Position numbers and translations under genes: made by a program
Part shown: positions 1 to 59,018 of the stretch, in pieces
Layout: the number at the start of each line of letters is the position of its first letter
How positions within the stretch are numbered: position 1 is the stretch's first letter
Notes under the pieces: generated by a model
The model's input: only the letters and a program-made list of their open reading frames with translations
The model's database searches: none
Told to the model about the DNA's origin: nothing
NCBI GenBank assembly: GCA_029211065.1
Contig: JARGFK010000016.1
Coordinates: 1-59,018, forward strand
Source: Desulfobacterales bacterium
GTDB taxonomy: Bacteria > Desulfobacterota > Desulfobacteria > Desulfobacterales > JARGFK01
Direction: 5' to 3'
DNA: 59,018 nucleotides

Positions 1-123
1 CTGGTTCAATGGAACTTGAACGGGATCGCTGCCGTGCGGTCATGCCTCGATAAGATGGTTATGGATCCCACGGGGGCTGTCTCCGGGCTGACAGGACAAC
101 GTTTGAAAAACTCCCCGACCCCT
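1..123. repeat. right arm of a fold-back element, cut by the window edge
   Basis: This stretch resembles the right part of the complete element at 18949-19269. Both share the segments cgggatcgctgccgtgcg, cgataagatggtta, a tcccacggggg block and the terminus gaaaaactccccgacccct. The copy here is more diverged in the centre. No coding potential is visible. The left half, if present, lies before base 1. Confidence 0.7.
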
Positions 124-140
124 CGTTTAGTTAAGGATGC

Positions 141-278
141 AAGGGGCCGAGGATTCAGGGTTCAAGTGAAGAGAAGAAAGCTATGAGGCTTGAATGCCGG
201 GAATCTATAATGCTTGAAAGAATAAATAGAGATTGCAAGAAAAGGTGGAGAGCCTCCAAACCGTGATCACTTGAACCC
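141..278. repeat. fold-back intergenic repeat
   Basis: A perfect 12-bp inverted repeat (gggttcaagtga at 158-169, complement at 267-278) is flanked on both sides by related ggggcc-containing sequence. The 97 bp between the arms contain no convincing gene. It is of the same general kind as other ttcaagg/ccttgaa fold-backs at 12242-12327 and 37706-37909. Confidence 0.55.
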
Positions 279-360
279 TTGGCCCCTCGAATCCTTGACA
301 CCTTCAATCAATTAATTGGAAAAAGAACCGAAAAAAAACATAAATTTCAAGGAGCACACC

Positions 361-946
361 ATGGTTAAAAAAACAGACAGTTTATTTTGAACGCGGCGGG
401 AGTGAAAATACCGAGGCCGTTATTGATATCGTATACGAACGATTGCAGGAAGGCGATATCAAAAGCGTCGTGGTGGCAAGTTCCCGGGGCGCCACCGGTC
501 TAAAATTTGCAAAAAGAATGGCAGCAGAATCCAACCTGGTGGTTGTCTCTTCTCACCCCGGCCGGAGCAAACCGGGTGTGTGGGATTTCGATCGTGAAAT
601 TCTGAAGGAGCTGGAAGCGATGGGCTGTGCGGTAATCCGGCAAACCCATGTTCTATCAGGATTGGAGCGTAGCATCAGTCAGAAGTTTTCGGGTATTTCC
701 CATACAGAACTGCTGGCCGATTGTCTGCGGACCCTTTTCGGCACCGGTATAAAAGTTGCCGTTGAATGCGCGATTATGGCGGCAGACGGGGGCGCGATTC
801 CCATTGAAAATACCATCGCCGTAGGCGGAACCTCTGCAAAGGGGAGGGGATCTGATTGCGCCATTGTGTGTCTGCCGGCGCATGCCAGTAATTTCTTTGA
901 CTTCAGGGTATTGGAGTTGTTGGCCAAACCTTTTCGAAAAGATTGA
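361..946 (+). CDS. pyruvate kinase C-terminal-like (PK_C) domain protein, frameshifted in A7 run
   Basis: A stand-alone alpha/beta domain of the pyruvate-kinase C-terminal type, in a family that lacks the kinase barrel; its function is unknown. The conserved start YFERGGSENT..., the VVASSRGATGLK motif and the HPGRSKPG segment match what I know of the family. ATG 361 has a good ribosome site (caaggag), but that frame stops at 388. Dropping one A from the A7 tract at 367-373 joins it to the long frame (about 194 residues in all). Without this, the only in-frame start is TTG 443, which has no ribosome site and loses about 27 conserved residues. Either a sequencing indel, a slippage site or a recent mutation. 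The stop overlaps a possible start of the MFS gene. Confidence 0.7.
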
Positions 947-2175
947 ACAGGGTAAAAGCAGCAGGGGAAAGCAAAAAGGAAACCGCTTTGAGAAAGAAAG
1001 CCCTTCCGATTTATATATTCAGCTTTTTCATGATTATGCCCCTGCATGCGGTTCTCCCCGTGCTTCCCCTCATCCGAGACGAGTTGCAGGCGTCTTATTC
1101 CGAAATTTCCTTTTTTGTCGCCAGCATCGGCATCATCCGCCTGGTGCTGGCCTTTCCCAGCGGATATCTGGTTGACCGGTTCGATAAAAAGAAAATGTTG
1201 CTCTTCAGCGGCGCTCTGAGCGTAACCGGACTCCTGCTGATGAGTTTTTCCCATTCAATTTACCAGCTCATATTGTCACGCATATTCATCGGTACCAGTT
1301 CTATCCTCTGTACCATCACCATCCTGGTGGTCTTGTCCGAACTGGCCGGCGCCAACAGCAAAGCCATGATGATGAGCATGAACAACGTGATCCATAATGC
1401 CGGCGGTATCATTGCACCGGTCTTTGCCGGATTTTTATCCGGGTTGCACAACTGGCGCCTCCCTTTTATCGTTAATGCCGCCTTTATCGGGCTGTCCATG
1501 GTCATGATCGTTCTGACGGTTCCATCTTTAAAATCGACTACTGCCAATACAATCAAAGAACCGGGCAGCAAAAAAAATAATTTATTGCCGCTTGGTTTTG
1601 GAGCGGAAATCCTCCGGCTTATTCCAGTTTTTGGTCTCAGCATTTTCGTGTTTTTTTATCGCAGCGGCCTACGGCACAACCTGATCCCGTTTTATGCCAA
1701 AGATGTGTTTCACATCAGCACGGAAGCGCTGGGCTTTTATATTTCCCTGACCGGAATGGTCGCAATGATCAGTATATTTGTTTCCGGCCATCTGGCGGAC
1801 CGCTACGGACGCAAGGCGGTTCTCATGCCGGCTGTCATCGTATCTGCATTGGCGGCCGCTGCATTATTATTGCCCGAGGGGTTGAACCCCTTACTGATTG
1901 CCTGTATCCTGGTGGGAACCGGGGCGATCATCAACAGCATGCCGAATATTCTCATTACCGATATCGCCTCACCGGGTTCGGTGGGGAAACTGATCGGTAT
2001 CAACCGTATTTTTGCCGATTCCGGCTACCTGGTCGGTTCAGTGTCTGTGGGGATGATTTTGGACAGTTTCGGGTTCAGCGTACCGGTATATGTCATAGCC
2101 GGGTTTGCCGCCGTTACACTGGTTATGATTGCTTTTTTTATTCACAATAAACCGGTAGACCTTGGTGCAAAATAA
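943..2175 (+). CDS. major facilitator superfamily (MFS) transporter
   Basis: A 12-helix secondary transporter of about 400 residues. Both halves carry the MFS motif A between helices 2 and 3: GYLVDRFDKKKML in the N-half and GHLADRYGRKAVL in the C-half, as expected from the family's internal duplication. A hydrophilic linker (about residues 195-210) separates the halves. The start is uncertain: TTG 943 overlaps the previous stop, TTG 988 has a better ribosome site (aagga, 7-nt spacer), and the first ATG (1030) is already inside helix 1. The substrate cannot be inferred; the following UbiD gene makes an organic acid or its product plausible. Confidence 0.85.
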   Translation: MNRVKAAGESKKETALRKKALPIYIFSFFMIMPLHAVLPVLPLIRDELQASYSEISFFVASIGIIRLVLAFPSGYLVDRFDKKKMLLFSGALSVTGLLLMSFSHSIYQLILSRIFIGTSSILCTITILVVLSELAGANSKAMMMSMNNVIHNAGGIIAPVFAGFLSGLHNWRLPFIVNAAFIGLSMVMIVLTVPSLKSTTANTIKEPGSKKNNLLPLGFGAEILRLIPVFGLSIFVFFYRSGLRHNLIPFYAKDVFHISTEALGFYISLTGMVAMISIFVSGHLADRYGRKAVLMPAVIVSALAAAALLLPEGLNPLLIACILVGTGAIINSMPNILITDIASPGSVGKLIGINRIFADSGYLVGSVSVGMILDSFGFSVPVYVIAGFAAVTLVMIAFFIHNKPVDLGAK

Positions 2176-2245
2176 TGTGGATTACCGCCAGCGGTAGAGA
2201 CTGCAGGTACATTTTAGATTGCTTTGGTTCGAATAAGGAGGCGCG

Positions 2246-3892
2246 ATGGCCACGAGAAGATATACAAATTTAGGCGAACACCTTCAGCTATTGGAGAAAA
2301 AAGGGCTCCTGGTGAGGGTCACCCGGGAGATCAATAAAGACACGGAACTGCATCCCCTGGTGAGGTGGCAGTTTCGCAGCAATCTTCCGGAATCCCAGCG
2401 GAAAGGGTTCCTTTTTGAGAATGTGGCCGACGCCAAAGGACGGCATTACGATTTCCCGGTGGCTGTGGGGGTGCTGGCCTCCAATCCGGAGATCTACGCG
2501 GCCGGGCTTCAGTGCCGCGTTGAGGAAATCGTCTCCAAATGGGAGAAAGCCATGCTAAACCCCATCGAGCCGGTTGTGGTGGACTCGGGCCCGGTGCAGG
2601 ATGTGGTTTACCAGGGGGCGGCGCTGGATGCGGACGGCGGCGGCCTGGGGATGCTGCCGGTGCCGATTTCAACGCCGGGTTTTGATAATGCGCCCTATAC
2701 CACCTGCTCCCATTGGATGACAAAAGACATTGATACCGGCATCCAAAATTCGGGCAACTACCGCGGTCAGATTAAAGGCCCCCGGAAAATCGGCTGTTAC
2801 AATCAGCCCGGCCAGCACTTTACCCTGCACATGGAAAAGTATAAGGAAAAGGGGCTTCCCATGGATGCCGCCCTGGTTATCGGCGGACCGCCGGTGATGT
2901 CTTATGCCACCGTCCAGAAAGTTCCTTACGGCGTCAATGAAATGGCCATCGCCGGGGCCCTGGCCGGCGAACCGATTCATATGGTCCGTTGCAAGACCGT
3001 TGACCTGCTGGTACCGGCCGAGGCCGAGCTGGTCATTGAGGGAAAAGTCAATACCGAATTTTATGAACCGGAAGGCCCCTTCGGCGAATCCCATGGTCAT
3101 ATGCACCCGCGGGAGCTCAGCCCGTTCATGGCGGTCACCGCCATTACCCATAGAAAAAATATGGTCTATGTCTCCTTTATCAGTCAGGTGACGCCGAGTG
3201 AAAGCAGTGTGATAAAAAAGGTCGGTTACGATCCGATGTTCCTGCATTTTCTGCGGGATCAGGCCGGCATCAAGAATGTGGTTCGCGTCAAAATGCATGA
3301 AGACATGACCAACCTGCGCAAGGTCATATTTATCCAGATGCGCGCGCCTTCCGAGGCCGAGGCTTGGCGGGCGTTGATGCTGGCGGCCGGCTTTCATCAG
3401 GGGGTCGGCAAGATTTTGGTGGCGGTGGATGAGGACATCAACGTAGACGACACGGATGCTTTGCTCTGGGCGATCAGTTATCGCTGTACACCCCATAAGG
3501 ATGTTCAGATTATCACGGGCCAGGAAAAAGGCCATGCCCCGCCATTTGATTATTTCAAGGGGATGACTCAGGACCAGGTCATTTTCCAGGAACGCGCCGA
3601 TGACAGCTCCCTGCTGATCAATGCGGTGTTAAAAAAACCCTTTCCGCCGGTATCGCTTCCCAAAAGAGAATATATGGAGCGCGCCGCGCAAATATGGGAA
3701 GAACTCGGGCTGCCGAAAATCGAAAAAAAATACCCCTGGTACGGCTATTCCCTCGGGCAGTGGGATGAAGAACTGGAGGATGAAGCTGAACTGGCACTCA
3801 AGGGCGAGCACTATCAGACCGGCAGGAAGCTTGCCCAAAATAAGGTGAACATGTCATCCAAGAAAAGCCACATGATCAGCAGCTATAAGTAA
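2246..3892 (+). CDS. UbiD family decarboxylase (548 aa)
   Basis: A prenylated-FMN-dependent (de)carboxylase of the UbiD/Fdc1 type. The catalytic glutamate pair lies in EGPFGE (E276 and E281), matching E277/E282 of Fdc1. An NSGNYR segment around residue 170 carries the partner arginine. The protein is about 60 residues longer than the 484-486-residue paralogues in this window, mainly through a lysine-rich C-terminal tail, and is clearly a different subfamily (GESHGHMHPREL after the motif, not GEWTGYY). A strong ribosome site (aaggaggcgcg) precedes ATG 2246. It probably shares a transcript with the MFS gene 70 bp upstream. The cofactor would come from UbiX encoded at 12374. Confidence 0.93.
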   Translation: MATRRYTNLGEHLQLLEKKGLLVRVTREINKDTELHPLVRWQFRSNLPESQRKGFLFENVADAKGRHYDFPVAVGVLASNPEIYAAGLQCRVEEIVSKWEKAMLNPIEPVVVDSGPVQDVVYQGAALDADGGGLGMLPVPISTPGFDNAPYTTCSHWMTKDIDTGIQNSGNYRGQIKGPRKIGCYNQPGQHFTLHMEKYKEKGLPMDAALVIGGPPVMSYATVQKVPYGVNEMAIAGALAGEPIHMVRCKTVDLLVPAEAELVIEGKVNTEFYEPEGPFGESHGHMHPRELSPFMAVTAITHRKNMVYVSFISQVTPSESSVIKKVGYDPMFLHFLRDQAGIKNVVRVKMHEDMTNLRKVIFIQMRAPSEAEAWRALMLAAGFHQGVGKILVAVDEDINVDDTDALLWAISYRCTPHKDVQIITGQEKGHAPPFDYFKGMTQDQVIFQERADDSSLLINAVLKKPFPPVSLPKREYMERAAQIWEELGLPKIEKKYPWYGYSLGQWDEELEDEAELALKGEHYQTGRKLAQNKVNMSSKKSHMISSYK

Positions 3893-4043
3893 AAATTCGG
3901 AGGGTTTTGGATTTGCGGCTACCGCCTTGAACCGAGACGTGCTTCTGATTTAGCGTCTTTGCACTTCATACGGCAGAGCCACTAAACGCTGACATGGCCA
4001 TGAGGACCACTATAATAAACAAAGGAAGATAGGCTTCAAGGGT
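3893..4043. other. convergent intergenic gap
   Basis: A gap of 151 bp between a plus-strand UbiD and a minus-strand aldolase gene. I see no clear gene and no strong terminator hairpin; the caagggttcaagggt segment near 4039 resembles one arm of the ttcaagg-type repeats found elsewhere in the window. Confidence 0.4.
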
Positions 4044-4733
4044 TCAAGGGTGTGCCAGCTTTCGAACATAGTAGCTCCAGAACTCCTGGATATTTTTTGA
4101 ATAAAAAACCTGTTCGCCCTTGCCGGCCGATTCTTTGTCGGGGGCGGCGGTTAAAGATCCGATCTGCAATGCCGTGACCTGAAGCCGTGCCGCTCTTTCC
4201 AGCAGGGCGGCATAAACGGTTGCTTCTTCAATGGACGTTCCCGCTACGACCACACCGTGATTCTGCAAAAGAAGGGCGCGATGTTCAGCCAGGGCGTCCG
4301 CCACTTTTCCCCCAAGTTCAGACGAACGTATCAGCAGCGACGTTTCTTTAAAAACCGGAAGATTGTTGAACAGACTGCCCTCATGACTGATGGTTTGAAT
4401 GGTGTGTCCGGCGGCCGATAAGGCGATGCAGTAGAAGGGGTGGGTGTGGATGATGCAATGGATATGGGGGTGTTTTTTATAAATTTCCGTATGAATAGGG
4501 AATTCCGAATGTTTGCGTCCTGCGCCGGCAAGCTGGTTGCCCTCGAAATCGATGATGATCATGTCTTGGGGGCCCATCTCTTCCAGGCCCAGATCGTGGG
4601 GGTTCATATGCAGGAATTCGTCGCCGGGACGCCGCGCGGTGATATGTCCCATGGTGAGGTTTCCATGTCCTGTCATTACCAGTATCTTGCAGGCCAGGGC
4701 CAGTTTTTGGGACAGTTCGCTATCAATTTGCAT
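4044..4733 (-). CDS. class II aldolase/adducin family protein
   Basis: A zinc-dependent aldolase-fold protein of 229 residues, related to fuculose- and ribulose-phosphate aldolases. The zinc histidines are in HTHP (about residue 97) and in the C-terminal QNHGVVV segment; the catalytic acid is within SEFPIHTEIY. A frame extension to 4769 exists, but ATG 4733 is preceded by aaggag with a 7-nt spacer, so I take that start. Many members of this family act on non-sugar hydroxy or keto acids, or decarboxylate, so the reaction is open. It is transcribed away from operon A, and three aldolases of this fold occur in the window. Confidence 0.88.
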   Translation of the reverse strand: MQIDSELSQKLALACKILVMTGHGNLTMGHITARRPGDEFLHMNPHDLGLEEMGPQDMIIIDFEGNQLAGAGRKHSEFPIHTEIYKKHPHIHCIIHTHPFYCIALSAAGHTIQTISHEGSLFNNLPVFKETSLLIRSSELGGKVADALAEHRALLLQNHGVVVAGTSIEEATVYAALLERAARLQVTALQIGSLTAAPDKESAGKGEQVFYSKNIQEFWSYYVRKLAHP

Positions 4734-5154
4734 CTTGAATCTCCTTATAATCGATGGTTTGTCGGGCAATGAACGGGTTTAAATTCCTGTTATGCGAAGA
4801 GCTGTCTTTAGATAAACGTTTGTGCGGAAAAATAAAAGAATAAAAATTGCTTTTTAAGTCCGACTTTAGTATTTTTTCTTTCATTAAAACGAATCGGGAT
4901 CGGACCTAATCCTGGCATTTCAAAATATTAAAAAACCGCCGACAGGCTGATATTTTCCTTGACATTTTAAAAGGGCTTTGGCAATAGTTACAAAATAGCT
5001 AATTTGTAGTTACATGCTGCATGGCCTTTTGGTTGTCAATTTCCATAAAAACCACTTCAATGTTCTTTTTTTAAAAAATACGTATCTGTTGGCAGGGACT
5101 TGAAAAACCCCCATTTTTTTATCACAAAATATGCAATTAGAGGAGGTCAATTCG
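4734..5154. promoter_or_regulatory. AT-rich divergent regulatory region
   Basis: A 421-bp non-coding region between the divergent aldolase and operon A genes. Its right part holds the shared promoter/operator box (4959-5002). The left part is AT-rich and should contain the minus-strand aldolase promoter, but I cannot assign its hexamers. The transcript leader of operon A would be about 150 nt. Confidence 0.6.
4959..5002 (+). promoter_or_regulatory. promoter with shared 20-bp box, copy a (operon A)
   Basis: TTGACA at 4959-4964, an 18-bp spacer, then the box AATAGTTACAAAATAGCTAA at 4983-5002. The first hexamer of the box (AATAGT) sits where a -10 element is expected. The box has direct repeats ATAGTTA and ATAGCTA 11 bp apart. 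Near-identical boxes stand upstream of three other operons: 27606-27625 (-), 30543-30562 (+) and 51919-51938 (-). Confidence 0.7.
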
Positions 5155-6699
5155 ATGGCAAATGAACATCTCAGAAGCTTAAGATCAACCCTTGATTGGT
5201 TGAAAAAAGACGGTCTGGTTTTGGAAACAGATCGAGAGGTTGATCCAAAATGCGAAATGACGGCTTTGCAGAAGCGCATGGACGGCGGCCCGCCCATGGT
5301 GTTCAACAAAGTCAAAGGGTATGATAATGCGCGACTGGCAACCAACGTGTTCGGCTCTGATAAAATTGTGGCCAAAATGTTCGGGTGCAAGGACCGCAAG
5401 GAATTGAAGTTTAAGATTCATGAAGGCATTCTCAATCCTTTGGAGCCGCGGATCGTTGCAGATGCACCCTGCCAGGAAGTTGTCATCGATAAGAATATTG
5501 ACGTCTGGCCGGTCATTCCCATGATCCAGCATACGCTCAAAGACCCGGGTCGGACCCTGGGCGCCGGCAAAACCCTGGCCGGCCCCAAACAGTTCTGGGG
5601 CGGCTGGCATATTTCTTATAACCGCATGAGTTTCCGCGAAGATTTGCACTGGAAAGACAAATCCACTTTTCAGATTTCGCCGGGATCCCACACCGACCAG
5701 ATTGCTACGCATTTCTATAAGAAGGAACCGATTCCGTTCAGCATCAATATCGGCATTCCGCCGGCCGCCACCCTGATGGCCGGGGCCGGCTTCATGTACA
5801 CGATTATACCCAGGGGATTCAACGAGTTGGGAATAGGCGCGCGCATGCAGGGATTTCCGATGGATGTGGTGAAGTGCAAGACCATCGACGCCTATGCCCT
5901 TGCAGAAGCGGAATATGTCATCGAGGGCTACCTGGATACCACCAAGAAATTATGGGAAAGCCCGCTGGCTGAAAAAGATCAGATGCAGGGGGTCTATCCC
6001 TTCCATCCGGAATGGTCCGGTTATTTCGGAAAGGCCTATCGCACCTGGCAGTTCAATGTAACGGGCATCACCCACCGAAAGCAGAAACCGATTTACGACC
6101 CGCTGTGCGTCCACAGCTATGATGACCACAATATCGACGTGCTGGTCCGGGAAGCCTGTTTTTTTGAACTGGCCGAACGGGTCAGCCCCGGCTTCTGCAT
6201 TGACACCCATATCCCCATGTGCATTCCGGACTGGGGCGGAGTCTTGTTTCAGGTTAAGAAGCGCCGGGCGCGCGATGAAGGCTATCCGCGCAATATTCTG
6301 GCGGCGGCGCTCTCCTGCTCCCTGGGCGCCAGGTTTGCCATGGTGGTCGATCCGGACATCAACTTGTATTCCATGGACGATATCATGTGGGCAATGTCCA
6401 CCCGCGTGGATGCCCAGGACGACATCATGGTGGTGGCGCCGGGCGGCATGGGGCAGACCTTCCAGCCGGCCGAAAGAAGTTCGGCCGGTGAAAAGCAATG
6501 GACCCAGAGCAATATCCGCTTCTCGGGCGCCATCGGCATCGACGCAACGGTTCCCTATCAGTACCAGGATGCCTTTGAGCGCGCCAGCTACCCGATAGAG
6601 CTGGTTAAACTGAAAGACTGGTTTACCGATGAACAGATCGCACTGGCCCAGTCGTACCAGGAAGATTATGCCAAATGGTTCTCTGAGTCCGGCATTTAA
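5155..6699 (+). CDS. UbiD family decarboxylase, variant motif (514 aa)
   Basis: A UbiD-fold decarboxylase heading operon A. The usual EGPFGE motif reads ESPLAE (E268 and E273): the two catalytic glutamates keep their spacing while the residues between change. The following region (HPEWSGYFGKAYRTW) is also unlike its neighbours. Its MVVDPDINLYSMDDIMWAMSTR segment is the normal UbiD acidic/metal region. Start ATG 5155 has a gaggagg ribosome site; an upstream in-frame ATG (5131) does not. The next genes are a CoA-transferase pair, then SucCD and UbiX, which is the gene set expected if a CoA thioester is decarboxylated, as in phthaloyl-CoA decarboxylase. The substrate is an inference. Confidence 0.9.
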   Translation: MANEHLRSLRSTLDWLKKDGLVLETDREVDPKCEMTALQKRMDGGPPMVFNKVKGYDNARLATNVFGSDKIVAKMFGCKDRKELKFKIHEGILNPLEPRIVADAPCQEVVIDKNIDVWPVIPMIQHTLKDPGRTLGAGKTLAGPKQFWGGWHISYNRMSFREDLHWKDKSTFQISPGSHTDQIATHFYKKEPIPFSINIGIPPAATLMAGAGFMYTIIPRGFNELGIGARMQGFPMDVVKCKTIDAYALAEAEYVIEGYLDTTKKLWESPLAEKDQMQGVYPFHPEWSGYFGKAYRTWQFNVTGITHRKQKPIYDPLCVHSYDDHNIDVLVREACFFELAERVSPGFCIDTHIPMCIPDWGGVLFQVKKRRARDEGYPRNILAAALSCSLGARFAMVVDPDINLYSMDDIMWAMSTRVDAQDDIMVVAPGGMGQTFQPAERSSAGEKQWTQSNIRFSGAIGIDATVPYQYQDAFERASYPIELVKLKDWFTDEQIALAQSYQEDYAKWFSESGI

Positions 6700-7050
6700 T
6701 CGTCCGGTTTGAAATGAAAAAGAATAAATCTACCGCGCATTTCGGTAAATCGAGACCTTTGAAAAATGCTCAATTTTGTTCAAGTTCAAGGAAGGCGAAA
6801 ATTATAACCACAGGAATACATACAGTGTTTCGAGGATAAACATTTGAGTCTGACACCGAAATTGAGCGAAAGGGGGTGTTTAGCAAAGGTCTCGGCTGAG
6901 ATGCGTGGCTTATCTTTGGTTATGGAACAATTTGTCTGCTCCGTCATAGCGGACTGAAGCACATTCCTGCAGCTCCTATTTAGTTTTACCTGAACGCTCT
7001 TTTTTCAGGGACTGTCCATTCAATTTTTTCAAAAAACAGAGGACAACCAA
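6700..7050. other. 351-bp gap in operon A holding a MITE-like element
   Basis: No gene is visible. Most of the gap is taken up by the element at 6751-6894. The rest, up to the CoA-transferase start, contains no clear promoter or terminator. Confidence 0.5.
6751..6894. mobile_element. MITE-like element, copy 1 (144 bp)
   Basis: A short non-coding element with perfect 11-bp terminal inverted repeats (CGAGACCTTTG and CAAAGGTCTCG). A second copy in the same orientation lies at 55532-55702. Shared blocks include gaaaaatgctcaattttgtt, caaggaaggcga, cgaggat and ttgagcctgac-like sequence. Size, terminal repeats and lack of coding content fit a MITE. No target duplication was confirmed and no transposase occurs in the window. 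Confidence 0.65.
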
Positions 7051-8304
7051 ATGGAAGAAAAAAAGAAACTACTGGAAAATTGTCGGGTTCTCGATTTTAC
7101 CAATCAGCTCGGGTTTTTATGCGGCAAGATTTTAGGCGATTTGGGTGCAGATGTCATTAAAGTCGAAAAACCCGGCGGAGATGAATCCAGAAATGCCGGC
7201 CCCTATTACAAAGACATACCGGATCCGGAAAAAAACCTCTACTGGTTTTCTTACAATCACAACAAGCGCGGGATTACCCTTGATATCGAGAAAAAAACCG
7301 GCCGGGAGATCTTAAAGAAGCTGATTGAGAATACCGATATCCTGATTGAGACCTTTGCACCGGGTTATCTGGCCAAGCTGGGCCTCGATTATGAAGATCT
7401 GTGCAAAATCAATCCCAAACTCGTGATGTGCTCCATTACCCCCTTCGGACGGACCGGACCTTACAAGGATTATGACGGATCTGATCTGATCTATATGGCC
7501 ATGAGCGGCTTCATGTCCCTGGTGGGCGACCCGGATCGGCCGCCGGTCAGGGTGACCCTGCCGCAGTCTTATATGTGGACCGGTATGCATGCGGCCGCCG
7601 GCACCATGATGGCGTACTATTACCGCGGACTTAGCGGGGAGGGGCAGCATGTGGATGTGTCCGCCCAGGCCGGCGTCCTGTGGGCCTGTTCGATTGCGCC
7701 TTCCTTCTATGATTATAACAAAGAACTCCCCGGCCGAGCAGGGGTCTTCATCACGGGCCGGAGCATCACCGGCGCGAAAATGCGCGCCGTTGAACCCTGT
7801 AAGGACGGTTATGTGAATTATATTATTTACGGCGGACCGGCCGGCATCCGCACCAACATGCGGATGACGGAATGGATGGAAAGCAAGGGGGGGGCTCCTG
7901 ATTATTTAAAAAATAAAGACTGGAAAAAATTCAACATCGCAACGGTCACCCAGGCGGAAATCGATCAGATCGAAGATGCCAACAATGAATTTCTCAAAGG
8001 GGTTACCAAAAAAGAATTTTTCGATACCTGCCTTGAAAAAGACATGCTGGGGTATCCGGTTACGACCTCCCAGGACACCATGGAAGACGAACAGCTTAAA
8101 TCCAGGGGGCTCTGGAAAGAAATCGAGCATGAAGAGTTGGGGACTAAAATTACGTATCCCTCATTTTTTACGAAGTTTTCAACGCTGGCATGCGACCTCT
8201 GGCGCAAAGCCCCCTTAATCGGGGAACATAACGAGGAGATTTACGCTGAACTGGGCTATAGCCGTGAAGATGTATTGAACCTGATGCGGGCCAATGTGAT
8301 CTAA
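7051..8304 (+). CDS. class III CoA-transferase (CaiB/BaiF family), subunit-like 1
   Basis: A family III CoA-transferase of 417 residues. These enzymes move CoA between carboxylic acids through an aspartyl-CoA thioester; the expected aspartate is D202 in GQHVDVSAQ. The N-terminal VLDFTNQLGFLCGKILGDLGADVIKVE segment is the typical CoA-binding Rossmann start. The family is normally about 400 residues, so it is full length. It is followed by a second, different family member. Paired class III transferases form heteromers in BbsEF (benzylsuccinate) and SptAB (phthalate), both using succinyl-CoA. With SucCD encoded next, a succinyl-CoA:carboxylate transferase is the best guess; the acceptor acid is unknown. 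Confidence 0.9.
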   Translation: MEEKKKLLENCRVLDFTNQLGFLCGKILGDLGADVIKVEKPGGDESRNAGPYYKDIPDPEKNLYWFSYNHNKRGITLDIEKKTGREILKKLIENTDILIETFAPGYLAKLGLDYEDLCKINPKLVMCSITPFGRTGPYKDYDGSDLIYMAMSGFMSLVGDPDRPPVRVTLPQSYMWTGMHAAAGTMMAYYYRGLSGEGQHVDVSAQAGVLWACSIAPSFYDYNKELPGRAGVFITGRSITGAKMRAVEPCKDGYVNYIIYGGPAGIRTNMRMTEWMESKGGAPDYLKNKDWKKFNIATVTQAEIDQIEDANNEFLKGVTKKEFFDTCLEKDMLGYPVTTSQDTMEDEQLKSRGLWKEIEHEELGTKITYPSFFTKFSTLACDLWRKAPLIGEHNEEIYAELGYSREDVLNLMRANVI

Positions 8305-8512
8305 TTTATTCGCCTTCGCCTGAATACCCTGCTGCTTGCAGCAGGGATGAAAGGCGAGGTGAACCGCGCCGAAGCTCAACTGAGCGTAGGCGGGTTAAAG
8401 CTACGGCGCAATTCCGCTTTGATACCCCGCAGCTTGTCGAAGATCCCGGTTTATCGGGGCTGCGGGGAGCTTCATAAAAATCGCAGAAGAATAAACAGCA
8501 GGAGACGAAAGC
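8305..8512. repeat. hairpin-rich intergenic repeat between the CoA-transferase genes
   Basis: This 208-bp gap contains a perfect hairpin (ccctgctgcttgcagcaggg, about 8328-8347) and a second pair of ccccgcagc/gctgcgggg arms (about 8424-8432 and 8459-8467). It looks like an extragenic palindromic repeat cluster placed inside the operon. No gene is supported. Confidence 0.5.
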
Positions 8513-9739
8513 ATGAAAAAGGGTGTATTTGATGGAATAAAAGTTGCCGAGTTCGCCGCGATTGCCGCAGGGCCGCTGATTGGCAAGTTTATGGCCGATC
8601 ACGGCGCCACGGTCGTCCATGTGGAATCCTATGCCAGACCGGATGGCTTCAGGTCCAATTATCCGCCTTACAAAGACAACAAACCAGGGTTGGACCGTTC
8701 CGGCTCCTTTGCCATCTGCAATAACAATAAGCTGGCGATTACCATTAACTTAAAGGCCCCCGGCGCCATCGACGTTGCCAGGAAACTGGTACAATGGGCG
8801 GACGTGGTAACCGAGAATTTCACACCGGGAACAATGGCAAAGCTGGGGCTGGGGTATGAAGACCTGAAAAAGGTCAAGCCGGATATCATCATGCTGAGCA
8901 CCTGCAACCAGGGACAGACCGGGCCGCATGCCCAGCATCCGGGGTTTGGGTCGCACCTGTCGTCGCTGTGCGGCTTTACCTATGTGACCGGCTATAAGGA
9001 TCGCGAGCCGTCTATTTTGTACGGACCCTATGTGGATCATATCGGGGTGGGATACGGCGTCATTGCGGTTACCGCCGCGCTGGAACACAAACGCCGCACC
9101 GGGGAAGGTCAGTTGATCGACTCGGCCCAGTACGAAGGCGGTGTGCAATTCATGATGCCGTCGCTGCTGGAGTATACCGTCAACAATCGGGTGATGGAAC
9201 GCGACGGCAACCGACATGCCTTTGCGGCTCCCCACAATATCTTTCCCTGTAAAGGCGACGACCGCTGGTGCGTTATCAGCGTGTTCAGCGATGCGGAATG
9301 GAGCCGAATCTGCGGGGTCATCGGAAAAGAAGCGCTTATTTCCGACCCGCGCTTTGCAACCGTAACAGCCCGAAAACAGCATGAGGAAGAACTCGATCAG
9401 GAAATTGCCGAATGGACCTCGCGGCAGACGGCCGAGGAGGCCTTTACACAATTGCAGACCCATGGCGTCAAGGCCGGGGTTGTGCAGAACATCGCGGATC
9501 TGTTTACCGATCCGCAGCTGGCGCATCGGGGAATCTTCGCGCCTGTGGATCATCCGGTGGTGGGCCGGACCCATGCCGAGGGGCCGCCTTTTGCCCTGTC
9601 AAAAAGTCCATTCAAGATCGATCGGGCCTCCCCCTGTATCGGCGAACATAACCATCAGGTTTTCACAGAGTTTCTGGGGTATTCGGAAGAAGAATTTAAG
9701 AAATTTCATGAAAAGGGTATTATTGATACGCCTAAATAG
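8513..9739 (+). CDS. class III CoA-transferase (CaiB/BaiF family), subunit-like 2
   Basis: The second family III CoA-transferase, 408 residues, with the catalytic aspartate D203 in GQLIDSAQYEG. The N-terminus (VAEFAAIAAGPLIGKFMADHGATVVHVE) and the GYEDLKKVKPDIIMLS segment are typical. ATG 8513 has a ribosome site (caggag). Together with the previous gene it may form an alpha/beta transferase, though the two genes are 208 bp apart. Oxalate/formate-type activity is possible in this family, but the UbiD, SucCD and UbiX neighbours favour activation of an aromatic or unsaturated acid before decarboxylation. Confidence 0.9.
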   Translation: MKKGVFDGIKVAEFAAIAAGPLIGKFMADHGATVVHVESYARPDGFRSNYPPYKDNKPGLDRSGSFAICNNNKLAITINLKAPGAIDVARKLVQWADVVTENFTPGTMAKLGLGYEDLKKVKPDIIMLSTCNQGQTGPHAQHPGFGSHLSSLCGFTYVTGYKDREPSILYGPYVDHIGVGYGVIAVTAALEHKRRTGEGQLIDSAQYEGGVQFMMPSLLEYTVNNRVMERDGNRHAFAAPHNIFPCKGDDRWCVISVFSDAEWSRICGVIGKEALISDPRFATVTARKQHEEELDQEIAEWTSRQTAEEAFTQLQTHGVKAGVVQNIADLFTDPQLAHRGIFAPVDHPVVGRTHAEGPPFALSKSPFKIDRASPCIGEHNHQVFTEFLGYSEEEFKKFHEKGIIDTPK

Positions 9740-9898
9740 CGCCTGAACGAAGGGTTATGTACATAAAATCCGAATATCGAAGCGCGAAACTCGAAACAAA
9801 TTCGAATTTGAAATGACAAAATGACCAAAAGCCGAGGTTTTCGGTCAATAGCTAATGTTAAATAGGCCGGCTATATTGACACGAAAAAGGATGGATAT

Positions 9899-11062
9899 AT
9901 GAAGATACATGAATATCAGGCAAAAGAACTGTTTAGAAAGTTCAACATTGCCGTTCCCAAAGGGAGGGTTGCCTTCAGCCCTGCTGAAGCGGAGGCGGCG
10001 GCCCGGGAAATCGGCGCATGGCCGGTGGTGGTGAAGGCCCAGATCCACGCCGGCGGCCGGGGAAAGGGCGGCGGGGTCAAACTGGCCCATTCCCTTGCCG
10101 AGGTTGGAAAATTGGCTGGGGATATCATCGGGATGAATCTGGTGACCCATCAGACCGGCCCTGGGGGGAAAAAAGTTAAACAAGTTTTGGTGGAGCAGGG
10201 GCTCCATATTGATAAAGAGCTGTATCTCAGTGTCATACCGGATCGTTCATCCGCCCGAATTGTCGTGATGCTAAGTGAAGCCGGCGGGATGGATATTGAG
10301 ACCGTGGCCGCTAAAACTCCGGAAAAAATCATTAAGATCAGCATTGATCCGCTGGTGGGCATTCAACCCCATCACTGCCGCCAGGCAGCATTCGGTCTGA
10401 AGTTTTCCCCGGCAGCCCAGAAGCAGTTTGTCCCGATGCTGAACGCCCTTTACCGGTTGTTTTTCAGCTACGATTGTTCGCTGGTTGAGATCAATCCGCT
10501 GGTATTGACCAAAGATGAAACCCTGATTGCCCTGGACGGCAAAATCAATTTTGATGACAACAGTCTGTTTCGACACAAAGATGTGCTGGCTTACCGGGAT
10601 CTGGATGAAGAAGATCCCCTGGAGGTCGAGGCGTCCAAATTTAATATCAATTATATTAAAATGGATGGAAATGTCGGGAACATGGTCAACGGCGCCGGTC
10701 TGGCAATGGCGACCATGGATATTATCAAGCTTGCCGGGGCGGAACCGGCCAATTTCCTGGATGTCGGCGGCGGTGCCAGCGCCGAGATGGTGGCAAACGG
10801 TTTTCGCATCATTTTAAGCGATAAGAACGTAAAAGCCGTTTTGGTCAATATTTTTGGCGGCATCTTACGCTGCGACATTTTGAGCACCGGGGTTGTTGAG
10901 GCTGCCAAAAAAACGGGCATCCAGGTGCCGGTGGTGGTTCGGATGGAAGGCACCAATGTGGAAGAAGGGCGCAGAATCTTGGCCGAGTCCGGCCTGGACT
11001 TGATTTCCGCAAAAGATCTCAAGGATGCGGCCCAAAAGATTTCTGAAATCGTCCGGGCTTGA
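9899..11062 (+). CDS. sucC: succinate-CoA ligase (ADP-forming) beta subunit
   Basis: An ATP-grasp CoA ligase beta subunit, 387 residues, the usual size. It starts MKIHEYQAKELFRKF and shows the ATP-grasp lysine in VVKAQIHAGGRGKGGGVK, the LVEINPL segment, and the C-terminal LDVGGGAS and NIFGGILRCD motifs. It carries the nucleotide-grasp and succinate-binding side of the ligase and works with the alpha subunit encoded at 11326. It would regenerate succinyl-CoA from succinate, ATP and CoA, making it a logical partner of the CoA-transferases just upstream. A dedicated copy in a catabolic operon is more informative than a TCA-cycle copy would be. Confidence 0.93.
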   Translation: MKIHEYQAKELFRKFNIAVPKGRVAFSPAEAEAAAREIGAWPVVVKAQIHAGGRGKGGGVKLAHSLAEVGKLAGDIIGMNLVTHQTGPGGKKVKQVLVEQGLHIDKELYLSVIPDRSSARIVVMLSEAGGMDIETVAAKTPEKIIKISIDPLVGIQPHHCRQAAFGLKFSPAAQKQFVPMLNALYRLFFSYDCSLVEINPLVLTKDETLIALDGKINFDDNSLFRHKDVLAYRDLDEEDPLEVEASKFNINYIKMDGNVGNMVNGAGLAMATMDIIKLAGAEPANFLDVGGGASAEMVANGFRIILSDKNVKAVLVNIFGGILRCDILSTGVVEAAKKTGIQVPVVVRMEGTNVEEGRRILAESGLDLISAKDLKDAAQKISEIVRA

Positions 11063-11325
11063 ACGAGACTGAAGCGAAAGGGAAGGGATCTTTAACCGGT
11101 CGCAGCTGAAAGGGATCGACTGGGATTCTGGAATACAGGAATACTGGAATGATTGGGCAAACTGAAGACTGCTTTTTAAATTGATAAAATGCCATAAAAC
11201 CCATTGTTCCAATATTCCATCCTTCCATCATTCCGATTAGTTAGTTAATGAGGTTCTTGAGTAATATCTGGCCGCAAAACAAACAAAAATTTTTCTAAGT
11301 GAACCATTCATCGAGGGCAGTTACC
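11063..11325. repeat. intergenic gap with imperfect fold-back repeat
   Basis: Between sucC and sucD, tggaatgattggg-like sequence (about 11145-11157) is mirrored by ccattgttccaatattcc...catcattcc (about 11200-11236). This is an imperfect inverted repeat of about 100 bp with no gene. sucC and sucD are usually nearly adjacent, so this insertion within the pair is atypical. Confidence 0.5.
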
Positions 11326-12198
11326 ATGAGCATATTCGTAAATAATGAAACGCGTCTGGTTGTCCAGGGAATTACCGGCCGGGAAGGGCAGTTTCACGCC
11401 CGCCAGTGTATTCTCTACGGCACCCGGGTGGTGGCCGGCGTTACCCCCGGTAAAGGGGGCCAGCAGATGGACGATGTACCGGTCTTTAATACCGTTAAGG
11501 AAGCCGTTAAAGAAGCCGGTGCAAATTGCAGCATGATTTTTGTGCCGCCGGCATTTGCCGCCGATGCGATTTTTGAAGCGATTGATGCAGGGATTGATCT
11601 GGTGGTCGCCATCACAGAAGGGATTCCGGTATTGGATATGTTAAGGGTCAAGACGTATCTGCGGTCAACCCGGGCCCGCCTGATCGGTCCGAACGGACCG
11701 GGGATCATCACACCCGGGGAAGCCAAAGTCGGGATCATGCCGGGACCCATCCATAAACCCGGCGGCCCAATCGGGGTCATGTCGCGGTCCGGAACCTTGA
11801 CCTATGAGGTCGTCTATCAACTGACCCAGAAGGGGATCGGCCAGACGACCTGTATCGGAATCGGCGGCGACCCGGTTGTGGGAACGGGGATGATCGATTG
11901 TCTGACGGCCTTTGAAAAAGATCTGGAAACCAAAGGGGTGGTCATGGTGGGTGAAATCGGCGGGACAGCAGAGGAAGAAGCCGCCCGGTTTATCAAAGAT
12001 AATATGACCAAACCGGTGGTGAGCTTTATTGCCGGATTGACCGCTCCTCCCGGACGCCGCATGGGTCATGCCGGCGCCATCATCGACGGGGCCAGCGGAA
12101 CCGCCCAGGGCAAGATCGCGGCGTTAAAGGCTGGCGGCGTCCATGTGTGCGAGGATCTGGGATCTTTTGGGGAATTTTGTGCCGGAGTATTTATATAA
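11326..12198 (+). CDS. sucD: succinate-CoA ligase alpha subunit
   Basis: The CoA-binding alpha subunit of succinyl-CoA synthetase, 290 residues. It contains the Rossmann CoA-binding start ([18 protein letters not shown]), [20 protein letters not shown] and the phosphohistidine loop GHAGAII with H248. A frame extension to GTG 11299 exists, but ATG 11326 gives the normal [10 protein letters not shown] start seen in the family. It pairs with SucC encoded 263 bp upstream and closes the succinyl-CoA cycle proposed for the CoA-transferases. Confidence 0.93.
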
Positions 12199-12241
12199 CA
12201 GTTGCATGTGTTCATGGGGTGGCTGCGCAATGGAATGAGCG

Positions 12242-12327
12242 GTTCCAGGTTCACAGTTCACCGTTCAAGGTTGAAAGGAAGAATTCGCTGGACCCATGCG
12301 TGAACCGTGGAACCGTGAACCTGGAAC
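12242..12327. repeat. fold-back intergenic repeat
   Basis: A perfect 13-bp inverted repeat (gttccaggttcac at 12242-12254, complement at 12315-12327) with further imperfect pairing inside. It fills the gap between sucD and ubiX. Confidence 0.55.
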
Positions 12328-12373
12328 TTTCAGCCGTAAACCCTGAACCTTTTTATCTATAGAAGGGAGTGGC

Positions 12374-12943
12374 ATGGAAAGAATCGTAGTGGGAATGTCG
12401 GGCGCATCAGGCGCCATTCTGGGTATCCGGCTGCTGGAAGTGCTGGCGGAATCCGAGTTTGAAGTCCACCTGGTGATTTCCGGTTCAGCCAAAAGAACCA
12501 TCAGTCTTGAAACGGACTGGCAGCTGAAAGATGTGGAGGCCTTGGCTGATAAGGTGCATGACTTCGACGACATTGGTGCGTCCATTGCCAGCGGATCTTT
12601 CAGAACCAGAGGCATGGCCATTGTACCATGCTCCATCAAGACGCTTTCGGCGCTTGCCAATTCATATAACACCAATCTGCTGATCCGTGCGGCGGATGTG
12701 ACCCTGAAAGAGCGCCGCCGGCTGGTGGTGGTCCCGAGAGAAGCGCCGCTGCATGCCGGCCATCTGGATTTAATGGCAAAGGTCGAGCGGCTCAGGGGAA
12801 TGATTATGCCGCCGTTTATGACGTTTTATCACCGTCCCAAAAACTTGGATGACATGATCAACCACTTGGTGGGTAAGGTTCTGGATTGTTTTCATATCGA
12901 TAACAATTTGTTCCAGCGATGGGGAGAAAAAAACAAAAAATAG
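12374..12943 (+). CDS. ubiX: flavin prenyltransferase UbiX
   Basis: Makes prenyl-FMN, the cofactor of all UbiD enzymes, from FMN and a dimethylallyl phosphate. The 189-residue protein has the full family signature: GMSGASGAILGIRLLE at the N-terminus, the CSIKTLSALANSY segment, and the C-terminal run RAADVTLKERRRLVVVPREAPLH with PPFMTFYHRP. The ribosome site gaagggag precedes ATG 12374. This is the only UbiX in the window, against six UbiDs, so it may serve them all. The stop lies 11 bp before the next UbiD start, indicating co-translation. Confidence 0.95.
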   Translation: MERIVVGMSGASGAILGIRLLEVLAESEFEVHLVISGSAKRTISLETDWQLKDVEALADKVHDFDDIGASIASGSFRTRGMAIVPCSIKTLSALANSYNTNLLIRAADVTLKERRRLVVVPREAPLHAGHLDLMAKVERLRGMIMPPFMTFYHRPKNLDDMINHLVGKVLDCFHIDNNLFQRWGEKNKK

Positions 12944-12954
12944 CAAGGAGACAT

Positions 12955-14415
12955 ATGAAGCACCAAATTCCCTATGAAGATCTGAGAGGCTGGCTTAAAG
13001 AAGCCCGCAAACTGAACGAAGTCAAAGATGTTGACGGCGCCAGCTGGCAGGAGGATATCGGCATGGCGACGGAATTGCTGCATCATTCAGATCCGGCGCC
13101 GGCTGCGTTGTTTGACAACATTCCCGACTATCCCCGGGGGCACCGCGTCCTGACCAATTTCTTCGGCGCCAGACGCATGAACATGACCCTCGGCTTTCCG
13201 ATTGAATCGAGCCGGGTCGAACTATCCAACGCCTTTACGGAAGTCTATCAGTCCGTCAAGCCGATTCCCCATGAAGTCGTCAAAGACGGCCCGATACTGG
13301 AGAATATCCAGGAAGGCGATGGTGTCAATGTCCTCTCCTTTCCGACTCCCTTCTGGCACGAACAGGACGGCGGCCGTTACATCGGCACCGGGAGTTACGA
13401 TATCACCCGGGATCCGGATGAAGGCTGGATCAACCTGGGAACCTATCGGGTGATGGTTCACGATGAAAAAAGTCTGGGTTTTTATATTTCACCGGGTAAA
13501 CACGGCCGGGTACATCGGGACAAATTCATGGCCCTGAATGAGCCCATGCCGGTTGTCGTGGTGGTCGGCGGCGATCCGTTCCTTTATCTCATGGCCTGCA
13601 ATGAAATCCCCTACGGTCTTTGCGAGTACGACCTGGCGGGGGGCTTCCGCGGCAAGCCCTATCCGGTCATAAAGGGCAGGGTGACCGGCTTGCCGATACC
13701 GGCCCATGCTGAAATCGCCCTGGAAGGCTTTATCGATCCGCGTAAAAGAAAACAGGAAGGTCCCTTCGGGGAATGGACCGGATATTATGCCAGCGGCGCC
13801 CGGGAAGAACCGGTCCTGGACGTCAAGGCGATTTATCACCGCAACAATCCCATTATTCTGGGCTGCCCCCCCAACCGGCCGCCGGATGAAATCGCCCGCT
13901 ACCGGGCGGTGGTTCGCTCCGGACTGCTGAAGCAGCAGCTGCTCAACAGCGGCCTTTCCGGAATTAAAGCGGTCTGGGGTCATGAGGTGGGCAGTTCGCG
14001 CATGCTGCTGACTGTCGCCATTGAGCAGCGCTACGGCGGGCACGCCACCCAGGTGGGGCATGTCGCCTCACAATGCCATGTGGGGGCCTATGCCGGCAAG
14101 TATGTCATTGTGGTGGATGACGACATCGATCCATCCGATCTTGAGGCGGTGATGTGGGCCGTGGTTTCGCGGTCGGATCCGGCCACCTCCATTGATATCA
14201 TTCATAATGCCTGGTCAACCCACCTGGACCCGAGAATTTCTCCGGAAGATAAGCATAAAGGGCAGCTGACCAACTCCCGGGCCATTATAGACGCAACCCG
14301 CCCATTTTCATGGAAAGATCAGTTTCCGCTGGTAAATATGCCCAGTCCTGAAACAGCCCGGAAGACGCGGGAAAAGTTTGGTTACCTGCTCGATGGATTC
14401 TGTAAAACGCCTTAA
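12955..14415 (+). CDS. UbiD family decarboxylase (486 aa)
   Basis: A prenyl-FMN decarboxylase with EGPFGE at residues 268-273 (catalytic E268/E273), the NLGTYRVMVHD arginine segment, and the VVDDDIDPSDLEAVMWAV acidic region. ATG 12955 has an aaggag ribosome site; the frame also runs from 12919 inside ubiX, which I reject as a start. The GEWTGYYASGAREEP continuation places it in the same subgroup as the UbiDs at 14526, 17492 and 24440, the type that includes characterised (hetero)aromatic acid decarboxylases. It sits directly after ubiX. Confidence 0.94.
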   Translation: MKHQIPYEDLRGWLKEARKLNEVKDVDGASWQEDIGMATELLHHSDPAPAALFDNIPDYPRGHRVLTNFFGARRMNMTLGFPIESSRVELSNAFTEVYQSVKPIPHEVVKDGPILENIQEGDGVNVLSFPTPFWHEQDGGRYIGTGSYDITRDPDEGWINLGTYRVMVHDEKSLGFYISPGKHGRVHRDKFMALNEPMPVVVVVGGDPFLYLMACNEIPYGLCEYDLAGGFRGKPYPVIKGRVTGLPIPAHAEIALEGFIDPRKRKQEGPFGEWTGYYASGAREEPVLDVKAIYHRNNPIILGCPPNRPPDEIARYRAVVRSGLLKQQLLNSGLSGIKAVWGHEVGSSRMLLTVAIEQRYGGHATQVGHVASQCHVGAYAGKYVIVVDDDIDPSDLEAVMWAVVSRSDPATSIDIIHNAWSTHLDPRISPEDKHKGQLTNSRAIIDATRPFSWKDQFPLVNMPSPETARKTREKFGYLLDGFCKTP

Positions 14416-14525
14416 TGCAGGCGTTCCGGCGGCAAGGCCGAAACGGAAGGCGGCGGTCAATTAAATGAAATCTTCGTCTATAAATTGAAACCGAAGAGAA
14501 AAGACTATAACAAGGAGACCCGAAG

Positions 14526-15962
14526 ATGGCATATAAGGATTTGAGAGATTGGTTGAAAAAAGTTGAAAAAATGGACCAGTTGAAAAAGGTTGACGGCGCC
14601 AGTTGGGACCTGGAAATGGGCGCCATTACCGAGCTGATTTACCAGGAAGGCAAGGGAACCCCGCCGGCCGTATTATTCGACAAGGTTCCGGGGTACTCCA
14701 AAGGCTTTCGGGCGCTTTTCGGCATCACCTGTTCGGTGGAAAGAATGGCGCTGACGCTGAACCTGCCGTCGGCAAAAACCGGTGTCGACCTGGTTCAATC
14801 GTATCGCAACAAACTGAAGGATTTTAAACCCATCGCCCCCCGCATGGTGAAAGACGGCCCTATTTTTGAAAATATCGACCGGGGCGATGACGTCAATGTC
14901 CTCAAGTTTCCGGTACCGCTCCATCATGAACTGGACGGCGGCCGCTATATCGGCACGGGCTGCATGACCATGACCAAGGACCCGGATGAAGGCTGGGTCA
15001 ATTTCGGCGCTTACCGGGTCATGGTGCATGATGAAAAGACGATCGGGTTTTACATTTCACCGGGCAAACACGGGAATCTCCAGCGCCAGAAATATTTTGA
15101 TAAGAAAAAACCCTGCCCGGCGGTTGTGTGTGTCGGACAGGATCCGCTGTTATTCCTGGCTTCGGGAAACGAAGTTCCTTACGGCCTGTCTGAATACGAT
15201 TATGCCGGCGGCTTTAAAGGGGAACCCATCGATTTGGTAAAAGCCGAATATACCGGATTTCCCATACCGGCGCATGCTGAAATCGTTCTGGAGGGTGAGG
15301 CGGTCCCCGGTGATGAAAAATTGGAAGGCCCCTTTGGTGAGTGGTCCGGATATTATGCCAGTGATGCCAGGATGGAACCGGTGATCCGGGTGAAGAACGT
15401 CTATTACCGCAACAACCCGATTCATACCTGCGCCCGCCCCGGAAGGCCGCCGTCGGATTATTCCTTCAGCAAATGCGTCGTCAAGTCGGCCATGATCTGG
15501 GATGAACTGGAAAAAGCCGGTGTTCCCAACGTAAAGGGCGTCTGGTGTCATGAGGCCGGCGGGGGCAGAATGTTTAATATCGTCTCCATTAAAAATTCCT
15601 ATCCGGGGCACTCCCGTCAGGCCGGGCTGATTACCTCCCAGTGCCACGCCGGCGCCTATCTGGGAAGATATGTCGTTGTGGTGGATGACGATATCGACCC
15701 GTCCAATACCTTTGATGTTCTCTGGGCGATTGCATCCCGTTCCGAGCCGACGGAGTCCATTGAGATTATTCGCAGCTGCTGGAGCGGGCCGCTGGATCCC
15801 CGTATTCCCGAGGACCTGAAAGGGTTGAATTCAAGAGCGATTATCGATGCATGCCGTCCCTACCAGTGGCGCAAAAAATTTCCGGCAGTGGCGGAATCAA
15901 GCCCGGAACTCAAGGCCAAGACGTTAAAGAAATGGGGACCAACGATTTTCGGCGGAAAATAG
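14526..15962 (+). CDS. UbiD family decarboxylase (478 aa)
   Basis: A close relative of the preceding UbiD: it shares the DLR(D/G)WLK N-terminus, PFGEW motif (EGPFGE at 267-272), NFGAYRVMVHDEK and VVDDDIDPSN. It begins at ATG 14526 after aaggagac, 110 bp downstream of its neighbour. Tandem duplication followed by divergence is likely. In Fdc1 and UbiD, the residues around the glutamate pair bind prenyl-FMN and the substrate carboxylate. In this subgroup the enzymes can form heteromers or act on different substrates, which the sequence does not settle. Confidence 0.94.
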   Translation: MAYKDLRDWLKKVEKMDQLKKVDGASWDLEMGAITELIYQEGKGTPPAVLFDKVPGYSKGFRALFGITCSVERMALTLNLPSAKTGVDLVQSYRNKLKDFKPIAPRMVKDGPIFENIDRGDDVNVLKFPVPLHHELDGGRYIGTGCMTMTKDPDEGWVNFGAYRVMVHDEKTIGFYISPGKHGNLQRQKYFDKKKPCPAVVCVGQDPLLFLASGNEVPYGLSEYDYAGGFKGEPIDLVKAEYTGFPIPAHAEIVLEGEAVPGDEKLEGPFGEWSGYYASDARMEPVIRVKNVYYRNNPIHTCARPGRPPSDYSFSKCVVKSAMIWDELEKAGVPNVKGVWCHEAGGGRMFNIVSIKNSYPGHSRQAGLITSQCHAGAYLGRYVVVVDDDIDPSNTFDVLWAIASRSEPTESIEIIRSCWSGPLDPRIPEDLKGLNSRAIIDACRPYQWRKKFPAVAESSPELKAKTLKKWGPTIFGGK

Positions 15963-16162
15963 CCCGATCCGTTCAAATGTTAATGGTGGGATGACGGGGT
16001 GCGGAAGAAAGGCCGAATGAGCGCTTGGGACGATTGTTTTCTGCAGGTCTATTGTCCCATCATTTTTTATTTTAACCCCAAAAAACGGATTGCCGGCTGC
16101 AGCCGGAGTACCCGGTCTGTGTCTGGAGTTTGTTAAATTTCATTTAAGAAAGGAGTGACAGA

Positions 16163-16732
16163 ATGGCCGAACAGGACAGCAAGCAAGAGTTTAGTGAAGA
16201 CTGGGCTCCCGGGCAAAATGTATATAAAAAACAGCGTCTGTATGTACGGGCAATCAGCGGATTTACATACAGCCTGGCGGAACAGCTCAAAAAACTGCGC
16301 AGTGTTCCCAGAGTCACCAAAGCAAAAGATCTGAAATTTGCGAAAGGACCGCAATATTTCAACTGTACCATATTGAGTCCTATCCATGAAATTGCCCAGT
16401 CGATTTTTGTCCATATGGTTGTCTTAACGCCCGGAGGAATTTCTCAGAAACACGGACATGTAAATGAAGCCATTTTTTATATCCTGGATGGCGAGGGCTC
16501 TGATGTTCACGACGGGAAACGGGCGGATTGGAAGGCCGGCGACATTGCCATTGTTCCCAATTCCACCGTGCATCAGCATTTCAATAGAAGCAAAGACAAA
16601 CTGGCGCGCATGCTGGTCCTTAAAACCAAGCCATTTTATCATTTCATGAATATGCTTTTTCAGGAAGTCGTCGAACCGCAACCCAAGACACCGGTGCCCG
16701 GCTGCGAAGATTTCAAACCCAGTATCACCTAA
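16163..16732 (+). CDS. cupin domain protein 1
   Basis: A 189-residue protein with one cupin barrel in its C-terminal half. Cupin motif 1 is visible as GGISQKHGHVNEAIFYILDGEG (two His and one Glu as metal ligands), and motif 2 as PNSTVHQHFN. The N-terminal 80 residues are not recognisable. ATG 16163 follows aaggag. A paralogue follows after 33 bp, and both sit between UbiD genes. Small cupins act as isomerases, dioxygenases or binding proteins. No role can be assigned beyond an association with the decarboxylase operon. Confidence 0.82.
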   Translation: MAEQDSKQEFSEDWAPGQNVYKKQRLYVRAISGFTYSLAEQLKKLRSVPRVTKAKDLKFAKGPQYFNCTILSPIHEIAQSIFVHMVVLTPGGISQKHGHVNEAIFYILDGEGSDVHDGKRADWKAGDIAIVPNSTVHQHFNRSKDKLARMLVLKTKPFYHFMNMLFQEVVEPQPKTPVPGCEDFKPSIT

Positions 16733-16765
16733 CCGATGATCATGTCACACCAGGGGAGGTTTCAG

Positions 16766-17317
16766 ATGAGTTACGGCGAAAAAGAATACGCGACCATTCG
16801 AAAAGAGGTGGCGAATTATTATACGGAACGACTGGAGGAAGTAAAAAGGGAGAAGACTAAAGAAAAGAAAACCATCATCACCACGGACGAGATGCCCTGG
16901 GAACTCTGCCCCCAGGGGCATATCAAGCATCTGGTGAATGAAAAGATGGAAACCGCTTCCAATACGCTGGATATCTGTATGCAGCTGATTCCGGCTGGCA
17001 GCCGCTCGGGTAAACATTGTCACATGGCGGAAGAATACATGTTTATCCTTGAAGGCAGCGGCTATTCGCTGCACTGGGATGTCGATTTTGAACTGGGCGA
17101 CGCCTACTACTGGAAAGCCCAGGAAACCCCGTCGAAATGGGAATGGGAACGGGGCGATTCGATATACATCCCCCCCAATACGGTCCATCAACACTTTAAT
17201 TCAGATCCCAAAAACCCGGTGCGATTTATTTCAGCTGAAAGCCGCATGTTCAAGTACATGGGCCTGGATACGCTGGAGCAATTTGAAGACGCGCCGGAAT
17301 TTAGCCGGAAAAAATAA
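16766..17317 (+). CDS. cupin domain protein 2
   Basis: A 183-residue paralogue of the preceding cupin. Motif 1 is PAGSRSGKHCHMAEEYMFILEG and motif 2 is PPNTVHQHF; an insert of about 20 residues rich in W and E lies between them. An in-frame extension to 16736 exists, but ATG 16766 has a strong ggggagg ribosome site. The N-terminal 45 residues are charged and probably helical. The pair may form a heteromer; both keep the His/Glu metal ligands. Confidence 0.82.
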   Translation: MSYGEKEYATIRKEVANYYTERLEEVKREKTKEKKTIITTDEMPWELCPQGHIKHLVNEKMETASNTLDICMQLIPAGSRSGKHCHMAEEYMFILEGSGYSLHWDVDFELGDAYYWKAQETPSKWEWERGDSIYIPPNTVHQHFNSDPKNPVRFISAESRMFKYMGLDTLEQFEDAPEFSRKK

Positions 17318-17375
17318 CAGTCAAGTCCTTCGATTCATAAATACGATACCGTATTTATTTGCTCAGGACTAAGTG

Positions 17376-17424
17376 CTGCCTTCGGCGATGAGCTACATAC
17401 GGCTTGATCTCATGTCGAAGGCAG
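17376..17424. repeat. intergenic hairpin
   Basis: The arms ctgccttcggcgatgag (17376-17392) and ctcatgtcgaaggcag (17409-17424) form an almost perfect stem. There is no T-tract, so it looks like a palindromic repeat or RNA-stabilising hairpin rather than a terminator. Confidence 0.45.
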
Positions 17425-17491
17425 GCCGAGTGGCGTGAGCGTACCTGATAATACATCGTTGAAATTGCGAATCGAAGCACTAAGGAGTTTT

Positions 17492-18949
17492 ATGAGCCGG
17501 AAAATTAAATACCAGGATTTGAGAGAATTTTTGTCCATCACTGATTCCCTGGGAGAGCTCAAAACCATCAGTCATCTCCACTGGGACAAGGAGATGGGCG
17601 CTCTTACGGAGATGGTCTATCGTGAAAAACCGGTGGATTCTCCGGCCCTGCTCTTTAACAAGGTGCCCGGATATCCGGATGAGTACAAATGCCTTTACGG
17701 CATGCTGGCATCGCCGCGCCGATTCGGGCTGGCAATGGGGCTTGACGTGAGCGGTGAAATTTCGCGGATGGATTTGCTGCAGGCCTATCGCGCCAGGATG
17801 AAGGAGATGTCTCCGATTCCGCCCCGGGTCGTCGGGACGGGTGCCGTCATGGAAAATGAACTGGAGGGGGATGCCATCGACCTGCTGAAGTTCCCCGTGC
17901 CGATTCATCATGAACTGGACGGCGGACGCTACATCGGCACTGCCTGCGGCGTCATCACCCGGGACCCGGATGAAGGCTGGGTGAACGTGGGAACGTACCG
18001 GGTTCAGGTGATCGACAAAGACCGGGCGACCGTTTATATTTCCCAGGGCAAGCAGGGCCGGATTCAACGGGACAAATATCTGAAAAGCGGCAAGCCCTGC
18101 CCGGTGATCGTGGTGGTGGGCATCGACCCCCTGCTGTATGTGGCCGCACGCTACCAGGTCCCGCTGAAACTGTCCGAGTTCGATTTTGCCGGCGGCATCA
18201 GCGGCGAACCCATTGACGTTATCGAGGGCAAATACACCGGCCTGCCGTTTCCTGCAAATGCTGAAATCATCATTGAAGGAGAGATCTCACCGGACGAAAA
18301 AGTTCCGGAAGGCCCCTTCGGGGAGTGGAATGGATATTACGCCGGATCCAAAAAAACGGAGCATGTCATGAAGGTGAAACGGATCCTGCACCGCAACGAT
18401 CCCATCTTGACCTGCGCGGCATCCCAGCGGCCGCCCCATTCGCACCTGTTTGAACGCTGCTTTATCCGCTCCGCCGGCTTATGGGAAAAGCTGGAAAAAG
18501 CCGACTGCCCCAGCATTAAAGGCGTCTGGGTGCACGAAGCCGGATCGGGCCGGACCTTTAACGTCGTATCGATCAAACAGGAGTACTACGGCCATTCGCG
18601 CCAGGCCGCCCTGCTGGCTTCCCAGCTGCCGCCGGCCGGATATGTCAACCGCTTCACCGTGGTGGTGGATGAAGACATCGATCCTTCCTATCTTTATGAT
18701 GTGATCTGGGCCATGGGCACCCGCTGCAACCCGGAAGTGGACATCGACATTCTGCGCAAAAACTGGAGCAGCCGGCTGGACCCCTTGACCTTCACCGACG
18801 CGCTCTATAATTCCAGAGCCATCATCGACGCCTGCATCCCTCTGGAGCATCGCGAGGATTTTCCCAAAATTGCGCAGACGTCGCCGGAATACAAAAAATT
18901 CATGTTGGAGAAGCACGGGAACCTGATCAAGGAAATCATAGGTAAATGA
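17492..18949 (+). CDS. UbiD family decarboxylase (485 aa)
   Basis: The fifth UbiD-fold enzyme of the window and the fourth in operon A. EGPFGE spans residues 273-278; NVGTYRVQVIDKD is the arginine segment; VVDEDIDPSYLYDVIWAMGTR is the acidic region. The frame continues upstream to 17435, but ATG 17492 has an aaggag ribosome site and gives the same MSxKxxYxDLREFL start as its relatives. Its TGA stop forms the first bases of the fold-back element at 18949, so the element has inserted at or next to the gene end. Confidence 0.93.
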   Translation: MSRKIKYQDLREFLSITDSLGELKTISHLHWDKEMGALTEMVYREKPVDSPALLFNKVPGYPDEYKCLYGMLASPRRFGLAMGLDVSGEISRMDLLQAYRARMKEMSPIPPRVVGTGAVMENELEGDAIDLLKFPVPIHHELDGGRYIGTACGVITRDPDEGWVNVGTYRVQVIDKDRATVYISQGKQGRIQRDKYLKSGKPCPVIVVVGIDPLLYVAARYQVPLKLSEFDFAGGISGEPIDVIEGKYTGLPFPANAEIIIEGEISPDEKVPEGPFGEWNGYYAGSKKTEHVMKVKRILHRNDPILTCAASQRPPHSHLFERCFIRSAGLWEKLEKADCPSIKGVWVHEAGSGRTFNVVSIKQEYYGHSRQAALLASQLPPAGYVNRFTVVVDEDIDPSYLYDVIWAMGTRCNPEVDIDILRKNWSSRLDPLTFTDALYNSRAIIDACIPLEHREDFPKIAQTSPEYKKFMLEKHGNLIKEIIGK

Positions 18950-19269
18950 GGGGTCGGCGTTTTATGGCGAAGTCTAAGGGGCGAGCCGGTGTCCCCTCAC
19001 CGTTTGTCGACAGTCCGCCCGGGGATAGCCCCCCGTGGGAGCCGTAATTGAAAGTTTCTGAGCCCTGTACACGCCCCCTAACCTTTGCGCTAAACCGCAA
19101 CAGGCTGAGACGATCATCGTCGTCGTGGGAACTAATCTTTTGGGACTGGTTTAAAGGGACTCGAGCGGGATCGCTGCCGTGCGCTTAAGCTTCGATAAGA
19201 TGGTTACGACTCCCACGGGGGGCTATCCCCGGGCGGACAAGACACGCTATGAAAAACTCCCCGACCCCT
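18949..19269. repeat. 321-bp fold-back element with 29-bp perfect inverted repeat
   Basis: The outer ends are inverted (aggggtcgg at 18949-18957 and ccgacccct at 19261-19269). An inner perfect 29-bp inverted repeat lies at 19013-19041 and 19210-19238. No open frame with a ribosome site lies inside. Related but diverged sequence occupies 1-123. It fills the gap between the UbiD and OCD genes and overlaps the UbiD stop codon. It may be a MITE or a large palindromic unit. Confidence 0.7.
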
Positions 19270-19294
19270 GAGGCAAATAAAATAGGCAGATGAT

Positions 19295-20392
19295 ATGACG
19301 CTATTTTTAAACAACGATGACGTCAAGCGTGTCCTGACAATGGATCTGACCATCCAGGCCCTGGAAGCGTCCTACGTGCGCATGATTCAGGGTGAGGCCG
19401 TCTGCCGGCCGCGGGTTGATGTCCAGATTCCCACCAGCGATCCGGACAAAACCTATCGCTGGGGGACCATGGAAGGCGGATCCGCCCAAGGGTATTTCGC
19501 CATCCGGATGAAATCGGACATTGCATATGAAAAAAAATACGGCGGCAGCGTCACCCTGGAAAAGTATTGCATGGAACCCGGAACCTTTTGCGGTTTGATA
19601 TTTCTTTTTCGGGTTGAAACCGGCGAACCGCTGGCTCTCTTAAATGACGGGTATTTACAACATATGCGTGTGGGGGCGGATTCGGCATTGGGCGTCCGCT
19701 ACATGGCCCGGGAAGATGCGGAAGTAGTCGGGATGTTCGGTTCCGGCGGCATGGCCAGAAGCCATATGGAATCGTTCCGCCTGGTCAGAAAAATAAAAAA
19801 ACTCAAAGTGTACAGCCCCACCCGGGAGAACCGCGAGGCGTATGCCCGCGAGATGGAGCAGGCATACGGCATTGAAGCGTTAGCCCTGGACAATCCGGAA
19901 GATGTCTACACAGGCGTTGACATTCTTTGCAGCTGTACCGATGCCAGCGTACCTGTGGTTTTGGGAAAACATGTACGCAAAGGTACCCATATTACATCCA
20001 TCGGCGGACGACCTGATGGGGACACGTTTAACAAGATCGACCGGTTTCTGCGATTCGGCAATGCGACGCCGCCCTTCGGCCGCGAAGAACCGGTTGTGGA
20101 TGAATTTCTGCGGTATATCACCCCCCGGATGGGAGGCGGCATCAAAAGGGAGCATTCCCATGCCCGGGGGGTTGTTCGGGAAATGGCTCCAGAGCGGGTG
20201 ATATACTTAAAGGATATTCTTGCAGGGGAAAAAGGTCGACGTACGCCGGACGACATCACCTATTCGGAACGGGGGAATCTGCAGGGTGCGCAGTTTTACG
20301 CGGTTGCCGGAAAAGTCTATGAGCTTGCCCGGCAACAGGGGTTGGGAAAAGAAATCCCCACGGAATGGTTTCTGCAGGATATCAGAGATTAA
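19295..20392 (+). CDS. ornithine cyclodeaminase/mu-crystallin family protein
   Basis: A 365-residue NAD(P)-dependent protein of the OCD/mu-crystallin fold. The dinucleotide motif GMFGSGGMARSH lies at about residues 148-159, followed by KVYSPTRENREAYAREM. Family members include true cyclodeaminases and ketimine or imino-acid reductases. The N-terminal substrate lobe contains RWGTMEGG and RMKSD. The gene is followed within 56 bp by a class II aldolase; the same OCD-aldolase pair recurs at 48476-46419 in operon D, so the two proteins probably act in one conversion. Confidence 0.88.
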   Translation: MTLFLNNDDVKRVLTMDLTIQALEASYVRMIQGEAVCRPRVDVQIPTSDPDKTYRWGTMEGGSAQGYFAIRMKSDIAYEKKYGGSVTLEKYCMEPGTFCGLIFLFRVETGEPLALLNDGYLQHMRVGADSALGVRYMAREDAEVVGMFGSGGMARSHMESFRLVRKIKKLKVYSPTRENREAYAREMEQAYGIEALALDNPEDVYTGVDILCSCTDASVPVVLGKHVRKGTHITSIGGRPDGDTFNKIDRFLRFGNATPPFGREEPVVDEFLRYITPRMGGGIKREHSHARGVVREMAPERVIYLKDILAGEKGRRTPDDITYSERGNLQGAQFYAVAGKVYELARQQGLGKEIPTEWFLQDIRD

Positions 20393-20448
20393 GTCGTTTA
20401 CTCAAATCATTGCATTTAATAATGAATTCCGAAGAGGAGGTTGTATTG

Positions 20449-21144
20449 ATGAGTGAGGACGCTTTGAAAGTTGAAGTTGCCACATGCGTGCGGTTGCTGG
20501 AATATTTGGGACTGATTGATTTCAGTGGACATGTCAGCGCCCGGATACCGGGAACCGACACCATTTTAATCAATGCCTGGGGGGGTAAAGCCAGCCCGGA
20601 AAAAGTAACCCCCAACGATATCATTAAAGCCGATCTGGACGGCAATCCATTAAAAGAAGGGGATATGCTGCCGTCTGAAAAGCACATCCACACCTCCATC
20701 TACCGGCACCGGCCGGACATCATGGCGGTGTCCCACATTCATCCGCCGGTGACGACGGCACTGAGCGCCGCCGGCATCGAATACGTTCCGGTGATGCACC
20801 ACGGCGCTATTTTTAGTGCCGGCGTTTCGGTCTATGATGACTGCCGGCATGTGAATACCAAGGAAAAGGGGGATAGCGTGGCCGCCGCCCTGGGAACACT
20901 GCGGGCAACCCTTATCCGAGGGCACGGAGCGGTCGTGGTGGCGGAGAGCGTCAAGGGTGTTTTTTTCGGATCCGTTTATCTTGAAGACAATGCCAAGAAG
21001 CTGGCGGATGTGTATAAAATGGGCGCAAAGCCGATCGTGTTGCGCGCTGAAGAAAACGACGCCTGTGGCCGCATCTGGCGCGAGAATCAGTTTCACAAGA
21101 TCTGGAATTACTATCAGGAAAAGTCTGGCGTTTCGTTTGAATGA
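20449..21144 (+). CDS. class II aldolase/adducin family protein (OCD-linked)
   Basis: A 231-residue zinc aldolase-fold protein with SEKHIHTSIYRHRPD, the metal histidines in SHIHPP, and the C-terminal RGHGAVVV. Start ATG 20449 has a gaggagg ribosome site; in-frame extension upstream overlaps the OCD gene and is rejected. It is much closer to the aldolase at 46419 (shared LIDFSGHVS, DDxRHVNT and VAESVKxxFF segments) than to the one at 4044. It ends operon A, 78 bp before the convergent tctB stop. Confidence 0.88.
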   Translation: MSEDALKVEVATCVRLLEYLGLIDFSGHVSARIPGTDTILINAWGGKASPEKVTPNDIIKADLDGNPLKEGDMLPSEKHIHTSIYRHRPDIMAVSHIHPPVTTALSAAGIEYVPVMHHGAIFSAGVSVYDDCRHVNTKEKGDSVAAALGTLRATLIRGHGAVVVAESVKGVFFGSVYLEDNAKKLADVYKMGAKPIVLRAEENDACGRIWRENQFHKIWNYYQEKSGVSFE

Positions 21145-21222
21145 GACGGAAAGACCGACACCTTTAATTGCCGGGTTGATAACATTGTGGGCGCGGACTA
21201 TCAGCCCCACTGATGGAATCCG

Positions 21223-21771
21223 CTATAGATGCGCCTGCAGGATCAAATCAAATAATACATAAAAAGAGGCGTCGATACATAACGCCAGGATGATGGATTT
21301 TCGCCAGGTTTCTTTGGCCTCCAGTTTTGTTATCAAGATGATAAACACGCCGACCGCAATCAGGTAGTTGACCTGGGTGAGCAGAACGACAAAACCCACC
21401 AGCCACAGCACCAAACGCATTACCTGCAACCAATAACGAGCCGATTTTTCTATTTCGGATCCGGGTGCTTGGCTTGCTTTTTTAGCGTCAACTGCTCCTT
21501 TTTTGTTCTTTGCATCGTCTTCAGTTCCCAGGATTCCGCCCTGGACGACGAATCGCAATCGGGGTCTCAGTCCGGGTATCGCATCGGCCAGAAGCTGTAG
21601 GAAAATCATAATGGAACCGATGATGCCCAAGGCCAGCGGTATGGACCGCGCCCGGGGGTTATATTCAAATGACATAATTGCCATCAATAGGAAAAAAATC
21701 AAAACAATAAGATCAAAAAGAACGGTATCGCTGAGTACAAATTTGGTTTCTTGCTTCGTGTTTTCGGTCAT
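21223..21771 (-). CDS. tctB: tripartite tricarboxylate transporter, small membrane subunit (TctB)
   Basis: The small four-helix subunit of a TTT transporter, 182 residues. Hydrophobic segments lie at about 15-35, 44-62, 115-135 and 137-175. A charged, lysine-rich loop of about 35 residues separates the two halves. This is the last gene of operon B, 34 bp after tctA. The family is poorly conserved; the call rests on size, topology and position. Confidence 0.85.
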   Translation of the reverse strand: MTENTKQETKFVLSDTVLFDLIVLIFFLLMAIMSFEYNPRARSIPLALGIIGSIMIFLQLLADAIPGLRPRLRFVVQGGILGTEDDAKNKKGAVDAKKASQAPGSEIEKSARYWLQVMRLVLWLVGFVVLLTQVNYLIAVGVFIILITKLEAKETWRKSIILALCIDASFYVLFDLILQAHL

Positions 21772-21805
21772 TTTTTGAACCTTTTGGAAAAAATTTAAAC
21801 GAACT

Positions 21806-23293
21806 TTAAGCCGATGCTTTCCGGTTTTTTAAATAGGCACTCAAATAGGGAAAGGCCAGCATGCCAACCGTAATGATAAAAAGTCCCAGTGAAATAGGGC
21901 GGACAAAAAAACCTTTAAAACCCCACAGCATGAGGGTCTGATGAAACGTTTTCTGCGCCAGGCGCCCCAATACAAGCGCAATCACCACCGCAATCTTGGA
22001 AAACCCAAACCGTTTCATCGCCAGGGAAATCACACCGAATACGATTGAGAGAACGACATCCTGAATCAGACCGTGGGTCAGATAAGACCCCATGAGCGCC
22101 AGCATAAAAATGATCGGCGCCAGCAGGGCATTCGGGAAATAGGTAATCCGGCATAAATATCCCGCTCCGAAAATTCCAACTAACGAAACTAAAATATTCC
22201 CCGCCACCAGAATGTATATCATGACCAAAATGGTTTCGGGGTTTTCCATCATCATGCGCGGTCCGGGCTCTAAACCCAAAACGATCAGGGCCCCCAGAAA
22301 CACCGCCATTTCGATGCTGCCGGGGATGCCGAAGATCAAAGTCGGCACCAGGGCGCCGCCGTCTTTGGAATTGTTGCCGGCTTCGGGGGCAATCACCCCG
22401 CGGATATCACCTTTTCCGAAAGCTTCAGGATCTTTTGCAGACTGGACCGCATGGCCGTAAGCCAGGAAATTGGAGACGGCGCCGCCCACACCGGGAATGA
22501 TGCCGATGACGGTGCCGATAATGGAACAGCGGATAAACAAACCGAAATTCTGAAATACCGACTTGATCCCTTCGCCGACGCCGCTTATTTTTCCCGTATA
22601 GGGCACCTTGGAGATTTGTCCGCCTTTGATCATCAATTCCATGGCTTCCCCGATGGCGAAGAGACCGATAAAAGCCGGGACGAGGCTGATGCCGTCCCAC
22701 AGATAATCGGTGCCGAAAGTATAGCGCGCCGATCCGGTTACCGGATCATAGCCAAAGGTTGAAAAGGCCAATCCCAAAAAGGCGGCAATCACGCCTTTCC
22801 ACAACGAGCCTTTGGACACAACGGCAATGACGCTCAGGCCCATGAGGGCAAGCATGAAGTATTCCGGAAAGGAAAACAAGAGGACAACCTGACGGCCTAT
22901 CGGCAATAGCACGGTCAAGACTACCGCGCCGAAAATGGCGCCCAGGCATGACGCGGTAGCTGAAGCCCCGATCGCCATGCCGGCCTTTCCTTTCTGGGTC
23001 AAGGGGAACCCGTCAAAACAGGTTGCCGCGCTTTGCCCGGTACCCGGGGTGTTGATGAGAATGGCCGGGATGGAGCCGCCGAAGGGTACTGCGGCCATGG
23101 CGCCCACCATCAATACGACGGCGAAATTCACATCCATTCCGTAAGTAATGGGGAGGAGCAGCGCCAGGGCTTGGGGGCCTCCCAGTCCGGGCAATATGCC
23201 GAAGAGCATACCCAGCATGGTCCCTAAAACCAAATAAAGGGGGGCGGGCCAGGTCAACATGAGCTGTAACGCAGGTAGCGCAGACTCAAACAC
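21806..23293 (-). CDS. tctA: tripartite tricarboxylate transporter, large permease subunit (TctA)
   Basis: A 495-residue, multi-helix membrane permease. The two signature loops are present: ILPGLGGPQALALLLP with GGSIPAILINTPGTG near the N-terminus, and IPGVGGAVSNFLAYGHA followed by GVIAPEAGNNSKDGGALVPTLIFGIPGS in the middle. TctA uses an ion gradient to import carboxylates handed over by the periplasmic TctC. It lies downstream of tctC and a 12-bp hairpin that could raise tctC expression relative to it. Confidence 0.94.
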   Translation of the reverse strand: MFESALPALQLMLTWPAPLYLVLGTMLGMLFGILPGLGGPQALALLLPITYGMDVNFAVVLMVGAMAAVPFGGSIPAILINTPGTGQSAATCFDGFPLTQKGKAGMAIGASATASCLGAIFGAVVLTVLLPIGRQVVLLFSFPEYFMLALMGLSVIAVVSKGSLWKGVIAAFLGLAFSTFGYDPVTGSARYTFGTDYLWDGISLVPAFIGLFAIGEAMELMIKGGQISKVPYTGKISGVGEGIKSVFQNFGLFIRCSIIGTVIGIIPGVGGAVSNFLAYGHAVQSAKDPEAFGKGDIRGVIAPEAGNNSKDGGALVPTLIFGIPGSIEMAVFLGALIVLGLEPGPRMMMENPETILVMIYILVAGNILVSLVGIFGAGYLCRITYFPNALLAPIIFMLALMGSYLTHGLIQDVVLSIVFGVISLAMKRFGFSKIAVVIALVLGRLAQKTFHQTLMLWGFKGFFVRPISLGLFIITVGMLAFPYLSAYLKNRKASA

Positions 23294-23319
23294 GTTTTAT
23301 CTCCTGATTAAATCGTAAA

Positions 23320-23351
23320 GACCCGGACCAACACCGGTCTTGGTCCGGGTC
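23320..23351 (-). promoter_or_regulatory. hairpin between tctC and tctA
   Basis: A perfect 12-bp stem (gaccciggaccaa-type arms at 23320-23331 and 23340-23351) with an 8-nt loop and no run of T. This fits an mRNA-stabilising or partial-termination structure that favours the binding-protein message over the permease genes. Confidence 0.5.
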
Positions 23352-23395
23352 CATCATGAAATTACCGAATCCAAAAACCTAAGCTTGAACTTGTT

Positions 23396-24376
23396 TTACT
23401 TAATATATTGTTCAAGTAAACTCTTATATTTTGCCACTTCTTCCACGCCCTGTTTTACCATGAGAGCCGTTTCTTCAGAAGTCATGGGTGAGGGGGTATG
23501 ATTGGCTTTTATCATCTTTTGCTGGAATTCAGGATCGTTTACGGCTTTTGAAAAAGCATCTTCCCAGATTTTAAGTATGTCTTTGGGCAGATCGGGCGGT
23601 GCACCCACCGGGCGCGACATGGCAACAATATCGAGGAGATCTTTATAGCCGAGTTCTGCGACGGTCGGCACATCCGGCAGCAGGTCCAGACGTTTTTTGG
23701 AAAACACCCAGACAGGCGTCAGGTCCTGGGAATCGACAATAGATTTTTTCAAGGTCTCAATGGGATACTGAACCCAATCCACGTCACCGCGAATGGCTGC
23801 CAGAATCGCTTGGACGCTGCCGTCTGTGGGGATGGGTTTCATTTTAATCCCCATCCTTTCGGCGGCGATGATGGTCCCCAGTCCGGCCGTGGATGCAAGT
23901 CCCACGACACCGGATGTAACTTCGGGGGCATTTTGAAGTTCTTTGAGTGTTTTGTATTTTGAGGTTTTGGCAAGTGCGGTAACATAGACGACTTCACTGA
24001 TATTGCCGATCCAGGTCACTTTATTTAAATCGAACTTTGCACTCCCTAAAACCTGACTGGTTGCATTGCCCGGCATGTTAAAGATACACACCGTATGGCC
24101 ATCGGGTTTTGAGCGGTACATTTTGTTGATGCCGATACTCCATTCTCCCCCGGGAATGTTTTTAACGATGACATTCGGATGTCCGGGTAAATATTTTTCA
24201 AGGTAGGGGACCAACAGTCGCGTCGCTGTGTCAAATCCGCCACCAGGCGTAACCGGCACAATGAATGTTATGTTTTTGGAAGGAAATTTTGCTTCCGCAT
24301 TATTTGCAGCAAAAAAGAAAGTTATAACCAGCAGAAGTAGACCAACCCTTATTAATATTTTATTTTTTTTATACAT
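23396..24376 (-). CDS. tctC: TTT transporter solute-binding protein (TctC/Bug family)
   Basis: A periplasmic carboxylate-binding protein of 326 residues with a signal peptide (KNKILIRVGLLLLVITFFF..NAEA, cut near residue 29). The family ligand loop VPVTPGGGFDTATR and the VKNIPGGEWSIGINKMY segment are present. These proteins bind one carboxylate group with a pair of fixed loops, while the rest of the pocket sets specificity. It is encoded directly after the sixth UbiD, so the transported ligand is probably the UbiD substrate. Confidence 0.93.
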   Translation of the reverse strand: MYKKNKILIRVGLLLLVITFFFAANNAEAKFPSKNITFIVPVTPGGGFDTATRLLVPYLEKYLPGHPNVIVKNIPGGEWSIGINKMYRSKPDGHTVCIFNMPGNATSQVLGSAKFDLNKVTWIGNISEVVYVTALAKTSKYKTLKELQNAPEVTSGVVGLASTAGLGTIIAAERMGIKMKPIPTDGSVQAILAAIRGDVDWVQYPIETLKKSIVDSQDLTPVWVFSKKRLDLLPDVPTVAELGYKDLLDIVAMSRPVGAPPDLPKDILKIWEDAFSKAVNDPEFQQKMIKANHTPSPMTSEETALMVKQGVEEVAKYKSLLEQYIK

Positions 24377-24439
24377 TACCCCTCCCTACTTTAATGTTGG
24401 TACAGGTATGAATTGAGAACGAATATCTTGCTAAAGCAT

Positions 24440-25894
24440 TTATATGTCACTCCATTTTCCCTTAAAATGATGACTCCATTTATCAAACACTTTTTGTCGC
24501 AGGGCGTCACTGTTTAATGAGGTTGGTGGAAATTCATTAATCCATTCATATGGTTTGACCGCATAGATAATGCCGTGGGAATTGGTATAATCATCGGTCG
24601 GCTTACGGATGCGGGGATCCAGCGGGCCGCTCCAGGAACGTTTGATGATATCCATTTCCTTGGGATCCGAGCGGGTGCAGATGGCCCACATGACATCTTC
24701 CATATCGTAGGGATTGATATCCTCATCCACCACAACGACATACCGGCCGATGTAAGCGCCGGCCCGTGTCTGGGAGGCAATATGACCGGCTTCGGTGGCA
24801 TGGCCCGGGTAGCTCTGTTTGATGGAGACCACCGTGAACAGGCGTGAACCGCCAAACGCCGGACACCACACCCCTCTGACCTCCGGGATGCCGGCCCGTT
24901 CGATTTCATTATAAACCAGCGCCGAGCGCCAGATGGCTCGCCAGAACCCCTGATCGCTGGCAAGGCCCTTGGATGGCGGTGAACCCAGAAGAATGGGGTT
25001 GTTGCGGTAATATAAAGCCTCAACCTTGATGAATGGCTCCTCCCGGCCTTTACTGGCATAGGTGCCGGTCCACTCACCGAACGGCCCTTCAAATTTGAGG
25101 TCCTTGGGATTTGCAATTCCCTCCAGGACGATTTCCGCATTTGCCGGAAACGGCAGGCCGGTGATTTTTCCTTTGATGACCTTAACCGGTTCCCCTCTGG
25201 CGGCACCCATATAGTCCAACTCATAAATGCCGGTGGGGATTTCACTGGCGGAGAGAATATAGTTCAGCGGATCGAACCCGACCACCATCACCACCGGACA
25301 GGGCTCGCCCCTCTGGAAGTATTTATCGCGGTGGATTCGACTGTGCTTGCCGGGTGAAATATAAAATCCGACATGCTGGCCGTCATGCTGCATGACCCGG
25401 TAGGTTCCCATATTGACGACGCCGGTGTCCGGATCCCGGGTGATGACGCCGACACCGGTGCCGATATACTTGCCGCCGTCATGTTCGTGCCACAGCGGGA
25501 CCGGGAATTTATTCAGATCAACCTTTGCCCCTTCTTCAACATTTTCGAGAACCGGGCCTGTATCCACCACCTGATGGGGAAAATCCTTGGCGGCCAGCGC
25601 CCATTCGCCCGCTTTCGCCTTTAGGGTTTCAACTGTTTGCCGGATGCTGTTTTCAACCGGCAGGCCGAAAGTCAGGTTGACGGTTCGAATATTGGCCACC
25701 GAATTGGTTACAATTCGATACCCTTGCGGGTATCCCTTCACCTTGTCAAACAAGAGCGCCGGGCCCTGGTTACGGCCGTTAATTTGAACCATGGTTCCGA
25801 TTTCCAGATTGGGATCGGCGCCTTCAACGACTTGCAACTCACCGATGTCGTCCACCAGTTTCAGCCATTCTCTCATGTCCTTAAACGCGATCAT
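24440..25894 (-). CDS. UbiD family decarboxylase (484 aa)
   Basis: The sixth UbiD-fold enzyme, in operon B with its own TTT transporter. EGPFGE spans residues 269-274; NMGTYRVMQHDG and VVDEDINPYDMEDVMWAI are the other active-site segments. The start codon overlaps the stop of the preceding lipoprotein gene by one base (TAATG), a classic coupled arrangement. It belongs to the same GEWTG subgroup as the operon A enzymes but stands apart from them, suggesting its own substrate. Confidence 0.93.
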   Translation of the reverse strand: MIAFKDMREWLKLVDDIGELQVVEGADPNLEIGTMVQINGRNQGPALLFDKVKGYPQGYRIVTNSVANIRTVNLTFGLPVENSIRQTVETLKAKAGEWALAAKDFPHQVVDTGPVLENVEEGAKVDLNKFPVPLWHEHDGGKYIGTGVGVITRDPDTGVVNMGTYRVMQHDGQHVGFYISPGKHSRIHRDKYFQRGEPCPVVMVVGFDPLNYILSASEIPTGIYELDYMGAARGEPVKVIKGKITGLPFPANAEIVLEGIANPKDLKFEGPFGEWTGTYASKGREEPFIKVEALYYRNNPILLGSPPSKGLASDQGFWRAIWRSALVYNEIERAGIPEVRGVWCPAFGGSRLFTVVSIKQSYPGHATEAGHIASQTRAGAYIGRYVVVVDEDINPYDMEDVMWAICTRSDPKEMDIIKRSWSGPLDPRIRKPTDDYTNSHGIIYAVKPYEWINEFPPTSLNSDALRQKVFDKWSHHFKGKWSDI

Positions 25895-26367
25895 TATTTT
25901 TTATCCTTCTTATCGTCTTTTTTCGGCTTTTCGTAAAAATTCACCGGTGTGATTGCTATCGGGTTGTAGTCGCTGTCTGTGACCTGGATGGCATAGGCGC
26001 CTTTCTTAATCAGTTTTTTGCTGATATATCGTCCGGCATTCCATGTGGTTCCCCAGGTGCCGGTGGCGTCGGCTTTGGGCTCGGGTTCCAACTCCGATCC
26101 GATATCGGTGAGGACGCCGTCTGCATCGGTAATCAGAATGATGATTTCAGAACCCGGATCAAATCCGGTTCCCATCAGAATAACTTCGGACTTCTTGTCC
26201 ATGGCAACGTTGGGCGTCGCCACCACCACTACCGGTTCCAGGTCGCCCTGATCCTCCGCCATTGCACTGGTGCTACCATCTTTAGCCTTCATCGCCGCAC
26301 AACCGGCCAGGGAAATCAGGCTGATAACAAGAGAGAGCGACAGTAACTGAATCAGTGTTTTTTTCAT
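25894..26367 (-). CDS. lipoprotein with predicted Ig-like domain
   Basis: A 157-residue lipoprotein: signal peptide and lipobox LAGC with C23, followed by a linker and one beta-rich domain (about 48-145). That domain contains MGTGFDPGSEI, TDADGVLTDIGSEL, KADATGTWGTTWNAGRY and VTDSDYNPIA, and the C-terminus is lysine-rich. The GxGFxPGxE...G pattern is typical of Ig-like (IPT-type) surface domains, but I do not recognise the family. It is a clear paralogue of the next gene. It is translationally coupled to a UbiD gene, an unusual partner for an envelope protein; a role in ligand capture is only a guess. Confidence 0.75.
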   Translation of the reverse strand: MKKTLIQLLSLSLVISLISLAGCAAMKAKDGSTSAMAEDQGDLEPVVVVATPNVAMDKKSEVILMGTGFDPGSEIIILITDADGVLTDIGSELEPEPKADATGTWGTTWNAGRYISKKLIKKGAYAIQVTDSDYNPIAITPVNFYEKPKKDDKKDKK

Positions 26368-26468
26368 GTGAGCCTCCTTAAGTGAATTTAAATAGACTGC
26401 ATTTTTGATTGAAGATCAAAAAGTAGGCATACGAAATATCCAATGAAACGCCATCCATGTTTTCAGAA

Positions 26469-26559
26469 CCTAAAAAAAGGAAGCAGTTGATTGACACGGC
26501 GATGCCTAAGTATTTTCGTAAAAATTACCGCCAATCTGTCAGACGCTTCCTTTTTTAGG
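26469..26559. terminator. inverted repeat between the two exported-protein genes
   Basis: The arms cctaaaaaaaggaagc (26469-26484) and gcttccttttttagg (26545-26559) flank a longer, partly paired centre. The A and T tracts inside the arms make it terminator-like on both strands. In operon B it would act between the first and second genes, so it may reduce read-through into the UbiD and transporter genes. Confidence 0.5.
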
Positions 26560-26704
26560 TGATGGCCGGATACGATATCGAATAAAAAGGCCGAACTTAT
26601 AATGTGCAGATTCGTAAAATCGTGAAAGTGTCCGCCATCGTCAGTGTCGTTGAGAAGCAGGCGCAACCCAATTTGTTATCCTGGTTGAACCCTGTTGGAA
26701 TTTA

Positions 26705-27133
26705 TTATTTCTTGTCCTTTTTTTCTACTTTCTGGAAAAAGACAACAGAGTGGGCGAGGGGATTGTAGTCCGCATCTGTAACGGTAATTTTGCATGGGCC
26801 GATCCCGATAACCTTTCTACTGACAAATCGTCCGGCATTCCAGGTGGTTGCCCAGGTGCCGGTGCTATCGGCCTTGGGTACCGGTTTCAGTGCATAACCG
26901 ATGTCGGTCTGCAAGCCGTTTGCATCAGTGACAAGAATTGAAAGCTCCTCACCGGGCTTAAACCCCGAACCCATAATGACAACGCTGGCTTTTTTATCAG
27001 CTTTCACAAGGGGTGTTCCCATTGCCAGGACCGGCCCTGTATCACCCGCTATACAAATGGAACCGAGACCGCTGATACCGACTACACCAACAACAAAGAA
27101 TACCGCAATCAAAAACCCAAAGCATTTTTTCAT
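26705..27133 (-). CDS. small exported protein with predicted Ig-like domain
   Basis: A 142-residue secreted protein, first gene of operon B. An N-terminal hydrophobic signal (FGFLIAVFFVVGVVGISGLGSIC) is followed by one beta-rich domain. It shares with its neighbour DKKAS/SEV..MGxGFxPGxE, TDIGxxLxPxPKAD, TGTWxTTWNAGRxxxxK and VTDxDYNPxA. A cysteine near the cleavage site is not in a convincing lipobox. No function is known to me. A 470-nt leader separates it from the shared promoter box at 27606. Confidence 0.72.
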   Translation of the reverse strand: MKKCFGFLIAVFFVVGVVGISGLGSICIAGDTGPVLAMGTPLVKADKKASVVIMGSGFKPGEELSILVTDANGLQTDIGYALKPVPKADSTGTWATTWNAGRFVSRKVIGIGPCKITVTDADYNPLAHSVVFFQKVEKKDKK

Positions 27134-27605
27134 TTCACCCTCCTTGTTAAAAATTAAAAAATAGACGCTGTAACCCTGTTTTAGCCGATAAGGTTACGAT
27201 GGGTAGTTTTAAAGCCCCATCTGAGACCTGACAGTCGTGCGTGTCAGCCTCGTAAAAAATGCTTACATACGCTCATTCGGCTTGCGCCACGTCCTCAGAG
27301 CCTGTCCGAGATTATGAAACAGCAACTAAATGCCCTATTGAAGCTAAAGCCGACGGCGGTGCCTAAAAGAACAAATCGACCGGTATTAGAATTTTATCTA
27401 TAAACAGGCAGTGAATTCCTTCACTTGTCAAAATGACGTTGCTTTCAGGATAAGGAACACTATTTTCAGTTTTACTGCGCTTAAACCAAGTCTGTGACCA
27501 AATAACGCATGCTGGAAAAAATGTCAGTGATTGAAGTATTAAAAACTGTTGAAAACTCTCTCTTTAGAGCATGGTGAGAGGAAAGCCACCCGGTTGAATT
27601 ATAAA
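27134..27605 (-). promoter_or_regulatory. 472-nt leader region of operon B
   Basis: No convincing gene on either strand. Short hairpins are visible near its downstream end (gtaacc/ggttac at 27170-27197 and gatggg/ccccatc at 27198-27221). Such a long leader is common to all four box-controlled operons (about 150, 470, 320 and 240 nt), but I recognise no known riboswitch. Confidence 0.4.
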
Positions 27606-27649
27606 TTAGCTATATTGTGACTATAAAGAAGTGTCTGTTGCAATGTCAA
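27606..27649 (-). promoter_or_regulatory. promoter with shared 20-bp box, copy b (operon B)
   Basis: On the minus strand: TTGACA (complement of 27644-27649), an 18-bp spacer, then TATAGTCACAATATAGCTAA (complement of 27606-27625). TATAGT is a good -10 match (5 of 6). The box matches copy a at 17 of 20 bases, with the same -35 spacing. It points to the exported-protein, UbiD and TTT genes. Confidence 0.72.
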
Positions 27650-27853
27650 GAAAAAACGTATTTTTTATATCGCGAGATGATGACACCCCGGATTCAAGGG
27701 CATGTCTTCGGGGCCGGTTAAAATCAATTATCAAATAATAAGTTGCATGTCAACTTCCGTACAGAGCGCAATTACCACATTGTACACAAAAATCCGCATC
27801 AACGGCCAACCGTATAACAAGACACCTATGAAACGACATCAGTCGCCCCACTG
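27650..27853. other. non-coding gap downstream of the TPP enzyme gene
   Basis: About 200 bp between the end of the minus-strand TPP gene and the operon B promoter. A short plus-strand open frame (27702-27899) lacks a ribosome site and overlaps the TPP gene, so I do not call it. No clear terminator. Confidence 0.35.
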
Positions 27854-29632
27854 TCAACGTGGGGCTGAAATCACATCCACCAGGGCGGGCAATTTCTGAT
27901 TTTTAACGACTGCCAGGGCTTTTTCAAGGGCCGGACGCAAATCTTCCGCTTTACGGATCGGACCGGCGGCATACAGGCCAAAGCCTTCGGCAACTTTTCT
28001 GAAATCCACGGCCGGGTTGTCCACATGGGTTCCAATACCGGCGTTTTCAACCGGTCGTGAGCGGAATTTTGCAATCTGGATGTTATGCTCTTCGGAATTA
28101 TAAAAGGATTGATTATTGTGCATTACAATCAGGAGCGGTATTTTATGATGAGCGGCGGTATACAGCGCACTGGCGGTCATGAGCAGATCCCCGTCCGACT
28201 GAATATCGACGCAGATCTTACCGCTGCCGCGATAGGCCAGGGCAGCGCCGATGGCGGCGCTTAAACCATAACCGACACCGGCGCCGCCGCTGCCGCCGAT
28301 ATACTGATAGGGCCGGGTCCAGTCCCATATTTTTCGAGCCCATTTTCTGGCATCCCCGTTAACGAGGACCCAGTCTTCTTTTTTAATAACCGACCACAGC
28401 TCCTGGGCCAGAAACGCAGTCGAGATGGTATCCCCAGGGTTTTGCTGGGCAGCGGATGACCACTTTTTTCTGAGGGTGTCGTGGTGTTTTTTTATGGATT
28501 TAAAACGGGATGAAATGGAAGCGGCGGCATTGCTCTCTTTTTTTAACAATCGACGGCAAATTCTGGTCAGCTCCGGCAGCGCCAGTGAGGTATCCGCGCT
28601 GATGGGGATATCGACAGCCTGGAGGGCATGGTAATCATCCGTCCAGCTGTGTATCAGCATATCGTTCAGGGAAATATGAATAATGCGGGCCGACGGCTTG
28701 ACGACATATTCACAGATACGGGTGGTGCGGTTCACCTGGACCAGCGATCCGTAAAGATCCTGCACATCCAGTGCAAGGATTACGTCGGCCTTCTGCAAAT
28801 ATTCCTTTGATCCCCCGGTGATGTCCAAGGGGTGCGTATTGGGGAAATTAAACCGGTTGCCCTTGTCGATAACCGGTATGGCCAATAGTTCCGCCAGTTC
28901 CACCAATGCCGGAACAGTCCGGGGGTTGCGGCCAAGATGGTCTGCTATGATGAGCGGCGCTTTGGCTTTGACCAGCAATCGGGCGGCCTGCTGCAACGAT
29001 TCAAGGCTTGCCTGGAGCGGGGCGGGCGGGGCATACCGCTCTACATCGGGGATTCGGATGGTTTCGGTCAGTTCGTCCTCCTGGATGTCTGCGTCGTAGC
29101 AGATATAGACAGGGGCTTTCGGTTCTGTTGTGGCAATGCGATACCCGCGGATAAAGGAGTCCGGAACACTTTTGATGCTGAAGGGCTGATCATCCCACTT
29201 GACATAATCGCGAACCTGATTCCCCTGGACCAATGCGGTGTGGATCCAGTCGATGCGGGGACGGCGGCGGGTGGTGTCCATGGGGCCGGTTCCGCCCAGG
29301 ACGATTACCGGCACCCGGTCGCACCAGGCGTTAAAAATGGCCATGCTGGCATGCTGCAGACCGACGATGTTATGGGTGATCGCCACCATCGGTTTGCCGG
29401 AAGCCTTGGCGTAGCCATGGGCTATCGCAACGGAATACTCTTCGTGGCAGCAGAAGATGACCTCCGGCTTTTTATTACCGCCGTAATTTAAAATTGAATC
29501 GTGAATCCCGCGAAAGGTTGCACCGGGGTTGAAGGCGGCGTATTCAATGTCAAAGGCCTTCATCAAATCCACAATCACATCAGAGCCGTACTGGGGGTTT
29601 CGTTTCACTCCTTTTGTTTGACCGGTTGCCAT
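27854..29632 (-). CDS. thiamine-diphosphate-dependent enzyme (acetolactate synthase-like), 592 aa
   Basis: Three-domain TPP enzyme. The N-terminal pyrimidine-binding domain has the activating glutamate in CCHEEYSVAIAHGYAKA, the central domain follows, and the C-terminal PP domain has the Mg/TPP motif SDGDLLM...MHNNQSFYN. The sequence is well away from true acetolactate synthases, and the start FDIEYAAFNPGATFRGIHDSI is unlike typical ilvB products. Reaction: decarboxylation or carboligation of a 2-oxo acid, unknown substrate. It follows a decayed dehydrogenase gene by 41 bp. One of four TPP enzymes here, and the only one without an AOR gene nearby. Confidence 0.88.
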   Translation of the reverse strand: MATGQTKGVKRNPQYGSDVIVDLMKAFDIEYAAFNPGATFRGIHDSILNYGGNKKPEVIFCCHEEYSVAIAHGYAKASGKPMVAITHNIVGLQHASMAIFNAWCDRVPVIVLGGTGPMDTTRRRPRIDWIHTALVQGNQVRDYVKWDDQPFSIKSVPDSFIRGYRIATTEPKAPVYICYDADIQEDELTETIRIPDVERYAPPAPLQASLESLQQAARLLVKAKAPLIIADHLGRNPRTVPALVELAELLAIPVIDKGNRFNFPNTHPLDITGGSKEYLQKADVILALDVQDLYGSLVQVNRTTRICEYVVKPSARIIHISLNDMLIHSWTDDYHALQAVDIPISADTSLALPELTRICRRLLKKESNAAASISSRFKSIKKHHDTLRKKWSSAAQQNPGDTISTAFLAQELWSVIKKEDWVLVNGDARKWARKIWDWTRPYQYIGGSGGAGVGYGLSAAIGAALAYRGSGKICVDIQSDGDLLMTASALYTAAHHKIPLLIVMHNNQSFYNSEEHNIQIAKFRSRPVENAGIGTHVDNPAVDFRKVAEGFGLYAAGPIRKAEDLRPALEKALAVVKNQKLPALVDVISAPR

Positions 29633-29673
29633 GTTCTTCAGATCCCCTTTCTTTTGTCAGATAGTCCAATTTT

Positions 29674-30480
29674 TCAGGTGCTGCTTTTCCTGAGCAGGCC
29701 CTTGTCAACAAAAAGGGTTAATGCATCCGCCAAGGTTCCCTTGCGGGTGCCGTCTGCAGTGGGAGTTGCTGACGCTATGGCTGCAATGGACTCCAGAACT
29801 TTTTTTGTTGCCGGCGACATCTCGGATGTGAACCCATAATGTCCAAACGTCCGTTCAAGCTCGGCCATTTCCTGGGCGCGACGGCCGGCATGAACCGGCA
29901 GGGCACTGATCCCCCGGCCGACTTTTTGAACGAGTCCCGGAAAACGTTCATCATAGCATTCGATCAATTGATCCAGCAGGTTTAAACGCTTTGCGCCCAC
30001 CAGCAATTCCACCAGCAGCCCTTTGGTCAGGCCGGCATATATGATCTTGAAGGCGGAAGCCTGACCGATTTCCGGGCCAAGGGTCCTTACGGTAAAGCCG
30101 CATGCTTCCAGCAGTTCAATTTTTGCCGCATCCGGACCGGACACATACAGGACGGTATCCTGGCTTAATTTTGCCGAAGAGCCGATAATGCAGCCGTCGA
30201 TGAAGGTCACCGGCAGGGATTTAAGCGTGACCTGGATTTCCTCGGCAGTCATCGGTGAAATGGCATTTGCGTCAAGAAAATACAAGCTTTTTTTTAATAG
30301 CAGAGAGTGCGGAAGCCAGTTCGGTTGCCACCTGCCGGGCGGCAGCGGGAACCACCAGCGAGACAATCAGGTCGGATGCAGCGACTATTGCCGTCATTGA
30401 AGAGACGGAAGTTACCTCGGCCCTGGCTGCCTGCTGCCTTGTTACCAAGCTTCGATTTTTATCAAATGAGAAGCTGTATT
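29674..30480 (-). pseudogene. NAD-binding 6-phosphogluconate-dehydrogenase-like protein (DUF1932 C-domain), truncated and frameshifted
   Basis: The last 230 codons (30366-29674) encode the C-terminal half of a beta-hydroxyacid-dehydrogenase-like protein, including FKIIYAGLTKGLL and the DUF1932-type AGRRAQEMAELE segment. The upstream Rossmann part continues in another frame (AASDLIVSLVVPAAARQVATEL...ALSAIKK). The two frames join if one A is removed from the A8 run (30288-30295, T on the plus strand). Before that, no glycine-rich GxGxxG start or start codon is found; an in-frame stop occurs near 30500. So the gene lacks about 35 N-terminal residues as well as its frame. Probably inactive. Confidence 0.75.
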
Positions 30481-30883
30481 GTTGGCAAAGAAAATATGTT
30501 TTAATTTATTTTTATTGACAAATGATCTTGGGTTTCGTTATGAATAGTCACATTATAGCTGAAATGTAATTAATGCGTGGGAGTGTGGGCATTATGGTCA
30601 TTCCAGAAAGGCTCTATAACCCGCCGTAATTTTTTTCAGATATTCTTTTTCATCTGCATTCAATCATTCTCGTTTTAGAGTTTCGTATATATATAGGGCG
30701 TTGTGTGGTGAGCCCGAAATTTAAAATCTGTGTTTTAAATTGTATTTCCGAGAAACTTTTCACTCCAGCGAATTAAGAAACGCCGATATTCATAGAACCC
30801 GTTTATTCGTTATGTCAGTTGCTGATAAAGAATTCATGCGGTGATGGGGCAAATAATTTTAACAGCGAAAGGGGACGAAGATA
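30481..30883. promoter_or_regulatory. divergent regulatory region and leader of operon C
   Basis: About 400 bp, AT-rich and non-coding, between the decayed dehydrogenase (-) and the TctAB fusion (+). It contains the shared box at 30543-30562. The truncated 5' end of the pseudogene lies only about 35 bp from the TTGACA hexamer, so the deletion may have accompanied placement of this promoter. Confidence 0.55.
30515..30562 (+). promoter_or_regulatory. promoter region with shared 20-bp box, copy c (operon C)
   Basis: The box AATAGTCACATTATAGCTGA lies at 30543-30562 and matches copy a at 16 of 20 bases. A TTGACA is present at 30515-30520, but the spacer is 22 bp instead of 18. Either another hexamer is used as -35, or this promoter is weaker or activator-dependent. 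It points to the TctAB fusion gene. Confidence 0.6.
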
Positions 30884-32881
30884 ATGCTTGAAGCTATCTG
30901 GCAGGGATTGATGATGGCGACCAGCCTGAAAGTATTGGGTTTGATGCTGGTTGCGTGCTTCATCGGAAACTTTTTCGGCGCTGTGCCGGGTTTGGGCGGC
31001 AATCTGGCGCTGGCGCTCCTGATTCCATTTGTTTTCGGCTGGGAACCTTTTGCAGGCCTTGCTTTTCTCCTGTCAATGCACGCGGTTGTTCATACCGGCG
31101 GGTCCATCCCCGGTATCCTGTTTGCCATCCCCGGAACGGGGCCGACGGTTGCCACCATCGTGGATGGGTTTCCCATGACCAAGATGGGAAAAGGCGGGCA
31201 AGCCATGGGCGCCCAGTTGGCGGCATCCGGTCTGGGGGGTGTTATCGGTGCATTTGTTCTGGCCCTTTTGATTCCGGTGGTAAGGCCGATCGCCATTGCC
31301 TTTGGTTCCCCTGAAGTTCTGATGCTGATCGTTTTCGGCTTGACGTTTGTGGTCATTCTCAGTCGCGATTCCATACCCAAGGGGTTCATGTCGGCCATGC
31401 TGGGATTATTGCTGAGCACGGTGGGGTTGAACCCCCACACGGGCGTCGGCCGTTTCACATTCGACCAGCTATGGCTGTGGGACGGTCTGCATATTGTTAC
31501 CGTTGTTTTGGGGTTGTTTGCGTTTGCCGAGATGATCGACCTGGGCGCCCGGGGTCGGGGCGGCCAGATCGCCAAAGGTGAAGTAAAAATGCCCTGGTAT
31601 CAGCTCTGGGAGGGGACTGTCGCTGTTTTTACAAACTGGTGGTTGGCGCTGCGAACCGCCGTCATCGGCACCTTCATCGGTATTATTCCGGGTCTCGGGG
31701 GAGACGTGGCCACCTGGGTCTGTTACGGTCATGCCGTGCAAACCTGTAAAAACAATGAAAATTTCGGCAAGGGTGATATCCGCGGTGTCATTGCCGTGGA
31801 GACCGCCAATAATGCCAAGGAGGGTGGCGCTTTGCTGCCGACGATCGTCTTCGGCATTCCCGGCAGCAGCGGCATGGCATTGCTGCTGGGCGCTTTTCTG
31901 ATACTCGGGATTACCCCCGGACCGCAGATGCTCACCGACCACCTGGACCTTGTCTGGGGGATGGTCTGGGTTCTGGTTATTTCCAATATTTTTGGTGCGC
32001 TTTCTCTTTATCCCATCAGTGGATGGATGGGCAAACTGGCTTATATCCGGGGCAGTCTGCTGATTCCGCCGATTATGGTTTTGGCCGGCATCGGCGCGTT
32101 CCTGATCCGGGGGCACTGGCAGGATTTTATTCTGGTTGCGTTTACCGGTCTGCTGGGTTTCAGTATGAAAAAATGGAAATACTCCCGGCCGCCCATGATT
32201 CTGGGCTTCATCCTGGGCCGCCTGGCCGAGGATTACCTGCACAAGTCTCTGGCCGCCTGGGGGTTTGCCTTTCTATTGCGGCCGGTGTGTTTGGGGCTGC
32301 TGATACTGTCGATTGCATCATTGGGTTATTCCATATGGCATCAGCATCGTGAAAAAAAGCTGAAAAAGAAAAAGATAAAAATCGTACCGGGGGAATTCTA
32401 TTTCACCCTTTTCATCTTCCTTGTGTTTGTGATGGGCTTTTATTTGTCCACCAACTGGGGGGTCAAATCACGGCTGCTGCCCCAGGTGATCGTCATCATC
32501 GGCGGTGTGATTTCTCTGTGGCAGCTTATTAAAATGAAAACCATCGCAAAATCCCGGGAAGAAGCGGTTGAAGCCGAAGATGCCAAAACCGGAAAGGAAG
32601 TGCTGCCGGATACCAAGCAGAAATCCACCCCCCGCAGCGAATGGACGATGATTATGTGGGTCGGCATTTTCTTTACCCTGACCATCCTGCTGGGATTCTG
32701 GGTTTCAATTACGCTGTTTTCAGTGATGTTTCTTTATTTCTTTGGTCGTGAAAGCCTGAAAACGATTACTATTTTTACCATCAGCCTCTGGGTGGGAATT
32801 TATGTTGCGTTTGGCGTGGTTATGAAGGCGTCTTTATTTGGCGGCGTCCTGGGATATCTGATTGAAAACTTATCGGGTTGA
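30884..32881 (+). CDS. TctA-TctB fusion protein of a TTT transporter (665 aa)
   Basis: The large and small membrane subunits are joined in one polypeptide. Residues 1 to about 485 are TctA, with PGLGGNLALALLIP, GGSIPGILFAIPGTG, and the second-half IPGLGGDVATWVCYGHA and VETANNAKEGGALLPTIVFG. A basic linker (REKKLKKKKIK, about 488-500) follows. Residues from about 501 to 665 have the size and four-helix pattern of TctB with a charged central loop. The two other TTT systems in this window encode these subunits separately. The next gene is its tctC. I see no stop or frameshift at the junction, so it looks like a genuine fusion. Confidence 0.88.
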   Translation: MLEAIWQGLMMATSLKVLGLMLVACFIGNFFGAVPGLGGNLALALLIPFVFGWEPFAGLAFLLSMHAVVHTGGSIPGILFAIPGTGPTVATIVDGFPMTKMGKGGQAMGAQLAASGLGGVIGAFVLALLIPVVRPIAIAFGSPEVLMLIVFGLTFVVILSRDSIPKGFMSAMLGLLLSTVGLNPHTGVGRFTFDQLWLWDGLHIVTVVLGLFAFAEMIDLGARGRGGQIAKGEVKMPWYQLWEGTVAVFTNWWLALRTAVIGTFIGIIPGLGGDVATWVCYGHAVQTCKNNENFGKGDIRGVIAVETANNAKEGGALLPTIVFGIPGSSGMALLLGAFLILGITPGPQMLTDHLDLVWGMVWVLVISNIFGALSLYPISGWMGKLAYIRGSLLIPPIMVLAGIGAFLIRGHWQDFILVAFTGLLGFSMKKWKYSRPPMILGFILGRLAEDYLHKSLAAWGFAFLLRPVCLGLLILSIASLGYSIWHQHREKKLKKKKIKIVPGEFYFTLFIFLVFVMGFYLSTNWGVKSRLLPQVIVIIGGVISLWQLIKMKTIAKSREEAVEAEDAKTGKEVLPDTKQKSTPRSEWTMIMWVGIFFTLTILLGFWVSITLFSVMFLYFFGRESLKTITIFTISLWVGIYVAFGVVMKASLFGGVLGYLIENLSG

Positions 32882-32942
32882 AAGCCGTGGTATACGTTAG
32901 ATATTCCATAAATCGATAACAACCATACAAAGAGGAGGAAAC

Positions 32943-33941
32943 GTGAAAAAACAAGTATTTTTAATTTTACTTACAATCCTGATTGTATTTGTTTCGACAA
33001 CCCAAGGTGATGCCAAACCCTTTTACGATGGCAAGGTGCTTAAAATTATCGTCGCCACCAAACCGGGGGGCGGCTATGACTATTGGGCCCGTCTGGTCGG
33101 CGCCTATATGGAAAAAAATCTACCCGGCAGCACGATCATCGTTAAAAACGTGCCGGGGGCCGGACATGTCATTGGAACCAATGCCCTCTACATGTCAAAA
33201 CCGGACGGATTGACCATCGGCACCTTTAACCGGGCGGTGGGCCTGACCCAGTTGGTGGGGATGAAAGGGGTCAAGTTCGATTTTGCCAACTTCAGCTGGC
33301 TGGGCTCTCCCAATTCAGAAATCTACAGCTTCATGGTGCGTTCCGATATTTATAAAAATCTGGACGACGTTCTGAAGGCGGATAACGTTCGACTGGCGAC
33401 GACCGGGCTGGGGGCCATATCCTATATCACCCCGCTCTTATTTTATCAGATGCTGGGACAGACGAATTATACGGTTGCCACCGGCTATTCCGGGGCCGAA
33501 TCCGAGATGGCGCTTATGCGCAAGGAGATGGACGGCACCTGGGGGTCGTTTGAGAGCCTGAAGGCGGTGGTAGACGGCGGGTTCGGCACCTGCGTCGTGC
33601 TCATCGGCAAAAAACAACCGGCCGGCTTTGAAAAAGTTCCCCTGCTGAAGGAAATTATTAAAGACGAAAAAAACAAAACGGTGGTGGAACTGCTGAATGG
33701 GCTTAACATCGTCGGCAGACCGTTTGCAGCCCCGCCAAAGGTTCCGGCGGATCGTCTGAAGGTGTTGCAGGATGCCTTTTATAAGGCCTGCCATGATCCG
33801 GAATTCATTAAATCAGCGGCAAAATCAGAGAAAGAGGTTGGTTTCGTCGGACCCGATGATGTGGATGTCTGGGCCAAAAGCATGTTAAGCCTGCCGCCGG
33901 ATGTGGTCAAACTGATCAAGAAAGCGTACGGGATCGATTAA
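32943..33941 (+). CDS. tctC: TTT transporter solute-binding protein (TctC/Bug family)
   Basis: A 332-residue periplasmic binding protein with a signal peptide (KQVFLILLTILIVFVSTTQGDA) and the ligand loops ATKPGGGYDYWAR and VKNVPGAGHVIGTNALY. It follows the fused permease gene by 61 bp with an aggagg ribosome site. Here tctC is after tctA, the reverse of the order in operons B and D. It is followed by a strong hairpin that may limit read-through into the TPP genes. Confidence 0.93.
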   Translation: MKKQVFLILLTILIVFVSTTQGDAKPFYDGKVLKIIVATKPGGGYDYWARLVGAYMEKNLPGSTIIVKNVPGAGHVIGTNALYMSKPDGLTIGTFNRAVGLTQLVGMKGVKFDFANFSWLGSPNSEIYSFMVRSDIYKNLDDVLKADNVRLATTGLGAISYITPLLFYQMLGQTNYTVATGYSGAESEMALMRKEMDGTWGSFESLKAVVDGGFGTCVVLIGKKQPAGFEKVPLLKEIIKDEKNKTVVELLNGLNIVGRPFAAPPKVPADRLKVLQDAFYKACHDPEFIKSAAKSEKEVGFVGPDDVDVWAKSMLSLPPDVVKLIKKAYGID

Positions 33942-33997
33942 TTCATTTCCACCGGCAACATAAAATCTGTCTCATGTTGGTGGATGTTCGTAAGCTG

Positions 33998-34030
33998 AAA
34001 GTGAAAAACCGGTTAGCGGTTTTTCACTTT
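33998..34030 (+). terminator. hairpin after tctC of operon C
   Basis: A perfect 14-bp stem (aaagtgaaaaaccg at 33998-34011, complement at 34017-34030) with a 5-nt loop and a short T-rich tail. The next gene is on the same strand 104 bp later with no obvious promoter, so this may be a partial terminator separating high transporter from lower enzyme expression. Confidence 0.6.
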
Positions 34031-34133
34031 TATGCTGTTTATATGGAGGCCAACCACTACGCGACACCCAGTGGGAATGGAAAGAGAGAGATGCTCTGAT
34101 CCAACCGTATACAACTGTGGATAGAAAGGACAA

Positions 34134-35786
34134 ATGATGAAAATGACCGGCGCCGGAGCGGTGGTTGAGGTTCTCAAGGAAGAAGGAATCCAACATGTCT
34201 TTCATCTCCCCGGGTCCCAGATCATCGATATCCTGGATGAGATTTATCAGAGCCCGATCCGTCCCATCATGACCCGCCATGAACAGGGGGCGGCCTTTAT
34301 GGCCGAAGGGTACGCCCGGGCAACCCGGGGGGTGGGTGTATGCATGTCAACGGTGGGACCGGGCGCCGTCAACCTGGTAGCCGGTGTTGCCGCCTCATAC
34401 AAGGCCGGGACGCCTGTCATCGCCATTACCGGCGTGCATGACCAGAAAATGCTGGAAAAAGATTCCTTCCATGAGATCGACCAGGTCGGAGTCTTTAAGC
34501 CCATCACCAAATGGAGCGCATATGTTCCGCAAAGCGAAAAAATCCCGGAGATGATGCGCAAGGCGTTTCGCATCGCCTTAACCGGCCGCAAAGGGCCGGT
34601 TCACCTGGCAATACTGGATAATGCCTCAAAGGGAACTGTCAACTTTCCGCGCAGCCGTCCTTCCCGATATCGTACCCAGACGCCGCCGACCTGTCCGGAA
34701 GAGACCATCGATCAAATGGTCGGCCTGCTCCAAAAGGCGCGGTTTCCCTTTATCCTGGCCGGGGTGGATACGCTCTGGTCGAGAGCCGGCCATGATCTGG
34801 TGGAACTGGCTGAAGCTGCCGGGATTCCGGTGGGCACTTTGAGGGATTCCTGGGGGGCATTTCCGGCTTCACATCCGCTGGGGGTAGGCATGGTGGCCAG
34901 AAGCAGGGGCGAGGCCGGCAACCGGTGCATTCAACAGGCCGATTTGATCCTGGCGCTGGGGGTTAAGTTTGATTTTCAGTCCACCCGCTATTCATATGAT
35001 ATCATACCGCAAAAGGCTAAAATAATTCATGTCACGAACGATCCGGAAGAGGTCGGGCGCATCTATCCGGTTAAAATCGGGGCGGTCTGCGATCCGGGCC
35101 CGGTCATCAAAGCCCTTGTTAAAAAAGTGAAGGCCAGAAATATTCATTTTAATTTAATAGACACCATCAGCGAAATCAAAAAGACGGCCCGAAAAAAGCT
35201 GGATGCCGAAGTTGACCCTAAAGCAGTCCCGCTTCAGCCCCAGGCGATTGTCCGAACGCTCAGAAAGACATTGCCGCCGGACACGATCATTGTCATGGAT
35301 GGCGGCAATTTTGCCAAGCACGTGCGCCGGCAGTTTGATATCGTCGAGATCGACACCTATCACTATCCAGATGATTTCGGCTCGGTCGGGGCCAGCTTTC
35401 CAATGGCCCTGGGGGTCAAGGTCGCCTGTCCGCAGCGGCCGGTGGCCTGCTTGAACGGCGACGGCGCCTTTCTGTTGAACTCCCAGGAGCTGGAAACCGC
35501 CGTACGGGAGAAGATCAACGTGCTCACGGTGGTATTCAACGATTTCGGCTTCGGCAACGTGCGGGCCTATCAGAAAACGAAATACGAATGCCGTTTCATG
35601 TGCGACCACGACAATCCGCCATTTGATAAAATGGCGCGGCTGTTTAAAGCAGATGGTGCGCACGTTGAAAGTCTGGATCAACTGGAACGGGCGGTCAAAA
35701 AAGGATTGCGCAGCAAAAAACCCTATATCATTGACGTGATGATGACACGGGAAGCATTGGAAAAACCGGGATTTGTAGGAGGCTGA
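34134..35786 (+). CDS. thiamine-diphosphate-dependent enzyme (acetolactate synthase-like), 550 aa
   Basis: A full-length three-domain TPP enzyme. The catalytic glutamate is in RHEQGAAFMAEGYARAT; the PP-domain motif is NGDGAFLLNSQELETA...VFNDFGFGN. MGGPGA-type loops (STVGPGAVNLVAG) resemble acetolactate synthase, but the operon (TTT transporter, second TPP enzyme, Fe-S protein, AOR) points to a catabolic 2-oxo-acid decarboxylase that supplies an aldehyde to the AOR. That role is inferred. ATG 34134 follows gaaagga. Confidence 0.9.
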   Translation: MMKMTGAGAVVEVLKEEGIQHVFHLPGSQIIDILDEIYQSPIRPIMTRHEQGAAFMAEGYARATRGVGVCMSTVGPGAVNLVAGVAASYKAGTPVIAITGVHDQKMLEKDSFHEIDQVGVFKPITKWSAYVPQSEKIPEMMRKAFRIALTGRKGPVHLAILDNASKGTVNFPRSRPSRYRTQTPPTCPEETIDQMVGLLQKARFPFILAGVDTLWSRAGHDLVELAEAAGIPVGTLRDSWGAFPASHPLGVGMVARSRGEAGNRCIQQADLILALGVKFDFQSTRYSYDIIPQKAKIIHVTNDPEEVGRIYPVKIGAVCDPGPVIKALVKKVKARNIHFNLIDTISEIKKTARKKLDAEVDPKAVPLQPQAIVRTLRKTLPPDTIIVMDGGNFAKHVRRQFDIVEIDTYHYPDDFGSVGASFPMALGVKVACPQRPVACLNGDGAFLLNSQELETAVREKINVLTVVFNDFGFGNVRAYQKTKYECRFMCDHDNPPFDKMARLFKADGAHVESLDQLERAVKKGLRSKKPYIIDVMMTREALEKPGFVGG

Positions 35787-35842
35787 TTTTTCCTATAATG
35801 TGCGTTATAAAGTTTGGCAGACTCGAAAAAAATTCGAAATTT

Positions 35843-35922
35843 CGTCATGCCTGTGAAGACAGGCATCCAGCCACGCTTTAGCGTGGTGGAAACACTGGAT
35901 TCCCGCATTCGCGGGAATGACG
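35843..35922. repeat. composite palindromic repeat (three hairpins)
   Basis: Three adjacent hairpins: atgcctgt/acaggcat (35847-35866), ccacgc/gcgtgg (35871-35886) and attcccgc/gcgggaat (35899-35918). The outer ends are inverted (cgtcat...atgacg). The last hairpin resembles the attccc-N-gggaat dRS3-type repeats common in proteobacteria. It lies in the gap between the two TPP genes. Confidence 0.65.
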
Positions 35923-35979
35923 CTAAGGGACGAATTAAGACTTTTACGAAAGCATCAATTTTGGAAGGGGAGATGCGTC

Positions 35980-37671
35980 ATGAGCGAAAAAGAGCCTAAA
36001 AACGGAGCCGAGATTATTGTGGATTGCCTCAAGGCCGATGGGGTCAGCCATGTTTTCGGCGTTATCGGCAGCAGTATTCTGGATTTTCTGGACGTCCTTT
36101 ATCGCACCCCGGAGATTACCTATGTCCGCGCCCAGCATGAACAGGGAGCCGCTTTCATGGCCGACGGCTACGCCCGCGCAACCGGAAACCCCGGCGTCTG
36201 CACCGCCACCTGCGGTCCCGGCGTCACCAACATGGTGACCGGCATCGCCGGCGCCAACAACGAATCTTCACCGGTTATTGCGATCCTGGGGGATATCCAT
36301 ACCAAGCATTACGGTAAAGGGCCGGCAAATTTTCACGAAATCGATCAGGAGAATATGTTCCGACCGATTACGAAGATGAGCAAACGGATCGAAAGTGTCG
36401 AACGCATCGAAGAGTTCATGCGCATGGCCTTTCGCACCGCCCGGAGCGGCCGCAAGGGCCCCGTTTACCTGGGGATACCCCGAAACATTCAAAAAGAAAA
36501 AGCCACGAGTATGATGTGGCCGAAGGAAAGCTACCGATCGGAAGCAGTTGTTTTGGGCGATCCCAAAGCCATTGATCAGGCCTGTGATATGCTGCTGGCG
36601 GCAAAATCCGCCGTAATGCTGGTGGGCGGCGGCGCGCGCTGGTCCAGGGCTGAAAAGGAAATATTGAAGCTGGCCGAAGTTTTAGGAATTCCCATTACAG
36701 CCAGTCATAAGGGGTTTGTGACCGAAGACCATCCCTGGTCGGTGGGTGTGGTGGGGATGACCGGAAACCCGGTTGCGATGGATGTGATGCAGGATGCAGA
36801 CGTCGTTCTGGGACTGGGTTGCACATTTAACCAGGTGACGACAGCCAGCTATACCCACCGCGTCATACCGGAAGGGGCCAAAATTATCCAGATCGATATC
36901 GATCCTTTGGAGATGGGCAGAAACTTTCCCATTGCACTGGGCATCGTGGGCGATTTAAAAGCCGTCTTGCAGGAAATGATAAAAAAGATCGACCCCAAAG
37001 CGTCTTCACAAAAAGAAGACCGTTTAAGTAAACTCCTGGCTGCCAAAGAAGCATTTGAGCAGCGGCTGTTGTCCGAAGGGGCTGAATCCGACGCAATGCC
37101 CATTAACCGGCTGCGCCTGATGCGGGATCTCGGCAAGGTTATCGACAAAAATGCCATTGTTTCAGCCGAGTCCGGTTCCACCCACGGCTGGTTTTACTAC
37201 GGCTTTAAGAGCTATACGCCATTGCTGGAGCCTGGAGATTTGAGCTGTATGGGCAGCGGCTGGTGCATGGCCATGGGTGCCCATTTTGCGTTTCCGCAGC
37301 GGCAGGTGGTATCTTTTATCGGGGACGGCGCCTTCATGATGACCCTCAATGAACTGGCGACTGCGGTGGACCATAAGATCCCCATCGTGGTGGTGGTTGA
37401 ACACAACGACGTCTACGGCAACGTGCGCCGCAAGCAGATTGAGCATTTTGACAAACGCTTTGCCGGCAGTGAGCTTTATATTCCGGACCTGGCCAAGGTT
37501 GCCCAGGCCTTTGGCGCACACGGCGAGCGGGTTGAAAAACCGCAGGAAATCATACCGGCCATGGAAAGGGCATTGTCATCAGGCAAACCCTCAGTCTTAG
37601 ACGTTATTGTCGATAAATCATGGGACAGTCTGGAGCCGTCCGTAAAGCTTCGCGTCAAGGATCGGTACTGA
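35980..37671 (+). CDS. thiamine-diphosphate-dependent enzyme (acetolactate synthase-like), 563 aa
   Basis: The second TPP enzyme of operon C, related to the preceding one. It has the catalytic glutamate in AQHEQGAAFMADGYARAT, the ATCGPGVTNMVTG loop and the C-terminal IGDGAFMMTLNELATA...VVEHNDVYGN motif. ATG 35980 has a ggggag ribosome site; the frame extends to 35917 through the palindromic repeat, which I reject. The pair could be two distinct decarboxylases or a heteromer. It is followed by the Fe-S and AOR genes. Confidence 0.9.
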   Translation: MSEKEPKNGAEIIVDCLKADGVSHVFGVIGSSILDFLDVLYRTPEITYVRAQHEQGAAFMADGYARATGNPGVCTATCGPGVTNMVTGIAGANNESSPVIAILGDIHTKHYGKGPANFHEIDQENMFRPITKMSKRIESVERIEEFMRMAFRTARSGRKGPVYLGIPRNIQKEKATSMMWPKESYRSEAVVLGDPKAIDQACDMLLAAKSAVMLVGGGARWSRAEKEILKLAEVLGIPITASHKGFVTEDHPWSVGVVGMTGNPVAMDVMQDADVVLGLGCTFNQVTTASYTHRVIPEGAKIIQIDIDPLEMGRNFPIALGIVGDLKAVLQEMIKKIDPKASSQKEDRLSKLLAAKEAFEQRLLSEGAESDAMPINRLRLMRDLGKVIDKNAIVSAESGSTHGWFYYGFKSYTPLLEPGDLSCMGSGWCMAMGAHFAFPQRQVVSFIGDGAFMMTLNELATAVDHKIPIVVVVEHNDVYGNVRRKQIEHFDKRFAGSELYIPDLAKVAQAFGAHGERVEKPQEIIPAMERALSSGKPSVLDVIVDKSWDSLEPSVKLRVKDRY

Positions 37672-38010
37672 TTGGATCACCTCCAAAAGAGCGGGTGATC
37701 ATATAGGATTCAAGGGTTCCGGTGAAATGAAAATACGCCGTTAAGCTGGAAGGCCGGGAAGCTGGAAAAAAGAAAGAAACTGAGACAGGGGTCGGCTTGT
37801 CTGCAATAATGAAGGCATGTCAGGACTTCAGAGAGATATCGGGGAGGTTGAAAGAATGCAGAAAGCCTCGAATCATTAAAAAAACCTTGAACCCCTGAAC
37901 CCTGAATCCCTTTCTCCCAATACGTCTACCGAGGCTGGCTGCTGCGGAGCGTGGATTAATTGGGGAAGAATCTAAATAAACCTATCGCTACAAGACAGGG
38001 AGAGTGCGTT
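37672..38010. repeat. 339-bp gap with fold-back repeat
   Basis: Non-coding. It contains a fold-back with arms ggattcaagggttc (37706-37719) and gaaccctgaatcc (37897-37909), one base different, and a small gatcacc/gggtgatc hairpin right after the TPP stop (37675-37700). No promoter was recognised ahead of the Fe-S gene. Confidence 0.5.
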
Positions 38011-38655
38011 ATGAGCAATGAGCAAAAGCAACAGGTAATAGGGGAGAAGAACGGGTGGGGGATTGAAAAAATACCATCCCCCCAGGGAGTCGCTTATATT
38101 TCCGCACGCTGGGATCTTTGCGTGGGGTGCGGCGCCTGTGAAGTGGCCTGCTCCATGTTTCACCATGGTGTCGTCAACCGGGAACTCTCCCGGATCAGGA
38201 TTTACCGCTATCTGCTGCCGCTGCCTAAATCCGTCCAGAATGTCTGTTCCCAGTGTCCTGAAAAAGAAAGGGAATGTCAGAAGGCCTGTCCCGAGGACCC
38301 GCCGGTCATTCATTATGACCCCGAGCGCTTCCATATGGTCGTCGATGAAGACCGCTGCCTGGGATCCGGCTGCAGCCAGTGTCGGGATGCCTGCCCGGCC
38401 GATGTGCCGCGGTTTTATCCGCCGGAACAGGATGTGTCCATGGTATGCGACCTGTGTGAAAAAGACGGCCGGCGGCGGCCGCAGTGCGTCGAGATTTGTC
38501 CCACCCAGGCGCTGGAGTTTGTTTCACCCAAAATTCCGCACCATCTGGAACGGATTCATCCGGATGTGAAAGCGGCCAGCCTGGCCAATCGGCTCTATCC
38601 GCTGCCAAAGGACCGTGTCATTCGAATGCCTGAAGAAATCTGGGGAGGCAAATAA
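38011..38655 (+). CDS. ferredoxin-like Fe-S protein, AOR electron-transfer partner
   Basis: A 214-residue cytoplasmic Fe-S protein of the kind that carries four [4Fe-4S] clusters. Cysteine groups: CVGCGACEVAC near residue 34, CSQCPEKERECQKAC, CLGSGCSQCRDAC, and CDLCEKDGRRRPQCVEIC, with the arrangement of DmsB/AorA-type subunits. ATG 38011 has an agggaga ribosome site. Only one base separates its stop from the AOR start, so the two proteins are made together and probably form a complex that passes aldehyde-derived electrons to ferredoxin or another acceptor. Confidence 0.92.
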   Translation: MSNEQKQQVIGEKNGWGIEKIPSPQGVAYISARWDLCVGCGACEVACSMFHHGVVNRELSRIRIYRYLLPLPKSVQNVCSQCPEKERECQKACPEDPPVIHYDPERFHMVVDEDRCLGSGCSQCRDACPADVPRFYPPEQDVSMVCDLCEKDGRRRPQCVEICPTQALEFVSPKIPHHLERIHPDVKAASLANRLYPLPKDRVIRMPEEIWGGK

Positions 38656-38656
38656 A

Positions 38657-40450
38657 ATGGGAGAAAAGAAATTTAAACTGCTGGAAGTGGATTTGACCAA
38701 TGAAAAAACGCGAACGGTGGATGTCACCGAAGAGATGCGCCGGTTTGTGGGCGGGCGCTCACTGGGCGCCAAACTTTTGTGGGACCGGATTCCACCCAAG
38801 GCGGACCCCCTGAGCACGGAGAATGTCCTTTATTTCGGAATCGGACCCATGACGGGATTATTGGGGTCGGTTACCAATGTCAGCGCCAAGTCGCCGTTGA
38901 CGCATTTGAGGGGCCAGTCCAATATGAATGGCCATTTCGGTCTGGAACTCATCTATGCCGGTTACAATGCCGGTGTCCTTTTTACCGGTAAAGCTTCCAA
39001 ACCGGTATATCTGTATGTGAAAGACGACCATGTCGAAATTCGGGACGCATCCCATCTGTCAGGAAAATCCGGCCTTGAAACCCAGTACCAGCTTACGGAA
39101 GAACTGAAAGAAGAAATCGACGACCAGAACATCCGGATTGCGGCCATCGGTCCGGCCGGTGAGAATATGGTGCGAAATGCGGATATCTGTCACGATTTTT
39201 ATCACCATGCCGCCCGGCTGGGGATGGGGACCGTGATGGGATCCAAGAAGCTGAAAGCCGTCGCCGTAAAAGGGACCCGGGCGCCGGGGTATGCTCACCC
39301 GGAGAACGTTCTTGAGATCTTGAAAAAATGGCTCCACGCCGGCCGGTTGTATCGGATTCAGAATCGGCGTTGGGGGCACACCCAGTCCATGTCCGGCCGC
39401 TATTATAAAACGATCGAAGGTATTAAGAATAAGCAGAAGGGCTGGGATGAAATGTGCGACAACTTTAATCCCGTTCTGCTGGAGCAGCGCTACAAGATCT
39501 GGGGGGATGCCTGTCACGGTTGTCCGGTGGCCTGTAAAGTGCCGTATTTTATGATGGGGCCGCCCCTGGGACCATTTGCCGGCGAGCTGCGTCATGACAA
39601 TGCCGGCGGGTGGAGCGCCAATGTCATGATCCCCGGCTATGAACTCCAGGGGTATCTGTGCTCCTATGTGGATTACCTGGGATTGGACGGCGAGGATGTC
39701 TCCGGCGTCGTTGCCTGGATGATGGAATGCTATGAAAAAGGGCTGGTCACCAAAGAAGATCTGGGCGGGATTGACCTGACCTGGGGAAATGTGGAAGCCA
39801 TCTGTGCGCTGTTAAAGAAGATTGCCCATCGCGAGGGTATCGGCGATGCCCTGGCCGACGGCCTTAAATTTGCACCGGCCAAGATCGGGAAGGGAACTGA
39901 AAAATACGCCATTACCGGCAAAGGTGTTGCAATTACGTCCTATGAACCCCGGGGCAGCATGAAGGACGCACTGGATCTGGCCGGAACGGCCGTGGGTGAG
40001 ATCCACGGTTCCAGGGGGGCGCCGGAACGGGTCATGTTTGATTCTTTGACCGGCTGTTCCTTCTGGCGCAAGACCATCAAGGATATTTACGGGAGTATTG
40101 CCGACTGGGCCATCCAAGGACTCCATGCCACCTGCGACTGGCAGCTGAGCCAGGAGGACTGGCGGCTGCTGGAGCTGCGGGGGGCCACCATGGAAAGGTG
40201 TTATTCCATTCGCGAAGGCCATTATATCCCGGAGCGGGACGATATCATGCCGGAACGGTTTTTCCAGGAGACCATCTACAATAAATACAATGAACCCAAA
40301 AAGCTCGACAAGAAAGAGTTTTTTGAGAAGCGAAAAGGGCTTTATCATTCCTACGGTCTGCAGGATGACGGCACGCCGTCTCCGGAGTTTCTGGAACAGC
40401 TCGGGCTGGGGTTTGCCATTCCGGAAATGGAGGAAGCGTTAAAGAAATAG
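38657..40450 (+). CDS. aldehyde:ferredoxin oxidoreductase family protein (AOR 1)
   Basis: A 597-residue tungsto/molybdo-bispterin enzyme of the AOR family, which oxidises aldehydes to acids (or reduces acids) with ferredoxin. The [4Fe-4S] ligands are C286, C289, C293 (C-x2-C-x3-C in DACHGCPVACKV) and C467 in DSLTGCSFW. The N-terminal VGGRSLGAKLLWDRIPP and the GPAGENMVRNADI and GMGTVMGSKKLKAVAVKGT segments are family hallmarks. A ggggagg ribosome site precedes ATG 38657. BamB of class II benzoyl-CoA reductase also belongs to this superfamily, but the TPP-enzyme context favours aldehyde oxidation. Confidence 0.93.
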   Translation: MGEKKFKLLEVDLTNEKTRTVDVTEEMRRFVGGRSLGAKLLWDRIPPKADPLSTENVLYFGIGPMTGLLGSVTNVSAKSPLTHLRGQSNMNGHFGLELIYAGYNAGVLFTGKASKPVYLYVKDDHVEIRDASHLSGKSGLETQYQLTEELKEEIDDQNIRIAAIGPAGENMVRNADICHDFYHHAARLGMGTVMGSKKLKAVAVKGTRAPGYAHPENVLEILKKWLHAGRLYRIQNRRWGHTQSMSGRYYKTIEGIKNKQKGWDEMCDNFNPVLLEQRYKIWGDACHGCPVACKVPYFMMGPPLGPFAGELRHDNAGGWSANVMIPGYELQGYLCSYVDYLGLDGEDVSGVVAWMMECYEKGLVTKEDLGGIDLTWGNVEAICALLKKIAHREGIGDALADGLKFAPAKIGKGTEKYAITGKGVAITSYEPRGSMKDALDLAGTAVGEIHGSRGAPERVMFDSLTGCSFWRKTIKDIYGSIADWAIQGLHATCDWQLSQEDWRLLELRGATMERCYSIREGHYIPERDDIMPERFFQETIYNKYNEPKKLDKKEFFEKRKGLYHSYGLQDDGTPSPEFLEQLGLGFAIPEMEEALKK

Positions 40451-40499
40451 GACCTGTATACCGCTTTCAATAATAAAATTCCGAAACAATGATTTGCGA

Positions 40500-40560
40500 T
40501 ATAAGCGGTTGTAGAAAAAAACATTGGGATAACGGAATGTTTTTTTTGACAACCGCTATA
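40500..40560. terminator. bidirectional terminator between operons C and D
   Basis: A long stem: tataagcggttgt (40500-40512) with its near-complement (40549-40560), continuing into paired A/T tracts (aaaaaaacatt...aatgtttttttt). It lies exactly between the convergent AOR 1 (+) and isocitrate-lyase-like (-) genes and has T-runs on both strands. Confidence 0.8.
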
Positions 40561-40564
40561 ATTG

Positions 40565-41464
40565 TTATTTTTTTCCCCACTTTTTCTTTTCAACCGTATC
40601 TTCCTCCACGGCATAATGCGCTTCCAGGCCGCACAGATCTTCGATTTCTTGACGCGTTTGAATCCATTCGTCCGGCGTCAGCCCGCTGTAATCCCCGGTA
40701 CGTTTGATTTCCGTCAATGCCTGTTTCAGATAATAGCAGGAAATGCCGATATGGATCTGGGCATCGATGCAGCCCATGTAACCCATCGCCTGGAGCTGCT
40801 TCAGGTTGTACAGCGGTCGGCCGTCGCGGTTGCCGCGACTCTGGACCCAGATCAGTGGGAGTTTGGATTTTTTGGGGGCGGCTACCGCCTCCTTGTGATT
40901 ACGCGGAAAAACTAGGCCCAGGTCTGCGCCGACGGCAGCCGCCTTGTTGATGCGCTTGATCGCTTTGCCCAGACCTTCGAACCGGCAGGTATCGGAACGG
41001 GCGATAATGATAAAATTTTTGTCGATGGCGTCGCGGGCGCGGCAGGCCAGTTTAATTTTATCGACGAATTCTTTGACCGAAACCGTATGGGCCACATATT
41101 TGTGATAATGCGCGCGTTTGGGGTAAAGCTGATCCTCGATATGGATTCCGGCGACGCCTGCAGCGATAAACTCCTTGACCGTCCGCATGGCGTGAAGGGG
41201 CTCGCCGAAGCCGGCTCCCGCGTCGCAGACCAGAGGAATCGTGCAAGCATTGGCGATGCGCTTGGCAAATTCGACCTGCTCGGTCATGGTGAGCAAGGGT
41301 TCGGTCACGGTCAACGAGCTGCCGGTGGCATACCCGCCGGTATAGACGGCTTTGAAACCGATTTGTTCCGCAATCCGCCCGCCCATGGGATCGATGACAG
41401 CAGGCATGTATATGAATTTTCCTTTCTTCAGAATCGTTCGCAAGCGCGATGCAGGAATGGGCAT
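40565..41464 (-). CDS. isocitrate lyase/PEP mutase superfamily protein
   Basis: A 299-residue alpha/beta-barrel protein, last gene of operon D. The superfamily fold is clear from AVYTGGYATGSS, CDAGAGFGEP and GIHIEDQLYPKRAHY. Two usual lyase features differ: the metal loop DxDxGFG is D81-A-G83-A-GFG, and the KRCGH catalytic loop is K116-R-A-H-Y, so the catalytic cysteine is absent. It is therefore unlikely to be a standard isocitrate or methylisocitrate lyase; C-C hydrolase, decarboxylase or phosphonomutase-like chemistry on a 2-oxo or hydroxy acid is more likely. Confidence 0.87.
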   Translation of the reverse strand: MPIPASRLRTILKKGKFIYMPAVIDPMGGRIAEQIGFKAVYTGGYATGSSLTVTEPLLTMTEQVEFAKRIANACTIPLVCDAGAGFGEPLHAMRTVKEFIAAGVAGIHIEDQLYPKRAHYHKYVAHTVSVKEFVDKIKLACRARDAIDKNFIIIARSDTCRFEGLGKAIKRINKAAAVGADLGLVFPRNHKEAVAAPKKSKLPLIWVQSRGNRDGRPLYNLKQLQAMGYMGCIDAQIHIGISCYYLKQALTEIKRTGDYSGLTPDEWIQTRQEIEDLCGLEAHYAVEEDTVEKKKWGKK

Positions 41465-41516
41465 TTTTTTCCTTCCAATCGTTTCATGTATTTGTAATGG
41501 CTGCTAAACGTAAGGT

Positions 41517-42131
41517 TTATGTATTCAGCGTTGGCTCAAAAAACAGCTCTTCGGGGGACAGCGCCCGCTCCAAAAGTCCCTGATCACCGGCGTAGTCGAT
41601 AAAGCGCGTCAGGTTGGCCCGGTTCTTTTTAAAGCCGTTGGGCCAGGGATCGGTACCCAGCAGGCGGCGTTCTTCTTCGAACAGATGCCGGCCCCAGGCC
41701 ATAAGCGACCAGTTGGGGTCGGCATAATATTCCCTGCAAATTCGTTTGGCGGATTCAAAAGCCTCCATCATGTCCATTGCGGCTTCCGGGTATTTTTCCA
41801 AAATTTCATCCTTGAACGCAAGAATGTGCATGATGGGGTAAAACCCGTTTTTTTGAAAATATTTCAGCTCTTCCCGTTTCGGGTTCGGGAATAATCGTTT
41901 GATTTGATCGCTGCCACCCGAGACTTCTTTGGGCGGGTGGGGCATGATAAGGGCATCGAATTCACCTTTCCGAAGCATGCGCCCATGGCGATCGGCGCCG
42001 TCTTTTAAGGGTACCGACTGACCCACCTGCAACACCGCTAAATCAAAATCTTTAAGCTGAACGGACCCGTCAAAAAAGGGGATATGACGGTCATAGTGTG
42101 ACAGGGCCAGGGTTAGTTTTGGTTTGGACAT
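41517..42131 (-). CDS. 4,5-dihydroxyphthalate decarboxylase-like protein, internally shortened
   Basis: A 204-residue protein. The N-terminus (KLTLALSHYDRHIPFFDGSVQLKDFDL) and C-terminal half (RLFPNPKREELKYFQKNGFYPIMHI...AFESAKR...GTDPWPNGFKKNRANLTRFIDYAGDQGLLERALSPEELF) match the Pht5 family, which is usually about 320-330 residues and has a two-lobed binding-protein fold. About 110 middle residues are missing: residue about 45 passes directly into DALIMPHPPKEV. The frame is intact and flanked by normal genes, so it may be a working small variant or a decaying gene. ATG 42131 has an aagga ribosome site. Confidence 0.72.
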   Translation of the reverse strand: MSKPKLTLALSHYDRHIPFFDGSVQLKDFDLAVLQVGQSVPLKDGADRHGRMLRKGEFDALIMPHPPKEVSGGSDQIKRLFPNPKREELKYFQKNGFYPIMHILAFKDEILEKYPEAAMDMMEAFESAKRICREYYADPNWSLMAWGRHLFEEERRLLGTDPWPNGFKKNRANLTRFIDYAGDQGLLERALSPEELFFEPTLNT

Positions 42132-42232
42132 CACTGTTTTTCCTTAAGAAATATCAAGTAGTATTTTTAAAATAAAATCCCCCCAACACCCTTTTCCAAA
42201 CGTGAAAAATGAAGGATTACCGGAAGTGGTCA

Positions 42233-42796
42233 TTATTTTCGTATAGAAACCATTACCTCGTGCATCCGCTTTCCTAAATCCCCTGCTTCTTTGAAGGCGC
42301 GGGCATCTTTATGGATATCCCCGGGGGCCCGGGCGTAACCGGTGACATACCCGGCCACAAGAATCTGCTGGTCGAGAAACACGTCGTTGATGATGCGGAC
42401 CGCGCTGATGCCGCCGCGGCGGTTGGCGACGGCGACGCTTCCCCCCACTTTGTTTTTCAGCCGCTTGTGATGCCACAGGCTAAAGGTGCGATCCAGAAAT
42501 ACCTGGGCATTGCCGCTGATGCTGTGCCCCATGTGCACGGGGCTGCCGATGACGATGCCGTCGGCTTGCAGCAGTCCGGCATAGATGGATTGCATGTCGT
42601 CATGGATGTGGCATTCACCCGTTTCCGCACAGCGCCAGCAGGCATCGCAGGGCGAAATGTCGTGATCCGCGATTTTGACAAATTCGGTGGCGGCCCCGTT
42701 ATCGACGGCCGCGGCCAGAACCGCACGAACAAGAATGTCCGAATTGCTTTCCATGCGGGGACTGCAGCCGATGCCGATCACCTTGAATGGTTTCAT
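42233..42796 (-). CDS. iron-sulfur flavoprotein / NADPH-dependent FMN reductase-like
   Basis: A 187-residue flavodoxin-fold protein. The FMN loop is GIGCSPRMESNSD; the compact cysteine motif C50-x2-C53-x2-C56-x5-C62 in CDACWRCAETGEC matches Isf-type iron-sulfur flavoproteins, which bind FMN and a [4Fe-4S] cluster. GSPVHMGHSISGNAQVFLDR is the second flavin-contact segment. The start ATG overlaps the TGA of the TPP enzyme (ATGA at 42793-42796), so the two are translationally coupled. A likely role is electron transfer or reduction of an intermediate of the operon D pathway. Confidence 0.87.
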   Translation of the reverse strand: MKPFKVIGIGCSPRMESNSDILVRAVLAAAVDNGAATEFVKIADHDISPCDACWRCAETGECHIHDDMQSIYAGLLQADGIVIGSPVHMGHSISGNAQVFLDRTFSLWHHKRLKNKVGGSVAVANRRGGISAVRIINDVFLDQQILVAGYVTGYARAPGDIHKDARAFKEAGDLGKRMHEVMVSIRK

Positions 42797-44454
42797 TGCT
42801 CGATCCAGACATCCAGAACCGATGGTTTTCCGGAATTCAGCGCCTTTTTCAAAGCCGTTTTAATCTGGGAGGGCTTTTTCACGGTATAACCGGCAACCCC
42901 GAATGATTCTGCCATTTGGGCCAGGTCGGGAACGGGGTTATCAATGTTCGATCCGATAAAAAGGTTTTTCTCCAGGGCTTTTCCTTTAAAACGAATGGCG
43001 CCGTCTTTTACCGCCTTATACTGTCGGTTGTTGCACACGATTGTGATAACAGGAATCTTATACCGGGCTGCGGTCCACAACGCCGGGTTGGTCATGATAA
43101 AGCCGCCGTCGCCCACAAAGGCGATGACCTGCCGGCGGGGGAGGGCCAGCTTGACTCCCAGGGCCGCCGGCAGTCCCCAGCCCAGATAGCCTGCGGGGGA
43201 CCGAAAGTATGTGCCCGGGTGTTTAAATTGATAGTGTTTTAAGAGGGGGCGTGAGGAGCGGATGGTGTCGTCGACGATAATGGCATCCGGATCTGCTGCG
43301 TCCTGGATCTCCCGCACAAGCTGTGCTACCCGGATGGGGGTTTTGCCCCAGATGGATTCAACTTCCTTTACCCGGATGGCTTCCCTTTTTGCCCAGTCCG
43401 TCTTCATCTGATTGAAACGTTCTCGGAAAACAGCGATCCTTTGAGCTGACGCCGAAGCCTTTATTTGACTGATCAGGATTGCAAGACCCTCCTTTGCGTC
43501 GGAAAGGATAGGGGCTTCCACAGGGTAGAGTTTTCCGATGACAGCCGGATTTGAATGCATATGAACAGTTTTGATTTTCTGTAAGACCGCATCGTTTTCT
43601 GAGTAGGCTGTTTGAACAAAAATTTCACACCCCACGCCGAGGATGAGGTCAGCAGTTTTGATGGTTGCGGATTGGGCCTCAAAACCTCCCCGGTAAAGGG
43701 GATGGTCGAGGGGAAAGTTCAAGTAGGCCATAGACTGGCGTCCTTCCGCCAGGACAGGGATTCCCAGTAATTCGGCCAATTCAACAGCCTGGGGCAACGC
43801 ATCGGTTTGTGCAATTTCATTTCCCGCGATCATGACCGGTTTTTTGGCGGCAAGGAGCAGCTTGATCGCCTTTTTAATGTCTTCAGGGTTGGGACACAGC
43901 CGGGGTTGAGAGTCAAACCGCTGGGAAGGGGGGATTTTAGCATTCATTTTCAAAGCCAGAAAATCCTCGGGTATGGATAAAAAAACCGGACCCGTGGGAG
44001 GCGTGGTGGTTATTTTAAATGCCCGGGTAATGTCATCGGCAATGTTTTCCGGCCTTAACACCTGCCAGCTCCATTTCGTAAATTGTCGCGTCATGGCGCA
44101 TATGTCATCAACTTCGGAAAAAACCCCCCGGCCGAGAATGCGACTGTCCTTATTCGCAATGGTCAGGACCATGGGAATGCCGTCGATATGGGCGCCGCAA
44201 AGCCCGCCGATGGCGTTGGAAAGTCCCAGGGCGGTGTGGACATTGACAAATCCAACGCCGCCGCCTGCGCGGGCGTAACCGTCTGCCATGGCGACTGCGA
44301 CACTTTCATGCAGCGTCAGTATATATTCGATCTCGGGCGTTTCCACCAGCGCGTCTAAAATGGCCACCTCGGTAGTTCCCGGATTTCCAAAAATATATTT
44401 GACACCTTCATTTTTCAGAGATGCCAATAAGATTTCAGCACCGGTTTTTTGCAT
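42793..44454 (-). CDS. thiamine-diphosphate-dependent enzyme (benzoylformate decarboxylase-like), 553 aa
   Basis: A three-domain TPP enzyme with the N-terminal IFGNPGTTEVAILDAL start, the catalytic glutamate in TLHESVAVAMADGYARAG, a VNVHTALGLSNAIG loop, and the PP motif VGDGGFIMTNPALWTA...VCNNRQYKA. The GNPGTTE start and CNNRxYxAVK tail are typical of benzoylformate-decarboxylase-like members rather than acetolactate synthases. ATG 44454 follows aaggaatt; the longer frame overlaps the AOR gene and is rejected. It lies 20 bp after AOR 2, so it may make the aldehyde that AOR oxidises. Confidence 0.9.
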   Translation of the reverse strand: MQKTGAEILLASLKNEGVKYIFGNPGTTEVAILDALVETPEIEYILTLHESVAVAMADGYARAGGGVGFVNVHTALGLSNAIGGLCGAHIDGIPMVLTIANKDSRILGRGVFSEVDDICAMTRQFTKWSWQVLRPENIADDITRAFKITTTPPTGPVFLSIPEDFLALKMNAKIPPSQRFDSQPRLCPNPEDIKKAIKLLLAAKKPVMIAGNEIAQTDALPQAVELAELLGIPVLAEGRQSMAYLNFPLDHPLYRGGFEAQSATIKTADLILGVGCEIFVQTAYSENDAVLQKIKTVHMHSNPAVIGKLYPVEAPILSDAKEGLAILISQIKASASAQRIAVFRERFNQMKTDWAKREAIRVKEVESIWGKTPIRVAQLVREIQDAADPDAIIVDDTIRSSRPLLKHYQFKHPGTYFRSPAGYLGWGLPAALGVKLALPRRQVIAFVGDGGFIMTNPALWTAARYKIPVITIVCNNRQYKAVKDGAIRFKGKALEKNLFIGSNIDNPVPDLAQMAESFGVAGYTVKKPSQIKTALKKALNSGKPSVLDVWIEQ

Positions 44455-44474
44455 TTTATAATTCCTTCCACTGG

Positions 44475-46307
44475 TCAGATATCGATGTTTAATTTGTCCA
44501 TCAACCTTTTTTGGGGAATGCCGGTATCCATCTCCCACCCCAAAGCAGCATAAGCGTCATCTTTGAGCTTTTCCATTGGAACCATGCTTCCCTTGTTGGG
44601 TCCTTCCGGCAGGGGTTCTTTCAGCAGTCGCTCCGGAAGTGTGTCATCTTTTCGCCTTAACCCTTCACGCGTGTTGAAAAGACGCTCCACTGTCAGAATT
44701 CGCCAACCGATCCGGCTTAATTCCTGGTTGTCGATGTCGACGCCTGTCAGGGCGTGGATCAGGTCGGGATATAAGGGTACGGTAATTTTACGCGGAAAGC
44801 AGCAGAGCACCAGCGAATCTCCGATAATGCGATCGATGGCTGCTTTTTTGATCTCCACTCCTTTGCCCGTTATGTTTTTATGGGTGCCGGCAGCAGCTTC
44901 CGAACGGGCCGGCAGGCCAAAGGCATGGTGGTCGCCTCCTTTCGGATTAATGGCAAACGCCAGTGCCTGGCCGTAAAAGCCCCTGGGTTCATAGCCGCCC
45001 ATTTCAAGCCCCTTGCAATGCATGGCAAATGCGGCTGACCCGGCAATCTGTTCCGCAAGGCGTCTGGTGCCTTCTCCCCACATGTATCCGGCGCCGTCAC
45101 GCATGACAATCTTTTCTAAAGTTCGAATTGCAGCATCATCATCACCAAAGTCAAGGGAAATGCCGTCTGTGTGAGTGGTGTTGACGAGGCCCTTTTCAAA
45201 GCATTCCATCAGGAAGCTGATGGTAAGGCCTGCGGAGATGGTGTCGACACCGTTTTCATCGCATATCTGACCGGCGGCAACAATCGCGTCGAATTTATCG
45301 ATGCCGCAGTTGGATCCGAATGCATACATGGTTTCATATTCGGGACCGTCGGCCTGGGCGCCTTTATAGGGGCCATCATTGATCCGGATAAAATGCGAGC
45401 AAGGATTGGGGCAAAAAGGCCCGCAGGCGATATTTTTTCGCGGCCATTTATCCTTGTTAAGGGTCGGGGCGATATCGGCCAGTTTTTTTTCTTCAAATGA
45501 TCCGCTTTGCCAGTTCCGGGTGGGTAGCATGCCGTTCCGATTCATCCAGGGCATATCCTCGCCGGTACCAAAGGAATGGCGGCGTTGGGCCCATTCCCGA
45601 TTGTCGTCCAGGCCCTTTCTGGCTTTTTGTAGAAGCGTTTTAAATTTTACAGAATCGATCGGTGGGATTTTCCGGCTTCCGGAAATAATGATCCCTTTCA
45701 ATTTCTTGGCGCCCATGACACATCCGGCCCCGCCGCGGCCAAAGGCCCGATAGGTTTTACCGTCATTCATGACGGACGCATATTTAATAAGTTTTTCACC
45801 CCCCGGGCCGATGGCGGCGGTAGCGGCTGTGCGGTTTCCGCTTTCCTTCAGCATGATATTCTGAGATGCGAGTGTTTTTTCTCCCCAGAGGTGCATTGCA
45901 CTTATGAATTCAACCTGATCATCAACAATATTGAGATAAACGGGATCCTGCGATTGTCCCTTTATCATGATGGCCATATACCCGGCCTTGCGAATGGTGT
46001 GTCCCAATTTGCCGCTGCTGACCGAGTAAAGATAAAGATGGGTAAGCGGAGATTTGGTGGTGAGCACGACTTTCGGGCTAAAGGGCGTCGGCAGCCCTTG
46101 TGAAATCCCCACAGTGAAAATTAATGGATTTTCCGGAGACAGCGGATCCACTCCGGCCGCAGTATGTTGATACAACAGGTAAGCGCCAAGGCCCCGGCCC
46201 CCCAGGTAATCCGTTAAAACGTTTTCCGGGATAGGGTGGATTTGAAATTTCCTTCTGGTTAAATCAATTGTGAGAATATTGCCGGCGGGAAATAGCGGAT
46301 CGGGCAT
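44475..46307 (-). CDS. aldehyde:ferredoxin oxidoreductase family protein (AOR 2)
   Basis: A 610-residue AOR family enzyme. The N-terminal YLGGRGLGAYLLYQH, the GPGGEKLIKYASVMNDG and AGCVMGAKKLKGIIISGS segments, and the GYEPRGFYGQALAFA segment are typical. The cluster ligands are C295, C299, C303: C-x3-C-x3-C (CGPFCPNPC), one residue longer than the standard C-x2-C-x3-C of AOR 1; the fourth cysteine is in DSLVLCCF. Unlike AOR 1 it has no multi-cluster Fe-S gene next to it. It is expressed with a TPP enzyme, an Fe-S flavoprotein, OCD and aldolase. Confidence 0.93.
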   Translation of the reverse strand: MPDPLFPAGNILTIDLTRRKFQIHPIPENVLTDYLGGRGLGAYLLYQHTAAGVDPLSPENPLIFTVGISQGLPTPFSPKVVLTTKSPLTHLYLYSVSSGKLGHTIRKAGYMAIMIKGQSQDPVYLNIVDDQVEFISAMHLWGEKTLASQNIMLKESGNRTAATAAIGPGGEKLIKYASVMNDGKTYRAFGRGGAGCVMGAKKLKGIIISGSRKIPPIDSVKFKTLLQKARKGLDDNREWAQRRHSFGTGEDMPWMNRNGMLPTRNWQSGSFEEKKLADIAPTLNKDKWPRKNIACGPFCPNPCSHFIRINDGPYKGAQADGPEYETMYAFGSNCGIDKFDAIVAAGQICDENGVDTISAGLTISFLMECFEKGLVNTTHTDGISLDFGDDDAAIRTLEKIVMRDGAGYMWGEGTRRLAEQIAGSAAFAMHCKGLEMGGYEPRGFYGQALAFAINPKGGDHHAFGLPARSEAAAGTHKNITGKGVEIKKAAIDRIIGDSLVLCCFPRKITVPLYPDLIHALTGVDIDNQELSRIGWRILTVERLFNTREGLRRKDDTLPERLLKEPLPEGPNKGSMVPMEKLKDDAYAALGWEMDTGIPQKRLMDKLNIDI

Positions 46308-46418
46308 AACGGATCATCCTAATTGAAGAAAAAAAGTAAAACCCTTTTAAAACACGTTGCAACATCAGGACCGGATTGTATCCCTTGTGATGAACAAATT
46401 GCGTTGGGAAAGGATCAG

Positions 46419-47087
46419 TCAAGGCAATTTGCTTAAATAATAATCCCAAACCTTGTTGATGATGCTTCCTTTTAGCAGGGCAGCCTGACCTTCTTCCTGT
46501 TCTTCGTCTGAAAGGGGTTCCGGATCCCCGGCATGATATGCTTCCAGGAGTCGCTGGGCGTTTTTTTCGAAATAAATACTCAAAAAGAAGAGCGCCTTCA
46601 CACTTTCGGCAACGACCACAGATCCATGCCCGCGGATGATTACCACCTTGGCCTTTCCCAGCGCCATTGCCAGGCTGTCACCACGGGAGGCGGTGTTGAC
46701 ATGCCGGGCATCTTCGTAGATGGGGATGCCGTCGGCGAACAGGGTGCCTTGAAAAATGGCCGGGAAAATCGGCTGCCGGGCAATGCTGAGGCTGATCACC
46801 GCCGGGGAGTGCAGGTGAGCGACGGCATGGATGTCTTTTCTGGCCTGATAAATGGATGAATGTATGTGGGTTTCGGACGGCAGCCGGACACCCGCCTGGA
46901 CTGCAGTGGCGTCCATATTTGCTTCTACGATATCGTCGGGCCCAACTTCCAGCCGGCTTTTTCCGTGAGAATTAATCAGAAATAAATCTTCATTGACACG
47001 GCAACTGACATGACCGCTGAAATCGATCAGGTGATTTGCCTCCAGCAGGCGACAGCAGCGTGCGACTTGGGATTTTAACTCATTCAT
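46419..47087 (-). CDS. class II aldolase/adducin family protein (OCD-linked)
   Basis: A 222-residue zinc aldolase-fold protein, paralogue of the one at 20449. It has SETHIHSSIYQARKD, metal histidines in AHLHSP, and IIRGHGSVVVAESV. In the paralogue MHHGAIFSAG reads IFQGTLFADG here, so the substrate pocket has changed. It is preceded (300 bp) by the OCD gene in the same order as in operon A, and followed by AOR 2. Confidence 0.87.
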   Translation of the reverse strand: MNELKSQVARCCRLLEANHLIDFSGHVSCRVNEDLFLINSHGKSRLEVGPDDIVEANMDATAVQAGVRLPSETHIHSSIYQARKDIHAVAHLHSPAVISLSIARQPIFPAIFQGTLFADGIPIYEDARHVNTASRGDSLAMALGKAKVVIIRGHGSVVVAESVKALFFLSIYFEKNAQRLLEAYHAGDPEPLSDEEQEEGQAALLKGSIINKVWDYYLSKLP

Positions 47088-47150
47088 ATTTTAGTACTTT
47101 TTTAGAAAACCTGGTTTTCGAAGTCGTGTTATAGGGATAAACGGATTTAA

Positions 47151-47300
47151 AAAAACAAATTTCAAGCACCAAATCACAAATAAATCTCAAATTTCAATAT
47201 TCAATAAACAAAATGTTTCGGAACGAACCATTGTTTGGATTTTCGGAATTTGGACATTGGAAATTATTTGATATTTATTATTTGTCATTTGAGATTTTCA
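47151..47300. repeat. long AT-rich fold-back repeat
   Basis: A stretch of about 150 bp that folds on itself: caaatttcaa...aatctcaaatttc...caaaatgtttcg on the left mirrors gaaccattgtttg...ttggaaattatttga...tcatttgagatttt on the right, centred near 47222. It fills most of the 300-bp gap between the OCD and aldolase genes of operon D. No gene is present. Confidence 0.6.
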
Positions 47301-47387
47301 AAAAGTGAATGCAATTATAGCAAATAAAAAATATTTAAGTGTTATATGTTAGATATAATAACAAAAGGTTATAAACTTTTATGAATG

Positions 47388-48476
47388 TTATGGATGAACA
47401 TCTTCCAGGAACATTTCGCTGTCTAATTTCTGCCCGAGGTCCTGGGCGGAAGCCAGTTCGAAGACCTTTGCCCCCACTGCGGCAAACTGGGCGGCCACCC
47501 CGATATTGTTGATAAACGCGGTAATCTGTTTATCGTCGGTGCGACCGGGGACTATGCCGTTTACCAGCTGACCGAGGGTTGGGTAGGAGCCCCAGTCGAA
47601 CTTGTCGTATGTCCAGGGATGATCGCGCACCTCCATATTGAGTTCCTGTTCCCGCTTTGAAAACAGGGTGGAGGTATAGTTATGCTCCGGGCTGTTCAGA
47701 TTGATGAATAGGACATCGCAGCGCCGGTAGGCTTCCATTTCGATCTCCGACCGCTGCAGGCAGCTCAGGTGGACGCCTTCGGACAAAAGCCGTGCGGGGA
47801 GAAAGGGCTGCCGGGAGTTGGTGGCGGTAACGATGATATCGACGTCTTCGGCGGCATCATTCGGGCTATCAGCCGACTGCACCGGTATTTCAAGGAGGGT
47901 TTCCATTTCCTTTGAAAACCGTGCACGGTTTTCGCGGGTCGGGCTGAACACCTTGATATGCTGAATATCTCTGACTTCAGCCAGGGCTGTCAGCTGGGTA
48001 ACCGCCTGCCAACCGGAACCGAAAATACCGACCCGGGCAGCGTCTTTTCTGGCAAGGTGCCTGGCGGCAAGCCCATTGGTGCCGCCGACCCGCATGCGCG
48101 ACAGATAACCGTCCTGTATGATCGCCAGGAGCTCTCCGGTAATGGAGCTGAAAAGTAAAATCAACCCCAGCCACTTGCCGTTTTGAACCGGCAGCTTTAC
48201 CCGCCGCCGCAGGTTGCCGAAAAGCGGCCAGGTGCACACGTCCGAGCTGAAGCGAAGCGCCGCCACCTTAAAAGCAGGGGAGGCGCCCCCCATTGTTTTG
48301 AGATAGTGGGCCGCCAGATCATTTTGTTCATTGGCAAGGGGCACATGCAGGTCCTGACGCGGAAACGTCACCGACTCACCCCGGCCCAGTTCACCGTAGA
48401 CAACATCCAGTGCGTCGATGGTATCCTTCATGGTCAGGACCTGATCTACATCGGAATTGGACAGCATTAAAACCAT
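47388..48476 (-). CDS. ornithine cyclodeaminase/mu-crystallin family protein
   Basis: A 362-residue NAD(P)-dependent protein of the OCD family, paralogue of the one at 19295. The nucleotide motif is GIFGSGWQAVTQ, followed by KVFSPTRENRARFSKEM, nearly the same as in its partner. GYLSRMRVGGTNGLAARHLARKDA is the lead-in helix. ATG 48476 has a ggag ribosome site with an 8-nt spacer. A likely reaction is reduction of an imine or oxo group, or a lyase/deaminase step; the context does not decide. It lies after tctB in operon D and before the aldolase. Confidence 0.88.
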   Translation of the reverse strand: MVLMLSNSDVDQVLTMKDTIDALDVVYGELGRGESVTFPRQDLHVPLANEQNDLAAHYLKTMGGASPAFKVAALRFSSDVCTWPLFGNLRRRVKLPVQNGKWLGLILLFSSITGELLAIIQDGYLSRMRVGGTNGLAARHLARKDAARVGIFGSGWQAVTQLTALAEVRDIQHIKVFSPTRENRARFSKEMETLLEIPVQSADSPNDAAEDVDIIVTATNSRQPFLPARLLSEGVHLSCLQRSEIEMEAYRRCDVLFINLNSPEHNYTSTLFSKREQELNMEVRDHPWTYDKFDWGSYPTLGQLVNGIVPGRTDDKQITAFINNIGVAAQFAAVGAKVFELASAQDLGQKLDSEMFLEDVHP

Positions 48477-48646
48477 CAGAATATCTCCATAAAATAGGGC
48501 TTTATAACTTTTGAATAGGTTTGTGGAATTGGTCCGTTCGTATTTTATAAAAGGCTCACGCCTAAAATCCCAAAAGATGCATCATTTCCTATTTCGAGCT
48601 TAACAGTGTCATAAACACCCGAACCGGAAGAGTCAACCGGTTCGTC

Positions 48647-49114
48647 TTAAAGCGTTGTTCTGAGGCCAACGTAAAACACCAGGTAAACTGCCAGGACAAA
48701 TGAAGCGGCAATAATCGTACTGATTTTCCAGGAACGTTTGGCAAAAAACCTGAGAAACGCCAAAAGAAAAATCGGTATCGCTATCATAAAGCCCAAAAAA
48801 TTGATTCCCAAGGCCAGGACAATGATCCATGCCCAGACTTCAAGGATTTTGCGGCCTTCACCCGGCAGCGGCGCCTTCTGGTGTTTAAGCGGCTTTTTAG
48901 CGGAGGCTTCAGGGTCTGCATCCTGCTTTTTGCCTGCACGTTTAGACTTTACGATTGAATTGGCAAGATGAATAACCGAAAAGGCCAAACCCGGGATGGA
49001 GAGGGTTAATGGAACGATTCTCGGCCGTTTGGCATACCCCCAGCCCAGGATAACAAACATGGCGAAGATGATTACCAGTAATGTCGCAAAGCCAATTTCT
49101 TCAGCTTTTTTCAT
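48647..49114 (-). CDS. tctB: tripartite tricarboxylate transporter, small membrane subunit (TctB)
   Basis: A 155-residue membrane protein with hydrophobic segments near 8-25, 33-50, 90-112 and 120-150, and a charged loop (KSKRAGKKQDADPEASAKK) between the halves. A GTG-started extension to 49159 overlaps tctA, but ATG 49114 has a ggag ribosome site with a suitable spacer, so I choose it. It lies 25 bp after tctA. Confidence 0.85.
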   Translation of the reverse strand: MKKAEEIGFATLLVIIFAMFVILGWGYAKRPRIVPLTLSIPGLAFSVIHLANSIVKSKRAGKKQDADPEASAKKPLKHQKAPLPGEGRKILEVWAWIIVLALGINFLGFMIAIPIFLLAFLRFFAKRSWKISTIIAASFVLAVYLVFYVGLRTTL

Positions 49115-49139
49115 CGGAAACTCCACTTCCTGTTGATGT

Positions 49140-50633
49140 TCATCCGGCGAGATTTTCACTCCGGCGCCGCAGAACCGGTTTTAAAAATGACCAACCGATC
49201 ACGATGACAGACAAAACGACCAAAACCATTGCAATCGGACGGTAAATAAAATCACCGCCGAAAATCCGGATGGATAAAAACAGGTTTTGCTCGACAATCC
49301 GGCCCAGAACCAGGCCCAGCAAAAGAGCGGCCCGGGAAAAGTTCAATCGTTTCATCTCGAAACCGATGATCCCCAGAACAATGGCAACAACAATATCACC
49401 CATGCTGTTGGTGGTCATATAGGCGCCGATAAAGCAAACCGAAATAATGATCGGCGCCAGCACGGATCCTTCCAGAAAGGTGATTTTTGCCAGACGCTTG
49501 GCCAGCAGCATCATGATGGCGGCCCCGCCGACATTGGCAATGGCAAGGGTCCACACCATGGCAAAGGTAAGATCCAGCTTTTCATCCAGCAGCGCCGCGC
49601 CGGGCGTAATCCCGACGATCAGGAGCGCACCCAGCAGAATGGCCATGGAACCGCTGCCGGGAATACCGAAGGCAATGGTGGGAACCAGCGCGCCGCCCTC
49701 CTTGGCGTTGTTGGCGGCCTCCGGTGCGATGACGCCGCCGATATTGCCTTTGCCGTATTCAACTTCCCCTTTTTTTGCGGTTTGTGCGGCCTGCCCGTAG
49801 GCCAGAAAGCAGGCCACGTCCCCACCCAGACCGGGGATAATGCCGATGATGACACCCAGGATGCAGGAGCGTACAAACAGGCCCCAGTGTCTGAAAACAT
49901 CCATAACGCCGGTCCAGGGGCCGGTTAACGTGGCTTGTTTTTCAGGTTTGGCAATGGAACCGCCCTTTACCAGCAGATCCACCATTTCAGCGATGGCAAA
50001 CAGCCCGATGACCGAGGGAACCAGCTTGATTCCATCCCACAGATAGATGAGATCAAAGGTGTAGCGTTTGGTGCCGACAATGAGTTCTTCTCCGATTAAA
50101 GAGATCATCAGGCCCAGCAACCCGGCGATGACCCCCTTCAGGGGTTCATCGCCGCTTAAAGTTGCCAGAAAGACCACCCCCAGGATTGCCAGCATGAAAA
50201 ATTCAGGCGGACCGAAAACGAGCACGACCGGTCGCAACACCGGGATTATACAGGCCAGCACCACCGTCCCGAACACGCCCCCTAGGGCGGAGGCGGCCAG
50301 GGCCGCGCCGATGGCGCGTCCGGCCTCGCCTTTTTGGGCAAGGGGAAACCCATCGATGAGGGTGGCGGCATTGGGGCCGGCGCCGGGGACTCCGAAGAGG
50401 ATGGCCGAAACCGAACCGCCGGTGACCACAACCGAGTGGGTGCCCAACAGGAATGCGACGGCGCTGACCTCATCCAGGCTGAAAGAAAACGGAAGAACCA
50501 GCGCCAGGGTAACCGGTCCGCCGATCCCCGGAGTGAACCCCATGAACAGGCCGAAGAGCACACCTATACTCATATAGCCGATGGCAGGCCAGGAAAATAC
50601 CAGTACCAGACCGTCCCACAAAGCTTCTATCAT
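49140..50633 (-). CDS. tctA: tripartite tricarboxylate transporter, large permease subunit (TctA)
   Basis: A 497-residue permease with FTPGIGGPVTLALVLP and GGSVSAILFGVPGAG in the first half, and IPGLGGDVACFLAYGQA with GVIAPEAANNAKEGGALVPTIAFGIPGS in the second. It is expressed after tctC with only 21 bp between them. The system feeds the OCD-aldolase-AOR-TPP pathway of operon D; the ligand is unknown. Confidence 0.94.
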   Translation of the reverse strand: MIEALWDGLVLVFSWPAIGYMSIGVLFGLFMGFTPGIGGPVTLALVLPFSFSLDEVSAVAFLLGTHSVVVTGGSVSAILFGVPGAGPNAATLIDGFPLAQKGEAGRAIGAALAASALGGVFGTVVLACIIPVLRPVVLVFGPPEFFMLAILGVVFLATLSGDEPLKGVIAGLLGLMISLIGEELIVGTKRYTFDLIYLWDGIKLVPSVIGLFAIAEMVDLLVKGGSIAKPEKQATLTGPWTGVMDVFRHWGLFVRSCILGVIIGIIPGLGGDVACFLAYGQAAQTAKKGEVEYGKGNIGGVIAPEAANNAKEGGALVPTIAFGIPGSGSMAILLGALLIVGITPGAALLDEKLDLTFAMVWTLAIANVGGAAIMMLLAKRLAKITFLEGSVLAPIIISVCFIGAYMTTNSMGDIVVAIVLGIIGFEMKRLNFSRAALLLGLVLGRIVEQNLFLSIRIFGGDFIYRPIAMVLVVLSVIVIGWSFLKPVLRRRSENLAG

Positions 50634-50654
50634 AAAAAATCCTCTCTTCTTTGA

Positions 50655-51677
50655 TTATTTCATGGTCTGTTTCAACTCATTTACAAACAGGGGAGGCGCT
50701 TCCGTAAAACTACGCTCGATGAATTGGAGGACTTTTTCTCCAGACAACCAGGAGACCGGGCGGTCCATTTTTTCAGCTTTTTGGACAAGGTCGGGGTCTG
50801 TGAGGGTTTTTTTAAACGCTTCGCGCATAAAGGCAACCCGGTCGGCCGGGGCCCCCGGTGTCATCATCATGGCGCGGGAAACGTTCATGATGCCGATATA
50901 AGTGTCGGCAATTTTTTTGCCTTCAGTGGACATGGGAAAATCATATATCAGCGGGACGTTTTCAAGGCCTTTTACTTTCTCATCGGCGATTACCAGCAAC
51001 GGTTTAAAGTCGCCGGCTTCAATTTTTTTGATTTTACTGCTGACCGAAGATGCCGTCCCGACCAGCTCTCCCCGGATAACCGACAGGTCGGCATCCGAAG
51101 TGCCGCTGAAGCCGGTGACAATGTCGAAGTGTTTAATATCGTATACCAGCTTCAGTACCAGAAGGTCCAGGTAGGTTGAACCGACCGTGCCGGTGGAGGC
51201 TAATTTGATGGTTTCCTTGGATTGCAGAATATCATTCCAACTGGTGTATTGCGATTTGGTGCCCACCACAAAGACCTGGGGTTCATCGTTGAGACGCGCC
51301 ATCCAATTGAACTTCATGAGGTCAAAATCAATTCCTTTGGCGCCGGCGATTTGTGCCGGAATGGAGCCGGTCATGTTCAGGATGCCGATGGTGCGGCCGT
51401 CCGGTTTTGCGCGATAAACCAAATTGGCGCCGACCACGCCGCCGCCGCCCGGTTTATTTTTTATGACGATGGTGCAGCCCGTATATTTTTCAAGATGCGG
51501 GGCCATGAAGCGTGCGTAAAAATCATAACCGCCACCGGCACTGTATGGGACAATGAATGTAACCGTTTTACCTTTATAAAAAGTTGCGGCATCCTGGGAT
51601 AATGCAGGGGTTTGGCTGCCAAAAACAATACCACCGACGACAAGGATACAGACTAAAACCAAGCTTAAACGTTTCAT
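50655..51677 (-). CDS. tctC: TTT transporter solute-binding protein (TctC/Bug family)
   Basis: A 340-residue periplasmic binding protein, first gene of operon D. Signal peptide KRLSLVLVCILVVGGIVFGSQTPALS; ligand loop VPYSAGGGYDFYARF; and VIKNKPGGGGVVGANLVY. ATG 51677 has a ggag ribosome site; the longer frame to 51794 runs through the leader and lacks one. It follows the shared promoter box by about 240 nt with a terminator-like hairpin in between. Confidence 0.93.
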   Translation of the reverse strand: MKRLSLVLVCILVVGGIVFGSQTPALSQDAATFYKGKTVTFIVPYSAGGGYDFYARFMAPHLEKYTGCTIVIKNKPGGGGVVGANLVYRAKPDGRTIGILNMTGSIPAQIAGAKGIDFDLMKFNWMARLNDEPQVFVVGTKSQYTSWNDILQSKETIKLASTGTVGSTYLDLLVLKLVYDIKHFDIVTGFSGTSDADLSVIRGELVGTASSVSSKIKKIEAGDFKPLLVIADEKVKGLENVPLIYDFPMSTEGKKIADTYIGIMNVSRAMMMTPGAPADRVAFMREAFKKTLTDPDLVQKAEKMDRPVSWLSGEKVLQFIERSFTEAPPLFVNELKQTMK

Positions 51678-51799
51678 TATCTCAAGTCTCCTTTCTTTTT
51701 GACCTGTAAACAAGATTACCATGGAAATGGTTTGGGTTGACCCTGATGGGGGGCAACGTATATGGCTTCTTGCTGAGACGAGTTTTCGCAGCAAGTTTT

Positions 51800-51835
51800 A
51801 AAAAGCCCCTGTTTTGCATATTTCTTGTCAGGGGC
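51800..51835 (-). terminator. possible leader attenuator of operon D
   Basis: On the minus strand a 7-bp GC-rich stem (gcccctg/caggggc, 51829-51835 and 51805-51811) with a 17-nt loop is followed at once by TTTTT. It lies between the promoter box and the tctC start, the place expected for transcription attenuation. The short stem and long loop make this tentative. Confidence 0.45.
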
Positions 51836-51918
51836 AGGATTTATTTCTAAGCGGCGGATGGATCCTTAACATTACAAAGTGTGCCGGTATAGAAAATCGG
51901 GCAGGGTGCTGATATATT

Positions 51919-51962
51919 TTAGCTATATTATAACTATTAAAATTGCCGCGGCGAAAAGTCAA
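51919..51962 (-). promoter_or_regulatory. promoter with shared 20-bp box, copy d (operon D)
   Basis: On the minus strand: TTGACT (complement of 51957-51962), an 18-bp spacer, then AATAGTTATAATATAGCTAA (complement of 51919-51938). The box matches copy a at 18 of 20 bases. Spacing to the -35 hexamer is identical to copies a and b. Confidence 0.72.
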
Positions 51963-52187
51963 GAAAAATCACCGCGCATTGTTATTTTAACAAAGTTTTG
52001 TATTTACGCGTCATTTACGTCAAAGAATTAATTTGCCCTTGCGCTTTAACATAAATTTTTGTAAATTTATGGCATAACTCTGGTCGGAATGTTTTCCACA
52101 TAAGCTTTAAAAATATTTCCCTTTATCCGGTCTTTCCGCAAGCGCTTTGATACATCCGGGCAGCCGGATTTCAATTCGATCGTTATC

Positions 52188-53486
52188 ATGAGAATTGTCA
52201 CAACCCACAAAAACACCGACTTTGACGGGTTGGCTTCACTTGTGGCTGCAACCCTTCTTTATCCGGGAGCTGTGGCCGTACTGCCTAAAATCATCAATCC
52301 GAATATCAAGGCTTTTCTCTCGATCCATAAAGATTTGTTCAGTATCCACAGCATCGCTGAGTGTAATATGGATGCAGTGGACAGCCTGGTCATTGTCGAC
52401 ACCAACAGTTGGGGACGTCTGGACGGTTTTCAGAAGCTCCGTCAAGATGATGATCTTGAAATTATACTGTGGGATCATCATGCCGGTGAGGGGGATATCC
52501 AGGCAAGTTGGGAGTGCCGCGAAGCGGTTGGCGCTAACATCACGCTGATGCTGCGAAATATAAAAAAGGAAAAAATGCAGTTGACGCCGATGCAGGCCAC
52601 TCTTTTCCTGGCAGGACTGTATGAAGATACCGGCAACCTGTCCTTTCCGTCCGTAACAGCGGAAGATGCCTATGCGGCTGCTTACCTGCTGGAAACCGGT
52701 GCGGATCTGCATGTGCTGGGATCGCTGCTGAGGCCCGTGTATGGCCAGAAACAGAAAAATATCTTGTTCCAAATGCTGCAAACAGCAGAGCGCATCAAGG
52801 TAAACGGTTTTACCATCAGCATCAATAAACTGGAGATTGAAGGCCATGTCGGCCGCCTGTCGGTCGTTGTCAACATGTATCGTGAAATCGTTAATGTGGA
52901 TGCTGCTTTCGGCATCTTTTCCGACAAGGATCGGCATCGAAGCATCGTGATCGGCCGAAGCAATATCGAACTTTTGGATATGGGCGGGATCATGAGGGAG
53001 CTGGGCGGCGGCGGACATCCCGGCGCCGGATCGGCCATGTTGAAATCCATTGAGCCCGACGCTGTTGCGCGAATAATAAAGGATTCGATCCAGGGGCACC
53101 AGCAAACGGCTATCAAAATAAGCGATTTAATGTCTTTTCCGGTACTGTCGGTCTCATCGGAAACCAGTATGCGGGAGGTGGCATTGATTTTGCGTGAAAA
53201 GGGTTGTACGGGCGTACCGGTTGTGGATGCGGGCAGACTGGCGGGAATTATTTCCCGGCGTGATTTTCGGAAAATAAGAAAAGATGATCAGTTGACCGCA
53301 CCGGTTAAGGCATTTATGAGTAAAAAAATTATTACGACGGAACCTGCCAATAACCCGATGGAGGCGATCCGCCTGATGGTAAAACACGATATCGGCCGGC
53401 TTCCGGTGTTGGAAAACGGGCGCATCATCGGCATTATTACCCGTTCCGATGCCATGCGCTACTTCTATGATCTGTTGCCGGATTAA
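52188..53486 (+). CDS. DHH-DHHA1 phosphoesterase with two CBS domains
   Basis: A 432-residue cytoplasmic protein. Residues 1 to about 300 form a DHH phosphoesterase: TDFDG (D11, D13), WDHH (D96-H98), EDTGNL and the DHHA1 motif GGGGHPGAGSA. Two CBS domains follow: ISDLMSFPVLSVSS...GVPVVD..RLAGIISRRD (about 308-362) and VKAFMSKKIITTEP...RLPVLENGRIIGIITRSD (about 370-425). In many deltaproteobacteria this architecture continues into a CCA-adding nucleotidyltransferase; here it stops after the second CBS, making a stand-alone protein. It probably hydrolyses a small phosphodiester or nucleotide and is regulated by an adenine nucleotide through CBS. Confidence 0.9.
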   Translation: MRIVTTHKNTDFDGLASLVAATLLYPGAVAVLPKIINPNIKAFLSIHKDLFSIHSIAECNMDAVDSLVIVDTNSWGRLDGFQKLRQDDDLEIILWDHHAGEGDIQASWECREAVGANITLMLRNIKKEKMQLTPMQATLFLAGLYEDTGNLSFPSVTAEDAYAAAYLLETGADLHVLGSLLRPVYGQKQKNILFQMLQTAERIKVNGFTISINKLEIEGHVGRLSVVVNMYREIVNVDAAFGIFSDKDRHRSIVIGRSNIELLDMGGIMRELGGGGHPGAGSAMLKSIEPDAVARIIKDSIQGHQQTAIKISDLMSFPVLSVSSETSMREVALILREKGCTGVPVVDAGRLAGIISRRDFRKIRKDDQLTAPVKAFMSKKIITTEPANNPMEAIRLMVKHDIGRLPVLENGRIIGIITRSDAMRYFYDLLPD

Positions 53487-53507
53487 GCGTTGGAATGGAT
53501 GAATAGT

Positions 53508-53685
53508 CTCCCGCAGAGACGCAGAGGCGCAGTGAATGGTCGAAAATGTCGATACCTGCAACTGACGGGAGCACGCATGGCTTTCTGCTTAACTTCGGCG
53601 AAGCCCTGATGAAGGCCGGGTACTGCCCGATGTGGCAACGGCCTGGAAGAATGATATCCCCTGCGTCTCAGCGTCTCTGCGGGAG
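53508..53685. repeat. 178-bp fold-back element
   Basis: The left arm ctcccgcagagacgcagaggcgcag-like (53508-53532) is mirrored by ctgcgtctcagcgtctctgcgggag-like sequence (53661-53685), nearly perfect over 25 bp. Similar tctctgcg repeats occur in many bacterial genomes. It lies in the convergent gap downstream of the DHH-CBS gene. No gene is inside. Confidence 0.65.
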
Positions 53686-53707
53686 CATCACAACACCTGA
53701 TCTTTTC

Positions 53708-54085
53708 TCAGCCTTCCGCTTTGCTTACCTTTACCATCGCGTCATGGGGCACTTTTTTGAAAATGGTCGCGTCTCCCTCCACTGATCCAAACACATTGAC
53801 CGCGCTGGCGGCGCGGATCTCATCGGCGCGGCTGGCGGGGGTTCGACCGAAAAAAATACAAAACGCCTTCCCGGGGGGCCAGTAGGCCAACTCTCCCTTG
53901 TTGACGACATCACTGGCACCATCCGCTTCTTTTATCTCAACCGGGATGCCAAAGTAGATTTCATCACCCCAGGTGTTAGCACGGGATTCCAGGGGTAACG
54001 CCTTCCAAACGGCATCGGCGGTGGGATTTTCCTTCAGCACGGCCGTTGCGGTGATTTCACCTGCGGAAATAAGAATTTTACGCAT
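53708..54085 (-). CDS. cyclophilin-like fold protein (TM1367 type)
   Basis: A 125-residue protein of the TM1367-like cyclophilin-fold family. The conserved core is visible: ALPLESRANTWGDEIYFGIPV, VVNKGELAYWPPGKAFCIFFGRTPAS and ASAVNVFGSV. The family is not known to have the peptidyl-prolyl isomerase active site, and its function is unsettled. ATG 54085 has a strong ggagg ribosome site; the longer frame would overlap the hydrolase gene. Confidence 0.85.
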   Translation of the reverse strand: MRKILISAGEITATAVLKENPTADAVWKALPLESRANTWGDEIYFGIPVEIKEADGASDVVNKGELAYWPPGKAFCIFFGRTPASRADEIRAASAVNVFGSVEGDATIFKKVPHDAMVKVSKAEG

Positions 54086-54132
54086 GCTGCCTCCATTTAT
54101 GGATAATTTACACCTGATGTTAAAAGTTGCGT

Positions 54133-54633
54133 TCAAATCCGCTCAATTGCATCAAGCATCAAGTCCAGGGACCGATGTAAATTGTGATCGTCGTCAACTT
54201 CATGCAGCTGAATCCGCTGGGGGGCCGGCGAGCGTTGAACCAAAGCGCGAATCGAGGCAATCGGGATGACCTCATCCCTAATCCCTGCGATAATAACGGT
54301 TGGAATTGACGCCGGCACATAGAGTGATTCAAGCATCAGTTTCTGCTCTTTCGTAAAAATACTTTCATCGCGGCAGCCCACGGCAGGCGCCAGCAGAACC
54401 AGGGCGGCAATCAACTCGGGATGCATCAACGCGAACATCAGGGCCGTCAACCCGCCCAGGGAAGAACCGATGACGATCGTCGGCTCTTCAATGACCCGTT
54501 CAACAATCCGGGTCCTTGCATCTATATCCGGCGGCAGAGAAGGGATCAAACTGTCGGGATAATGGGTTTTGAGAAGCCGGGATTTGGTTCCCTGGGGGCT
54601 GCTGTCAAGTCCATGTAGAAAACATAACCGCAT
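54133..54633 (-). CDS. alpha/beta hydrolase (YqiA/UPF0227-like esterase)
   Basis: A 166-residue small alpha/beta hydrolase without a lid domain. It shows FLHGLDSSPQGTK near the N-terminus, the nucleophile elbow GSSLGG (about S57), the acid in GIRDEVIP and the histidine in DDDHNLHR. It is probably a cytoplasmic esterase or thioesterase; the substrate is unknown. It is transcribed 47 bp ahead of the cyclophilin-like gene, likely as one unit. Confidence 0.85.
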   Translation of the reverse strand: MRLCFLHGLDSSPQGTKSRLLKTHYPDSLIPSLPPDIDARTRIVERVIEEPTIVIGSSLGGLTALMFALMHPELIAALVLLAPAVGCRDESIFTKEQKLMLESLYVPASIPTVIIAGIRDEVIPIASIRALVQRSPAPQRIQLHEVDDDHNLHRSLDLMLDAIERI

Positions 54634-54673
54634 CTAAAACAGCATTGCTGCAAAGCGCAAAGTCCAGCGGGAT

Positions 54674-54889
54674 CTAATCATTGGGGAACGTATTTTCAAA
54701 CCCTTTGATGAGACCATAAATGACAAAACCGATTGTTGCCCCCACCAGCGCAAAAACAATATAAGAAATTACATTGGGCCATAAGACATACATGCGATCC
54801 AGTGTAAGGCCAAATATGCTAAGGGCGATGACAACGGCGACAATTGAAATGACAAACCATTTATAAGAATCTAATCCTAAAAACGACAT
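54674..54889 (-). CDS. small two-helix membrane protein, unknown
   Basis: A 71-residue protein with two hydrophobic helices (WFVISIVAVVIALSIFGL and VISYIVFALVGATIGFVIYGL) and short charged ends. I do not recognise a family. ATG 54889 is chosen over 54934 because ggag lies 10 nt upstream of it. It is probably co-transcribed with the hydrolase gene. Confidence 0.55.
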   Translation of the reverse strand: MSFLGLDSYKWFVISIVAVVIALSIFGLTLDRMYVLWPNVISYIVFALVGATIGFVIYGLIKGFENTFPND

Positions 54890-55048
54890 ATTACTATTAC
54901 TCCTATAAAATTGGTTTCTTGAAATAAATTTCATTACTATATATACTTTTATAAAGACTTTTAATCAACAGATTTTTATGATTTTTATAGAATTTTAGTT
55001 TCTATTTTTTACCCGGAGGGGCATCCTCGGCTTTTGCAACAACAGGGT

Positions 55049-55510
55049 TTACAATCCCTTGAACTTCATTTCAGGGTTGCTCTTTCGGATGACTGTTAAA
55101 ACTTTTTGCAGCGATTCATCGGTAATGCGGGTAAAGAGATATGCTTTTTCGCGATCCAGCCGGAATCGGATAAAACCGAAGGGAATAATTGCAAAGCGGG
55201 GTCCCTCCGCCATGCTGATGTCTCCGGCGTTGACGGTTATCTTTCTGCGAAAACTGGTCAGTTCAATCGTTCCGTCCGGATCTACCGTGATTTTATATGA
55301 GATTCCCAGAGAGAAGTACCAAGTATAAGCCAGAACAAAAGCGATCATCAGGAGCTGACCGAGCGACCAACCCGTTTTGAGCGCCTTTGAACCCAACAGA
55401 AAGACACAGACGACGGTCCATGCCGCCAGCAGGAGATAAAAAAGACCCGGGTAAAGAACAGGGGGTTCATAAATAAGATCTTTATTTTTAGCGGGTTCTT
55501 TCTTTTTCAT
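55049..55510 (-). CDS. two-helix membrane protein with PH-like C-terminal domain, unknown
   Basis: A 153-residue protein. After a charged N-terminus come two helices (LFYLLLAAWTVVCVFLLG and LLMIAFVLAYTWYFSLGI), then a beta-rich cytosolic domain (about 85-153) of the kind seen in bacterial PH-like proteins. ATG 55510 is the likely start, although its ribosome site is weak; the frame extends upstream only through the MITE-like element at 55532-55702. No function can be given. Confidence 0.6.
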   Translation of the reverse strand: MKKKEPAKNKDLIYEPPVLYPGLFYLLLAAWTVVCVFLLGSKALKTGWSLGQLLMIAFVLAYTWYFSLGISYKITVDPDGTIELTSFRRKITVNAGDISMAEGPRFAIIPFGFIRFRLDREKAYLFTRITDESLQKVLTVIRKSNPEMKFKGL

Positions 55511-55531
55511 TTCGTGGCGTGAATCATAAAA

Positions 55532-55702
55532 TGAGACCCTTGAAAAATGCTCAATTTTGTTCAATTTCAAGGAAGGCGATAATTTTAACCACCCCGACAA
55601 AAACATCGTCGGGACAGGCATCCATACACGGTGTATTTCGAGGATTAAAATTTGAGCCTGACGCCGAAATTGGGCAAAAGGGGGCGTTTTGCGATGGTCT
55701 CA
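55532..55702. mobile_element. MITE-like element, copy 2 (171 bp)
   Basis: The second copy of the element at 6751-6894, same orientation. The ends TGAGACCCTTG and CGATGGTCTCA are imperfect inverted repeats. Compared with copy 1 it has about 27 extra bp in the middle, including a small cccgac/gtcggg hairpin (about 55593-55614). It lies between the PH-like membrane protein gene and the dctM terminator. Confidence 0.65.
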
Positions 55703-55734
55703 AAAAAGCAGGCGCTCCTGTAAAGAGCGCCTGC
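55702..55734 (-). terminator. Rho-independent terminator of the TRAP operon
   Basis: A perfect 10-bp stem (gcaggcgctc/gagcgcctgc, 55708-55717 and 55725-55734) with a 7-nt loop, followed on the minus strand by TTTTTT. It lies 30 bp after the dctM stop. Confidence 0.88.
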
Positions 55735-55763
55735 CGGTATCCTACACATGACAGCGGTTAATG

Positions 55764-57080
55764 TTAACCTCTGTATAACAACCGCGGCAGGATGAGAATG
55801 ATTTCCGGAAACATCATGACCAGGGCGACCCCAATAATCTGGAGGCCGATAAATGGCGCCGATGATTTCCATATATCGGTGGTCGAAATTTCCGGCGGCG
55901 CCACGCCTTTAAGATAAAACAAAGCGTAGCCGAATGGCGGCGACAGGAACGAAACCTGAAGATTCACCGCAAACAGAACACCGAACCAAATCGGATCAAA
56001 CCCCAGTTGTCGGACGATGGGTCCAAAGATGGGAACGCACAGCATGATGATCCCGACCCAGTCGATAAAGGCTCCAAGGAAAATCAGGATAATCTGCATG
56101 ACGATAATGATACCCCAGGGGCCGAGTCCGGAGCCTAGCAGCAGGTCGGAAACAAACCGGCCGCCGCCGACCATCACATAGAGACCCACAAAAATGTTGG
56201 CGCCGAAAATGGTCCACATCACCATGGCGGTCGATTTCAAAGTGGCTTCGGCCGCTTCCACGACACCCTTCCATGTGAGTTTGCGCTGTAAGGCCGTCAG
56301 CAGAATCGCGCCGGCGGCGCCCACGCCGGCCGCCTCCGTGGGCGCGGCGATACCGGTAAAAATAGTGCCCAGAACAAGGAAGACCAGAATGGCGGGGGCG
56401 ACGATACGGCCCATCAGTCTGAGTTTGGCTCTCAATGGAATCTGATCTTCTTTGGGTACAGGCGGCCCCAAAGTTGGGTTAATGTAACAGCGGACGGTGA
56501 CATAGGTTATAAACAGTCCGGCGAGCATTAGCCCCGGTAAGATCGCGCCGGCATACAGTTGACCAATAGACGAATTATCCACCAGCCCGTAAACAATCAG
56601 CATGACGCTGGGCGGTATCAGGATGCCCAACGTTCCTCCCGCCAGGATGGAACCGCAGGCAATAAACTTATCATAGTTGCGTTTCAGCATCTGCGGCAGG
56701 GCGATAACGCCCATGGTTACTTCACTGGCGCCAATAACCCCAACCATGGCGGCCAGCATGGTGCATGCCAGAATCGTTGCCGTAGCCACGCCGCCTTTTA
56801 AAAAGCCGAACCACTGATACACCAGTTCATACAGTTCCTCGATGATGCCGGAGCGTTCAAGGACACAGGCCATGAAGATAAAGAGCGGTATCGCCGCCAG
56901 CAGATACTGCACCATCAGGCCGAATATCCGGGTGGAAACGAGATTTACGGCGGACGGACCCTGTAGGAAAGCTGTAAAAAGAATACCCACCGAACCGCAG
57001 GCAAAGGCTACCGGAAGTCCCAATGCCAGCAGGAAGAAAAGGGAGCCAAACATGGTTATGGTAATCAGTTCAATGCTCAT
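55764..57080 (-). CDS. dctM: TRAP transporter large permease subunit (DctM)
   Basis: A 438-residue, 12-helix permease of the TRAP family, which imports carboxylates with sodium. Typical segments: LALGLPVAFACGSVGI at the N-terminus, GVIALPQMLKRNYDKFIACGSILAGGTLGILIPPSVMLIVYG and GAFIDWVGIIMLCVPIFGPIVRQLGFDPIWFGVLFAVNLQ. Its start overlaps the dctQ stop (ATGA at 57077-57080). A strong terminator follows. The ligand is unknown. Confidence 0.94.
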   Translation of the reverse strand: MSIELITITMFGSLFFLLALGLPVAFACGSVGILFTAFLQGPSAVNLVSTRIFGLMVQYLLAAIPLFIFMACVLERSGIIEELYELVYQWFGFLKGGVATATILACTMLAAMVGVIGASEVTMGVIALPQMLKRNYDKFIACGSILAGGTLGILIPPSVMLIVYGLVDNSSIGQLYAGAILPGLMLAGLFITYVTVRCYINPTLGPPVPKEDQIPLRAKLRLMGRIVAPAILVFLVLGTIFTGIAAPTEAAGVGAAGAILLTALQRKLTWKGVVEAAEATLKSTAMVMWTIFGANIFVGLYVMVGGGRFVSDLLLGSGLGPWGIIIVMQIILIFLGAFIDWVGIIMLCVPIFGPIVRQLGFDPIWFGVLFAVNLQVSFLSPPFGYALFYLKGVAPPEISTTDIWKSSAPFIGLQIIGVALVMMFPEIILILPRLLYRG

Positions 57081-57628
57081 CGCGTCATTTCCCTCCCGGT
57101 GATCGCTTTGTGTAAATCCCGAATAAACCAGACAATGCCCTGCAGGAGCAGCATGAAGGCGCCGAAAGGCATCATAAATTTAACCGGATAAAAGGGCGGG
57201 GCCCAGTCCGTCAGAGACAGTTCCCCGATGACTTGGAACCCAAACAGGGTCCCACCTCCGTGCATGGTTTGTGAGCTCCAGTAAAACGTCCAGCAGGTAT
57301 ACAGCAGTACAAAGTTGAAAATAAAGTAGAAGATGGATGTGAACATATCCAGAAAGGCCTTGGTGCGTTCCTTACGGGTGGAATAAAATACATCCACCCG
57401 AACGTGGGCGCGATGATAATGGGCATAGCCGGCCGCCATCATGTACTGGATGCCGAACAGCAGCGTCATGGTCTCATGGCCCCAGTTGGTCGGCAGCCCG
57501 AAAACATAGCGCATGATCACTTCAAAGGTAATAACGGCCACGGCCAGCAGGGTCACCCCGACATTTAATTTGCCGATAAAGACGTTGGTCTTTTCAACCG
57601 CCGTCATGAATTTTTTAAGCGAGTTCAT
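57077..57628 (-). CDS. dctQ: TRAP transporter small permease subunit (DctQ)
   Basis: A 183-residue, four-helix membrane protein that partners DctM. The GVTLLAVAVITFEVIMRYVFGLPTNWGHE segment and the YMMAAGYAHYHRAHVRVDVFY turn are the family hallmarks. An ATGA overlap couples it to dctM. It is preceded by a hairpin that separates it from the binding-protein gene. Confidence 0.92.
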   Translation of the reverse strand: MNSLKKFMTAVEKTNVFIGKLNVGVTLLAVAVITFEVIMRYVFGLPTNWGHETMTLLFGIQYMMAAGYAHYHRAHVRVDVFYSTRKERTKAFLDMFTSIFYFIFNFVLLYTCWTFYWSSQTMHGGGTLFGFQVIGELSLTDWAPPFYPVKFMMPFGAFMLLLQGIVWFIRDLHKAITGREMTR

Positions 57629-57689
57629 TCGATTTCCTCACAGAATACCGCTTCGGTTCACTATCGCTTTCGTAAAAATATTACAAAAT

Positions 57690-57719
57690 GGGGGAAGGAA
57701 ATTGGTTATTCCTTCCCCC
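57690..57719 (-). promoter_or_regulatory. hairpin between dctP and dctQ
   Basis: A perfect 11-bp stem (gggggaaggaa/ttccttccccc) with an 8-nt loop, followed on the minus strand by a moderately T-rich stretch. It probably gives partial termination or protects the dctP message, so the binding protein is made in excess over the membrane subunits. Confidence 0.6.
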
Positions 57720-57729
57720 GGGCAAAGAA

Positions 57730-58869
57730 TTAGAAAACAAGTTTTTTGCCGTTCATGTCGACCATGTCTTTGTCGGTAATGTACCCCATCTTGACCGACT
57801 TCATGTATGCGAACTGGGATTTAAAGGCCTTCATGGCACGCGGGGACTTCTTGGCCCACTTGACCCACAGCTCCGGCGCAAAACGTTTGAATTTTTCGAT
57901 GTCGCTGTCTTTCAACCGGATGATTTCGACATGTTGCTCCGTCTGGAACTTTTCAAAGGCGATGATGTCGGCGGCCTGGATCGCAGTGTACATATCATAG
58001 GAGTGTTTTGCCACCATGGCTTCGATGAATATCTGCCAGTGTTTGGGGATTTTATTCCAGGTTTTCATGTTGACTTCAACGCTCATGATGTCCACGGGCT
58101 GATGCAGACACGGTGTGGACGGCGGGCCCATGATGATATACTTGGCGATTTCACCGTAGCCCAGGTTGTAGTTGATGGCCGCGCCAACGTAGTCGGAGGC
58201 GTCGATGACGCCCTTTTCAAGGGCCGGATAAACTTCGCCGCCGGGCAGAAGGACGGTGGAGACACCGGCCGCCCGGTAAATATCGGCGATGATGCCGCCC
58301 GGATAACGGATCTTTTTGCCCTTGAAATCTTCAAAAGAGCGGATCGGCACCTTGGAGTGGATCAGGTTGTCGTCATGCTGAATGGGGCCGATGTAAAACA
58401 TGTTGTGTTCACCGTACGCTTCACGGGCCAGTTCGCGACCGCCAAGGGCGCCGTGCCAGGTTTCCCACTGGTCCGGCCGGTCCATGCCGAACGGATAGGA
58501 AGACAGGAAGGTTGCCACCGGAATTTTTCCCGGCCAGTAAACATCAAAGCAGTGCATGGCGTCAAACACGCCGGCTTTTACGGCGTCGAACATTTCAAAG
58601 GTACCCACGATGGCGCCGGCCGGGAATCCTTCAAAAATAACTTTGCCGTCAGAGGCCTGGCCGACTTCCTTGCAGAATTCCTGGAACTTGACATAACCCA
58701 GGGTACCGGCATCCCATGCGGTCTGAATCTTGATCTTAATGGTATCGGCGGCCTGAACACGCATGACTGCGGGAAAACCGAGAGCACCCGCTGCAGCGCC
58801 TGCTACCGCAGCTGTTTTAAGAAAACCACGACGAGATGTTCTTTTCTCTTCACTGATTTTTTTACTCAT
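57730..58869 (-). CDS. dctP: TRAP transporter solute-binding protein (DctP)
   Basis: A 379-residue periplasmic binding protein. The N-terminus carries a twin-arginine signal (TSRRGFLK, R13-R14, then a hydrophobic run to AVMRVQA), so it would be exported folded by Tat; this is common but not universal among these proteins. The mature part has DAMHCFDVYWPGKIP, KGKKIRYPGGIIADIYRAAG and GVIDASDYVGAAINYNLGYGE, typical of the DctP family. An aggagg ribosome site precedes ATG 58869. The last 150 bp of the window upstream show no shared box; an exact promoter is not assigned. Confidence 0.93.
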   Translation of the reverse strand: MSKKISEEKRTSRRGFLKTAAVAGAAAGALGFPAVMRVQAADTIKIKIQTAWDAGTLGYVKFQEFCKEVGQASDGKVIFEGFPAGAIVGTFEMFDAVKAGVFDAMHCFDVYWPGKIPVATFLSSYPFGMDRPDQWETWHGALGGRELAREAYGEHNMFYIGPIQHDDNLIHSKVPIRSFEDFKGKKIRYPGGIIADIYRAAGVSTVLLPGGEVYPALEKGVIDASDYVGAAINYNLGYGEIAKYIIMGPPSTPCLHQPVDIMSVEVNMKTWNKIPKHWQIFIEAMVAKHSYDMYTAIQAADIIAFEKFQTEQHVEIIRLKDSDIEKFKRFAPELWVKWAKKSPRAMKAFKSQFAYMKSVKMGYITDKDMVDMNGKKLVF

Positions 58870-59018
58870 ACAATACCTCCTTCTTGGTGGAAATGGTTAA
58901 TTAGGTTTTACTGGGCACGTAATGACGCAAAACAATTTAAATAACTGGGTATGCAGTTAACTCAACCGCCCACTATATGTAGAGGGTTACCTCCAATAAT
59001 CACTTGGCGCGACACAGG

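Follow-up and report, generated by a model that had tools for sequence, protein, structure and literature searches.

In phenylalanine degradation by Aromatoleum aromaticum, phenylacetaldehyde is made by the ThDP enzyme phenylpyruvate decarboxylase, and the product of another ThDP enzyme, the C-C lyase cyclohexane-1,2-dione hydrolase (CDH), which carries out its own oxidation with NAD, is 6-oxohexanoate, an aldehyde with a negative charge. CDH is marked by catalytic histidines and by Asn484 (also named in a PDB title), while the acceptor site of AHAS has an Arg and a Trp by which the second 2-oxo acid is bound. Among tungsten-type oxidoreductases (WORs), only 5/92 clades contain an enzyme of defined physiological role according to the available part of PMC13328260, which defines class II WORs as a large subunit with a WorS subunit carrying four [4Fe-4S] clusters and no FAD subunit, and in which the A. 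aromaticum WOR is proposed to oxidise phenylacetaldehyde formed during amino-acid degradation. The operon of the latter enzyme is given as aorABCDE, with no ThDP gene named, in the accessible text of PMC6365974. Eubacterium limosum, a tungsten-using host, has served for the production of a WOR (PMC13328260). For the sulfonate-oxidising WOR5, the loss of Thr243 and the presence of His at the Tyr427 position of WOR5/ASOR are reported in the part of PMC12096430 that is available. Searches of open PubMed Central text brought up no operon that combines a TPP enzyme with an AOR, and nothing relevant on BbmA, CDH or HKA synthase. A conserved ThDP partner is a testable clue to the substrate oxidised by one WOR clade.

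The window analysed here is a 59,018-nucleotide stretch of contig JARGFK010000016.1 from an anaerobic Desulfobacterales bacterium. It carried two adjacent clusters, each pairing a TPP (ThDP) enzyme gene with a tungsten-type AOR gene, as the earlier note had claimed for a module present twice, each time with a TTT transporter; the open reading frames and domains lay as described there. Module C, on the forward strand, starts with a TctA-TctB fusion (30884–32881; Pfam TctA 416 bits, TctB 31 bits) and the solute-binding protein TctC (32943–33941; Pfam TctC 51 bits). These are followed by two ThDP enzymes of the acetolactate-synthase/HKA-synthase branch, TPP1 (34134–35786; Pfam TPP_enzyme N/M/C) and TPP2 (35917–37671; Pfam, profile and fold matches), by a polyferredoxin-type, WorS-like Fe-S subunit (37960–38655; phmmer and Cys count) and by AOR1, a WorL-like large subunit (38615–40450; Pfam AFOR_N/AFOR_C, residues, clade and fold). 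The Fe-S gene likely starts at the ATG at 38011, and AOR1 at the ATG at 38657, one base past the Fe-S stop. Elsewhere the spacing is loose, with at least 130 bp between TPP1 and TPP2 and 339 bp between TPP2 and the Fe-S gene. A fourth TPP gene (TPP4) lies at 27854–29632, and the window is crowded with catabolic genes of diverse kinds.

A perfect 16-bp, terminator-like hairpin lies on the forward strand between TctC and TPP1 (33996–34032; folding z -5.97). It could be a terminator, and the C transporter may therefore be a separate transcription unit. As the whole scan gave 34 terminator-like sites, near the level of shuffled sequences (27.4, sd 5.7), the hairpin is notable by its stem length alone. 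It seems not to belong to a repeat family: besides its own two arms, the window held a single near-match (17621), and its 11-base core had no exact match in 104 loci, which cover part of the genome only.

Module D, on the reverse strand, runs from TctC (50655–51794; Pfam TctC 66 bits), TctA (49140–50633; Pfam TctA 414 bits) and TctB (48647–49159; Pfam TctB 51 bits) through an ornithine cyclodeaminase/mu-crystallin family protein (OCD; 47388–48476; domain match) and a class II aldolase/adducin family protein (46419–47087), whose best NCBIfam match was the 3,4-dihydroxyphthalate decarboxylase PhtC (99.7 bits, cut-off 200), to AOR2 (44475–46307; Pfam and second-shell residues), a single large subunit. 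TPP3 (42793–44538; Pfam, NCBIfam and structure matches), on the benzoylformate-decarboxylase/PRK08327 side, follows and likely starts at the ATG at 44454, 20 bp past the AOR2 stop. The cluster ends with an FMN reductase-like flavoprotein (42233–42796; Pfam FMN_red 87 bits), a 4,5-dihydroxyphthalate-decarboxylase-like protein of half length (41517–42134; phmmer match to residues 190-344 of 9jp7, E 3.7e-20; no match in the Pfam and NCBIfam scans) and an ICL/PEP-mutase-superfamily lyase (40565–41464; Pfam PEP_mutase 117 bits; prpB-like, below the cut-off). Thus, the genes listed in the earlier note were found in both operons, five further genes of D having been missed, and with TctA, TctB and TctC in each module both carry a complete tripartite tricarboxylate transporter set, its genes lying beyond the limits (34134–46307) given in the earlier note.

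We consider it slightly more probable than an even chance that C and D each code for an oxidation in two steps that is independent of CoA. The TTT transporter (another organic-acid transporter in relatives) would import an acid or its precursor. The ThDP enzyme, which is TPP1/TPP2 in C and TPP3 in D, would cleave the C-C bond beside a carbonyl, most likely by decarboxylation of a 2-oxo acid, and so release an aldehyde. This aldehyde would then be oxidised to an acid by the WOR of the module, in C AOR1 together with its Fe-S subunit and in D AOR2 by itself, and the WOR would pass two electrons to ferredoxin. We infer the aldehyde link, the direction of the reaction, tungsten as the metal and ferredoxin as the carrier.

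Both AORs exceeded the Pfam AFOR_N and AFOR_C cut-offs and thus belong to the AOR/WOR family, and both contain four cluster Cys (CX2CX3C plus one in AOR1, CX3CX3C plus one in AOR2). The match of AFOR_C to AOR1 in two pieces does not reflect a lost cluster, as all four Cys are there. AOR2 retains all six equivalents compared of the P. furiosus AOR second shell (Thr243, Glu311, Tyr312, Glu313, Tyr427 and His448), including all four that characterise AOR sensu stricto (Thr243, Glu313, Tyr427 and His448). AOR1 falls outside that group: it retains Tyr427 and His448, has Asp for Glu313 and His for Thr243, and also lacks Glu311 and Tyr312. The first four positions were the same in 5/5 full-length proteins (the window copy and four orthologues) and in an incomplete copy (L033); this clade has RHD (Arg-His-Asp) where AORs have EYE (Glu-Tyr-Glu). 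The GELRHDN stretch of AOR1, inspected for the additional metal-binding Cys of class II benzoyl-CoA reductase and YdhV, contains no Cys.

The Fe-S protein has 17 Cys in total, with four groups of four, and its best phmmer matches were to the corresponding subunits of WOR5 and the A. aromaticum AOR. Its gene lies directly before AOR1, and the pair is flanked by TPP2 and the opposite-strand lyase gene, which is the arrangement of a class II WOR (WorLS). WOR5 came first among the fold matches of the AOR1 model; as the core of the model is poor (block means 33-44 over approximately residues 251–330), fold matches were used for family only. The retained AOR residues favour the two-step oxidation; the absence of Thr243, Glu311 and Tyr312 from AOR1 speaks against it.

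AOR1 and AOR2 share 28.6% identity, and the ThDP enzymes 35.9% (TPP1/TPP2), 32.1% (TPP1/TPP3) and 31.5% (TPP2/TPP3). The modules are clearly distinct, as had been proposed, and the low AOR1/AOR2 and TPP1/TPP3 identities and separate branches rule out their origin as recent duplicates. Since they belong to different WOR clades and different TPP branches, their substrates probably differ, in agreement with the earlier note.

TPP1 retains the catalytic Glu and the GDG motif. The AHAS FDDR Arg and the Trp are absent from TPP1, TPP2 and four orthologues, whereas a separate, true AHAS of this genome (TIGR00118, 839 bits, cut-off 538) has both; TPP1 and TPP2 are thus not biosynthetic AHAS enzymes, and the loss of these acceptor-site residues favours the two-step oxidation. 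What argues against it is that the closest solved relatives of TPP1/TPP2 include no 2-oxo-acid decarboxylases: the best matches of their profile were carboligases (the HKA synthase BbmA, acetolactate synthase and glyoxylate carboligase) and CDH (E 2e-92). The proposed route is partly supported, as to the TPP–WOR pair in C and the cofactor and cluster residues, with decarboxylation as a putative step. The closest solved match of TPP3 was benzoylformate decarboxylase, with a score of 320 bits that places it outside that NCBIfam family (cut-off 493); its best NCBIfam match was PRK08327 (335 bits, cut-off 456). As TPP3 alone lies near benzoylformate decarboxylase, phenylglyoxylate, which had been suggested as an assay substrate, is not specially indicated.

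The profile matches raise another reading of module C, in which TPP1/TPP2 would be CDH-like C-C lyases that convert a 1,2-dione or acyloin into a semialdehyde with no release of CO2, which AOR1 would then oxidise to a dicarboxylate. In support of that, the fold search with the TPP2 model returned CDH (Z 42.3, level with benzaldehyde lyase and AHAS) shortly after BbmA (Z 44.9), and the RHD of the AOR1 clade, together with His for Thr243, would suit a negatively charged substrate, of which the CDH product is an example. However, all 50 listed structures span Z 41.0-44.9, so that this ranking says little, and the likeness is one of overall fold and profile; we regard such a lyase as rather unlikely.

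Five AOR1 orthologues were found elsewhere (62-71% identity), and in three of them a TPP gene lies directly upstream of FeS-AOR1: L030 (TPP2 72%, FeS 72%, AOR1 71% identity), L032 (TPP1 67%, FeS 72%, AOR1 66%) and L071 (a 208-aa TPP1 fragment 67%, TPP2 68%, FeS 66%, AOR1 62%). The full TPP1-TPP2-FeS-AOR1 order was repeated in one orthologue contig; as for the other two orthologues, one contig (L031) begins inside FeS and one incomplete AOR1 stands alone. An AOR1 relative in L046 has no TPP gene. Of three AOR2 relatives, one shows the D pairing, and its TPP gene belongs to a different subtype: in L070, the AOR2 relative (47%) follows a TPP4-type gene, its match beginning 76 bp past the TPP stop, and TctC and TctA come next. 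These pairings favour the two-step oxidation and support TPP–AOR1 as a putative functional pair in module C. TPP3 had no paired relative, which counts against the two-step oxidation, as does the hairpin parting the C transporter from its module. Among the 145 other genomes of the order sample, none gave a TPP3 match at 1e-110. Carboxylate uptake, also claimed in the earlier note, agrees with the genes for organic-acid transporters that neighbour relatives, namely TTT genes in L032 and L070 and a DctM TRAP gene in L030 and in L046.

Searched from the TPP side, the pairing was seldom seen outside this genome (1/7 TPP2-search loci, namely L071, and 0/8 TPP4-search loci), so the pairing in other genomes held for most AOR1 orthologues but for one alone of these 15 loci, and the refuting condition of the earlier note, a lack of conservation, applies in part. 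In two cases, usually oxidative enzymes take the place of the WOR, which again favours a two-step oxidation. A TPP2 orthologue in L045 (76%) is followed by the genes of an XO-family hydroxylase (FAD, 2Fe-2S and Mo subunits), and a Terrarubrum plasmid has TPP2-like and TPP4-like genes (37% each) alongside two aldehyde dehydrogenases. The L045 hydroxylase is nearest to the 4-hydroxybenzoyl-CoA reductase alpha subunit (below the cut-off) and so may not oxidise an aldehyde, which weakens the argument. In the plasmid searches, all relatives were under 40% identity among the matches listed, and AOR2 shared at best 36% with the plasmid-borne AORs among them. Scoring covered, for each genome, the 8 or 9 best candidates in the order sample, the best 3 in the phylum samples of 395 genomes and the best 6 in that of 223 genomes, and the family-level sample was this genome only; with so few candidates and overlapping samples, homologues can be missed, and many contigs stop right next to the gene sought.

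The genome (4.94 Mb) has 14 AOR genes and 9 TPP genes over the cut-off. No over-cut-off TPP gene was found within the surrounding 9-18 kb of 12/14 AORs (near one of these, on C43, a 188-aa frame weakly resembling a TPP enzyme lies about 3 kb off), and the other TPP loci had no AOR in the stretch examined (5/5). That most loci are unpaired speaks against the two-step oxidation. When these genes were placed at random, 2.5% of runs had at least two AORs no more than 5 kb from a TPP gene; as both pairs lie inside one 12-kb stretch, this figure is weak by itself, and conservation in other genomes counts for more. The unpaired AORs and the many catabolic gene kinds packed into the window would suit a catabolic island that gathered ThDP enzymes, WORs, UbiD enzymes and transporters with no shared step, the WORs acting elsewhere, for example on a sulfonate, as WOR5/ASOR does, or on a detoxification substrate. 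The WOR5 fold match and the loss of Thr243 in both point the same way, but Tyr427, retained in AOR1, gives ASOR-like sulfonate oxidation by this enzyme no support, and TPP-FeS-AOR1 adjacency (62-72% identity) recurs amid otherwise different genes, which makes the absence of a shared step doubtful. The reverse direction, in which the WOR would reduce an acid with reduced ferredoxin and a ThDP carboligase would join the aldehyde to a 2-oxo acid, is very unlikely: carboligases are the nearest solved relatives of TPP1/TPP2, and WORs are able to reduce acids (available part of PMC12096430), but the acceptor-site Arg and Trp are absent, and the same TPP types in relatives adjoin enzymes that are usually oxidative (aldehyde dehydrogenases, an XO-family hydroxylase).

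If the two-step oxidation is true, anaerobic degradation of carboxylates would have an alternative to 2-oxo-acid:ferredoxin oxidoreductases that likewise reduces ferredoxin but is independent of CoA, and the recurrence of one pairing in distant relatives suggests a little-described way of producing and oxidising aldehydes that saves high-energy electrons. A bolder version, which in all its particulars seems to us quite unlikely, would make TPP1/TPP2-FeS-AOR1 an anaerobic module devoted to a new class of substrates. Its ThDP enzymes would cleave a C-C bond of an acidic compound (a 1,2-dione, an acyloin or a 2-oxo dicarboxylate), and the negatively charged aldehyde so formed would be oxidised by the new RHD-for-EYE clade of WORs, the electrons being kept as reduced ferredoxin without CoA. 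In relatives, a molybdenum hydroxylase or NAD aldehyde dehydrogenases would stand in for the WOR.

Compared with known systems, AOR1 resembles class II WORs (WorLS; P. furiosus ASOR/WOR5 and C. bescii GOR) in its adjacent Fe-S subunit with four 4-Cys groups, but its clade differs in having RHD for EYE and in its position after ThDP genes; Thr243 is lost as in WOR5, whereas Tyr427 is kept where WOR5 has His. AOR2 consists of a large subunit only and has the same six residues, in both respects like AOR sensu stricto (P. furiosus AOR, class I), but has CX3CX3C instead of the CX2CX3C of the P. furiosus AOR type. In alignments, TPP3 retains the equivalent of His70 of benzoylformate decarboxylase and has Thr at the equivalents of both His281 and Ser26. 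TPP2 and CDH have a common ThDP fold and, as far as the model goes, high structural similarity at 27% identity; CDH oxidises by itself, whereas in module C a separate WOR follows the ThDP enzymes. Finally, the WOR operon of A. aromaticum has no named ThDP gene, whereas in modules C and D a ThDP gene and a WOR are adjacent.

The earlier note had described two modules in which ThDP enzymes (TPP1, TPP2 and TPP3) and tungsten-type oxidoreductases of the WOR family (AOR1 and AOR2) accompany tripartite tricarboxylate transporter genes, and this observation proved right. The window is one contig of 59,018 bases in a 4.94 Mb draft genome of 269 contigs. Module C (+ strand) comprises a TctAB fusion, TctC, TPP1, TPP2, an Fe-S protein gene (FeS) and AOR1, and module D (- strand) comprises TctC, TctA, TctB, OCD, a class II aldolase, AOR2 and TPP3, followed by genes for an FMN reductase, a half-length 4,5-dihydroxyphthalate-decarboxylase-like protein and an ICL/PEP-mutase-type lyase. 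Upon inspection of the sequence, the corrected start of AOR1 was placed 1 base past the FeS stop and that of TPP3 20 bp past the AOR2 stop, and the FMN reductase gene was found to overlap TPP3 by 4 bases. Wider gaps in module C separate TPP1 from TPP2 (at least 130 bp) and TPP2 from FeS (339 bp). The 192-bp gap between TctC and TPP1 contains a perfect 16-bp hairpin with a 5-base loop (33996-34032), which folds far better than its shuffled versions (z -5.97); no second hairpin pair like it was found in the window, and the region shows no general excess of terminator-like sites (34 versus 27.4, sd 5.7, in shuffles). The transporter transcript may end at this hairpin, and therefore the membership of the transporter in operon C is uncertain. 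The resemblance of the protein encoded at 41517-42134 to 4,5-dihydroxyphthalate decarboxylase is confined to the C-terminal part (9jp7 190-344), and a homologue is encoded on a D-like contig, L070.

The enzyme set of module C is a conserved unit. Five orthologues of AOR1 (62-71% identity) were found outside the window, with loci L031 and L032 equated with contigs G115:C468 and G134:C44, respectively, on the basis of equal length. The arrangement TPP-FeS-AOR1 occurs in three of the five, and in 3/3 of those in which FeS-AOR1 is complete and the upstream gene is readable: L030 (CP070673; TPP2-FeS-AOR1), L032 (JAHEIB010000013; TctAB, TctC, class II aldolase, small secreted protein, TPP1-FeS-AOR1) and L071 (G439; a 208-aa TPP1 fragment at the contig end, then TPP2-FeS-AOR1, the same order as in the window). 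The L031 contig begins inside FeS, leaving the upstream gene unreadable, and L033 (Nitrospinaceae CP070799) holds only AOR1 residues 254-609, with neither FeS nor TPP. No TPP gene accompanied the more distant AOR1 relatives (37-42%; L046, L077), nor was one detected by tblastn beside the weakest matches (27-35%; L034-L036).

The conservation of pairing is better supported for module C than for module D. Three relatives of AOR2 (40-49%) came from two samples, of 146 and 395 genomes, that overlap. In L070 (G439), a gene of the type of TPP4, the fourth ThDP gene of the window (27854-29632), ends just before the AOR2 relative, and TctC and TctA follow; its product is 39% identical to TPP4 and 27% to TPP3. 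In L047 and L072, the AOR2 relative lies near a contig end and no TPP gene was found. Support for the pairing of module D thus comes from a single further locus, L070, whose TPP gene is of another subtype. No relative of TPP3 reached 1e-110 in the remaining 145 genomes of the order sample.

Within this genome, a TPP gene scoring above the family cut-off is found close to 2 of the 14 AOR genes, both of them in the window; a weak TPP-like frame of 188 aa occurs about 3 kb from a third AOR, on contig C43. Random placement brought at least two AORs within 5 kb of a TPP gene in 2.5% of trials, which is weak evidence because both pairs share one 12-kb stretch; conservation elsewhere is the stronger evidence for pairing. 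On C28 (L061, 7949-15816), another AOR clusters with TctA, TctC and a class II aldolase, with no TPP gene.

The reverse view, from the TPP genes, was less favorable. None of the five other TPP loci of this genome contained an AOR (5.5-16 kb examined per locus). TPP2 searches returned seven loci outside this genome, of which only L071 has an AOR; the other six are L045 (76%) and L048, L049, L050, L073 and L074 (43-47%). Searching 223 genomes with TPP4 gave eight loci (46-74%), all from two genomes and all lacking an AOR. Several AOR-free TPP loci are accompanied by substrate-binding-protein and UbiD genes. The rarity of AORs at TPP2 and TPP4 loci is evidence against a fixed pairing.

Other redox genes occupy some of these loci. 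In L045, the genes after the TPP2 orthologue encode a molybdenum hydroxylase of the XO family in three parts, whose large subunit is nearest to 4-hydroxybenzoyl-CoA reductase alpha (520 bits versus a cut-off of 995). Among the five more distant TPP2-like loci, two also have an XO-family large subunit (adjoining in L049, about 6 kb away in L074). On a Terrarubrum flagellatum plasmid, two aldehyde dehydrogenase genes and an ICL/PEP-mutase-family gene accompany a TPP2-like gene and a TPP4-like gene. We infer from L045 and this plasmid that the redox partner of a putative aldehyde-making enzyme has been swapped. The TPP2 relatives on Ensifer and Thalassospira plasmids have hisD and sugar-type ABC transporter genes as neighbors instead, and a Deinococcus plasmid relative of TPP3 has neither an AOR nor an aldehyde dehydrogenase beside it. 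On an aerobe plasmid (L086, NZ_CP091853.1), the stretch 1676-15139 encodes two ThDP enzymes, two aldehyde dehydrogenases and two SDRs, together with an ICL/PEP-mutase gene and leuCD-like genes, and may be an aerobic counterpart.

Of the route proposed earlier for the imported carboxylate, the second step, oxidation by AOR, is plausible, and for the first, TPP-dependent decarboxylation to an aldehyde is one candidate reaction among several. TPP1, TPP2 and TPP3 all retain the catalytic Glu and the GDG motif. The TPP2 model (pLDDT 83.8) was nearest to BbmA ('ThDP-dependent HKA synthase'), followed by CDH, benzaldehyde lyase and AHAS (Foldseek, VIA-align), with all matches listed at Z 41.0-44.9, and a profile of TPP1/TPP2 relatives ranked BbmA, AHAS, glyoxylate carboligase and CDH. 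Because this branch includes carboligases, lyases and decarboxylases, such similarity does not decide the reaction. The Arg and Trp that serve AHAS for its second substrate are missing from both TPP1 and TPP2. The solved structure nearest to TPP3 is benzoylformate decarboxylase; of His70 and His281, which have roles in that enzyme, the equivalent of the former is present and that of the latter absent. Decarboxylation is thus better supported for module D than for module C.

The setting is a dense decarboxylase island: the first 26 kb (2246-25894) hold six UbiD-family genes, UbiX, two class III CoA-transferases and a succinyl-CoA-ligase-like pair. The best NCBIfam match of both aldolases in the window is 3,4-dihydroxyphthalate decarboxylase PhtC, below the cut-off. 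The region resembles a catabolic island for carboxylated, perhaps aromatic, compounds, which describes a setting rather than assigns a substrate. Genes for OCD, class II aldolase, TctA and TctC occur together a third time (19295-25894), there with a UbiD gene taking the place of TPP and AOR. TPP4 and a DUF1932 dehydrogenase-like gene (27854-30366) are kept together in L097 (74% and 54%), with no AOR there. Two similar small secreted proteins, one lipoprotein-like, are encoded at 25894-26367 and 26705-27133; the first has no Pfam match, and in L032 a relative of it is encoded between the aldolase gene and TPP1.

A search of open PubMed Central text turned up no account of a ThDP-WOR operon, and the words thiamine, TPP, decarboxylase and aldolase are absent from the main text of a 2026 WOR classification paper (PMC13328260). 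By alignment with the P. furiosus AOR residues named in the text of PMC12096430, AOR2 retains its cluster cysteines, in the form CX3CX3C, together with the equivalents of Thr243, Glu311, Tyr312, Glu313, Tyr427 and His448. In its relatives in L070 (7955-9760) and L047 (3289-5082), the third cluster Cys is changed to Gly, a change described for P. furiosus WOR4 in the same text. AOR1 keeps the four Cys, Tyr427 and His448, with His replacing Thr243 and Arg-His-Asp in place of Glu311-Tyr312-Glu313, a pattern common to four other full-length orthologues and the incomplete L033 copy. In the tree, AOR1 groups with its orthologues in a single clade (local support 0.998) that excludes the other aligned WORs of this genome; 13 of the genome's 14 AORs were included, and the frame-split C89 copy was omitted. 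Two further AOR genes, on C101 and C89 (L009, L024, L004, L012), are frame-split or carry a stop, and are either broken genes or assembly errors. Within the classes as set out in the main text of PMC13328260, AOR2, with no adjoining Fe-S or FAD gene, fits class I. AOR1 with its Fe-S protein fits the class II layout of WorL and a four-cluster WorS, because four groups of four Cys are present in the Fe-S protein, whose best matches are the Fe-S subunits of WOR5 and A. aromaticum AOR.
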